From positions 1-37,246 of IMG/VR virus record IMGVR_UViG_3300009182_002621: 37,246 bases of DNA; one strand, given 5' to 3'. Origin of the DNA: a virus. Below the pieces are notes generated by a model. It was not told the origin of the DNA. It saw only the letters and a list, made by a program, of their open reading frames with translations, and did no database searches. Positions 1-37,246 of this stretch are shown piece by piece. Each line of letters begins with the position of its first letter. The stretch's first letter is position 1. Both the position numbers and the translations under genes were made by a program.

Positions 1-1
1 A

Positions 2-40
2 ATCGAGTGTGAAGTAGACGCAAAAGAAAGCGTACACTAA
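2..40 (+). CDS. C-terminal end of an upstream gene (partial)
   Basis: An open frame enters from the left edge and ends at TAA 38-40, giving a 12-residue tail, IECEVDAKESVH. The stop lies ten bases before the next start codon, the tight spacing seen throughout this block. Nothing can be said about function. The frame is short enough to be chance, so only its position supports it. Confidence 0.35.
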   Translation: MECEVDAKESVH

Positions 41-50
41 AGGAAATTAT

Positions 51-518
51 ATGCCTTGGATTGAAAACGTGGCTGCAAGTGATATTCCAATTGGATTCCA
101 TCACGAAGCAGGCCCTAATAGTATGTTGATTAGTATCACTGATCCTGCCAGCTGGCGCCCTGAATCTAAGCACCAATTTAAAGAGCGTCATAACTTTGAG
201 TTCTTAGATGTAGAAGAAAAGGATGAAGTACTAGATGAAGAAATGAAGTGCAGTCACGAGCAGGCCGCAGAGCTTGTTCGCTTGTTACAACACGCATTAG
301 ACAATCGTATGAATGTGGTAGTTCATTGCTTTGCTGGTATTTGTCGTTCGGGTGCGGTTTGTGAGGTCGGAGTCATGATGGGCTTTGACGACACAGAACG
401 TTTCCGCAGTCCTAACTTGTTGGTCAAGCATCGCATGATGAAGGCCTTGGGCTGGACTTACGATGAAAACGAAAAGCCTAACATTGACGACTGGCGTACC
501 TTTAGGAGTGTTGATTAA
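51..518 (+). CDS. Dual-specificity/tyrosine-type protein phosphatase (CX5R)
   Basis: This 155-residue protein carries the cysteine-phosphatase signature HCFAGICRSG, with nucleophile Cys93 and phosphate-binding Arg99 in a CX5R loop after a hydrophobic strand (NVVV). Members of the family hydrolyse phosphate esters on proteins, nucleotides or RNA ends through a phospho-cysteine intermediate. The general-acid Asp would lie upstream, but I cannot assign it with confidence. Start ATG 51 follows the ribosome site AAAGGA at 40-45. The stop overlaps the ATG of the next gene (TAATG), a P-loop kinase resembling polynucleotide kinases, so the pair could act together on nucleic-acid ends; that pairing is inference. 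A second CX5R protein is encoded at 17231-17659. The family is clear, the substrate unknown. Confidence 0.8.
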   Translation: MPWIENVAASDIPIGFHHEAGPNSMLISITDPASWRPESKHQFKERHNFEFLDVEEKDEVLDEEMKCSHEQAAELVRLLQHALDNRMNVVVHCFAGICRSGAVCEVGVMMGFDDTERFRSPNLLVKHRMMKALGWTYDENEKPNIDDWRTFRSVD

Positions 519-979
519 TGTCCAAGTGCTATCAATTAATCGGAGTTCCCTGCGCCGGCAAAAGTACATGGATTAAAAATCAAATATGGACTTTGGGTTT
601 GACCATAGTGTCAACTGATGCATTTGTAGAGGACTATGCAAGAGCGCAGGGTAAGACTTATTCAGAAGTGTTTAAAGAGTATATGCCTCAAGCAGTTGAT
701 CTAATGGCTAAGCAAGTAGTCCGAGCTCGTGAATTGGGACATACTATAATTTGGGATCAAACTAGTACTACTATCGCTAGCCGTGCCCGTAAGTTCAATA
801 TGCTTCCGGACTACTATCACATTGCTGTGGTATTTCCAACACCTGCAATTGATGTACTAAAAGAACGGTTGGCTAGTCGTCCGGGCAAGGAAGTTCCGTG
901 GGAAGTTGTACAGGGGATGATTGACAAATTTGAAATGCCCACAGAAGAAGAAGGTTTCACGGAAATTTGGCACACTTAG
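518..979 (+). CDS. P-loop polynucleotide kinase-like protein
   Basis: The 153-residue protein begins with a Walker A motif, GVPCAGKST at residues 9-17, followed by STDAF with Asp34 and by IIWDQTS at 77-83. This order (GxxxxGKS/T, a D after the second strand, then a WDxT segment) is that of the kinase domain of T4-type polynucleotide kinase and related phage P-loop kinases, which transfer the ATP gamma-phosphate to a 5' hydroxyl. There is no C-terminal HAD phosphatase domain as in T4 Pnk, so it is kinase-only. It shares one base with the stop of the upstream phosphatase gene, implying translational coupling. Nucleotide or RNA-end phosphorylation is the likeliest role, but a small-molecule kinase cannot be excluded. 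Confidence 0.75.
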   Translation: MSKCYQLIGVPCAGKSTWIKNQIWTLGLTIVSTDAFVEDYARAQGKTYSEVFKEYMPQAVDLMAKQVVRARELGHTIIWDQTSTTIASRARKFNMLPDYYHIAVVFPTPAIDVLKERLASRPGKEVPWEVVQGMIDKFEMPTEEEGFTEIWHT

Positions 980-984
980 AACTG

Positions 985-1002
985 TGTTGTATTTTTACAA
1001 CA
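985..1002 (+). repeat. Perfect 7-bp inverted repeat with TTTT loop
   Basis: TGTTGTA (985-991) and TACAACA (996-1002) are exact inverted copies separated by TTTT. The repeat lies just after the kinase stop and just before the -35 box of the promoter at 1008. It could form a hairpin that weakly terminates the upstream transcript, but there is no U tract after it. It could also be a protein-binding site. It is the first of two adjacent hairpins with TTTT loops. Confidence 0.5.
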
Positions 1003-1007
1003 TCAAT

Positions 1008-1036
1008 TTGACTATAGCACCTTTTGGTGCTATAAT
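1008..1036 (+). promoter_or_regulatory. Consensus sigma70-type promoter
   Basis: TTGACT (1008-1013) and TATAAT (1031-1036) are separated by exactly 17 bases, a near-perfect housekeeping promoter. The predicted start point, about seven bases after the -10 box, falls on or next to ATG 1043. The transcript should therefore be leaderless or nearly so, and no Shine-Dalgarno sequence is visible. Such promoters normally serve early phage genes read by unmodified host polymerase. Confidence 0.75.
1014..1033. promoter_or_regulatory. Palindrome filling the promoter spacer (operator candidate)
   Basis: ATAGCACC (1014-1021) and GGTGCTAT (1026-1033) form a perfect 8-bp inverted repeat around TTTT. It fills the spacer and overlaps the first three bases of the -10 box. 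A dimeric repressor bound here would block polymerase. A purely RNA role for the downstream gene is unlikely, because the palindrome lies upstream of the predicted start point. Confidence 0.55.
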
Positions 1037-1042
1037 ACATTT

Positions 1043-1288
1043 ATGAACAAGAAAAACTACAAAGTAATCAGCAAGAACTCACTGCCATTGTATGCCTGCG
1101 AAACATTGAACGAAGCAATGACATTTGCCAAAACAGTTGGCATGTTTGTAACAATCAAAGGTCCGGACTTTGAAGTCTGTGGCATATTTGGCGTAGATGC
1201 AGTTAAAGATGGTAAGTGCCCAGATGGGGTTGCCTACGATTGGAACAAGGCATCACGCATTGGACGAGTTAAAAAGGAGCGACCATGA
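1043..1288 (+). CDS. Small conserved-type phage protein, function unknown
   Basis: This 81-residue protein is not recognised. It has a soluble mixed composition, a basic C-terminus (IGRVKKERP), two cysteines in the middle and one near residue 19, and no membrane segment. It is the first gene after a consensus promoter and may be translated from a leaderless message. Its stop overlaps the next start (ATGA), where AAAAAGGAGC supplies the ribosome site for the following gene. Promoter class and position suggest an early gene. Confidence 0.65.
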   Translation: MNKKNYKVISKNSLPLYACETLNEAMTFAKTVGMFVTIKGPDFEVCGIFGVDAVKDGKCPDGVAYDWNKASRIGRVKKERP

Positions 1289-1470
1289 AATATAAATTAA
1301 TTGAACAGCACTATGATATGCCGCCAAATAGTATTTGGTTTGATGCAGGCCCTGCCGTTCCATCGCTATGGGAGGGTGACTCAAGAGTAGTTACTGCTAT
1401 TGACGGCGACGGATCAGAAACAGCTATGCGAATTGTACCTGTTAACAAATTGGAGAAGATTGATGCCTAG
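1285..1470 (+). CDS. Small hypothetical phage protein
   Basis: The product is a 61-residue acidic protein with no recognisable domain. ATG 1285 overlaps the previous stop and has a strong ribosome site, AAGGAGC, at 1274-1280. The gene runs eight bases into the following metallophosphoesterase gene. The proline- and glycine-rich middle (MPPNS, AGPAVP) suggests a compact beta fold, but this is only an impression. Confidence 0.6.
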   Translation: MKYKLIEQHYDMPPNSIWFDAGPAVPSLWEGDSRVVTAIDGDGSETAMRIVPVNKLEKIDA

Positions 1471-2068
1471 TGTATTTTTAGTCAGCGACACGCACTTTGG
1501 TCACACAGGTGTTTGCCGCTTCACACGTAACGATGGTGTTACAAAACTTCGCCCATGGGACTCTCCTGAGGAAATGGACGAAGCAATGGTTAAGGCGTGG
1601 AACGAACGGGTAAAGCCCACTGACAAGGTCTACCATTTAGGCGATGTTGTCATCAATCGTAAAGCGTTAAGTATTATGTCTAGATTAAACGGCGACAAAG
1701 TGCTAATTCGTGGTAACCACGATATCTTTAGAGACGACGAGTATCGTATGTACTTTAGAGAGCTTAGAGCTTATCACGTTATGAACGGTATGATCCTTAG
1801 CCATATTCCGTTACACTCAGATTCAATGGGTCGTTTTGGTGTTAACATTCACGGACACTTACACGCAAACCGCGTGAAAAAGGCTCGTGGAGTAGATGCT
1901 AGAACAGGGGAAATCCTTTACAGCACTGAAAACGATGTTCGTTATCATTGCGTTTGCGTGGAACAAACACCTGATTTTGCGCCTATATTGTTTGAAGACG
2001 TTATTGCACGTATTGAAGCAGAAGGCGGATCAGTAGGTTTTAAGAACGGCAACGGACCTACTATGTAA
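1463..2068 (+). CDS. Calcineurin-like metallophosphoesterase
   Basis: The protein has 201 residues when started at ATG 1463, which follows GGAGAAG at 1452-1458. A longer in-frame start at 1400 would only add out-of-family residues that overlap the preceding gene. All family motifs are present: DTH at 9-11, GD at 60-61, GNHD at 84-87, SH at 113-114 and HGHLH at 130-134. These residues bind the two metals of phosphodiesterases and phosphatases such as the YfcE/MJ0936-like enzymes. Substrate is unknown; phage copies are often proposed to act on cyclic nucleotides or nucleic-acid phosphodiesters. Another family member is encoded at 36325-37170. A strong terminator follows directly. Confidence 0.88.
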   Translation: MPSVFLVSDTHFGHTGVCRFTRNDGVTKLRPWDSPEEMDEAMVKAWNERVKPTDKVYHLGDVVINRKALSIMSRLNGDKVLIRGNHDIFRDDEYRMYFRELRAYHVMNGMILSHIPLHSDSMGRFGVNIHGHLHANRVKKARGVDARTGEILYSTENDVRYHCVCVEQTPDFAPILFEDVIARIEAEGGSVGFKNGNGPTM

Positions 2069-2081
2069 TATAGTAGCAGTT

Positions 2082-2109
2082 AAATAGGGCCCTAAGGCCC
2101 TATTTTTTT
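2082..2109 (+). terminator. Rho-independent terminator
   Basis: A 10-bp perfect stem, AAATAGGGCC with GGCCCTATTT, closes a CTAA loop and runs into seven T residues (2103-2109). It ends the left-hand forward block before the late-type tail-fibre gene and is the only strong intrinsic terminator I found in the window. Confidence 0.9.
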
Positions 2110-2143
2110 GACTAAAATATCTATTTTTGAATCTTCTATTTTT

Positions 2144-2152
2144 ACTAAATAC
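2144..2152 (+). promoter_or_regulatory. T4-like late promoter candidate for the tail-fibre gene
   Basis: ACTAAATAC contains TAAATA at 2146-2151, matching the core of T4 late promoters (TATAAATA) except at the first positions. With T4 spacing, transcription would start near 2157, leaving a leader of about 20 bases that holds the ribosome site GGAG (2167-2170) before ATG 2178. Confidence 0.5.
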
Positions 2153-2177
2153 ACTAATAGTATAATGGAGATAGCAC

Positions 2178-3599
2178 ATGTCGCTACGAATAAGAAGAGG
2201 ATCGGATACATCAAGACAATCAACTGCTTTTGATACAGGTGAATTAGTATGGACAACAGATACTAATAAACTGTTTGTTGGCGGTGTTGTAGGCAATAGC
2301 AATCTAGGTGGAATTAATATTCTAGCATCGTCTGCTGGAACTGGATTAACATGGGATGCTACATCACAGACTATCCAATTTGGCGGTCTAGGTGCATATT
2401 CTACAGACAATTTGCCGGAAGGTGTTAGCCCAAGTAAACTGTATTTTACCACAGCACGAGCAAAAGATGCCGCTGCCGCTATGCTTACTGCAACAGGAAC
2501 AGCTCCTGTTTCCGGAACTGTTACAGCAACTAATACAAACGGTACTGTAACATTAGGGGCATCTATAACTACGGGTTCTATTAATCAAGGCGAAAAGTTT
2601 GTATTATCGGGTGCGGGATTACCGGCAAGAGGACTTACTGCATCTATATACTATGTAATCAGCGCCTCAGGAACTAGCGTAGTTTTAGCAAGCACATTAG
2701 CAAATGCGCTAGCCAGTATTGCAATTACTTCAATTACAAGTACAGGATCTGTTTCAAGTGTTAATTATAATGCTGGTCAGATCAACGGTATTGCGTTTAC
2801 ATATGATTCTACAAATAAGGTGATGTCTGCATCTATTTCAATTCAAGGCGACACTACACCAACACTAGGCGGCAACTTAGTATTGAATGGTAATAATATT
2901 ACTGGTACTGGTAATATCACTACTAGTGGTACATTTTATGCAACTTCAGGACTAGGTGGCAATTTAGTTTTAAACGGAAACAGTATTACAGGAACAGGGA
3001 ATATTTCAACCACTGGCGGTATTACTCTATCACCAACTGACTCGCTTGTTTCTTTTAATATATTAGGAACTACAACTACAACTGATACTACTGCTAACAT
3101 TGCGCTTAAATCTAGTAGAGCAAGTACTACGGCAGTAGTCAACGGGGACTTACTAGGTCAATACGTTATTTCTGGATATAACGGAACTTCTTATATAAAA
3201 TCGTTAGTTTTAAACAGTACTATATCTGGAACTATACAAGGTAACGGAGCATTTAATTCAGATGCTGGACTTTATGTATCAGTTTCAGACGGAACTTATA
3301 GAGTGTTTACATTTAAATCAACCGGTGCATTTGGAACTGTAGCCGTTGGATTTACTCCAATCAATACAACAGGTCGAAATTCTCAAACTCCAACTGATGG
3401 CAATCTTATCTATAACACAGATGTTGGTGCATTACAATTATATGTAGGGTCATCATTTCAAACTATGCCAAACATAGTCAGTGCACCTTCAACTGCAACG
3501 TCAACTGGTAAAGTAGGACAAATTGCTTTTGATAATTCATACTTTTATGTTTGTACAGCTTCTAATGTTTGGAAACGAGCAACTATAAGTAGTTGGTAA
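2178..3599 (+). CDS. Tail-fibre-like phage structural protein
   Basis: The 473-residue protein is rich in Gly, Ser, Thr and Asn and nearly free of Cys, as is usual for fibrous virion proteins. The N-terminus (MSLRIRRGSDTSRQ, then FDTGELVWTTDTNKLFVG) matches the short domain that opens many T4-like marine phage fibre proteins. The C-terminus (KVGQIAFDNSYFYVCTASN, then WKRATISSW) matches the closing motif of the same group. A 29-residue unit, LGGNLVLNGN followed by ITGTGNI, is repeated in tandem near residues 230-280. The gene has a late-type promoter and a ribosome site GGAG. It probably forms part of a distal fibre or adhesin. Whether the oxygenases encoded next modify it is speculation. Confidence 0.8.
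   Translation: MSLRIRRGSDTSRQSTAFDTGELVWTTDTNKLFVGGVVGNSNLGGINILASSAGTGLTWDATSQTIQFGGLGAYSTDNLPEGVSPSKLYFTTARAKDAAAAMLTATGTAPVSGTVTATNTNGTVTLGASITTGSINQGEKFVLSGAGLPARGLTASIYYVISASGTSVVLASTLANALASIAITSITSTGSVSSVNYNAGQINGIAFTYDSTNKVMSASISIQGDTTPTLGGNLVLNGNNITGTGNITTSGTFYATSGLGGNLVLNGNSITGTGNISTTGGITLSPTDSLVSFNILGTTTTTDTTANIALKSSRASTTAVVNGDLLGQYVISGYNGTSYIKSLVLNSTISGTIQGNGAFNSDAGLYVSVSDGTYRVFTFKSTGAFGTVAVGFTPINTTGRNSQTPTDGNLIYNTDVGALQLYVGSSFQTMPNIVSAPSTATSTGKVGQIAFDNSYFYVCTASNVWKRATISSW
2865..3016 (+). repeat. Imperfect tandem repeat within the fibre gene
   Basis: Two copies starting at 2865 and 2952 are offset by 87 bases, or 29 codons, and encode nearly the same peptide (LGGNLVLNGN, ITGTGNI). 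Codons differ at many third positions, so the duplication is old and held by protein constraint. Repeats of this kind build fibre shafts. Confidence 0.7.
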
Positions 3600-3626
3600 T
3601 CAAATATCTTCTAACTAGGTTATAGC

Positions 3627-3647
3627 ATCAATAAATATTTTATTGAT
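3627..3647. promoter_or_regulatory. 9-bp palindrome containing a late-promoter-like TAAATA
   Basis: ATCAATAAA and TTTATTGAT are perfect inverted arms around TAT. TAAATA lies at 3632-3637, so the palindrome covers the likely late promoter of the following operon. T4 spacing would place the start near 3643, leaving a short leader with the ribosome site CGGGGA before ATG 3659. The AT-rich hairpin could also act as a weak end for the fibre message. Confidence 0.45.
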
Positions 3648-3658
3648 ACGGGGATCTA

Positions 3659-4429
3659 ATGAGCGAAGAAGAAATCTTTAAAATGAAGAAAATTTGGCGA
3701 GGGAATGAAATTCCAGTAGCTGATTATCTTATGAGTTATCAAAAATCTCTACGAGACGAATTCTTAGCAGGAACCAATTCAGTTAAAGAAGCTTGCGAAA
3801 AGTATGCAACTGATGCTTTAGATCTTAGAGTATTTGGATTATCATTTGAAGAGTCTACTAAGTTAGAAGGGATAAAAAGTAAAAATCCAACCACAGGTGA
3901 ATATGAATTTAATATAGGTGGTTGGAAAAATGTTCAATTTAAATTCTCAAGGCATGACGATTTGATAGATTATGATTTGATAAGAAATGATAATGATCGT
4001 GTAGCAAGGAGATATCCAACAGCACATAAACTAGTTAAGAGCTACGGTGATTATTGTCCAATGGCCAGTTACAGTATTTTAGCACCACAAACTATTCTTC
4101 ATAGACACACAGGTCCTGAGAACAGATCTGGAAAATATATTCGAATACATATTCCATTAATCATACCAGATGGTGATTTATTTTTAGAAGCAAGTGGCGA
4201 AGAAGTAACTTGGGATAATATCTGGGGATTTAATAATCAGCATTGTCATAGTGCATATAACTACTCAGACGAATGGCGTGTAATATTCATGATTGATTTA
4301 GATATGGAACATATTGGTATGCAATACATGCCTCCTTATGATCCAGAAATTGATTTAGGTAGCACAGCACATTATTATGATAGAGAAAAGTATAACCAAT
4401 TTAGAAAACAATTTGGAGAAAAGTTTTGA
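3659..4429 (+). CDS. Aspartyl/asparaginyl beta-hydroxylase-like Fe(II)/2OG oxygenase
   Basis: The C-terminal half of this 256-residue protein matches the aspartyl beta-hydroxylase fold. It has HRHTGPEN (His150), then IRIHIPL at 161-167, then WGFNNQHCHSAYN with His197, then WRVIFMIDLD with Arg207. In AspH, two histidines in HTGP- and HxAxN-type contexts bind iron, and an Arg on the last strand binds 2-oxoglutarate; all three positions are present. Family members hydroxylate Asp or Asn side chains of proteins or free substrates. The N-terminal 110 residues are unassigned. It leads a seven-gene forward operon with overlapping or nearly touching genes. A protein-hydroxylation role next to the fibre gene is attractive but unproven. 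Confidence 0.75.
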   Translation: MSEEEIFKMKKIWRGNEIPVADYLMSYQKSLRDEFLAGTNSVKEACEKYATDALDLRVFGLSFEESTKLEGIKSKNPTTGEYEFNIGGWKNVQFKFSRHDDLIDYDLIRNDNDRVARRYPTAHKLVKSYGDYCPMASYSILAPQTILHRHTGPENRSGKYIRIHIPLIIPDGDLFLEASGEEVTWDNIWGFNNQHCHSAYNYSDEWRVIFMIDLDMEHIGMQYMPPYDPEIDLGSTAHYYDREKYNQFRKQFGEKF

Positions 4430-5244
4430 AATATATTCCTAGCGAAAATGCATTAACTGCTAGAGAACAACACTACAATGACTCATCTAAGTTATTGAAT
4501 CATCTCTCATCTCAACGTAAATTCCAACTAGATCATTTTTTAAAAAATAATCCCAAGGCTTTTGAAATTGAACAAAAATATGGAAAATATTTATTAGTGC
4601 CATTAGCTGTACCTCTATTTGAAATACCTGATAAAGATCATTTTATGACTTGGTGGGAAGCCCATGCTATCCGTCCAACTAAACAAAAGGGTGATTACGT
4701 TGCATCTGATCTTGGTATTTCTCCTTTTGAATCAGTTGACCTATTACAAGAAATTGGAGACGATTGGAATTTAAATTTACAAACAGAAAGTTTTAAAAAA
4801 GAATTTCCAAAACTATGGCAACAATTTAATGATTCGTTCCCATGCGATAAACTGTATTCAATTAACTTATGGTCTAGTGTACAACCGTTCACCGAACATA
4901 GGGACAGCGCAGAGATGGTTGATTTTCCGGCTTCCTTTAGAGTCAAGCTATACGATGAAAATCCAGAAGAAACGCTGTTTGTGTTTGACAATCCTTCTAA
5001 CCCTTATACCTGTGAAGAGCCTACATTCTTACCAAGACTACCGTCTACAAATACATATGTGTGGAATAATTTAAGGACTATGCACGGAAGCGTGTATGAT
5101 CAAAAATATAAAAAAATCCTTGCTGTAGTAGCAGGTCAAGTCAATCTTGATAGATACGATGAACTACTAAGTCGTAGTACAGCTATATATAAAGACAACT
5201 GCTTAATAAGTAAACATTCATTAGAAAATTATGTCAATATTTGA
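4426..5244 (+). CDS. Putative Fe(II)/2OG-type oxygenase, TTG start
   Basis: The 272-residue protein starts at TTG 4426, overlapping the preceding TGA, with ribosome site TTTGGAGAA just upstream. No ATG occurs until deep inside the frame, so TTG is the best start. A double-stranded beta-helix pattern is visible: TEHRDS with His158-x-Asp160, followed by strands and TMHGSV with His220 as the distal ligand, then KKILAVVAG with a basic residue that may bind the co-substrate carboxylate. The N-terminal 130 residues are helical and unassigned. The pattern fits phage-type 2OG oxygenases of unknown substrate. Low overall similarity to textbook members keeps confidence moderate. Confidence 0.6.
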   Translation: MKYIPSENALTAREQHYNDSSKLLNHLSSQRKFQLDHFLKNNPKAFEIEQKYGKYLLVPLAVPLFEIPDKDHFMTWWEAHAIRPTKQKGDYVASDLGISPFESVDLLQEIGDDWNLNLQTESFKKEFPKLWQQFNDSFPCDKLYSINLWSSVQPFTEHRDSAEMVDFPASFRVKLYDENPEETLFVFDNPSNPYTCEEPTFLPRLPSTNTYVWNNLRTMHGSVYDQKYKKILAVVAGQVNLDRYDELLSRSTAIYKDNCLISKHSLENYVNI

Positions 5245-5812
5245 TTGGTTTAAAAAAGAAGAAAACATCTTTCATAGATATCTAGACATTCCAGTTTCGC
5301 CTGGAGTTGATCTGTTTGCTAAAACAGACTACGATCCAATGTACTATCGACACATTAAATTAGAAAACACTGATATCAATCCCGAGTTAGTTAAATGGTT
5401 TGATCAATTTGATATTGCCTTCTACTGGTTTGAAGCATTTTATACTCCGCCATATGGCGGCAAGATTCCAATCCATACAGATACCGCAGAAGTATGTGAC
5501 GTAGTTAAAGTTAATTGGACCTACGGTGCACCAGGCAGTAAACTAATATGGTGGGAACCTAAGAATAAAAAGAATATAAAATCTTTTCAAACTGAATTTG
5601 GAGCGCAATACTTAACGGCAGAAGAAAAAGATTGCAAACATGTATATGAAGCTGAGATTAATAAACCTAGTTTAGTTAACATAGGAAGATTTCACAGCAC
5701 ATGGAATCCTACTGAAGAAGGCCGATGGACGTTAAGTCTACCATTAATTGATAAACACTCCTTAGATCGAATAGTATGGAAAGATGCTAAAGAAAGATTT
5801 TCAATATATTAA
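5231..5812 (+). CDS. Putative small Fe(II)/2OG-type oxygenase
   Basis: The protein has 193 residues. The sequence IPIHTDTAE places His82-x-Asp84 at the start of a likely jelly-roll core. It is followed by a strand with WWEP, then VNIGRFHSTWNP with His155, and GRWTLSLPL with Arg165. This His-x-Asp, distal His, Arg order is typical of Fe(II)/2OG enzymes. The aromatic-rich region before the core (FYWFEAFYTPPYGG) may line the substrate pocket. It overlaps the upstream gene by 14 bases and the downstream gene by one. Substrate unknown; neighbours suggest a shared pathway with the hydroxylase encoded at 3659 and the desaturases. Confidence 0.6.
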   Translation: MSIFDWFKKEENIFHRYLDIPVSPGVDLFAKTDYDPMYYRHIKLENTDINPELVKWFDQFDIAFYWFEAFYTPPYGGKIPIHTDTAEVCDVVKVNWTYGAPGSKLIWWEPKNKKNIKSFQTEFGAQYLTAEEKDCKHVYEAEINKPSLVNIGRFHSTWNPTEEGRWTLSLPLIDKHSLDRIVWKDAKERFSIY

Positions 5813-6606
5813 TGAAAGCATTGATTGGATTAGGTGATAGTTGGACACAAGGCGAAGGCGGATATCCTGAAGAACTCTGGCAGGCTAATAAAGGGCGCAT
5901 GTGGCTTAAACTAGAAGAATCAAAACACTTAATTCCAATTGAACAAGAAAACAGTTGGGTTAATCGTCTTGCTAACAAGATAGAGTATACTCCTATTAAT
6001 CTTGGGCAACGTGCTATTGGCAATCGAGGTGCTGTTCGATCGTTATACTTACAAGATTTTAGTCAATACACTACAGGAACTATAGTGTTATTACTTTCCG
6101 GATTTGATCGTTTTGATTTCTTTAACAACAACTGGGCAACTGATCATTACAAGTTTACTACACTATGGCCGCATATGAAAAACAAAGAAATTAATACATT
6201 ATACGGACTACTGTACAACGAGGAAAGTTCGGCCATAGAAACTGCCTGTTGCATTTTAGAAGCACAAACATTTGCAAAAGCAAATAATTTTAATTTTATT
6301 TTTGCAAATGCTTTTGAAATAAGGGGCAAGACGTATTTTGATAAAATGTGTCCAACAGTTTCCGCTAAAATAAACTGGCAAAACTATGCACATACATTCA
6401 CCGACTACCGATGCTTTGCAGAACTCCTTGTAAGGAAAGACGGAATTTATCCAGAAGAAAAAATAATGCACGGATCAATTAATGAATTTGTAAATTTTTA
6501 TACTAATTTACCATATCCTGCTAAGTACATGACTAATGATATTCATCCCACTATTACAGGATACGAATTAATATCAGAAGAAATTAAAACAATCTTTAAT
6601 CTTTAA
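5812..6606 (+). CDS. SGNH/GDSL hydrolase-like protein
   Basis: The N-terminus MKALIGLGDSWTQGEG carries the block-I Ser (Ser10) of the SGNH fold. NLGQRAIGNRG near residue 65 fits block II, and TNDIHPTITGYELI near the C-terminus fits the block-V Asp-His region. The family hydrolyses or transfers acyl groups, for example removing or adding O-acetyl groups on glycans, or cutting lipids. At 264 residues it has the normal single-domain size. Spacing of the block-V Asp to His is not the usual DxxH, so catalysis is not assured. Two more SGNH-like proteins are encoded in the window (12626 and 19477), each next to oxygenase or sugar-kinase-like genes. Confidence 0.65.
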   Translation: MKALIGLGDSWTQGEGGYPEELWQANKGRMWLKLEESKHLIPIEQENSWVNRLANKIEYTPINLGQRAIGNRGAVRSLYLQDFSQYTTGTIVLLLSGFDRFDFFNNNWATDHYKFTTLWPHMKNKEINTLYGLLYNEESSAIETACCILEAQTFAKANNFNFIFANAFEIRGKTYFDKMCPTVSAKINWQNYAHTFTDYRCFAELLVRKDGIYPEEKIMHGSINEFVNFYTNLPYPAKYMTNDIHPTITGYELISEEIKTIFNL

Positions 6607-6607
6607 A

Positions 6608-7369
6608 ATGAACTCACTTAGTTTAATATGGTTTTATGGCAAGCATATGATTGCTCTTTATTTGACTGCATTGGTAGGATTAACTTTTTTTTGGGATAGC
6701 AGTTACCTTGCTTACACACTTATAGGCTATGTACTATTTGGTATGGTAGGTGTTGAAATGGGATTGCATAGATATTACGCTCATAAAAGTTTTACTGTTA
6801 ATAAAATAATGAATAGAATTATCTACATATGCAGTATCTATGCCGCAAGCGGCGACCCAATATACTATGCAGGTTTACATAGAACACATCATGCCAAAGC
6901 TGATACAGACCAAGATCCGCATAGACCCCACGAGCAGCCTTTTCTAAGTTGGTTTCATTGTAATGATAGATCTGGATCCGAAATCAACTGGAAGGTTGTT
7001 AGCGACCTAACCGACAAAGAAGATTTATTATTTTTAGCACACCACTGGTTTAAGATTTACTGGGGGTCTATAGTTGTTGCATTTTTAATAAATCCTAAAT
7101 TTGCTTTATTCTTTTTTGTATTACCTGGTATAATTGTACTAGCCCTTTCAGGATTACTAAACACAGTTAACCATCTATATGGATATAGAAATTTTGATAC
7201 TAAGGATACAAGTACAAACAATACATTGATAAGTATATTTACATTTGGTGGTGGACTACATAATAACCATCATGCACGACCTAGCAGATACACTAACAAA
7301 GTTAAACCTTGGGAATTTGATATAGCCGGATGGTGCATAAAAAGAGTTGCTACTACTATTAAGGAATAA
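6608..7369 (+). CDS. Membrane fatty acid (acyl-CoA/lipid) desaturase 1
   Basis: This 253-residue integral membrane enzyme has all histidine boxes of the delta-9-type acyl desaturases: HRYYAH (54-59), HRTHH (91-95) and HNNHH (218-222). It also has the additional ligand pair of stearoyl-CoA desaturase type, Asn185 and His189 in NTVNH. Hydrophobic segments lie near 15-50 and 155-185. The reaction is O2-dependent insertion of a cis double bond into a saturated acyl chain using a di-iron centre. It is the first of three tandem paralogues and the only one with an intact third box. Phage desaturases could adjust host membrane fluidity or tailor a lipid moiety. Confidence 0.9.
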   Translation: MNSLSLIWFYGKHMIALYLTALVGLTFFWDSSYLAYTLIGYVLFGMVGVEMGLHRYYAHKSFTVNKIMNRIIYICSIYAASGDPIYYAGLHRTHHAKADTDQDPHRPHEQPFLSWFHCNDRSGSEINWKVVSDLTDKEDLLFLAHHWFKIYWGSIVVAFLINPKFALFFFVLPGIIVLALSGLLNTVNHLYGYRNFDTKDTSTNNTLISIFTFGGGLHNNHHARPSRYTNKVKPWEFDIAGWCIKRVATTIKE

Positions 7370-7370
7370 C

Positions 7371-8117
7371 ATGTTTTTAATTTATATTGTAGTTTTACAT
7401 ATTTTATCAGTTATAGGATTAATTGTATTTTGGGATCCGGTATTCTTAATATTATCTATAATAGGTAATTGTTTCTTTCATTTGATTGGAGCTGAAATAT
7501 TTTATCATAGATATCTTAGCCATAAATCATTTACTTGTTCAACTTTTACAAAATACTTTATGACAACATTAAGCCTGTTCTCGGGACAAGGAGGACCACT
7601 GTCATGGAGTGTACATCATAGACACCATCATAAATATTCCGATACTGATTTAGACCCACATACACCAAAAGATGATCCTATTGGTATGTGGTTTCTGCCA
7701 ACCAATAGGAGAGGGAATAAACTAGATATTGAAATATCTAGAGATTTGATAGATCAAAAATGGCTTCAATTCTTACAAGACTACTACTGGTATATACACA
7801 TAGCCTTACTTACTCTAGTTGCATTTATAGATTTAAAAATATTTTTATATCTTTTAATTATTCCAAATATGTTAGCCATACATCAACAAGGTGCTATCAA
7901 TGTATTAGGACATGGATATGGCTATAGAAATTTTGACACACCAGATAACTCTACAAATAGCCGCTGGCTTTCATTTATAACTTTTGGAGATTGTTTACAA
8001 AATAATCATCACGCACTTCCATGGAGTTATACTTGTGCTGTAAAACCGGGAGAGTTTGATATATCTGCATGGGTTATTAAACACTTCCTTGCTAAAGATG
8101 TAGTGGAGACAAAATGA
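7371..8117 (+). CDS. Membrane fatty acid desaturase 2 (third His box altered)
   Basis: ATG 7371, one base after the previous stop and preceded by AAGGAATAAC, is the best start. An in-frame start at 7347 would add residues inside the preceding gene. The 248-residue protein has HRYLSH (46-51), HRHHH (83-87) and the NVLGH ligand pair (Asn177, His181). However, its third box is QNNHH, with Gln210 in place of the first His. The conserved SDTDLDPHTP region after box 2 is intact. Hydrophobic spans lie near 1-45 and 142-172. It is closest to desaturase 3, encoded next to it, so these two duplicated after splitting from desaturase 1. The Gln may still bind metal or may change the reaction. Confidence 0.85.
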   Translation: MFLIYIVVLHILSVIGLIVFWDPVFLILSIIGNCFFHLIGAEIFYHRYLSHKSFTCSTFTKYFMTTLSLFSGQGGPLSWSVHHRHHHKYSDTDLDPHTPKDDPIGMWFLPTNRRGNKLDIEISRDLIDQKWLQFLQDYYWYIHIALLTLVAFIDLKIFLYLLIIPNMLAIHQQGAINVLGHGYGYRNFDTPDNSTNSRWLSFITFGDCLQNNHHALPWSYTCAVKPGEFDISAWVIKHFLAKDVVETK

Positions 8118-8869
8118 TTTGGGCCGCCTATATCATAGCATTACATATAATATCAATTATAGGTTTAATTGTCTATTGGGATCCTCTACTCCTACCGTTA
8201 GTTTTGATTGGAAATATTTTATGGTTTGGAATTGGAGATGGGATATTTTATCATAGATATTTAACACATAAGAACTTTACTTGCTCAACTCCAACATATT
8301 ATTTCATGGTTGTGTGTAGTATAATTGCCGGACAAGGTGGTCATTTAGGTTGGGCTGTACAACATAGACATCATCATGCTTTATCTGATACTGATCAAGA
8401 TCCCCACACACCAAAAGAAGAACCAATAGGCATGTGGTTCTTTCCGCATAATAGAAGAGGTAATATATTAGATATTGAAGTAGCCAGAGATTTAATTGAT
8501 CAAAAAGAATTAAGGTTTCTTCAAGAGTATTATTGGTATTTGCATTTTGCACTAGTGGGACTGGTGTGCATTGTTAGTTTACCAATAGCAATATATTTTA
8601 TATTTGTACCGTTAATGATTCAAGTTCATCAGTTAGGACTAATAAATGTTTTAGGGCATTCATATGGGTACAAAACTTTTGATTTACCTGACAATTCAAA
8701 GAATAGTAAATTAACAGGTTTACTTACATATGGCGAAAGTCTACAAAACAATCATCATGCACAACCAAGGAATTATAACTACGCAATCAGTCCAGGAGAG
8801 ATAGATATATCTGCCTGGATTATAAAACACTTCCTTGCTAAGACTATCGACGATAGTAGTAAAAACTAA
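8114..8869 (+). CDS. Membrane fatty acid desaturase 3 (third His box altered)
   Basis: The 251-residue paralogue overlaps the previous gene by ATGA. Its boxes are HRYLTH (47-52), HRHHH (84-88), NVLGH (Asn178, His182) and QNNHH with Gln211 replacing the expected His. Membrane segments lie near 3-42 and 145-172. The conserved Gln in both copies 2 and 3 argues for an inherited, selected change rather than decay, since the rest of the metal-binding set is kept. Its last 26 bases overlap the tail of the convergent methyltransferase gene on the other strand. Confidence 0.85.
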   Translation: MIWAAYIIALHIISIIGLIVYWDPLLLPLVLIGNILWFGIGDGIFYHRYLTHKNFTCSTPTYYFMVVCSIIAGQGGHLGWAVQHRHHHALSDTDQDPHTPKEEPIGMWFFPHNRRGNILDIEVARDLIDQKELRFLQEYYWYLHFALVGLVCIVSLPIAIYFIFVPLMIQVHQLGLINVLGHSYGYKTFDLPDNSKNSKLTGLLTYGESLQNNHHAQPRNYNYAISPGEIDISAWIIKHFLAKTIDDSSKN

Positions 8870-9527
8870 ACCCGCCCCATTTACCTCTAAATAAGCTAAA
8901 CAGATCTACGCCTAGTCCAAAAACACTAGGCGTTACATTAAGTAACTTATATTCTTTAAAATATTCTTTTACTTGAGTATGTGTAAAACTTAGTTCAAAA
9001 GGTATACAAGTTTGATCTAGCTCAAATGTTCGAGTAATGTATTTAGGACAAAAACTACGTTGCATCCATTTACCGTACTTGTTATATAATCCTATCATTA
9101 AAAATTTACCTACAAACGATTTTGCTTTATCTACAGCAAGATTAAAGTTAGGCATGTGATGCAATGATCCATTACATAGGACAAGGTCATATGTTTGTGT
9201 AGACTCAAATTCAAAAAAGTTTTGTTGTACCCATGTAACATTTTTAATTCCAATAGTTTGAGATATAGCAACTCCATGTTGAATCGTATCGCTAAAATCT
9301 ATAGCGACTATCTTTATATTAGGGAAATGGTGTGCTATAATATTTGTAATATATCCGCTACCGCATCCTATATCTAATATTGTTTCGATTTTGTTCTGCT
9401 CAATAAAATCTAGATAACGTTCGTATATTAAGTAGTCTTCAACATTTGTAATATCTTCAATAGAATATAACCCTGGAAAAGTTACAGTATCATAAAATTG
9501 TTTTATTTCTAATTCTTTTGGAGTCAT
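8844..9527 (-). CDS. Class I SAM-dependent methyltransferase
   Basis: In this 227-residue protein the SAM-binding motif I is ILDIGCGSGY (50-59), motif II is IVAIDFS with Asp77 at the end of strand 2, and motif IV-like LVLCNGSLHHMP lies near 116-126. This is the fold of small-molecule and lipid methyltransferases of the UbiE/Methyltransf_11-25 type. The C-terminal 70 residues are aromatic-rich (GGFSFYYYRR) and probably shape the substrate pocket. It is the last gene of a reverse operon (radical SAM, TauD-like oxygenase, methyltransferase), and its start overlaps the preceding stop by ATGA. O- or C-methylation of an intermediate made by those enzymes is a reasonable inference. Confidence 0.8.
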   Translation of the reverse strand: MTPKELEIKQFYDTVTFPGLYSIEDITNVEDYLIYERYLDFIEQNKIETILDIGCGSGYITNIIAHHFPNIKIVAIDFSDTIQHGVAISQTIGIKNVTWVQQNFFEFESTQTYDLVLCNGSLHHMPNFNLAVDKAKSFVGKFLMIGLYNKYGKWMQRSFCPKYITRTFELDQTCIPFELSFTHTQVKEYFKEYKLLNVTPSVFGLGVDLFSLFRGKWGGFSFYYYRR

Positions 9528-10603
9528 AACAAGTCCTTAAATTTAAACGGAGGTTTGATGAATCCTGAGTTCTTTTCAAATTTCATAATTTGCTTTATAG
9601 CCTTTCTATGTTGTCTAGCATATTCTTCTTGTAAGAATGGTTCATAAAAACTATCAAGTAGATTATCATAAGTGTGTTCTATACGATAAATCTTTCTGTT
9701 TTCAGTCTGTCCTACACGTCGATGTAGGGTAATGCTGTTATCAAAAGTCATGAAGTCGCCTTCTTGTGTATACCAATGGTCATAAACATATTTGTCTGTA
9801 AATAACTCTTTGCTAATAGCATTGAAAATCTTATGGCTCTCTTTGACACTAGCATCTTTAATTGAAAACAATGTTGGTGGTGCAAAATGTAATCCTTTGA
9901 TTCCGCCAGGACTTTGTATTACCATTGGTAATTCTATATCATTCTCTGGACACATTTTAAAACGAAGAACTGCTTCTTCGCTAGGTTTAAATGGAGGATA
10001 TACATCGGCATTTGTATATCGATGCAATACTCGCATGTCATCTAATTCACTACGGAAGCTATTACTTACATTTTCGTAATAGTCAGCAGTATTAACAAAA
10101 CCTGTTGCAGTTCCAACTACATTCTCTGCGGCCAACAAACTAACAGCAGGCTCAAAAACATAATTTCCACTTGAGTGCATATGCCAGTCTAATTCTTGTC
10201 CGCCGTATAAACCGTACTCGCCTTTACTATCTTTTGTTGAGCTAAAAAAGTTTACGCTTTTTCCGTTAGTAGTAGTAATACTAGCTTGATATAAAATATC
10301 AAGTATGTCTTTGTCTTCTTGTTCTATGAAAGGAAGGTCAGCAAGAACAGACGATTGAAATGTATTCCAATCTAATTTATATTTTTCTTGCAGGGCATAT
10401 TTTAGTCCCCAGAACTCAGAACCCCATTGATGTATAAGTTCAGAGAATTTATCTACTGTACAGTTACTCCCACGCACAATAGTAACAAGATTCTGTAAAT
10501 GTAATTTACCTACTTCTTGCCATTCATCAGAAGTTATATTATTCAAATCTAAATCGTCAATAATAATTCCGTAATTACCGACAGGAAATTTTGTTACTCT
10601 CAT
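9524..10603 (-). CDS. TauD/gamma-butyrobetaine hydroxylase-like oxygenase with HxH motif
   Basis: This 359-residue protein has the layout of the TauD/TfdA family: LDWHMHSSG at 139-146, LLAAENVVGTATGF at 157-169, a distal HRR at 294-296 and an Arg near 303-307 for the 2-oxoglutarate carboxylate. The iron-binding HxD is replaced by His141-Met-His143, so the facial triad may be three histidines. Canonical members hydroxylate taurine, carnitine precursors and similar compounds, or halogenate when the Asp is lost to a small residue. It lies between a radical SAM gene and a methyltransferase gene with four-base overlaps at both ends, so the three are probably made together. Confidence 0.75.
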   Translation of the reverse strand: MRVTKFPVGNYGIIIDDLDLNNITSDEWQEVGKLHLQNLVTIVRGSNCTVDKFSELIHQWGSEFWGLKYALQEKYKLDWNTFQSSVLADLPFIEQEDKDILDILYQASITTTNGKSVNFFSSTKDSKGEYGLYGGQELDWHMHSSGNYVFEPAVSLLAAENVVGTATGFVNTADYYENVSNSFRSELDDMRVLHRYTNADVYPPFKPSEEAVLRFKMCPENDIELPMVIQSPGGIKGLHFAPPTLFSIKDASVKESHKIFNAISKELFTDKYVYDHWYTQEGDFMTFDNSITLHRRVGQTENRKIYRIEHTYDNLLDSFYEPFLQEEYARQHRKAIKQIMKFEKNSGFIKPPFKFKDLL

Positions 10604-12540
10604 AATCCAATATATCCTGATCTTAAAAAATTAGCCTTAGTATAAGTCTCCATTTGAGTTACCATATAGTCGACCATCTCTTGTTCGGGCTTATCTTTAA
10701 AATGGCTAATAACTGGATTTGTATAAAATACAAAGCCCAACCCTCTACGCTGATTAATAAATTTTCTATTATGATGTATAAACCTGTCACACTCTTTCTC
10801 TAATGATTTTTTGGAGATAAGTGGAAATTCGTTTAGTAACCATTTCATCAAATAAGGTGAGATTCTATCAAAGTCAAAATATAAAGTTAACATAAATGCA
10901 CTAGCAAATGGAGCAGTAGTTCCATTAAACGTTAACGAAGTATTTGATACATCACTACTTGGATCATAATATTCTGCAAATCTTCTATTTGTTCGATTAA
11001 TAAATTCACTGAGCCCTGGGCCAGCTAACTTGGCATCTTGTAATAATTCTCTATAAATCTTTTTAACAAAGTCGCCGTAGCCTATTTTGTATTTTTTCTG
11101 TATTTCTTTGATAGTACGATAAAACAAACCAGTAGTCCAGAATCCACGTTGTATTGCAAACGCAGTCCACATCTCTTTATAATCTTCTTTGTTATAACTA
11201 AACGTTTCAACAACAACTTCGCTTTTACGCAATGTACTATTGTTTGCCTGCATATTATTGAATTTGTTTACTGTTTTCATACCCATACGTTTTCTAAACG
11301 ATAAATCGTAACTAGGAGTCTCCGGTAACAAATGCCAATTGTATAAACATATGTCCATTTCGTGGCTAGCATATACATTCATTTCATGATACCACTTATC
11401 TGGAGTAATACCCGGCAGTCCGGATATACATTCTGCATACGAACTGAATCCGTAATATTCTTTTAGATGATTGGCTAATTCAATATGTTTTTCAAATGAT
11501 ATATCTGTTCTTTGTATATTATCTAGTACATCTTGATGTATGCTTTGAATACTTGCTTTATAGCTAAGATCCCATGTTAAATTATTTTGTGCATCTACGT
11601 CTAGAATCTTTTTCAATACATCAGTGTGCTTATCAGATTTTACAAATCCACCAAAGTACACATGGAAGAATAATTCGTTTTTCTTCTTACGTTCTGCCAT
11701 GTACTCAATTACTGCTATATCTCTATCTTTTAAGATTCCAAAGTTTGCATCACATAAGAATACAAATCTTGAATTACATTCTTCTAACACATCAATATCT
11801 TTCTTAACATTGACTATTGACTTTTTAATAACTTTAGAACCAATGCCCCCACCCCAATCACAGAATGCACAGCTATATGGGCAACCTCTAGTAGTTTCTA
11901 ATTTTCCATTTACTACATTATTAATTGTAAAATTGGGAGTTGAAGTCAATGCTCTAATTTCATCTGCAACTTCAAGCATAACTCCTCTTTGCATATTGTA
12001 AGGGCTGTAGTCCCAAAAGAATTCTATCTTAGGTGAAGACTTTTTACTCTTTAAGATTGTTTTTTTATTTTTACTTGGATAAACAACTTCGCGAACTACA
12101 TTCCAATCTACGGTATTATCGTCTTGAAGATTATCAAGTATATCTGCTACTGTAAGTTCTCCGTATTCGCCACCATCTAAACTAGCGTCAAGAAACGGAT
12201 ATTGCTCAAACCAATCAGATTGATGTTTAAAATATTGCTGAGGACCACCGCTAATGACTAGACACTCGGGGAACGTTTCTTTAACCCATTTGGCAACTTC
12301 CAGACCTTGTACATCATTCCATATGTACATACTAATACCAAATATATCAGGTTTGATTTCTAGCAAGTATTGTTTTAGTTTATTGAGATCAAATTCATAA
12401 TTAATCCGTGGGTGTATCCACTCGTATTCATCTACACGGGTGCCCTTGATTTCATAATAACTTTTACAACTAGCCCAGAGTAACGGCAAATAAACTCCGG
12501 CAGTTGAATCCGGAATATAAAGAACAATCTTCTTTTTCAT
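10600..12540 (-). CDS. B12-binding-domain radical SAM protein
   Basis: The 646-residue protein has an N-terminal cobalamin-binding-like Rossmann domain. Its segments LLEIKPDIFGISMY and CLVISGGPQQ resemble those of class B radical SAM proteins. The radical SAM core follows near residue 220 with TTRGCPYSCAFCDWGGG, the CxxxCxxC ligand set for a 4Fe-4S cluster. The C-terminal 250 residues are family-specific. Class B enzymes methylate unactivated carbons or rearrange rings through cobalamin, though the classic DxHxxG motif is not evident, so B12 may not be used. Start ATG 12540 has the ribosome site AAAAGG five bases upstream. It leads the overlapping set with the TauD-like and methyltransferase genes. 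Confidence 0.82.
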   Translation of the reverse strand: MKKKIVLYIPDSTAGVYLPLLWASCKSYYEIKGTRVDEYEWIHPRINYEFDLNKLKQYLLEIKPDIFGISMYIWNDVQGLEVAKWVKETFPECLVISGGPQQYFKHQSDWFEQYPFLDASLDGGEYGELTVADILDNLQDDNTVDWNVVREVVYPSKNKKTILKSKKSSPKIEFFWDYSPYNMQRGVMLEVADEIRALTSTPNFTINNVVNGKLETTRGCPYSCAFCDWGGGIGSKVIKKSIVNVKKDIDVLEECNSRFVFLCDANFGILKDRDIAVIEYMAERKKKNELFFHVYFGGFVKSDKHTDVLKKILDVDAQNNLTWDLSYKASIQSIHQDVLDNIQRTDISFEKHIELANHLKEYYGFSSYAECISGLPGITPDKWYHEMNVYASHEMDICLYNWHLLPETPSYDLSFRKRMGMKTVNKFNNMQANNSTLRKSEVVVETFSYNKEDYKEMWTAFAIQRGFWTTGLFYRTIKEIQKKYKIGYGDFVKKIYRELLQDAKLAGPGLSEFINRTNRRFAEYYDPSSDVSNTSLTFNGTTAPFASAFMLTLYFDFDRISPYLMKWLLNEFPLISKKSLEKECDRFIHHNRKFINQRRGLGFVFYTNPVISHFKDKPEQEMVDYMVTQMETYTKANFLRSGYIGL

Positions 12541-12625
12541 GCATACCTTTTAACGGTAAATGTACGGAGATCTCTTTGACAAATTTTTAATTTTTTTTCT
12601 ATATCGAATCTTAATATAAAATGAT
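12541..12625 (-). other. Short gap with no recognised element
   Basis: This 85-base AT-rich gap separates two reverse genes. It contains only the ribosome site of the downstream gene, an oligo-T run at 12591-12598 and a TTGACA at 12576-12581 on the forward strand with no good partner box. No TAAATA-type motif, hairpin terminator or small open frame is convincing, so read-through from the promoter near 13465 is likely. Confidence 0.4.
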
Positions 12626-13459
12626 CTAAACCAACTTAACATTTTTTAACCCCTCAATAATTCTATCAGCTATTGTATAGTGAGCTGATTGTTTAAAATG
12701 AAATCTAGGAAGAACTGCATTGCGTCCAACAATAGTCATAAACGTATCGTTTGGCATCAACTGATGTTTTAAATAATCTTTAAATAGGTTAACGCCCATA
12801 GATTCTAAATATTGAGGATCTCGATCATTTTTAACAGGGGTATTTGTTTTTTGAGTTGCTGAATTTATTTGATCCCAGTTGACCCAATCAGTCACAGTTG
12901 TATCAGCAGATAATACAAAACAACTAACACCTTTACTTTTTAATTTTTCTACAGCCCAGTTGACATAAACAAAATCGTCTAATGATAACATCGTTTCAGG
13001 AAGCAGTTCAAAAAATACTTCTTTAAGAATATTATTCTGTGTACGAGTTAACCTAGAATCATCACCCATACCAATAACAACACTTCCTGCTACATCGTAT
13101 GAATCTTGTTCTTTAAATCTTACTAACATTCTGTTATGTGTAGTAAACTGTATACAAGCCGCTGTGTCTGTGTATTGGTCATCTTTAAAATAATTAACCA
13201 GTCTGCCAATAACTTCTTTATTACTTTGTCCCGGCCAACTTAAATTAACTGTTTCAATTCCTAATTTTTTTCCAATAATAGCTGGGTATGCACGTTCATA
13301 ATTATAAGCTCGTAACTCCGACTCTGCTATAGTTATGGCGTTCATTACAATCCTAGCTTCCTTAAAAGTCATAGATGTGTAATTTGGAACATTGGCTTCT
13401 TCCCAAAGTTCGTTACCTGCCGTAGTACTGCATCCTGTGAAAACTATTTTTTTTATCAT
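12626..13459 (-). CDS. SGNH hydrolase-like protein
   Basis: From ATG 13459 the product has 277 residues. The start is chosen because the SGNH block I then sits at the N-terminus (MIKKIVFTGCSTTAGNE, Ser11); a longer frame from 13522 would cross the divergent promoter. NLSWPGQSNKEV fits block II and QFTTHNR fits block III. FKQSAHYTIADRI near the C-terminus is the block-V position with the His but without the usual Asp three residues before it. Members act as esterases or acyltransferases. No ribosome site precedes the start, and TAAATA lies five bases upstream, so the message may be leaderless. Confidence 0.65.
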   Translation of the reverse strand: MIKKIVFTGCSTTAGNELWEEANVPNYTSMTFKEARIVMNAITIAESELRAYNYERAYPAIIGKKLGIETVNLSWPGQSNKEVIGRLVNYFKDDQYTDTAACIQFTTHNRMLVRFKEQDSYDVAGSVVIGMGDDSRLTRTQNNILKEVFFELLPETMLSLDDFVYVNWAVEKLKSKGVSCFVLSADTTVTDWVNWDQINSATQKTNTPVKNDRDPQYLESMGVNLFKDYLKHQLMPNDTFMTIVGRNAVLPRFHFKQSAHYTIADRIIEGLKNVKLV

Positions 13460-13464
13460 ACAAC

Positions 13465-13470
13465 TATTTA
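13465..13470 (-). promoter_or_regulatory. Late-type TAAATA five bases before a start codon
   Basis: Read on the reverse strand, ATAAATA is followed by GTTGT and then ATG 13459. With T4 late spacing, transcription would begin exactly at the A of the ATG. It is paired with an opposing copy at 13475-13480, making a compact divergent promoter. Confidence 0.45.
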
Positions 13471-13474
13471 TGTG

Positions 13475-13480
13475 TAAATA
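13475..13480 (+). promoter_or_regulatory. Late-type TAAATA promoter candidate
   Basis: TGTAAATATC precedes the mini-ANL gene. A start near 13486 would fall inside or just before the ribosome site GGCGGAG (13484-13490), leaving a leader of about ten bases before ATG 13497. Confidence 0.45.
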
Positions 13481-13496
13481 TCTGGCGGAGATAAAA

Positions 13497-14138
13497 ATGT
13501 CAACTTGTATAACATTGTACACTAGCGGTAGTACTAAAGAACCAAAATTAATACATCATAGATCGATTGAAAGATATGTCCAAAATTCTATAAAAGAAAT
13601 TGGACTAACACCTGCTGATCGAGTGTTAAATGTATATCCAGCAAATGTAATTGCAAATTTTACGGTAACGGCGATCCCTGCAATTACAGTGGGCGCACAT
13701 TTGTTCTCAATGAATTTTGAGCCGTTTTCTTACATTAAAATATTTAAAGAATTCCAACCAACTTATATTAGTTTAATCCCAAGACATTATGAAATACTCA
13801 GCAAGACCAAAGGCTGGGAGAATTTAGATATGAAGTGTGTGCGTTATATGGTTACTGGTAGCAGTAGCATAACGCAAGAAATGATAGATGCGTTTAGACT
13901 GAGAGGTGTTCAAACAGTTGCTAATTGGTACGGAATGACCGAAATGCCTCCACCTGTGTTTGTAGGATATAATACAGCTGAATTTGACTTTACTGCAAGA
14001 GACGGATATACTGTAGACTTTACAGATGAAGGTGAATGTGTTATTAACGGTTGGCCCACTGGCGATATATTTGATTTAACAACTAAAACATTTTTAAAAA
14101 GGAAAGTTGCCTCAGATGGTAATACCTGGAAAACCTAA
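13497..14138 (+). CDS. Minimal ANL (AMP-binding, acyl/aminoacyl-adenylating) protein
   Basis: The 213-residue product starts at ATG 13497 behind GGCGGAG. It opens directly with the ATP-binding P-loop LYTSGSTKEPK (7-17), then has NWYGMTE (143-149) and PTGD (187-190), which are the A3, A5 and A7 core motifs of acyl-CoA synthetases and NRPS adenylation domains. Normal members have about 500 residues. The roughly 150 residues before A3 and the whole C-terminal lid domain with the A8 hinge and A10 Lys are missing, yet the frame is intact and well spaced. It should bind ATP and perhaps a carboxylate; transfer would need a partner. The adjacent acyltransferase-like gene overlaps its end. Confidence 0.75.
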   Translation: MSTCITLYTSGSTKEPKLIHHRSIERYVQNSIKEIGLTPADRVLNVYPANVIANFTVTAIPAITVGAHLFSMNFEPFSYIKIFKEFQPTYISLIPRHYEILSKTKGWENLDMKCVRYMVTGSSSITQEMIDAFRLRGVQTVANWYGMTEMPPPVFVGYNTAEFDFTARDGYTVDFTDEGECVINGWPTGDIFDLTTKTFLKRKVASDGNTWKT

Positions 14139-14709
14139 TCTTGAAATTCGTCTGTTAACAGAAGATGATCATAGAGATTTAGATAAATTTTGTCTAGCTT
14201 GTAAATCGTTAGGTTTAGAAAACAATAAAGATTTACAAGCAATCAAATTAGACAAAATGAAAATGCCTTATGGACAGTACTTTATAGGCTATGATACTGA
14301 TCGAGAATGTATTTGGAATTTAGCCGGAGTCCATCATTTACCAGAACTCGCCCCTAATGTTTGGCGTGTGTTATTTCGAGGTGCTCAACTTCCAGGATAT
14401 GCGTTAGGTACAGGCAAGGACTTTTTAAGAATTAGTTATCATTGGCGATACTTTCTTCCATTGCAAATACAATATATACAAGCTGGCTACCCGGACGCCG
14501 AGTTTGTTGTTACTACTAATGTTAAAAATAGTTCAGCAGGTAAAAGTGATCGTTTAGACAAAAAAGTAATGCCCCCGCTTTTAAACAAGGGCATTGTTTC
14601 TTTACATAGTACTGTTGAGCTTTTTAATACTCAACAAAATGTATGGCTAATTAACGTAGGTAATTTTACTCAAGCTCTAGCTCAATATCAACTGTCTCAG
14701 CAGACTTAG
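14116..14709 (+). CDS. Putative GNAT-like acyltransferase (weak assignment)
   Basis: The product has 197 residues from ATG 14116, about a dozen bases after AAAAAGGAAAG; a TTG at 14107 in the same frame is the alternative. NLEIRLLTEDDHRDLDKFCL resembles the opening strand-helix of GNAT acetyltransferases, and the middle strands YFIGYD, ECIWNLAGVH and VWRVLFRGAQL fit a beta sheet. However, I cannot point to the acetyl-CoA loop with certainty. Position argues for partnership: it overlaps the end of the mini-ANL gene by 23 bases, so activation by one and transfer by the other is plausible. Its last 44 bases overlap the convergent beta-propeller gene. Confidence 0.4.
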   Translation: MVIPGKPNLEIRLLTEDDHRDLDKFCLACKSLGLENNKDLQAIKLDKMKMPYGQYFIGYDTDRECIWNLAGVHHLPELAPNVWRVLFRGAQLPGYALGTGKDFLRISYHWRYFLPLQIQYIQAGYPDAEFVVTTNVKNSSAGKSDRLDKKVMPPLLNKGIVSLHSTVELFNTQQNVWLINVGNFTQALAQYQLSQQT

Positions 14710-15913
14710 TATCTAAATTTATAATAGTTAATACCGAACTTAACTTATTATCATTGTTTAACTCAAAGCGGTATGGTACTAACAAAATAGTATTGTCGCT
14801 GTCGTTAATAGGTCCATACGTAACGTTATTAGTAGGCAGTGCAAAATCTTCAACTAATGTATCGCCTAGTACTTTGAATACGCTTGATGGAGCATCAGAC
14901 ATACCGGGATTCTGAATACTTGGGAACAAGTAAACTTCCTTGTTTAACACAAATGGTTTAGCACCTAAGTGGAAATTAGTTTTAATAGTTTCAACTGTCT
15001 TGTTAATCAAATCAAACTTAACAAGTTCGTTTCCTTTATTCCAACAAGTATGTGTATAAAAAATATTGTCTGATTCAACACCGTATTTGAATCCCATCAT
15101 GCCTGTATTAGTTTCGGTATCTGATGGTGCATATTCAAATGCTTCAACTATCTTTCCGTCATAGACCCAGAAGTGCATTTTATCAGTAGTAGTTCCCATT
15201 GATAACGGAACCCCAACTGCTTTCCCGTCATGGGAGAAAGCATTGTAAAATGTACTAGCAATAGGTGCATCAATAAATTTATGCTCGTTCGTTGTTAAGT
15301 TTAATACTAACAATTTAGTTGTTTTATTACCATATGGGAAAAATACAACTTCATTTAGTTCAGGAACGTATGTACACCAGATACTAGCAGTATCGTTTGG
15401 AACATCGTGTGCTACAAAAGTTTTTGTTTCTGTATCAAATACAATAGCTACTCCGCTGTTTAATGGAGGGTAAACAATTTTCCTACCAACTACAATAGGT
15501 CGCCCAAAGTTAAAATGTCCGCAGAATGTTTTTGGTGTTTCTGTACCGTGGATGCTTACTGCCTTTTCTTCAATCATAGTTACTTTATTTGTAGCTAGAT
15601 CTACAGCGGCAATACGAACTACGCTATCAACGTGTTTCTTTTGTGTACGCATTACATAAGCAATGTTATCTATTACGACTACGCAACGGTAGCGATCACC
15701 TACTTCACTAAGAGTATTAAAATCAATAAATGAAGTTTGTTTAGTTACCGTGTTTACACGTAGTAAACCGGCTTTAGCAGCCGCATCTTTATTAAAATCT
15801 CTAGTAACTTCACCTTCTACACGGACTTTGCCTGTAGTGATAACGCTTAGATACTCATTATTACCAATGTAATATGGATCATCTAACACTTGCGAAAAAA
15901 ACGTATTCGACAT
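14666..15913 (-). CDS. Beta-propeller-like repeat protein A
   Basis: This 415-residue protein is built from about seven units of 45-60 residues with the pattern 'hydrophobic strand, VhhPhG-like turn, variable loop, LhhhDhxTxxh'. Examples are KIVYPPLNSG, VVFFPYGNKT, KAVGVPLSMG, EVYLFPSIQNPG and LLVPYRFEL, with FDTETKT and LNLTTNE as the strand-4 motifs. This is typical of Kelch/YVTN-style propellers. No signal peptide is present. It has its own TAAATA motif and the ribosome site GGGAAAG. Propellers bind ligands or proteins, so this could be a virion surface part, a scaffold or a lyase. It is related in style to the propellers encoded at 20120 and 21330. Confidence 0.6.
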   Translation of the reverse strand: MSNTFFSQVLDDPYYIGNNEYLSVITTGKVRVEGEVTRDFNKDAAAKAGLLRVNTVTKQTSFIDFNTLSEVGDRYRCVVVIDNIAYVMRTQKKHVDSVVRIAAVDLATNKVTMIEEKAVSIHGTETPKTFCGHFNFGRPIVVGRKIVYPPLNSGVAIVFDTETKTFVAHDVPNDTASIWCTYVPELNEVVFFPYGNKTTKLLVLNLTTNEHKFIDAPIASTFYNAFSHDGKAVGVPLSMGTTTDKMHFWVYDGKIVEAFEYAPSDTETNTGMMGFKYGVESDNIFYTHTCWNKGNELVKFDLINKTVETIKTNFHLGAKPFVLNKEVYLFPSIQNPGMSDAPSSVFKVLGDTLVEDFALPTNNVTYGPINDSDNTILLVPYRFELNNDNKLSSVLTIINLDTKSAETVDIELELE

Positions 15914-15942
15914 AGGAGCTTTCCCTTAAATTCTATATTTTG

Positions 15943-15948
15943 TATTTA
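15943..15948 (-). promoter_or_regulatory. Late-type TAAATA overlapping an upstream stop codon
   Basis: On the reverse strand GAATAAATAC contains the TAA stop of the gene at 15946-16671 as part of TAAATA. A start near 15937 gives a leader of about 24 bases with the site GGGAAAG before ATG 15913, so the propeller gene can be transcribed separately. Confidence 0.45.
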
Positions 15949-16671
15949 TTCTATATTACCATGCATACCTGCAACTTCTGGTATGTAATCTATGTCTATT
16001 CTTGATAACAAGTGTACTCTTTCCGTAGCACCCCCGTTAAATGTACCGTGCGGCACTATAGGGTTGATAATATACATTTTTCCTAATTCCATAGGATAAA
16101 CTCTTTCATCATTCTCCCCAAACGTAAATACTGCATCTGGATTCGTGTATAATGGAATGTGTAGCTTCTTTAAATCACTATCAACATGATTAGTTACTCG
16201 TAATCCCGGAGGGTGTCTTGATACTAACATCTGACGTAAAGCACGTTCTGACAGTGTGTCTAATAGCTTTTTTAATATTCCAAAAACATAGCGTGTTTGT
16301 GGATGTGCTGTTTCTGCAAATTCCATTTGCCCAATATCTTTTATTTCGGGATAAACATCTGGATTAGCTTGGAATCTGCTAGGGCAAGGAATATCACGCT
16401 CAACTGGCCAGCTAATAGACCAGGCATCCACATTACCTATATAATTTCCAACCTTTTGTTCTTTTTGAAATCGTTCATATACTTCCGGACGAAGATATTC
16501 TTTAGAATTAAAATTAAAACAGAAGTGTTCTAGATCTGTCTTTAACTTATAATAATACTCACTTAGCTGTACAGGGTCAACAGTTAAATCAAGTTCAATA
16601 ACATCCCATTCATTACTAGTTAGGAATTCTGTTGTTAAGTCTAAAGTATTAGAATTTTTTAAATGTCTCAT
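15946..16671 (-). CDS. HxD aspartyl-hydroxylase-like oxygenase, paralogue 1
   Basis: The 241-residue protein has its core near the C-terminus: RHPPGLRVTNHVDSD with His162-x-Asp164, then KKLHIPLYTNPD, LGKMYIINPIVPHGT with distal His208, and ERVHLL with Arg218 for 2-oxoglutarate. The HIPL strand and NxxxxH pattern recall aspartyl/asparaginyl beta-hydroxylases, but those use no Asp, so this is an HxD variant. Three more paralogues lie in the same operon (16668, 17656, 18327). Its N-terminus aligns with that of the paralogue at 18327. All probably bind Fe(II) and hydroxylate or desaturate related substrates. Its start overlaps the preceding gene by four bases. Confidence 0.72.
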   Translation of the reverse strand: MRHLKNSNTLDLTTEFLTSNEWDVIELDLTVDPVQLSEYYYKLKTDLEHFCFNFNSKEYLRPEVYERFQKEQKVGNYIGNVDAWSISWPVERDIPCPSRFQANPDVYPEIKDIGQMEFAETAHPQTRYVFGILKKLLDTLSERALRQMLVSRHPPGLRVTNHVDSDLKKLHIPLYTNPDAVFTFGENDERVYPMELGKMYIINPIVPHGTFNGGATERVHLLSRIDIDYIPEVAGMHGNIE

Positions 16672-17246
16672 AGTTGTTTAACTGCTAACACAGTGTCAAT
16701 CATGTCTGCCGGTACTTTAAAAAAAAGGTGCGCCCTATTAGTGTTACCTAAATTATTTGTGCCATGCAGTATACTAGTATTTACAAGATATGCTTTTCCT
16801 GGCTCAAACACAAATTGCTCATCTTCAAATATAAAATAACTGCTATCATTACCTGTAATAGGAATATGTATTTTAATCCATTTTGGTGTATCAGTGTGTA
16901 GATTTATTACAGTGCCCGGGGGATGTACTGCAATGCTATGTTGTCTCGAATAAGGAAATGCTTGTTTAATTTTTTCTGCAAACCCAAACATGAGAGCAGT
17001 GTCTCTGTATTCTTGTGTACCATCTTTATGTACATGATAGGGCGGGCATGGAACTGTTAGATCTTTTAAATTACTTTGGATGCCCCATCCGTAGACTCCG
17101 TCGATCTTATGCTTGTTAGCATCGGCTGCATTGTCCATGGAACTGTTCCATTGTAAGTGTATCCAAGAACTACTAAGATAGTTAAAATAATCAGTTAGTT
17201 CCTGCAGGGAAAATTCTAAATCTAATTGTTTTATTTTCCAGTCCAT
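16668..17246 (-). CDS. HxD aspartyl-hydroxylase-like oxygenase, paralogue 2
   Basis: The 192-residue protein is the shortest copy. AVHPPGTVINLHTDTP gives His117-x-Asp119, IKIHIPITGND follows, then EPGKAYLVNTSILHGT with His161 and NRAHLFFKV with Arg171. It lacks about 45 residues at the N-terminal side relative to paralogue 1, so its substrate-binding half is reduced. Four-base overlap with the next gene and a 16-base overlap with the phosphatase gene upstream imply tight co-translation. The intact iron and co-substrate residues suggest an active enzyme. Confidence 0.7.
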   Translation of the reverse strand: MDWKIKQLDLEFSLQELTDYFNYLSSSWIHLQWNSSMDNAADANKHKIDGVYGWGIQSNLKDLTVPCPPYHVHKDGTQEYRDTALMFGFAEKIKQAFPYSRQHSIAVHPPGTVINLHTDTPKWIKIHIPITGNDSSYFIFEDEQFVFEPGKAYLVNTSILHGTNNLGNTNRAHLFFKVPADMIDTVLAVKQL

Positions 17247-17659
17247 ACTTCTCTCAACAATTTTAAAACATGTGGGTTACCATTTTCAGTATTATTGATA
17301 AATGATTCTACTGCTACGCTTCTAGATTTTCCCTTAGTGCAATAAATGTTTACAATACTATCATCTGATATTTGGTTAATGAATTCAACTAATTCAACTG
17401 CTTGTGCCTGTGTCATTGCTCTAGCATTGTAATGTGCTTGTATGTCGTCACCCCATTTAACCGTATCTTCTACACAATCGTCAAATTCTAATCTAATAAC
17501 ATTGGAGTGATTTCTAAAGAAATATCTACCGGCATGCAGACCACCTGTAGGATCAATGCAGATAAAATATTCAGCAACTGTTGAAACATTTGTATCATCA
17601 ATGTTTCTTGTTTTCATAGCAGTTACAAATGCCGTTTTTGAATACACATTGGTTTTCAT
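17231..17659 (-). CDS. Second CX5R cysteine phosphatase-like protein
   Basis: In this 142-residue protein the signature IVNIYCTKGKSRSVAVE contains Cys107 and Arg113 in a CX5R loop preceded by a hydrophobic strand. The usual His before the Cys is Tyr here. The upstream WGDD segment (69-72) offers candidate general-acid Asp residues. This layout matches small dual-specificity or cyanophage-type phosphatases and resembles the protein encoded at 51-518 only in the loop. It sits inside a run of four paralogous oxygenase genes with overlaps on both sides, so it probably works on the same substrate set, perhaps removing a phosphate added by the APH-like kinase encoded at 19071. That link is inference. 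Confidence 0.7.
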   Translation of the reverse strand: MKTNVYSKTAFVTAMKTRNIDDTNVSTVAEYFICIDPTGGLHAGRYFFRNHSNVIRLEFDDCVEDTVKWGDDIQAHYNARAMTQAQAVELVEFINQISDDSIVNIYCTKGKSRSVAVESFINNTENGNPHVLKLLREVWTGK

Positions 17660-18327
17660 AATTTTAAATCAATAATGTCTTGCGTCCATACTTTACCATA
17701 TAAGTGGATCCTATCGGTAGTTCCTTTATTTTCTAAACTGTGAACAAGTGTAGTATTAACTAGATAAGCCCAGCCTGGCTCCATGTGTACTTCTTCTCCA
17801 TTAATGATCCACTTACTTTCATCGTTAGTGTATATAGGAATATGTACACGAATTTTATCTGGAGAATCTTGATGATCTATTAATTTAGTACCCGGGGTGT
17901 GTATTGTCACTAGCCATTTTTTACTGCGAATAGGCATTGCTTGTACTAGCTCTAATCCGTAACCTGTAAAACATTTACGTGGATTCAGTAAGTTGTTGTC
18001 CTTATCTTTGTATTCAGATTTAGCTTGCCCCTGCTCAAATGGTTTAGGTCCAGGTTCATCGCTGTTCCAGCATAGGGTATAGTATGCAGTATCCTCCATT
18101 AGACGGTGACCTGTTTTGCCTTCAGGATCGCCAATATCCTCGATCCACACATGTCTAGTATCACCGTAGATAAACTTCCAATCACTGTAGTCTCTTTCTA
18201 AGTCATAGTACCAGTTGCGTAGTTTATCTATATCAACTTGGAACCAAGGTTTAATCTTCCATCCCAAATCTACTTGCGGATAGGTCTGTATATAACGTTT
18301 GAATCCTGGAATCCCGATTCCGTCCAT
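17656..18327 (-). CDS. HxD aspartyl-hydroxylase-like oxygenase, paralogue 3
   Basis: The 223-residue protein has TIHTPGTKLIDHQDSP with His152-x-Asp154, RVHIPIYTNDE, EPGWAYLVNTTLVHS with His196, and DRIHLY with Arg206. The core is nearly superimposable on paralogues 1 and 2 by eye, while the first 120 residues differ, for example an insertion with KDKDNNLLNPRKCFTGYG. Different front halves with one catalytic core suggest different substrates or sites. It overlaps the phosphatase gene by four bases and touches paralogue 4 by one. Confidence 0.72.
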   Translation of the reverse strand: MDGIGIPGFKRYIQTYPQVDLGWKIKPWFQVDIDKLRNWYYDLERDYSDWKFIYGDTRHVWIEDIGDPEGKTGHRLMEDTAYYTLCWNSDEPGPKPFEQGQAKSEYKDKDNNLLNPRKCFTGYGLELVQAMPIRSKKWLVTIHTPGTKLIDHQDSPDKIRVHIPIYTNDESKWIINGEEVHMEPGWAYLVNTTLVHSLENKGTTDRIHLYGKVWTQDIIDLKL

Positions 18328-19043
18328 TAGATTGCTATCCTAGTGTTTACTAATTTTAAGACTGTTTCAATTGTTGGATCAGAAATAATGTGTGATCTAG
18401 TTTTTCCTTCATTAACAGTTGAATGCCATACAGACGCATTAATTAGATATACTTTGCCTGTTTCTAATATGTAAGATCTTTCTAGTTTATCACCATATAA
18501 GAATTTAGAATTAGGATGTGTTATGATAGGTATATGTACTCGTAAGCATCTATAATTTCCATCAACATGTCCAAGTATGCCGGCTCCGTCGTAATGTTGT
18601 GTAATTCTACACTGTCTAAATACATCCGATCCTAGTGTTTCGATTAATAGTTTAAAATACATTTTATTGTATTTTTCTTGTATTTTAAAAGGCAATCCCT
18701 GAGACAACTCTGGATAAAATTCTTCCTTGGCAGCGAACGGCGGGGGTATAGGCAAGTCTGTTTCAGCAGGCCAATCTAATCCCCAACTGGATATTGGGCC
18801 GTACAATCTATTGCTATGACCATAAAGAGAGTGTACGCTTGGGGGGACATATTGATCTTTAATGTAAGGGTTGTTAAAAAAACTAAATTCTAAATTAATA
18901 TAAGTTGTAGTGACATAATTGTACCATTCTAATAGCTCATCGCTATTCACAGTTATAGGTAATTCAATTATGTCCCAATCTAATCCGCTCAAAAAGTCTT
19001 CTGTGATCTCTGCAGGATTGTAATCTACGATATATCTTTTCAT
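18327..19043 (-). CDS. HxD aspartyl-hydroxylase-like oxygenase, paralogue 4
   Basis: The product has 238 residues when started at ATG 19043. That start makes the N-terminus (MKRYIVDYNPAEITEDFL) align with paralogue 1; an ATG at 19070 would add nine residues and abut the divergent gene. Core residues are GHVDGN with His159-x-Asp161, LRVHIPIITHPNSK, TGKVYLINASVWHS with His207, and KTRSHII with Arg216. The alternating WDIIELPITV and WDVIELDLTV segments of copies 1 and 4 show that these two are sisters. It is the first gene of the five-gene oxygenase/phosphatase operon; no clear promoter was seen in front of it. Confidence 0.72.
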   Translation of the reverse strand: MKRYIVDYNPAEITEDFLSGLDWDIIELPITVNSDELLEWYNYVTTTYINLEFSFFNNPYIKDQYVPPSVHSLYGHSNRLYGPISSWGLDWPAETDLPIPPPFAAKEEFYPELSQGLPFKIQEKYNKMYFKLLIETLGSDVFRQCRITQHYDGAGILGHVDGNYRCLRVHIPIITHPNSKFLYGDKLERSYILETGKVYLINASVWHSTVNEGKTRSHIISDPTIETVLKLVNTRIAI

Positions 19044-19059
19044 CGTGTACTTATCAGAG

Positions 19060-19065
19060 TAAATA
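19060..19065 (+). promoter_or_regulatory. Late-type TAAATA five bases before ATG
   Basis: AGTAAATAAACAT precedes ATG 19071. With T4 late spacing the start point coincides with the A of the start codon. No ribosome site exists upstream, which supports a leaderless message. Confidence 0.45.
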
Positions 19066-19070
19066 AACAT

Positions 19071-19568
19071 ATGAAATTAATCAGGGAAAATAAGCAAAAA
19101 CAACGAACTGTATATTTCTGTGGAGATCGATATCGTAAAGTTTGGGGTAATATTTCACCCGAGTGGATCTATCGACATGTAAAGTTATTAGATCGTGTAG
19201 TACCAAATTTTGTAATATCCTATGGAAATGATTATATTGAATATAACGTTATTGAAGGTACTACTGCTAATGTGTTTGAACATACTGATGAATTTATTAA
19301 AAAAATATATCAATTTTGTTTAGACAATATACGATCAACTAAACCGTGGGTACATGGGGATTGGTCTTTAAGTAATATTATTATACAACCAGATGGCAAT
19401 ATGGTTATGATTGATTGGGATAATTTAGGAATGTATCGAGAAGAAGATTATATGAACAAATTACACAATGATTTAACTAACGCTTTTGGAAAAGCATTTC
19501 AGCAACATGTTCGGCAGTCTTTGGTCCCCAGTGACTATGATCATCGCCAAGATCTAAAAATTTACTAA
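19071..19568 (+). CDS. Small APH/choline-kinase-like phosphotransferase
   Basis: The 165-residue protein contains the catalytic loop and metal site of the aminoglycoside phosphotransferase family: VHGDWSLSNII with His95, Asp97 and Asn102, then MVMIDWDNLG with Asp115 and Asp117. Normal family members have about 260-300 residues; here the N-lobe is cut to roughly 60 residues without an obvious glycine loop, so ATP binding may be unusual. Relatives phosphorylate sugars, choline or antibiotics. The last 92 bases overlap the convergent SGNH-like gene, and those codons encode only the helical tail. It could phosphorylate a sugar or lipid headgroup in the island pathway. Confidence 0.68.
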   Translation: MKLIRENKQKQRTVYFCGDRYRKVWGNISPEWIYRHVKLLDRVVPNFVISYGNDYIEYNVIEGTTANVFEHTDEFIKKIYQFCLDNIRSTKPWVHGDWSLSNIIIQPDGNMVMIDWDNLGMYREEDYMNKLHNDLTNAFGKAFQQHVRQSLVPSDYDHRQDLKIY

Positions 19569-20079
19569 GATGGCAGTCAACTCCATTTTCTGTCCCAGGG
19601 TGGTGGCTAAAGTCAACAAAAGGTACATTAGCTAATTGCCAAAAAATTTTTACTGCCCGATGATGATAAAAATTATGATGAAAACTATTATTATTTAAAG
19701 CCCAAGATAATTTATCCGGATCTGACCAAGCTCCGCAGTTTTCTAAAATGCCGTCATTAAAAAATGGAAATCGATCCGGATTTGGCCACATCATAAATAC
19801 ACCCTTAGGTCGTATCCCATCTTCAATCATTTCAATAGTATTAAAATATTGTAATTCAACACTACCTCCACTCACACCAAGATTAATGACCGGTGCTTGA
19901 AGTTTTGAAGATAATCTTGCAGAAATTGTATTATCATTATCGGGTATTCCAACACCGAAACAAGCACTACAACCTTGAATAATATACGAGTCAGTCCAAC
20001 TAATAGAATCAAATTCGGCGGTTCGGTATCCCATACTATTAACTTGATATCCTGGTAACGAATTATTAATTTTAATCAT
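19477..20079 (-). CDS. SGNH hydrolase-like protein with catalytic end in an antisense overlap
   Basis: The product has 200 residues. IIQGCSACFGVG places the nucleophile Ser38 in block I, VINLGVSGGS (64-73) is block II, MMWPNPDRF is a block-III-like strand, and GDDHSHWGPKT (178-188) is block V with Asp180 and His183. All four blocks are recognisable, so an active esterase or acyltransferase is likely. Block V is encoded within the 92 bases shared with the kinase gene on the other strand, so both reading frames are constrained there. TATAAATA lies four bases before ATG 20079 and no ribosome site is seen, suggesting a leaderless transcript. Confidence 0.7.
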   Translation of the reverse strand: MIKINNSLPGYQVNSMGYRTAEFDSISWTDSYIIQGCSACFGVGIPDNDNTISARLSSKLQAPVINLGVSGGSVELQYFNTIEMIEDGIRPKGVFMMWPNPDRFPFFNDGILENCGAWSDPDKLSWALNNNSFHHNFYHHRAVKIFWQLANVPFVDFSHHPGTENGVDCHLSKFLDLGDDHSHWGPKTAEHVAEMLFQKR

Positions 20080-20083
20080 GAGA

Positions 20084-20091
20084 TATTTATA
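20084..20091 (-). promoter_or_regulatory. Perfect T4 late-promoter core TATAAATA
   Basis: The reverse strand reads TATAAATA, then TCTC, then ATG 20079. It is the one exact match to the T4 late consensus among the motifs listed here. The predicted start point falls inside the start codon, so initiation must be leaderless or slightly displaced. Confidence 0.55.
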
Positions 20092-20094
20092 GTG

Positions 20095-20100
20095 TAAATA
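20095..20100 (+). promoter_or_regulatory. Late-type TAAATA promoter candidate
   Basis: GTGTAAATAC lies back to back with the reverse TATAAATA, forming a 17-base divergent promoter. Transcription would begin near 20106, leaving a 14-base leader without an evident Shine-Dalgarno sequence before ATG 20120. Confidence 0.45.
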
Positions 20101-20119
20101 CTCTATATTTAAAATTATT

Positions 20120-21340
20120 ATGACACCTCAAGCATTTAGTTATCCAACCGTAGGTATAGATGGAATTGTCTATGTGCCGCCGTACGGATTAAAACAATCG
20201 TTGGATTATATGCTAGCCATTGATCCTAAAACTTATGCTGTAATTAAAATTCCATTAGTCGTCAATAACAGTACAGAAAAATGGACACATGGTATTGTAA
20301 TAGGCAATAAGATTTATTGGTTGCCCTACGGCGAAGATAAAGTATTAGTATATGATACTACTATTAACCAAGTAAGTTACATTACTATCGAGTGGCCTAA
20401 TAATACAGCTAGTATCAAAGGAAAATATGTACAAGGGCATGTTTACAATAATAAAATATTTGCAATACCGTACGGAGAGGATCAACCTTTAGATTATGCA
20501 CTAGTAGTGGACTTAGAAACAGATACTGCTATATTAAAACCTATATACACAACTATTGAAAATGACTGTAAAAAATGGCATCAGAGTGTTTTGCGAGATA
20601 ATAAAATATATGCAGTTCCTAGAGGTGCATATTCAGCATTTAATTTTGCTATAGAATACAACTGCGACGATTATAGTGTTAAGATGGAAAACCTTAACAA
20701 GCACTACAAAGAACATTCTGATACAACTATGAAGTTTACTACTATAGCCCTTGTGGATGATATTATCTACGCACCACCGTATGGCTATCACGATGATTTT
20801 GATTATATGCTAGTAAACAAGAATAATGAATGGACTTGTGAACGAACAGGTATAGTGGGTACTACTCGAAAATATTTTACCCATGTTAAAACTAAAAATA
20901 ACAAATTATATTTTCCACCAGCGGGACATCATTCAAATTGGAGCAAGTTTTTAATTATCAGTAAAGGCAAGACATCTACAATTGATTTAGATCTTACTAA
21001 GGAAACTAAGAAGTATTTCGCCGGAGTAGAAAATAGTCAAGGTAAAGTTTATTATATACCACGCGGTGGATGTGTATGCGATCCGGATGCTGATTTAAAA
21101 CTCACAGGAGATTTGGCTGAAATACTAGTAGTTGACAGCAAAGACGATAGGTATTATACTATAGATATAAGTGAATGTTTCATGGACAATACTACTATTG
21201 AAAAATACAATGCCTGCTGTATTGTCAATGATGTTATATTTGCTATGCCTTACGGTGAAAGCGAGTCTTTCCAAACCGTCTTAGTGTTTGATACTATAAC
21301 AGAGACTATCATTAAAACATTGGATCTAAATGAGTTATAA
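20120..21340 (+). CDS. Beta-propeller-like repeat protein B (PYG repeats)
   Basis: This 406-residue protein has about eight repeats of roughly 50 residues, each with a 'xIYhxPYG' turn: YVPPYG, YWLPYG, FAIPYG, YAVPRG, YAPPYG, YFPPAG, YYIPRG and FAMPYG. Most are followed by a (D/N)YxLhhD-type strand (DYMLAIDPKT, DYALVVDLETD). Regular spacing points to a seven- or eight-bladed propeller. There is no signal peptide or enzyme motif. It is the first of a two-gene unit with propeller C, which starts 11 bases before its end. The conserved PYG turn in every blade is characteristic enough to serve as a search signature. Confidence 0.65.
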   Translation: MTPQAFSYPTVGIDGIVYVPPYGLKQSLDYMLAIDPKTYAVIKIPLVVNNSTEKWTHGIVIGNKIYWLPYGEDKVLVYDTTINQVSYITIEWPNNTASIKGKYVQGHVYNNKIFAIPYGEDQPLDYALVVDLETDTAILKPIYTTIENDCKKWHQSVLRDNKIYAVPRGAYSAFNFAIEYNCDDYSVKMENLNKHYKEHSDTTMKFTTIALVDDIIYAPPYGYHDDFDYMLVNKNNEWTCERTGIVGTTRKYFTHVKTKNNKLYFPPAGHHSNWSKFLIISKGKTSTIDLDLTKETKKYFAGVENSQGKVYYIPRGGCVCDPDADLKLTGDLAEILVVDSKDDRYYTIDISECFMDNTTIEKYNACCIVNDVIFAMPYGESESFQTVLVFDTITETIIKTLDLNEL

Positions 21341-22490
21341 ATCTTTTGAAGACTATTATAGAGAAGCTGAGATTAAACATCTTGTGTTATTCAAACACAA
21401 CAATTACTTAATCAGTCCGCCATTTTGTACAGACAAGTGCAAAGACTACAGTCGTGTCCTAATTTATAAGGACGGAGAATGGGTATGGTTTGATGTAGAT
21501 ACACCGCCTGCTACTAGCAAATATAATTCTATGATTAGCATAGGTGACAGTGCGTTCTTTGCACCGTATGGAATATGGGACGAGTTTAATACTGTATTAG
21601 AACTCAACACTAGTGGCCCTGGTAAAGCAACATATCATACACTTAATAGTACCGCCAAGGGGCAATTTTATAATATGGCCAGTGACGGCACTACTGCATT
21701 TTCAGCGCCTCTTGGCTACGAAGAAGTTAGCTTTGGTTTGTTTATTAAGGATGGTAAGGTAAAACAAATTCCCTTTCCCGTAACTGGAGAACTTAAAAAG
21801 CATATGGGCACAGTCTGGGCTAACGGCCATTACTGGAGTGCTCCCCGAGGTGAAAGTTATGACTACAAACAAATTTTAAAGTTTAATCCCAATACGGAAG
21901 AACTAAGTTTTATTACAGTTGACTTGCCTCAAGCAAGACGTAAGTATAGTGACTTTATTGTTGCTGGAAACAAATTGTTTGCTTTACCGTTAGGCAGAGA
22001 CATTGAACTACATCAAATGCTAGTAGTAGATACTACAACCGATAGTGTAGAATTAGTAGACCTTAATGTTCCTAGCTTTGTAAAAAAATACAATGCCGGT
22101 GTGTTACTTGACAATGTAATTGTTGCACTACCCTACGGACATAAAGATAACGGTGATGCTAACCACGGACTGGTGTTTAATACTGATACTTATGAACATT
22201 CAACATTTGACATAGGATTAACATTTGGCGGCAAATACAGATTCCGTTCGGGTATTGAATATAACGGTGTTGCAGTATTTTTACCTACAGGTACGCCTAA
22301 TGCTGATATCATAGTTGTAGATAAAACTGGTAATATTTTATTTAGGAAAAGTTTACCCGAGTACGTGTTAGGAAGACCGATTACACATAATAACCTCGTT
22401 TACACAGTTGCATACGATGTCCTAACTAAAAAACATTCAATACTAACTATTGATAGCAGTTACAGATTTAACTTTGACGAAATTTTTTAA
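21330..22490 (+). CDS. Beta-propeller-like repeat protein C
   Basis: This 386-residue paralogue of protein B has turns FFAPYG, FSAPLG, WSAPRG, FALPLG, VALPYG and VFLPTG, each followed by a Dx(N/T)T strand such as VVDTTTDSVELVDL or VFNTDTYEHSTF. The repeat length is again near 50 residues. It is translationally coupled to protein B by an 11-base overlap. Its last 48 bases overlap the convergent end of the radical SAM operon. Joint expression of B and C from a late-type promoter suggests a complex, possibly on the virion surface or as a scaffold for the tailoring enzymes; neither is shown. Confidence 0.62.
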   Translation: MSYKSFEDYYREAEIKHLVLFKHNNYLISPPFCTDKCKDYSRVLIYKDGEWVWFDVDTPPATSKYNSMISIGDSAFFAPYGIWDEFNTVLELNTSGPGKATYHTLNSTAKGQFYNMASDGTTAFSAPLGYEEVSFGLFIKDGKVKQIPFPVTGELKKHMGTVWANGHYWSAPRGESYDYKQILKFNPNTEELSFITVDLPQARRKYSDFIVAGNKLFALPLGRDIELHQMLVVDTTTDSVELVDLNVPSFVKKYNAGVLLDNVIVALPYGHKDNGDANHGLVFNTDTYEHSTFDIGLTFGGKYRFRSGIEYNGVAVFLPTGTPNADIIVVDKTGNILFRKSLPEYVLGRPITHNNLVYTVAYDVLTKKHSILTIDSSYRFNFDEIF

Positions 22491-23312
22491 TTTGTTTATA
22501 ATTTCAATCTGAGTTAAATTTTCTAAATTACTCAATTTTAAATTTAATTGTGCAACTGGTATAAATCCTAATGCTAAATTCTTTATACCTAATTGTTTAA
22601 AAAATTTATCATTAGCAGTAGCCCATTGTTTAACACGTTGATCAAATATTTCAAATTCGTTCCTTGGCCTATCTGTAAAGAATTTAAGTTTAAAATCTGC
22701 GCTGTAATACTCTAAAGGTTTAATATTGTGATCTCCTACAATATCATCATTGTCAATAAACAATTCAAGTAGATGTTTACCTACTTCGCAGTAGTTGATA
22801 TAAATTGTTCCAAACTGCCAATCATAGGTAAAATGGTCATAATCGCTAGTAGTTAGTTTAATCCTAGGACATTTAAACGTACAAGTAATAGTTGGGGATA
22901 AGTGCTTACTGTTTAATAATTTTTCATAGTTATGAATATAAACATTAAAATTTAATATAGCCTCTTGAACACGTTCCGGAGCAGATGTATACCAAGCTGA
23001 CGGAGTTAATGTACCACCTCTAAGAGTTTCAAAAAACTTATGTAAGTAATTTAAATCAGTAGATGTATTAACTATAGGAATAGTATTGGGCTGATACTCA
23101 TTAACGATAGATACACAATTATTAATTTCTTGCAGATATCTATTAGCATCCCACTGCGAGTCAGGCCAGCCTGTAAATCGCCAATCTTCAAAAAGTGGAT
23201 AATTATTTTCTATTTCTAGAAACCATCTATTAGCAATACTTGTATTAGTTAGATCAAATATTAAATCGTAATTGCTATCTGCATTGCCTATAGTAACCTT
23301 AACTTTATTCAT
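22443..23312 (-). CDS. Unknown protein closing the radical SAM operon
   Basis: I do not recognise this 289-residue protein. It is soluble, rich in Asn, Asp and aromatic residues, and holds a WRFTGWPDSQWD segment near 44-55 and a YDWQFGTIYINY strand pair in the middle. It has only four Cys, none in a cluster pattern, so it is not an evident Fe-S protein or a Cys-rich peptide substrate. It is the last gene of the operon, overlapping the radical SAM gene upstream by eight bases, and therefore probably a partner, carrier or substrate of these enzymes. Its 3' end overlaps propeller C. Confidence 0.6.
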   Translation of the reverse strand: MNKVKVTIGNADSNYDLIFDLTNTSIANRWFLEIENNYPLFEDWRFTGWPDSQWDANRYLQEINNCVSIVNEYQPNTIPIVNTSTDLNYLHKFFETLRGGTLTPSAWYTSAPERVQEAILNFNVYIHNYEKLLNSKHLSPTITCTFKCPRIKLTTSDYDHFTYDWQFGTIYINYCEVGKHLLELFIDNDDIVGDHNIKPLEYYSADFKLKFFTDRPRNEFEIFDQRVKQWATANDKFFKQLGIKNLALGFIPVAQLNLKLSNLENLTQIEIINKLKNFVKVKSVTAINS

Positions 23313-24201
23313 TTTCTTTTCTAAGGTATATGTCGCTTAAACAACTGCATAGATCTTTACCACAAGTAAGTGTGGTAGTAGGTAGTGTAAAATCTTTTAT
23401 AGTACCTAATGGTCGTTGACCGCAATCGGCACTAAACACATTTCCGGTATAGTCAATATTAAGCATATCTAATCCTGCCCAACAAGTCCATCCTTTATGT
23501 TTATTCAAGCCTTGGAGAACTAGTTCGTTTGCAGTAATTAATTTTCCATCCAACATTAACTTGCCTCGGTGCATTTTTGTATCATCAAGATTTCTAAAAT
23601 AAGGCCAATTTTTAATTAACTCTTGCTGTGCTATAGTATACTCTGATACCTTATTAGTCATATTGATCTTATCTAAAACCATTTTTGGCCAAATAGCAAC
23701 TTTACTATTTTCATAGATATACTTAGATAGCTCTACTAACTGATCAAATTTATCAGGCATCATCATCATATTAACGGCTACAGGCACTTCAACAGCATTA
23801 GAAATCTTAATAAAATGATCTGGGTCAGTATATTCAGGATGATAACTTAATAGTATACCTGTTGAAAATTTTCCAATTGAAGAAAAGTAAGTCTCATCTC
23901 GACTGCCGTTTGATAGGAATGTAAAACTGTTACCATAAGAGTGTGCAAGTTTAGCTAGGTCTGGAAAGTATTTCCAATACGTAGGTTCGCCGCCGCTGAT
24001 TCTAAAGCAAATATCTTTATGCGGTAACTGTTCGTTTATAGTCTTAACAAACTGTTCAACATCATTCCAGTCTGGCCAGCCAGTACTTCCGTCATTAAAC
24101 ATACTAGGACAGTAACTACAACGATAGTTACACTTGTTTCCTAAATTCCAAGTTATAAGGAACCAGTTGTTTTTATCAAGATTATGATAAGTTAATTTCA
24201 T
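23305..24201 (-). CDS. Radical SAM protein, paralogue family 1
   Basis: In this 298-residue protein, LITWNLGNKCNYRCSYCPSM carries the CxxxCxxC cluster ligands Cys24, Cys28 and Cys31, and ISGGEPTYW (68-76) is the SAM-binding GGE motif. A shared 'SYHPE' motif lies after strand 4. The C-terminus has GWTCWAG, SADCGQ and LTCGKDLCSCL, a twitch/SPASM-like cysteine set likely to bind an auxiliary Fe-S cluster. Such enzymes modify peptides or small molecules by hydrogen abstraction. It is one of four sisters in this operon (with 27225, 29895 and 30838) that share the YHxE motif. Confidence 0.85.
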   Translation of the reverse strand: MKLTYHNLDKNNWFLITWNLGNKCNYRCSYCPSMFNDGSTGWPDWNDVEQFVKTINEQLPHKDICFRISGGEPTYWKYFPDLAKLAHSYGNSFTFLSNGSRDETYFSSIGKFSTGILLSYHPEYTDPDHFIKISNAVEVPVAVNMMMMPDKFDQLVELSKYIYENSKVAIWPKMVLDKINMTNKVSEYTIAQQELIKNWPYFRNLDDTKMHRGKLMLDGKLITANELVLQGLNKHKGWTCWAGLDMLNIDYTGNVFSADCGQRPLGTIKDFTLPTTTLTCGKDLCSCLSDIYLRKENE

Positions 24202-24860
24202 TCTGCAATTAGATTGTTTACAATTAATCTACGTGTACGTTCAGTTAGTTTAACAGTTAAAATTAATGCGTGTAGCCCATTACTAAAACTAAACACACTA
24301 TGATCTAACTGAGTATTAGAAAAATATAACCATCCTGCTTCTGGATAGATTGGTTTACCATCTATCATCTGTACATAATTTTCCGGACTACATCTTCCAA
24401 ATACAGCTAGCAATCTAAAATATTCTGGACTTACTTCATGGAAATCTCGATGTGGTGGAAAGAATCCCCCTTGATCAATCCTTAAAAAATGTACACGACC
24501 AATGTCAGGTGCAAACACATCGACTAGTGATTTAATTTCAGGAATGGAATTGTATACTTCTGTAGGTGTATTAAAGTTTTCTTCTTTCATTTCAATGTTG
24601 TGATATTTTTGCATATATCCGAAACTATTAAGATGATAATTATCCATAACATCACCAGTGTGACTAGTAACAGGTAATCCCCAACGATTATTATGTTGAT
24701 CTTTTTTTTGATTATATGGACACCAATTATCTTTAAATTCTAATAATTGTTGTTCAACATCAATTGGACTAAAATGCCATTTAGTTTTAACAAAGTTTCC
24801 TAAATTTACTAGACTATTCCATAGTGCCGCACGTTCTAATTCTTCATTAGTCATTTGCAA
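24198..24860 (-). CDS. Putative Fe(II)/2OG-type oxygenase in the radical SAM operon
   Basis: The 220-residue protein has FLRIDQGGFFPPHRDFHE, which supplies His137-x-Asp139, the first two iron ligands. LLAVFGRCSP follows, then EAGWLYFSNTQLDHSVFS with distal His187 and a final ALILTVKL strand. This matches the jelly-roll of phage 2OG oxygenases (P4H/AspH-like), with 2-oxoglutarate probably held by the Arg or Lys on the last strands (TVKLTERTRR). It sits between two radical SAM genes with overlaps of four and fourteen bases, so hydroxylation and radical chemistry are probably steps of one pathway. Confidence 0.65.
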   Translation of the reverse strand: MQMTNEELERAALWNSLVNLGNFVKTKWHFSPIDVEQQLLEFKDNWCPYNQKKDQHNNRWGLPVTSHTGDVMDNYHLNSFGYMQKYHNIEMKEENFNTPTEVYNSIPEIKSLVDVFAPDIGRVHFLRIDQGGFFPPHRDFHEVSPEYFRLLAVFGRCSPENYVQMIDGKPIYPEAGWLYFSNTQLDHSVFSFSNGLHALILTVKLTERTRRLIVNNLIAE

Positions 24861-26277
24861 TACCTTTTAATTCGGGAAATATTTCCTGCCATTTTGTTCC
24901 TCGTATACTGTCCATATTATCTGCGTATTCAACAAACGCTGGTATTAGATGTGTATGATCTTCTGCTAATACAAATTTAAGTATAGCTTCCCATCGTCTC
25001 CAGCCGTTTGGATTATCCTTCCAAAACATATCGTCTTGTGTATAATTATCCCATAGCCATTGTTTAAAATTTAAAAATTGTTCAACTAATTCTTCTTTAT
25101 CTTTTTTTGGCAATATGCGAGCACTTAGGTATGTAGGAAGATAAAGGAAATGCATATTGATTATACCGCCGCCTGCTTCATATTTTTCAATTTTAAATTT
25201 ATTAATCTTCTTAAAATTCTTTTGAATTTTCCACTTGGCAAATTCTATTATATGTTTAATATTAAAAATTTGGATAGCACACGCAATTCCTACTTTAATG
25301 TTGTCTGGTGTGTTATCTAATTTTTCTAAAGCATCAAGCGTTTCGGCCCAACTAACTGGATATCTAATATAAGTATTGCGCTCATCAAGAGCATCAATAC
25401 TAAATGCAAATCGTACTTCTTTAAAATTACTCCATAGATCAATCATTTTATCATCTACTAGTACACCATTAGAATTGTATCGTACTGTTATATTTTTACT
25501 AAAACCTCTACGAACAATTTCTTCAAGAAATCGTCTATGCTCTTTGATCATTAACGGCTCGCCACCTGCAAAATATAACTGTTGTATATTAGGAATCTGA
25601 TCAAATATTTCTTCCCATAATTCAGGACGTTCATACCATGTGTTGTTAAACTTATCTTTATCCCAATCAATCTGTTGTAGAATAATCGGAGCTCGTGTCT
25701 TTTTAACTAGCTGATCGTGATCTTGTGTCCATCGACTGCTATCGTGAGGTGTACACATAATACATTTTAAATTGCAAGTATGACCCAATCTTAAATCCAA
25801 ATATCGGATTACAGGAGGTACTGTTCCGTCATCTTGTGTAGCTTCTATTATTTCTTTTAGATCAAGCCCTTCTTGATCCCAGTAGTAAGTTTCCCATACA
25901 CGTTTACTCATCATGCCGTTAGACTCTTCTTCAAAGCATTTAGCACAACTTAGTGGAATCTTTTCTTCTAACATTGTTACACGAACATCTTTCATGTATT
26001 CGTTATTAAATGCACTCATTAAGGTGTCAGTTCCAAAGTTAGCAGGATGACCATTTTCTTTTTTAACAAGTCCTGCATCCATAATACCTTTAGTAGCTTG
26101 GCTAGCATTACTACCACAGCAAAGCCGAGCATCACCATTAGGACGTGTGGCTACATGAATCCAGGGAAGAGCGCAAAAGGTTGAAGTATTAGAAATATCT
26201 TCAATACGGTCCTGCCAGGCTTTAAGAGTCTGATTGTTATGTGATTTCCAAAATATTTTGTTAGTTGAATTGTTCAT
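24847..26277 (-). CDS. Radical SAM protein with N-terminal SPASM-like cysteine motif
   Basis: The product has 476 residues from ATG 26277, which lies within the end of the upstream gene; a longer frame from 26370 has no family residues. CALPWIHVATRPNGDARLCC (35-54) and SCAKC (110-114) resemble the auxiliary-cluster half of SPASM enzymes but precede the core. The radical SAM core begins at LRLGHTCNLKCIMCTPH with Cys168, Cys172 and Cys175, and YFAGGEPLM follows. The usual order is core first and SPASM last, so this looks permuted; similar twitch-domain radical SAM proteins occur in marine phages. The C-terminal 150 residues are unassigned. Confidence 0.82.
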   Translation of the reverse strand: MNNSTNKIFWKSHNNQTLKAWQDRIEDISNTSTFCALPWIHVATRPNGDARLCCGSNASQATKGIMDAGLVKKENGHPANFGTDTLMSAFNNEYMKDVRVTMLEEKIPLSCAKCFEEESNGMMSKRVWETYYWDQEGLDLKEIIEATQDDGTVPPVIRYLDLRLGHTCNLKCIMCTPHDSSRWTQDHDQLVKKTRAPIILQQIDWDKDKFNNTWYERPELWEEIFDQIPNIQQLYFAGGEPLMIKEHRRFLEEIVRRGFSKNITVRYNSNGVLVDDKMIDLWSNFKEVRFAFSIDALDERNTYIRYPVSWAETLDALEKLDNTPDNIKVGIACAIQIFNIKHIIEFAKWKIQKNFKKINKFKIEKYEAGGGIINMHFLYLPTYLSARILPKKDKEELVEQFLNFKQWLWDNYTQDDMFWKDNPNGWRRWEAILKFVLAEDHTHLIPAFVEYADNMDSIRGTKWQEIFPELKGIAND

Positions 26278-27232
26278 TAAATTTATCCACAGTACCGCAT
26301 TGTCTACTACACGCACGTAATGGACTTTTAGTCCATGTATTTTCAATTTTTGTAAAGAAATCACTTTCAAAAATTGCTATTAAATCTGTTATGTGCAAAT
26401 TAGGATTTGAAAATCCGTTATTAACAAAGTCAGTATAACTAGGTGAACTGTCGGGCATTGCATTAAAGTCTAGCCAACAGCATGGTGCAATCTTACCTTC
26501 TGCACTAATGTATAAACTACCGGGTAATTTTACCTTACAGTTTATTATAGGTTTTTGATTTTCTAATTTTTCAGTAATCTTTTTACTTTTAATTGACGGG
26601 ATTAGTATATGACTAACTGTTCCATCTTTATTTAATACTTTAAGATCGTCCGATTGGAATCTGCTGGTGTTTTTTGATACAAACTTTTTAAAACCCATTT
26701 GTTCACTAGTACTGCGACAAGCATTTATCTCGTGTTCATTATGTTGAAACACTAGCATGTGCCACTCAGCTTCGCCGCCTGCTTGAATAAATGCATCAGC
26801 ATTACGCAAGATTTGATGATAGTCTGTTCCTATACGGTATAGATGATGCGTAGTGCTAAGTCCGTCAATACCAAATATAACTTTAACACCAATTGTGGCT
26901 AGATCCCTCCACCATCGTTGATTTCTAGCACTACCATTTGTATTCATGCTCAAATCAATTGCAGGATTTGTTTCTTTCAAATATTTAAATATCTCTAAAG
27001 TATCACCGGCTACTATTGGATCTCCTGTATTACCACACATATACAGTCTATCTAATTGTTTTATAAATGTAGTTGGAAACCATTCTTTAAAATTAGACAA
27101 TGTAATTTCAGATAACTTTAGATTAGGACTATCAATACCACCTTGTATATTTCTTACGCACATAGGACAACTAGCCTGGCATCGACTAGTGATTTCAAGA
27201 TGTACTGTTTTAATATCTTCTAACTTATACAT
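26261..27232 (-). CDS. Radical SAM/SPASM-type protein
   Basis: In this 323-residue protein, HLEITSRCQASCPMCVRN holds Cys18, Cys22 and Cys25, and YMCGNTGDPIVAGD takes the place of the GGEP motif, as in a subset of SPASM proteins. The C-terminal region INCKVKLPGSLYISAEGK, followed by APCCW and ACSRQCG, is a classic SPASM cysteine set. It is of a different branch from the four YHxE sisters in the operon. It overlaps the preceding gene by eight bases and the following one by seventeen. Peptide or protein modification is the commonest role of SPASM enzymes. Confidence 0.85.
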   Translation of the reverse strand: MYKLEDIKTVHLEITSRCQASCPMCVRNIQGGIDSPNLKLSEITLSNFKEWFPTTFIKQLDRLYMCGNTGDPIVAGDTLEIFKYLKETNPAIDLSMNTNGSARNQRWWRDLATIGVKVIFGIDGLSTTHHLYRIGTDYHQILRNADAFIQAGGEAEWHMLVFQHNEHEINACRSTSEQMGFKKFVSKNTSRFQSDDLKVLNKDGTVSHILIPSIKSKKITEKLENQKPIINCKVKLPGSLYISAEGKIAPCCWLDFNAMPDSSPSYTDFVNNGFSNPNLHITDLIAIFESDFFTKIENTWTKSPLRACSRQCGTVDKFNEQFN

Positions 27233-28241
27233 TTGTTTTATGTTTGTTGATACGAATTTCTGTCTTGCAACCGCAAGTAATCATTGAGCACTTAATTGGT
27301 TTAACAACGTCGGGTGTAAATTCTATATTAAAATCTTTATCATTGATGTTGAAAAAAGTATTACCATAGATACCTCGCTCTCCGCAAGTACCTTGAATTG
27401 AACCATTTGTTTGTATATTAACTCTATCAATTCCTAAGTTACAAGTCCATCCGTAAAAATTGTTTAATTTATTGCTAATCATATTAAACGAAGAATATGG
27501 TTCAATAGTTCCGTTATCCCATTTAATAAGTGCTTTTGTTTTATCTTGTTGTATGTTGTTAAGTAACCGCATTTTTAAAATAAACTCATCAGGAGGTATT
27601 TTTTTTATTTTATCTTTAAGATATACTAGCTGATCATCTGTGTATTCTTTAATAGTCCCTAATTTGTCACCTTGTGTCTCTACTAACGTAGTTACTTTGA
27701 CCAACCAAGGAATTGGATGTATTACTAGCTCATCTACTAGTACTTTAGATTTATCCCAGTTTAACGGATCCATTAATACTGATGCTGATACCATAACTGT
27801 TCCTTTAGAATATACTAAATTTAATACATTTTTAATATGTTCTAAGTTACAAAATTCATGATGGACACTAATTGCAATATCATTAAAATACTCTGCATAC
27901 TCTTCCCACCATCTAATAGTCCTTGACCCGTTAGTATCTAATGAAATTCTACAGCCATGCTCTTCATGTAGGTACTTTACAAATTCTCCAAGTTTTGGCC
28001 ATAAGGTAGGCTCTCCACCTGTTAGTTCAATACTAATACTTTTTTTGTTAAAATGAGTTCTATATAGAGTAATCAAATGATTAAAGTTTTGTTTTACTAT
28101 TTCATAGTCCGGCCATCGAGAAGTGCCAACATGATTTGCAGGCCAACAGTAATTGCAACTATAATTGCACACATTTGTAAATTCATATCGGATGCTAAGA
28201 TATTCGTCAAAATCTGAATTTATTATTGCAATAGGTTTCAT
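27225..28241 (-). CDS. Radical SAM protein, paralogue family 2
   Basis: In this 338-residue protein, YEFTNVCNYSCNYCWPAN places Cys25, Cys29 and Cys32, and IELTGGEPTLWP is the GGE motif. SVHHEF corresponds to the YHxE motif of its sisters, with His for Tyr. The C-terminal GWTCNLG, GTCGERG and CSMITCGCK form the auxiliary-cluster pattern also seen in the protein encoded at 23305, down to spacing and the surrounding 'VNIQTNG' strand. The two are therefore close paralogues with probably similar but not identical substrates. It overlaps both neighbours by four to eight bases. Confidence 0.85.
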   Translation of the reverse strand: MKPIAIINSDFDEYLSIRYEFTNVCNYSCNYCWPANHVGTSRWPDYEIVKQNFNHLITLYRTHFNKKSISIELTGGEPTLWPKLGEFVKYLHEEHGCRISLDTNGSRTIRWWEEYAEYFNDIAISVHHEFCNLEHIKNVLNLVYSKGTVMVSASVLMDPLNWDKSKVLVDELVIHPIPWLVKVTTLVETQGDKLGTIKEYTDDQLVYLKDKIKKIPPDEFILKMRLLNNIQQDKTKALIKWDNGTIEPYSSFNMISNKLNNFYGWTCNLGIDRVNIQTNGSIQGTCGERGIYGNTFFNINDKDFNIEFTPDVVKPIKCSMITCGCKTEIRINKHKTNV

Positions 28242-29305
28242 AGGGTTGTTTGCCCAGAATAGAGTAGAGCTAAATCTATAAAGTTTTCTGTATTTTTTAA
28301 AGGTGACACATATTGCATTATACTTGGATACGTTCTTTCTATCAGTTGCTTTGATATTGATGCATCTAACATCTGAGTCTTTAACGTATTAAAACTTAAA
28401 TTAAGTGTTAGTTCGTTAATTGTTAAATCATCTAATGGAGCAAATGTTAGGGTATTTCCAAGATGCCAATGTTGGAAATCAAAATTATTCCGACTATAAA
28501 TTGATTGCTTTAATTCATATTCAGTATTGTATGCAGATGTTAACTCTCTATATCCATGTATATGTTTGTCTTTTAAAAAATGTTTACTATGGTAATAATT
28601 ATTAGATCGACATTCATCAACTAGATCTTCACCGTAGAATTTCATTATGTTAAATGCATCATATGGATTTCTTATCATCATCTCATCGCCATTGGCTCCG
28701 GATAATAACACAGACGATGTTGTCCAGTGATGTATTGATTTGTAAGCCCAGAAATTTTTTAATTTTTTACGATTCCAACACAAAAAATAATCTAGATCAA
28801 TATGTTCTGACCTTACTAGCTCGTAGGGTAATTTATGTTTTAAAACATATGCACTAATTAGAGCAGTATCAACCCCGCCAGTTAAAAATATTTTAAATGG
28901 TTTGTTTGAATTAAAATTTAAAATATTATTAGTAATTGTTTGATCAATTTGATCAATAATTTCAGAATCAGATAATTCTAATTCTTTAAATTGAGGAGTA
29001 GGAGCATCAATTTTTATAATAGTATCATCTACAATTATTACTTTGCCTACAAAAATTGTAGTTTGAAAAAATAAATTAGAAATTATAAAATTAGTTTCAT
29101 CTATAAAAATAGGAAAACTTTGTCTTCCATTTGGCATAATAGTAACAATACTATCAAATAAAATTTCACATCCTTTCCCATTATACCCTTTAGTGATAGA
29201 TGTCTTATTAACCGTCCAGCCATCATCAAAATCTATGAACAAATTTCCACTTCTAATATGATTAGGAAAACTATTATTTTGAATTTTACTAATTGAAAAA
29301 AACAT
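28238..29305 (-). CDS. Asparagine-synthetase-like ATP-pyrophosphatase (no glutaminase domain recognised)
   Basis: In this 355-residue protein, IFLTGGVDTALISAYV (139-154) is the PP-loop of N-type ATP pyrophosphatases (SGGxDS, here TGGVDT), and VLLSGANGDEMM (199-210) matches the second AsnB motif (GEGSDE-like). The N-terminal 130 residues are beta-rich but lack the Cys2 nucleophile of class II glutaminases. The protein should adenylate a carboxylate or amide, but would take ammonia or another nucleophile from elsewhere. Related enzymes close lactams or form amides in natural-product pathways. Set between a methyltransferase-like gene and a radical SAM gene with touching ends, it supplies a likely bond-forming step. 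Confidence 0.7.
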   Translation of the reverse strand: MFFSISKIQNNSFPNHIRSGNLFIDFDDGWTVNKTSITKGYNGKGCEILFDSIVTIMPNGRQSFPIFIDETNFIISNLFFQTTIFVGKVIIVDDTIIKIDAPTPQFKELELSDSEIIDQIDQTITNNILNFNSNKPFKIFLTGGVDTALISAYVLKHKLPYELVRSEHIDLDYFLCWNRKKLKNFWAYKSIHHWTTSSVLLSGANGDEMMIRNPYDAFNIMKFYGEDLVDECRSNNYYHSKHFLKDKHIHGYRELTSAYNTEYELKQSIYSRNNFDFQHWHLGNTLTFAPLDDLTINELTLNLSFNTLKTQMLDASISKQLIERTYPSIMQYVSPLKNTENFIDLALLYSGQTTL

Positions 29306-29904
29306 TAGATTTTTCCTATAATCATATATCTATTATACAGTGGTAATTCTAACTCTCCTGCCCACAATACATTAATATGACTTTGTTCTTTAAAAGTTTC
29401 TAGACTATCGGCAGTGCGTACATGTTCTGGAATTTGATAATTGTTACTTTGTAATACAAGAATCTGATCTGTATTTCGTTTACTCAACCAAGTTTCATAC
29501 TGCTCTTGGGTTATGTGTTCACAGCTGGTATTGATTACGACATCGACAAAAGATATCAGATTGCACATGTCGCCAGTACTAGCTGTAAATCTACCCGCTA
29601 TTTCTTCACCTTTGTTCATCATAGTAGCGATAGGTTCACACGTAGGATCAATGTCGAGACTGTAAATGCGTTTAATTGGAATGTTACTTTGAAATAGCAT
29701 ACTAGCCAATACACCTACCCAGCCTCCATGTATTTCGATACTAACCGGATCATCCTTAACTGAGAATTGCATACTCAATGCTTCGATAAGCCATTCTTTA
29801 CTTTTTAGCTGACCCGACCAAAAGGCATCCATAGTCCGCAAGGGATCTGGGCTTTGTCGGATGGCCTGCATCCAATAATGTAAGTGTTCGGTATCTATTT
29901 GCAT
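29305..29904 (-). CDS. Putative class I SAM methyltransferase-like protein
   Basis: The 199-residue protein has IEIHGGWVGVLASMLF (57-72) in the position of motif I, RIYSLDIDPTCEPIA (79-93) as motif II with an acidic residue after strand 2, and FVDVVINTSCEHI as motif IV. The overall layout is that of small Rossmann methyltransferases, but the glycine loop is atypical (GGWVG rather than GxGxG), so binding of SAM is likely rather than certain. Its stop and the next start share one base (TAATG), and it overlaps the radical SAM gene upstream by ten bases. Confidence 0.6.
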   Translation of the reverse strand: MQIDTEHLHYWMQAIRQSPDPLRTMDAFWSGQLKSKEWLIEALSMQFSVKDDPVSIEIHGGWVGVLASMLFQSNIPIKRIYSLDIDPTCEPIATMMNKGEEIAGRFTASTGDMCNLISFVDVVINTSCEHITQEQYETWLSKRNTDQILVLQSNNYQIPEHVRTADSLETFKEQSHINVLWAGELELPLYNRYMIIGKI

Positions 29905-30863
29905 TTTGGTATTTTACTATCAGCTGAACTAACACACGTAGGTGTTACACATAACTTAGGAGTGGAAAATAAATTAAATTTTTCTAAATCTCCAAGTGGC
30001 GCTTCGTGGCAGCTATACGCCCTTTTAATTTCATTGCCTCTTATTATAACACTTTGATACCCACTATTACAATACCAATTGGTGAATTTATTAAATCCAA
30101 ATGCGTTAAATCTTTCAGCTTGATCAAATAGGTATTCAGTATTAGTTGAATCATATAATGCTATTTGATAAATGTCTTCTCCGTCTGCTCGTTGCGGGAA
30201 TCCATTTTGCATTATTTCAATCATTTCATTAGTATAACCATCTACTATCTTACTAGCAGTAGGATCACTTTGCGGCTTGAGTGTTACATTAATTCCTCTC
30301 TTATGCAATCTCTCGCAACGGTTTAGTGTTTCAAAAAACTGCTCGGGAACCATAACTTGATTAACTGTTAGCAAAACTCCTTCAGTTATCAATCGTAAAC
30401 ACTTATCGCCAAACTCTTGTTCTTTAGCAAACTCTGAGTGATAACTAGCCGTTATACTTCTACGTTGTAAAAGTGCAGTATGGTTACACCAAGTTTCCCA
30501 CCATTTGATTCCTGGACTAAGATTTGTAGTCATATGTATACTTTGATACTGACTTTCTTTTTCATCTAAATGTTTGGTTAACTCTAGTAGGTGTTTGTAG
30601 GCAGTAGGCTCACCTCCGCTGAACGACCAATGGAACTGGTTAAACCCATTGGCTCGAGCTTGGCGTTTAATCTCGTCTACAGTAGATTTATATACTTCAA
30701 GCGATTGGTGATCCGGCATGTCGGATCTAGCATATGGCCAACAGTAACTACACTTGTAATTACAGAATCTACCCAATATCCAGCTAACATTAAACAATGG
30801 ACGATCCAGCATTGTCCGTTGTCCAAACTTGACAATTTCACTCCACGGTATTGACTGGTTCAA
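29895..30863 (-). CDS. Radical SAM protein, paralogue family 3
   Basis: In this 322-residue protein, WILGRFCNYKCSYCWPYAR gives Cys34, Cys38 and Cys41, and FSGGEPTAYKHL is the GGE motif. TASYHSEFA is the sister-specific YHxE motif. The C-terminal cysteines NWYCNSG, YSCHEAPLG and KLCVTPTC complete an auxiliary-cluster set. It belongs with the proteins encoded at 23305, 27225 and 30838, sharing also WPxxxxxxxPD after the third Cys. It overlaps the upstream sister gene by 26 bases, an unusually long same-strand overlap even here. Confidence 0.85.
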   Translation of the reverse strand: MNQSIPWSEIVKFGQRTMLDRPLFNVSWILGRFCNYKCSYCWPYARSDMPDHQSLEVYKSTVDEIKRQARANGFNQFHWSFSGGEPTAYKHLLELTKHLDEKESQYQSIHMTTNLSPGIKWWETWCNHTALLQRRSITASYHSEFAKEQEFGDKCLRLITEGVLLTVNQVMVPEQFFETLNRCERLHKRGINVTLKPQSDPTASKIVDGYTNEMIEIMQNGFPQRADGEDIYQIALYDSTNTEYLFDQAERFNAFGFNKFTNWYCNSGYQSVIIRGNEIKRAYSCHEAPLGDLEKFNLFSTPKLCVTPTCVSSADSKIPKCK

Positions 30864-31932
30864 GATAATGCCTCATTATGTTGTTATAATCATAATATTT
30901 TTTTGCTTTAGGAGCACATAATCCACATCGACATCTGTGTTTCCCACATACTATTGCTGGAGGTTGTTTTTGTTTAATGTTATCAATAATCAATTGAGCA
31001 TCTGACAAATACCCTATAGGAGCAATTTTCCCATCAAAGTTCATCATACAGTCTTTATTAACAAATACCTCTTTAGTAACTTGTTTAACAAATACGAAAA
31101 AATAATGTACGCTACAATGCCACCCTTTAAAATTATTATTAGGTATATAAGGCTGACTAGAACTATAATCAGCATTTACATGCATCTCGTTACCTCCGCA
31201 ACAACTACGACCGTTGCTATCTAAATTTATAATTGATATAATTTTTTTATGTAACGGTATCTTTGTAGTAATGCCATACAACTCGTCAAACCATTTTATT
31301 TGATCTTTTTTATAATAATCGAAATCAAAATCATGTTCAAGTTGTCTTGGCAAATGGGGTATATTATTATCCTTACACCATTCAATCATGCTGATACTAT
31401 TGTTCCAATGTTTAGGATGCATCATTATTGCACATTTAAAATGCTTGCCTTTTTGCTTTAAATCTAACAAATTTTGTTTAAATAAATCTTGTTGTTCTAT
31501 AGTAGTTTCTGAATGATAACTTACTGTCCAATAATCAATCTTATCTACAATTCTATCCCAAATTTTTTCTTTAACTATTGCGTTTGTAATAGTTTGGATA
31601 CTTAAAGACCATTTATCTTTGTATTGTTCGTGCTGTATTTTGATGTAATCCAAAATTTCTACAATATTTGGATGAAATAAACTTTCGCCACCAAACACAT
31701 TTAACCCTGCTCTACGTTGTGAAGGTAACTTGTATGCCATATAAGCATCAACATATTCTAGTAAAAAATCAACCGTTTTTAAACATTCCTCCAAAGTTGG
31801 ATGAGGGATAGCATTGTTATGATAATTTTTACTGCAATACGAGCAGTCCAAATTACACTTCAAAGTAGTTTCCCATGTTATTTGGAAAACGGGCGCATCA
31901 TCTAGTGTAGGTTCAATAACAGAGTAATTCAT
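30838..31932 (-). CDS. Radical SAM protein, paralogue family 4 (operon leader)
   Basis: In this 364-residue protein, ITWETTLKCNLDCSYCSKNY holds Cys26, Cys30 and Cys33, and FGGESLF stands for GGEP. TVSYHSETT is the YHxE motif. The C-terminus carries GWHCSVH, NKDCMM and the dense set CGKHRCRCGLC, which gives more cysteines than in the sisters and could bind two clusters. It is the first gene of the ten-gene reverse operon. TAAATA lies six bases upstream of ATG 31932 and no ribosome site is visible. Confidence 0.85.
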   Translation of the reverse strand: MNYSVIEPTLDDAPVFQITWETTLKCNLDCSYCSKNYHNNAIPHPTLEECLKTVDFLLEYVDAYMAYKLPSQRRAGLNVFGGESLFHPNIVEILDYIKIQHEQYKDKWSLSIQTITNAIVKEKIWDRIVDKIDYWTVSYHSETTIEQQDLFKQNLLDLKQKGKHFKCAIMMHPKHWNNSISMIEWCKDNNIPHLPRQLEHDFDFDYYKKDQIKWFDELYGITTKIPLHKKIISIINLDSNGRSCCGGNEMHVNADYSSSQPYIPNNNFKGWHCSVHYFFVFVKQVTKEVFVNKDCMMNFDGKIAPIGYLSDAQLIIDNIKQKQPPAIVCGKHRCRCGLCAPKAKKYYDYNNIMRHYLEPVNTVE

Positions 31933-31938
31933 ATGGTA

Positions 31939-31944
31939 TATTTA
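31939..31944 (-). promoter_or_regulatory. Late-type TAAATA before the radical SAM operon
   Basis: The reverse strand reads CGTAAATATACCATATG. With T4 late spacing, the start point would fall one base before the start codon. If real, this single element could drive all ten genes down to 22443, since no terminator or other motif intervenes. Confidence 0.45.
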
Positions 31945-31973
31945 CGCTTATAAATTAAGTTAGCCAAAAAAAC

Positions 31974-32002
31974 TTGACGTTGGAGTCAAATGAATATATA
32001 AT
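31974..32002 (+). promoter_or_regulatory. Consensus sigma70-type promoter for the tRNA-like element
   Basis: TTGACG (31974-31979) and TATAAT (31997-32002) are spaced by 17 bases. The predicted start point, seven bases after the -10 box, is 32009, exactly the first base of the tRNA-like acceptor stem. The element may thus need no 5' trimming. The promoter is divergent to the radical SAM operon. Confidence 0.8.
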
Positions 32003-32008
32003 ACAAAT

Positions 32009-32119
32009 GTGGACGTGAGCGGAATTTGGTATACCTCCTCCTAGTAGCGCAAGCGAACGGAGGGCAAGGGTCTAGCTCTTAGAGCGACTTTGCAGGTTCG
32101 AATCCTGCCGTCTACACCA
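32009..32119 (+). tRNA. Non-canonical 111-nt tRNA-like RNA, anticodon not assignable
   Basis: The acceptor stem GTGGACG (32009-32015) pairs with CGTCTAC (32109-32115) over seven base pairs including one G-U, followed by discriminator A and an encoded CCA. The T arm is perfect: GCAGG, loop TTCGAAT, CCTGC. The D loop GGAATTTGGTATA with its GG pair recalls leucine tRNAs, but the D stem is weak. Between D and T arms, CCTCC (32037-32041) pairs with GGAGG (32059-32063) around a 17-nt loop that holds GC-GCAA-GC instead of a 7-nt anticodon loop. It is followed by a long arm with GCTC-TTA-GAGC. Normal tRNAs have 75-95 nt. It may be a tRNA with an insertion, a decayed tRNA or a tRNA mimic. Confidence 0.65.
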
Positions 32120-32150
32120 ACTTAACACACAGGCACAGAAAGGCTTTGAA

Positions 32151-32471
32151 ATGAAAACAGCAATTTTAATTTTGGCAACATTGATTTCGTTAACTGCACA
32201 TGCAGAAATGGAAAAATCAGCAACAGATTTTTATTCAATTAAATCATTAAGAAATACAAAGAGTGTTGTGGATATTATCCGAACTGATAACGTTCCAGCT
32301 ACCTGTGAAGCAGAAAGTAAACGTCGAGGTTATGGCGGATTTCGCGGAGCATCCATGGAAGCCTGTAGTTTTTCAGACGAGAATAAATGCACCATTGTTA
32401 CAGGTTATGTAACCAATAATGACATTCTTGGTCATGAATTGCACCATTGTTTTGCAGGACACTTTCACTAA
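32151..32471 (+). CDS. Small secreted zincin-like protein
   Basis: The 106-residue product has a clear Sec signal peptide, MKTAILILATLISLTAHA, with an AHA cleavage site. The C-terminus GHELHHCFAGHFH contains HExxH (95-99) plus His104 and His106, close to but not the same as the metzincin motif HExxHxxGxxH because the Gly and last His are shifted by one. Three Cys are present in the mature part before the motif, which would suit the periplasm. It may be a tiny metalloprotease or peptidoglycan peptidase aiding lysis or exclusion, or a catalytically dead metal binder. Ribosome site AAAGG lies at 32140-32144. It is the first protein gene after the tRNA-like element. Confidence 0.7.
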   Translation: MKTAILILATLISLTAHAEMEKSATDFYSIKSLRNTKSVVDIIRTDNVPATCEAESKRRGYGGFRGASMEACSFSDENKCTIVTGYVTNNDILGHELHHCFAGHFH

Positions 32472-32989
32472 TGGCTAATTTGTCAAAAAGTCCAGAACGA
32501 CATACTTTTCAAAAAAATGCTTACATCAAAAGGTGTAAGGAAGAAGGGAAAGATCCCGATCCTTCTATCGTCGAAATGTATAATAGCTTTACCAACAAAC
32601 CCGAATACGAAAATCGGCCAGAATATGATTTAGAATACGAGTTGCGCACTACTGATTGGATTTTGGAAAAGGTTCGTACTAGTGATTCCTATGCCCAAAA
32701 TTTGTATGCGGCAATGTGTAATATGCGCTGGCAACATAAAGATGCGGGGCCTAGATCTAAATGGTCTTGCTCGTGGAGGCATAGTGGAGGCATAATTGCA
32801 GACATGCAGAAAAAAGGTGACTATATCGATTGGTACTGTAGCGGAATTGGCAACAGTGATGATGGCTATGGTCTGGATTACCGTCCAGCCAGTGGCTATG
32901 TTCCAGAAGGTAATGTAACTGAGGAAATTGAAAAAGATTTAGAGAGAATGGGGTGGACTCCAGTTCCTTGGGATGACGACGAAAATTAA
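32471..32989 (+). CDS. Hypothetical phage protein
   Basis: The product has 172 residues from ATG 32471, which overlaps the preceding stop (TAATG); an in-frame upstream start at 32447 would lie inside the zincin gene. It is not recognised. It is highly charged, with an acidic C-terminus (VPWDDDEN) and a Trp-rich middle (RSKWSCSWRHSGG, DYIDWYCSG). No membrane span or signal peptide is visible. The close overlap suggests co-translation with the secreted zincin, but this product appears cytoplasmic. Confidence 0.6.
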   Translation: MANLSKSPERHTFQKNAYIKRCKEEGKDPDPSIVEMYNSFTNKPEYENRPEYDLEYELRTTDWILEKVRTSDSYAQNLYAAMCNMRWQHKDAGPRSKWSCSWRHSGGIIADMQKKGDYIDWYCSGIGNSDDGYGLDYRPASGYVPEGNVTEEIEKDLERMGWTPVPWDDDEN

Positions 32990-32992
32990 GAA

Positions 32993-32998
32993 TAAATA
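32993..32998 (+). promoter_or_regulatory. Late-type TAAATA four bases before a start codon
   Basis: GAATAAATATTTC precedes ATG 33003 and overlaps the end of the previous gene. It repeats the spacing seen at 13459, 19071, 20079 and 31932, so AbrB-like and IF-1 genes could also be transcribed late. A chance match in AT-rich DNA is possible. Confidence 0.3.
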
Positions 32999-33002
32999 TT
33001 TC

Positions 33003-33173
33003 ATGGATAAATTAATATTTGATGTAGAGGAAATCTTTGAGGATATCCCTGGAGATCCGGATAATGTTATTATGAAAATTCCCCCTGCTGTTCTTGAAAT
33101 GACAGGATGGAATGAAGGTGATACTTTGGATGTAACCGTAGAGGATGGTGCAATCAGCATTAAAAAGGTATAA
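33003..33173 (+). CDS. AbrB/SpoVT-like small DNA-binding-fold protein
   Basis: The product has 56 residues from ATG 33003; an ATG at 32973 in the same frame would add ten residues but overlap the preceding gene. VIMKIPPAVLEMTGWNEGDT, then LDVTVEDGAISIKKV, is the swapped-hairpin pattern of AbrB/MazE-type proteins ('IP..v....gw..GD.l.v...dg.i.i.k'). Such proteins are dimeric regulators or antitoxins, and short versions are common in T4-like marine phages. No toxin gene is adjacent. TAATG joins it to the IF-1 gene, and AAAAAGG near its end serves the next start. Confidence 0.7.
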   Translation: MDKLIFDVEEIFEDIPGDPDNVIMKIPPAVLEMTGWNEGDTLDVTVEDGAISIKKV

Positions 33174-33391
33174 TGGCAAAAGACGATATTATTGAATTAG
33201 TAGGTTCTGTTGAAGAAGTATTGCCAGGCAATATGTTTAGAGTTAAAGTAGAAAACATGCCGACTCCGTTGCTATGCTATATGGGTGGTAAGTTAAAACA
33301 AAATAAGATTCGCATTATCCTAGGTGATAATGTACGATTAGAAGTTAGTCCATATGATCTTACAAAAGGTCGTGTAACTTATAGGTTGTAA
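33173..33391 (+). CDS. infA: Translation initiation factor IF-1
   Basis: This protein has exactly 72 residues, the same as bacterial IF-1, and follows the family end to end: MAKDDIIELVGSVEEVLPG, then NMFRVKVEN, GGKLKQNKIRIILGDNV and SPYDLTKGRVTYRL. These match the OB-fold strands and the conserved MFRV, G-K-x-R/K-x-x-x-IRI, GD-V and PYDL-KGR elements. IF-1 binds the 30S A site and modulates initiation with IF-2 and IF-3. The central substrate-facing strand is altered (MPTPLLCYMGG where bacteria usually have HxVxAHxSG). It lies within a phage operon downstream of the tRNA-like element. Ribosome site AAAAAGG precedes ATG. Confidence 0.93.
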   Translation: MAKDDIIELVGSVEEVLPGNMFRVKVENMPTPLLCYMGGKLKQNKIRIILGDNVRLEVSPYDLTKGRVTYRL

Positions 33392-33393
33392 CT

Positions 33394-34056
33394 ATGAATA
33401 TCATTCTTGAACGTGTTTACAAAGTTTGTAAGGAAGTTCGAGAATCTAGTCCTGAACCTACAACATTTAAAAAATTAGTAGCCAAGACTAGAAAAATATT
33501 TAAAGTACATGACTTTGATATTGATATTAAAACCCGAAAAGATCGAGATTTAGATCCCGACATGTGGTATGTTATGGCATACTATGACAGCGAAGGTGAT
33601 TTTAATTTAGAAACTGCTATCGAAATCGTTGTTTACCATAATTTAAATGGCACTGAAGAGTTTAAAGAACGCCAAATAACTGCATTTTTAACTGAAATAT
33701 TTGATGCTACTGTACACGAATTCAGACATCAATATCAAAGTATGCGTAGAGATCACAACCAATTTGGCGTACATTACGATAGTCTACATGAAGAATATCT
33801 TGCAGATCGAGATGAACTAGATGCTTATGCGTTTAGTATTAGTCTTGAATTGTTGCGGATTATGGATGCCCAAAGAGCCAAAAGAAATCTAAGTAGAATT
33901 AGTGTAATGAGCAGAATGCGTACGGGTCCAAATTACTCTAGTCCAACCTTACATGCATATATGAAAAATTTTGGGCTAAATCATCTTACCAGAAAGTTAG
34001 CCAAAAAAATATACTATCATTTAGAAACGGTTGACAAGCGTTGGATTTTCATGTAA
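33394..34056 (+). CDS. Gluzincin-like putative zinc metallopeptidase
   Basis: In this 220-residue protein, ATVHEFRHQYQ contains HExxH (His108, Glu109, His112), and 29 residues later RDELDAYAFS supplies Glu141 in an ExxDA context as the probable third zinc ligand of a gluzincin. There is no signal peptide, so it acts in the cytoplasm or in the virion. Similar HExxH proteins are common in T4-like marine phages without known substrate. It starts three bases after the IF-1 stop. The basic C-terminal half (LTRKLAKKIYYH) could bind nucleic acid or the ribosome, but this is a guess. Confidence 0.7.
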   Translation: MNIILERVYKVCKEVRESSPEPTTFKKLVAKTRKIFKVHDFDIDIKTRKDRDLDPDMWYVMAYYDSEGDFNLETAIEIVVYHNLNGTEEFKERQITAFLTEIFDATVHEFRHQYQSMRRDHNQFGVHYDSLHEEYLADRDELDAYAFSISLELLRIMDAQRAKRNLSRISVMSRMRTGPNYSSPTLHAYMKNFGLNHLTRKLAKKIYYHLETVDKRWIFM

Positions 34057-34092
34057 AATACAAAGTATATTAATTCATGTAGCGAGCGAGCA

Positions 34093-34785
34093 ATGTCCAA
34101 AAAAGAGTTCCCCATACAGCAAGTTTTAGAACTAGCCTGTGCGGCCCAACGCATTAACGGGGCTTACATTAAAGAAAGCGATCAAGTCTATTCCGACGAT
34201 GGTGTATTCATGTACATCAAACATACTAATAAGATGCTTATGCTCTGCACACTTGAGCCGGCGATTTGGACAGCTGACCCAAAAGACGCTCCGATGCCCT
34301 TGAAGGTATTTCCCGAAGATGTTGCGTTTGCAGATGAAATTAAAAATTATTACAAACGACTCTTGTTTGCGGCCATTGAAGGTGAAAATGATTTTCAAAC
34401 TACTATTAACAATATTCTTACTAGTGACATGGTTAAACAAAATCAATTTGGATATGTTGCCTGTTTGCCGCATGTCTATGTTAAAGACAAGATACAGAAC
34501 AAAGTTAAGAAGGCAGCACGGCAAGTTGATGAAGGATATCTGGCAGAAATTGGTAGCACAGTCAAAGACTTAGATGCAGAAATCATAGCATCAATTAAGT
34601 CAAAAAACTTTGAAGGTTACAATATTGATGCTATAATTGACAATAAGATGGTATCATGGTTGAACAAAACTGCATTGGTATTAGGCCCATGTGTTGTTGT
34701 AAAAGCCAAAGTTAAAGATCACAACAAACACTGGAAACATCAAAATGATGTGACTAGACTTAATTTTGTAAAGGCGGCACAATGA
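34093..34785 (+). CDS. Hypothetical phage protein
   Basis: I do not recognise this 230-residue protein. It has a mixed alpha/beta composition; the C-terminal part (NKTALVLGPCVVVKAKVKDH) looks like paired beta strands, with a repeated 'KVKDHNKHWKHQND' basic loop. There is no signal, membrane segment or Cys cluster. The leader GCGAGCGAGCA before ATG 34093 lacks a clear ribosome site. It is followed by a four-base overlap (ATGA) with the next small gene, so it is part of the rightward early-type operon. Confidence 0.6.
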   Translation: MSKKEFPIQQVLELACAAQRINGAYIKESDQVYSDDGVFMYIKHTNKMLMLCTLEPAIWTADPKDAPMPLKVFPEDVAFADEIKNYYKRLLFAAIEGENDFQTTINNILTSDMVKQNQFGYVACLPHVYVKDKIQNKVKKAARQVDEGYLAEIGSTVKDLDAEIIASIKSKNFEGYNIDAIIDNKMVSWLNKTALVLGPCVVVKAKVKDHNKHWKHQNDVTRLNFVKAAQ

Positions 34786-34973
34786 TTAAACTAAACACAC
34801 ACGAATTGGAAAAGATTAAAAAAATCTGCGAAGAAGTTGGCACAGAATACTTTACCTTAGAACAGAATAATAAGTCTGGCATCGGTAGCATTCTTACAAT
34901 GACCTACGACACCTTTGTAGCAGATTATCCTGCTAAAATGACTATTGAAGTATCTGGTGTGGAGACTTGGTAA
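34782..34973 (+). CDS. Small hypothetical phage protein
   Basis: The product is a 63-residue soluble protein with a charged helical start (ELEKIKKICEEVG) followed by beta-like segments. It overlaps the genes on both sides (ATGA upstream, TAATG downstream), and AAAGGCGGCAC serves as its ribosome site. No motif is recognised. Confidence 0.55.
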   Translation: MIKLNTHELEKIKKICEEVGTEYFTLEQNNKSGIGSILTMTYDTFVADYPAKMTIEVSGVETW

Positions 34974-35227
34974 TGAGTAAAGCTAAACATAAATCGTATC
35001 AATGGATTGATGCAGAAACTGCGGATCGTATTACCAGTCTTAACCTAAAAGACTATCGTGCGTATCTTAAAAAAGAATTGAAACAATGGAAAAAGAATCC
35101 AAAGACAGATAGTAATCCAGATGGATACTGGTTGCACCCTGAAGATGTAGCAGGCAATATCCGTAGCATTGAAGCATTGGATTTGATTATTAGTCACTTT
35201 CCACAAACAGAAGATGAAATAAAATGA
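34973..35227 (+). CDS. Small hypothetical phage protein
   Basis: The product has 84 residues from ATG 34973, with GGAG about ten bases upstream; an in-frame TTG at 34967 is less likely. It is strongly helical and basic in the middle (YLKKELKQWKKNPKTD), then acidic at the end. It is coupled to the next gene by ATGA. No domain is recognised. Confidence 0.55.
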   Translation: MSKAKHKSYQWIDAETADRITSLNLKDYRAYLKKELKQWKKNPKTDSNPDGYWLHPEDVAGNIRSIEALDLIISHFPQTEDEIK

Positions 35228-35718
35228 AACAAGAACTAGACGAATACCTATGTAAAACTTATCCAAAGATGATGGTCAACCGCAACAAGAACATGCAGGA
35301 AACTTGTATGTGCTGGGGTTTTGAATGTGGAGATGGATGGTTCCAGATTCTAAATCAACTCATGGGCAATATTCAACATCACATTGATTGGAAAGAGAAA
35401 CAGCGTAATTGGGCAATTACTTTTAATAGTACAGCCTCGCCAGAAGACATGCGACCGGTACCGGATGCTATCCCACAAGTAACATTGGATCAAGTTAAAG
35501 AAAAGTTTGGTACACTACGTTTCTATTACACAGGTGGAGACGACCATATCAGGGGAATGGTTACTATGGCAGAATCAATGTCGGGCGTAACTTGTGAAAC
35601 TTGTGGCAATCCTGGCACAAGTACTAGCGGTGGATGGATTAAAACAGTATGTAAGGAACATGGTGGTGTTGATTATGACACACCAGAAGATGAGTATCTA
35701 GCAAAGGAAACAGAATGA
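35224..35718 (+). CDS. Phage zinc-ribbon protein
   Basis: The 164-residue protein has a C-terminal zinc-binding set, CETCG (Cys124, Cys127), then GWIKTVCKEH (Cys143, His146), separated by 15 residues. It is preceded by VKEKFGTLRFYYTGGDD and a helix ending ESMSG. I recognise this combination from uncharacterised proteins in many tailed phages, where the order 'KEKFG-LRFY, then C-x2-C, then C-x2-H' is kept. An N-terminal Cys pair (CMCWGFECGDGW) may add a second site. Role unknown; nucleic-acid or protein binding is likely. It overlaps both neighbours by four bases. Confidence 0.65.
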   Translation: MKQELDEYLCKTYPKMMVNRNKNMQETCMCWGFECGDGWFQILNQLMGNIQHHIDWKEKQRNWAITFNSTASPEDMRPVPDAIPQVTLDQVKEKFGTLRFYYTGGDDHIRGMVTMAESMSGVTCETCGNPGTSTSGGWIKTVCKEHGGVDYDTPEDEYLAKETE

Positions 35719-36323
35719 TTACTATTAAAGAATGGATGGAATTGGTTGACTACAAAATCACTGAAGGCAGTGATTATGGTTGGCAATGCTACGGCCCTAA
35801 CAGTTACACATTGAGTAGCTGGAACGGTGTCCATGGTAAGGGCGGTTATAGTATGGACATTACTTTTAGTAACAAAAGTCAAAAAGTCTATGAAGTTAGT
35901 GTATGTGATTATACTAACGACCGTGCGTACCGAATGATTAATCCAAAGTTTCAAAAGAAACATGAAAAAGAGGCACTGTCTCGTAATGTTAATTTAAACG
36001 AAGCATGGGATGATGTTGACTATGTTGAGTTGGATGTACTAGATGATTTCATCCAAAAAGCACTGGCTATTAAAGCAGGTGAACCTTATGACACACGGGT
36101 GCAGATTGAGGTTGACTTTTCGGATGAAGAACTGTTACAATACATGAAACTAGCACACGACCGTGATATGACCTTTAACGAGTTAGTTGAAGAAGCATTG
36201 CGCTATGCTATTGATGAATACGAAGCCGGTCGTCTTACCAAAGAAGGCGCCCAAAAATGGGTAATTGAAAATTCTAAAGCCTGGCCATTTGATAAGGGCG
36301 AGGAAGAATACAGCGAGATATAA
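35715..36323 (+). CDS. Hypothetical protein with RHH-like C-terminal segment
   Basis: In this 202-residue protein the first 110 residues form an unrecognised beta-rich domain (WQCYGPNSYTLSSWNGVHGK). The segment TRVQIEVDFSDEELLQYMKL, then AHDRDMTFNELVEEALRYAI (about 136-176), resembles a ribbon-helix-helix DNA-binding unit: one strand followed by two helices with a turn at DMTFN. If so, the protein could be an autoregulator. It starts with an ATGA overlap and ends one base before the metallophosphoesterase start. Confidence 0.5.
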   Translation: MITIKEWMELVDYKITEGSDYGWQCYGPNSYTLSSWNGVHGKGGYSMDITFSNKSQKVYEVSVCDYTNDRAYRMINPKFQKKHEKEALSRNVNLNEAWDDVDYVELDVLDDFIQKALAIKAGEPYDTRVQIEVDFSDEELLQYMKLAHDRDMTFNELVEEALRYAIDEYEAGRLTKEGAQKWVIENSKAWPFDKGEEEYSEI

Positions 36324-36324
36324 A

Positions 36325-37170
36325 ATGAAAATCAAGTTAGTCAGCGATCTCCATTTAGAGTTTGCCGATATTAACATTCAGAATGATCAGGACTATGATG
36401 TACTGATTCTTGGTGGTGACATTTGTGTTGCACAAGATCTGCACGACCATCCAGAAATGGACTATGGCATGTACAGTAATATTAATCTTGCTGATCTAGG
36501 TCGTAGGCAAACTACAGCTTTACGTTTTAGAGATTTCTTCAAGCGTTGCAGTTTTCAGTTTCCGCACGTTGTCTATGTTATGGGCAATCACGAATTTTAT
36601 CACGGTAAGTTTTACGGTGCTATTGATTACATGCGTGACGAGTGCGCTAAGTTTCCAAATGTTTATCTATTAGAGCAGGATACTAAGATCATCGACGATG
36701 TTGTGTTTGTGGGTGGTACGCTTTGGACTGATATGAACAGACGTGATCCACTTACAATGCATGCCATTGAAGGTATGATGAACGACTTCCGTATTGTACG
36801 CAATGATCAAAGAAATTTTGCTCGTATGAGTGCATTAGATGTTGCCGTTCGTCATGATAGGACTCTTGCCTACATCAAACTGATTGTTAAAGAACATAAG
36901 GACAAGAAGTGTGTAGTAGTTGGTCATCATGCTCCTAGCTATCAAAGCATTCATGAGCAGTACAAACACGACACATTGATGAATGGCGGGTATGCTAGTG
37001 ATCTAAGTGAATTCATTTTGGATCATCCGCAAATTAAATTGTGGACACATGGTCATATGCATCAGCCATTTGACTATATGATTGGGGAAACTCGTATTGT
37101 CTGTAACCCGCGTGGTTATGAAGGTCATGAAGATAGTGGCTGGAATCAACAAATTGTACTAGAAGTATGA
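36325..37170 (+). CDS. Calcineurin-like metallophosphoesterase (second)
   Basis: The product has 281 residues from ATG 36325; an in-frame start at 36265 would lie inside the preceding gene and add unrelated residues. Motifs in order are SDLHLEF (Asp8, His10), GGD (30-32), VMGNHEFY (85-92), VVGHHAPS and THGHMHQP, a complete dinuclear-metal set. It is larger than the protein encoded at 1463 and more like the Icc/YfcE-type phosphoesterases and phage serine/threonine-phosphatase-like enzymes. The substrate is unknown. Its stop overlaps the next start by ATGA. Confidence 0.88.
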   Translation: MKIKLVSDLHLEFADINIQNDQDYDVLILGGDICVAQDLHDHPEMDYGMYSNINLADLGRRQTTALRFRDFFKRCSFQFPHVVYVMGNHEFYHGKFYGAIDYMRDECAKFPNVYLLEQDTKIIDDVVFVGGTLWTDMNRRDPLTMHAIEGMMNDFRIVRNDQRNFARMSALDVAVRHDRTLAYIKLIVKEHKDKKCVVVGHHAPSYQSIHEQYKHDTLMNGGYASDLSEFILDHPQIKLWTHGHMHQPFDYMIGETRIVCNPRGYEGHEDSGWNQQIVLEV

Positions 37171-37246
37171 AAGAAGACATAGTTTTTTACATAAAGAAAG
37201 GAAGAAGGTATGTACCTCACAGTACATACTCTTCTGAATTTTGCGA
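37167..37246 (+). CDS. N-terminal part of a further phage gene (partial)
   Basis: ATG 37167 overlaps the preceding stop, and the frame stays open to the edge, giving 26 residues that begin MKEDIVFYIKKGRRYVPHST. The basic opening is seen in small hypothetical T4-like phage proteins, but family assignment from so little sequence is not possible. AGAAG at 37161-37165 is a weak ribosome site. Confidence 0.5.
   Translation, partial: MKEDIVFYIKKGRRYVPHSTYSSEFC

Follow-up and report, generated by a model that had tools for sequence, protein, structure and literature searches.

Five genes, four for radical-SAM proteins and one for a methyltransferase-like protein, form a near-constant core in dozens of related phages, where they are accompanied by extra enzymes that are reshuffled from phage to phage. 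They occur here in a ten-gene operon of the window, the whole stretch of 37,246 nucleotides that was analysed, which represents part of the genome of a jumbo myovirus. We give an even chance to the view that the unit tailors a glycan or glycoconjugate, with the infected-cell surface as the probable site of change. Novel elements are the constancy of this core, its combinatorial shell, the link to bacterial glycosyltransferases and, adjacent to the unit, a covarying tRNA-like RNA; a literature search on radical-SAM together with glycosyltransferase genes in jumbo phages or Bdellovibrio found no report. Radical-SAM-rich phages have posed a puzzle ever since CP220 was described in 2010, and, to our knowledge, no substrate of such a module has become known since then.

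The operon and its proteins

Ten overlapping ORFs, all on the minus strand, extend over positions 22443–31932 (Table 1), which confirms the single phage transcription unit proposed in the initial annotation. Six of their products exceed the PF04055 cut-off (E 5e-16 to 3e-7), and a scan of the whole record detected exactly seven radical-SAM proteins, these six and the 10600 product that had also been named at the outset. Profile search thus assigns all seven to the superfamily, consistent with the intact CxxxCxxC cluster motif that can be read directly in each. The long N-terminus of the 10600 protein may be of the B12-binding type.

Table 1. Features of the window discussed in the text
Position	Strand	Feature	Evidence and remarks
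2178..3599	+	Tail-fibre-type protein, on the island's other side	phrog_17312 tail protein, E 1.4e-11
8844..10603	-	Methyltransferase (8844) and TauD-type oxygenase (9524), coupled to 10600	PF13847, E 8e-16; PF02668, E 9e-20
10600..12540	-	Seventh radical-SAM protein	PF04055, E 1.8e-8; homologue in a 356-kb phage
15946..19070	-	AspH-type oxygenases 15946, 16668, 17656 and 18327, with one other ORF (17231)	
22443..23312	-	Protein without recognised fold, usually adjoining D	AlphaFold pLDDT 86
23305..24201	-	Radical-SAM family I, D	PF04055, E 7e-11
24198..24860	-	AspH-type Fe/2OG oxygenase	PF05118 weak, E 0.037
24847..26370	-	N-terminal-twitch radical-SAM protein, B	NF033640, 381.6 bits (cut-off 170)
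26261..27232	-	Radical-SAM protein with SPASM-like C-terminus, E	PF04055, E 2.8e-7
27225..28241	-	Radical-SAM family I, C	PF04055, E 5e-16
28238..29305	-	Protein with TGGVDT PP-loop-like motif	One near-identical relative only
29305..29904	-	Class I methyltransferase-like protein, MT	Motifs; near-constant partner of A
29895..30863	-	Radical-SAM family I, A	PF04055, E 9e-13
30838..31932	-	Radical-SAM family I, F; first operon gene in the window	PF04055, E 1.5e-7
32009..32119	+	tRNA-like RNA	Model R1, 126 bits; at the island's head

The four family I proteins are mutually homologous (22–34% identity; hhalign 99.6–100%), as had been proposed. The accompanying idea of a family expanded by duplication failed, since each protein has its own cross-phage family and identities are low; these are old, separate families and not recent duplicates. 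E scores 21.2 bits against PF13186 (SPASM), for which the cut-off is 21.5. The ORF of B is probably drawn too long, judging from homologues that start near a methionine at about 26277, and the overlap with 26261 would then shrink to about 17 nt. A search of genome contigs with a single B sequence yielded nothing and one with a B alignment yielded 57 loci. Cultured phages gave no match to F or C by tblastn, nor to the window in a nucleotide search, and TATAAATA late promoters numbered one site against 8.4 expected.

Labels given earlier to the remaining operon proteins fared unevenly. The "AsnB-like" reading of 28238 was rejected: the protein carries a single TGGVDT motif, has no match in Pfam, NCBIfam, PHROG or the PDB, and aligns to PP-loop families with hhalign values of 11–18%. 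For MT, the methyltransferase-like label rests on motifs that fit class I SAM methyltransferases and on a weak homologue, annotated as a methyltransferase, in Pelagibacter phage Mosig, with no match in Pfam, NCBIfam or the PDB. The oxygenase label of 24198 is supported through related profiles, as it belongs to the same superfamily as families 46 and 57, the former matching PF05118 at 9e-7. The AlphaFold model of 22443 has no PDB match at E<=0.001; ten viral structural relatives were found, one of them in Agrobacterium phage Atu_ph07. Outside the operon, PF05118 is above cut-off for 15946, 16668 and 18327, and 17656 was assigned by BLAST to 16668.

A constant core and a reshuffled shell

A 356-kb relative shares most of the window genes, including a homologue of the fibre-type protein inside its own island, and its tail sheath places Sinorhizobium phage Phosso and Atu_ph07 as the closest cultured lineage (44–45%). 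Among 16 islands of related phages, A, the constant first gene, and E are present in all, and B, D and MT in 15 each; F is an accessory (3/16). A is 63–78% identical between phages, and relatives of MT are encoded in 211 viral stretches. Around this core, 15 distinct gene orders were found in the 16 islands, with a shell of further radical-SAM proteins, AspH-type oxygenases, SGNH, PLP and QueC-like enzymes, NAD-epimerase, DegT, class-III aminotransferase and GT8 families and an APS-kinase/cytidylyltransferase fusion. These relatives carry the unit as a hypervariable island next to a tail fibre, a feature of myophage host-recognition clusters, with the fibre gene 7–33 kb from A in six contigs.

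So many radical-SAM genes in one phage are striking, as first noted, but there are published precedents. Campylobacter phages CP220 and CPt10 carry an interchangeable module of about five radical-SAM genes, with 11–12 per genome (PMC2853527). Families I and III have matches among the CP220 proteins, at only about 23–24% identity, and the N-twitch family II has weak ones; neighbours of the module include nucleotide-diphospho-sugar transferase-like proteins, and the stretch examined yielded no 29305-type or AspH genes. The pelagimyophage cluster resembles the window in being hypervariable, in lying beside tail fibres and in its AspH, TauD, methyltransferase, desaturase, GNAT and radical-SAM genes (PMC7029224). 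Mosig shares 29305-, PLP-, oxygenase- and SGNH-type homologues, but these phages belong to another lineage, show only two radical-SAM matches and lack the A+B+D+E core. Aeromonas giant phage 332-Vera, of the phiKZ-like Chimallinviridae, is likened here by its description, which gives eight radical-SAM genes in a structural gene cluster (PMC12390700). Phosso and Atu_ph07 carry small radical-SAM clusters of families weakly related to those of the window, and no orthologue of 29305 or A was found in the stretch examined.

Bacterial counterparts and glycosyltransferases

Chromosomal loci of Bdellovibrionota encode the A, B, E and MT families, often consecutively, with B 40–46% identical to the phage protein. 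They differ from the phage islands in carrying GT-A or GT2 glycosyltransferase genes and in lacking the tRNA-like RNA, and their A proteins form a clade separate from that of the phages (support 100/100). A is present in 16 of 241 genomes, all 16 of which encode MT (Fisher 5e-19), and a GT-A family occurs in 13 of these 16 and in 2 of the 225 A-negative genomes (Fisher 5e-17), in tests that take related genomes as independent and with bacterial profile members first found near the A module. The other three A-positive genomes have GT2 genes beside A, so that a glycosyltransferase is present in all 16. Since the GT-A gene often lies on a different contig from A, the association is not one of mere neighbourhood. 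Ten GT2 proteins were counted among 121 bacterial neighbours, a total which takes in unrelated flanking genes, and neighbours at L157 read as epimerase-like, AsnB-like and acyltransferase-like.

The GT-A family gave no match in a sequence search against the PDB. It was modelled at pLDDT 90, and the predicted fold matches solved GT-A glycosyltransferases, the best matches including peptide glycosyltransferases (ThuS, SunS) and O-antigen enzymes alike. Both phage records above 330 kb encode it, in one case flanking five radical-SAM genes; it is absent from most fragments and from cultured phages with radical-SAM clusters, and Pfam GT2 was found in none of 12 phage records.

A proposed pathway for surface decoration

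The recurrence of the core, the reshuffled extras and the sugar-attaching bacterial neighbours together make variable surface decoration the most likely role. In the pathway that we infer, the core would act on a conserved scaffold, which would be decorated in a phage-specific manner by the swappable radical-SAM proteins, AspH and other Fe/2OG oxygenases, and SGNH, PLP, QueC-like and AMP-ligase-like enzymes. The product would then be attached by a GT-A glycosyltransferase whose gene adjoins the island or, in large phages, lies elsewhere. The acceptor would most likely be the surface of the infected cell, to which rival phages or the infecting phage's progeny might no longer bind. A precedent exists in the pelagimyophages, where a host-recognition island combines fibres, glycosyltransferases and radical-SAM cassettes (PMC7029224).

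If correct, this would amount to a combinatorial surface-decoration chemistry of phages, with a variability like that of bacterial O-antigen loci. With a defined core, a bacterial counterpart and a statistical tie to glycosyltransferases, the question of the substrate becomes testable. Several observations count against a glycan: the window fragment encodes no glycosyltransferase, the 12 phage records lack Pfam GT2 and most fragments the GT-A family, and the structural matches of the GT-A family include enzymes acting on peptides. Moreover, AspH enzymes classically hydroxylate protein residues, which also favours the main rival, considered below.

The tRNA-like RNA

The RNA at the head of the island is, in itself, apparently a phage RNA not described before. 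Its fold is supported by covariation (48 two-sided cells; 0/500 shuffles), and it has a sigma-70-like promoter, TTGACG-17-TATAAT, a pattern found in 31/31 distinct copies. A decoding tRNA was rejected, given an RF00005 score of 19.1 against a gathering score of 29 and the lack of a canonical anticodon loop; no anticodon loop is conserved and the hairpin loops differ between relatives. In the window, ARAGORN detected no tRNA, and no Rfam family reached its gathering score. The small ORFs conserved upstream of A, which had been considered as RiPP precursors, proved to be readings of this RNA or antisense to real genes.

Alternative explanations

The main rival, which we regard as rather unlikely, has virion proteins as substrates, either the tail fibre or structural proteins of very large size, their crosslinking or methylation by radical-SAM enzymes, hydroxylation by AspH and glycosylation stabilising or retargeting the receptor-binding apparatus. 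The fibre gene within the island fits, the fibre having been among the candidate shared targets named initially, although such adjacency is equally expected of host-recognition islands. In Atu_ph07 and Phosso the small radical-SAM cluster lies few genes from an annotated structural gene of ~4,450–4,560 codons, and the cluster of Atu_ph07 has a neighbour of the 22443 type; the eight genes of 332-Vera lie within a structural cluster (PMC12390700). Against this, bacterial chromosomes carry the core too, with glycosyltransferases alongside, and no substrate protein was found to accompany it everywhere. The other targets suggested, 22443 and the propellers, were rejected: since the former has relatives in fewer than half of the islands and the latter occur in 4/16, neither can be the target of a near-universal core.

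It is improbable that the pathway yields a modified nucleotide, DNA base or cofactor, for instance hypermodified DNA of the phage or a small molecule of viperin or queuosine type. Viperin and QueE are among the best of the weak profile matches of the operon proteins, which include peptide maturases, and the shell contains QueC-like PP-loop proteins; but those matches fall far below curated cut-offs, the extreme reshuffling is unlike a DNA-modification pathway and glycosyltransferases accompany the bacterial core.

The natural-product toolkit seen in the initial annotation holds as a tailoring-type gene mix. We doubt strongly its RiPP-like form, in which radical-SAM enzymes, oxygenases and methyltransferase would tailor a ribosomal precursor into a bioactive peptide. 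Proteusin pathways use a similar enzyme mix, and the maturase matches agree, but a PqqD/RRE domain was found in 0/12 phage records and no conserved precursor-like small ORF lies near A on the operon strand.

There is only a slender chance that the tRNA-like RNA is a non-decoding leucine-type carrier, charged by an anticodon-blind host synthetase, on which radical-SAM and Fe/2OG enzymes would modify the RNA-held unactivated side chain before the residue was handed on to an acceptor on the surface or virion. The covarying tRNA fold, its own promoter and its place next to A are compatible with this, as are the encoded ACCA, the discriminator A and a D-arm closest to tRNA-Leu in 29/31 copies. However, about 16 of 101 RNA-bearing contigs have no A gene beside the RNA, the downstream 32151/32447 genes almost always accompany it, and bacterial islands lack it.

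Finally, it is very hard to credit that the unit is a hitch-hiking cassette region, maintained chiefly through recombination and of little benefit in the present host: nearly every phage pair differs in island content, and the authors on CP220 considered their own module probably non-essential (PMC2853527), but the core is under strong purifying selection (dN 0.07–0.34 for most pairs, with dS saturated), its frames stay intact in dozens of contigs of relatives, and the A proteins of phages form one old clade (support 100/100).

The radical-SAM operon

The ten open reading frames of the operon lie on the minus strand from 31932 down to 22443, each overlapping the next, and six of their products match Pfam Radical_SAM above its curated cut-off. 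A scan of the whole IMG/VR record, complete here at 37,246 bases and itself a fragment, detected these six and a seventh at 10600 only, which confirms the count in the initial annotation. By profile comparison the radical-SAM proteins of the window fall into four groups, listed below. The proposed expansion of one family by duplication was not borne out; members A, C, D and F of family I share 22–34% identity and each corresponds to a separate family in other phages, and they are therefore not recent duplicates.

Radical-SAM genes, named by lower coordinate, and the tRNA-like RNA
Feature	Position	Strand	Assignment	Basis
A	29895	minus	family I radical-SAM	profile comparison
C	27225	minus	family I radical-SAM	profile comparison
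D	23305	minus	family I radical-SAM	profile comparison
F	30838	minus	family I radical-SAM	profile comparison
B	24847	minus	N-twitch family NF033640	381.6 bits, cut-off 170
E	26261	minus	radical-SAM with SPASM-like end	
Seventh gene	10600		long radical-SAM protein, putatively B12-type	
tRNA-like RNA	32009–32119	plus	7-bp acceptor stem, encoded ACCA, T arm, leucine-type D arm	

Among the remaining four genes, the predicted oxygenase was supported as AspH-type 24198, whose own match is weak but which is linked to families matching PF05118. The methyltransferase-like protein 29305 (MT) retains its label on the strength of class I motifs and of weak homology to a Pelagibacter phage Mosig protein that carries a methyltransferase annotation; a profile search gave no match. 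The AsnB-like label for 28238 was not upheld, since family and PDB searches yielded no match and a single TGGVDT motif is its sole feature. A confident AlphaFold model of 22443 (pLDDT 86) has no relative in the PDB, and one of its ten viral relatives, from Agrobacterium phage Atu_ph07, is encoded within the radical-SAM cluster of that phage.

A constant core with a variable shell

MT relatives are encoded in 211 viral stretches, and gene contents were compared for the 16 islands of sufficient length. All 16 contain A and E; B, D and MT are each found in 15, while C, F, a B12-type radical-SAM gene, four kinds of oxygenase and SGNH, PLP and QueC-like genes vary, and there are 15 distinct gene orders among these islands, the contigs being mostly fragments. 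Nine island-bearing viral records each carry 8–13 radical-SAM genes. Purifying selection acts on the core (dN 0.07 to 0.34 for most pairs, dS saturated), and the phage A proteins form one clade apart from bacterial A (support 100/100). One phage island encodes a fusion protein with an APS-kinase-like and a cytidylyltransferase-like domain (L030:7220–8011, family 67), a combination that resembles the Campylobacter phosphoramidate capsule pathway.

Radical-SAM-rich regions like that of the window have been described for phages CP220 and CPt10, with 11–12 such proteins in interchangeable modules (PMC2853527), for 332-Vera, with eight genes inside a structural cluster (PMC12390700), and for pelagimyophages, where radical-SAM cassettes are swapped within the host-recognition cluster (PMC7029224), and their abundance in phages was therefore already known. 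In the literature searched we found no earlier report of the constant core or the combinatorial shell, nor of the bacterial module with its glycosyltransferase link.

A bacterial counterpart and an associated glycosyltransferase

With aligned B sequences as the query, relatives were detected on Bdellovibrionota chromosomes, on contigs of up to 936 kb, and in several loci A, E, B and MT are consecutive. A is present in 16 of 241 Bdellovibrionota genomes. MT occurs in all 16 against 9 of the remaining 225 (Fisher exact p = 5e-19) and a GT-A family in 13 against 2 (p = 5e-17), for genomes that are related and a profile seeded from such loci. The latter proteins, of about 300 residues, carry an invariant DxD, and their AlphaFold model (pLDDT 90) matches solved GT-A glycosyltransferases. 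The three A-positive genomes lacking this family carry GT2 genes beside A, and thus a glycosyltransferase accompanies the module in every A-positive bacterial genome.

In phages, the GT-A family is present in both records exceeding 330 kb, in one of which it flanks five radical-SAM genes on either side, and upstream of A in five further contigs. This uncharacterised family (L110:11331–12973; L068:6522–8100; L152:8225–9870), common to jumbo phages and Bdellovibrionota, is not picked up by Pfam or PHROGs.

Proposed role of the island

Most window genes, including tail-fibre gene 2178, have homologues in long syntenic runs over about 215–282 kb of a 356-kb phage relative (G001). Structural proteins, a DNA polymerase and a tail sheath are encoded by this phage, and the sheath shares 44–45% identity with its counterparts in Sinorhizobium phage Phosso and Atu_ph07. 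The radical-SAM island accordingly belongs to a jumbo myovirus and represents a region of the host-recognition type.

The island product is most likely a surface decoration, with substrate and acceptor that we infer, in view of its reshuffled gene content, the neighbouring fibre gene and the precedent of pelagimyophage islands, whose glycosyltransferases were proposed to alter the host surface against co-infection (PMC7029224). The core enzymes would introduce a conserved modification on a scaffold, the variable enzymes would decorate it and the glycosyltransferase would attach the product. The chief alternative, that the enzymes modify the fibre or large structural proteins, is favoured by the radical-SAM clusters near a giant structural-protein gene in Phosso and Atu_ph07, and by proteins being the classical substrates of AspH enzymes. 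A RiPP is less likely because searches for a PqqD/RRE domain in 12 phage records and for a conserved precursor-like ORF near A on the operon strand found neither.

A tRNA-like RNA at the island edge

In relatives, some of the apparent short reading frames preceding A derive from the sequence of a conserved, strongly covarying tRNA-like RNA with two variable hairpins in place of the anticodon arm and a D arm closest to that of tRNA-Leu. A sigma-70-like promoter (TTGACG-17-TATAAT) lies 6 nt upstream, and a loose promoter pattern fits 31/31 distinct copies. In an alignment of 15 sequences, standard pairs fill 97.2% of paired cells and 48 changes are two-sided, a level reached by 0/500 shuffles; slid structures gave 36–56%. 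A covariance model detects the RNA once per phage at 52–131 bits, ordinary G001 tRNAs scoring at most 34.

Of 61 contigs that extend 250 nt or more upstream of A, 55 contain the RNA, and an IMG/VR search with the RNA itself found 104 stretches. Among 101 testable contigs, A adjoins the RNA or lies close to it in about 84, against 88 of 90 with 32151/32447 downstream; the RNA is therefore an island-edge marker whose association with the neighbouring operon (32151/32447) is no weaker than that with the radical-SAM genes. A 345-kb contig (L239) and about 15 others carry the RNA and this operon with no radical-SAM genes beside them, and are possibly island-less relatives.

Other genes of the window

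Three successive fatty-acid-desaturase-like genes (6608–8869, plus strand; 37–61% identity to one another; 6608 against PF00487, E 2.7e-16) are lipid modification genes within the same island. Three propeller-like proteins (14666, 20120 and 21330) carry repeated (Y/F)xxPxG motifs, and homologues of 20120/21330 adjoin D in a subset of phages. A shortened AMP-binding ligase-like protein (13392–14138, plus strand; PF00501, E 6e-19) and a short APH/RIO kinase-like protein (19071–19568, plus strand) are both conserved in G001.
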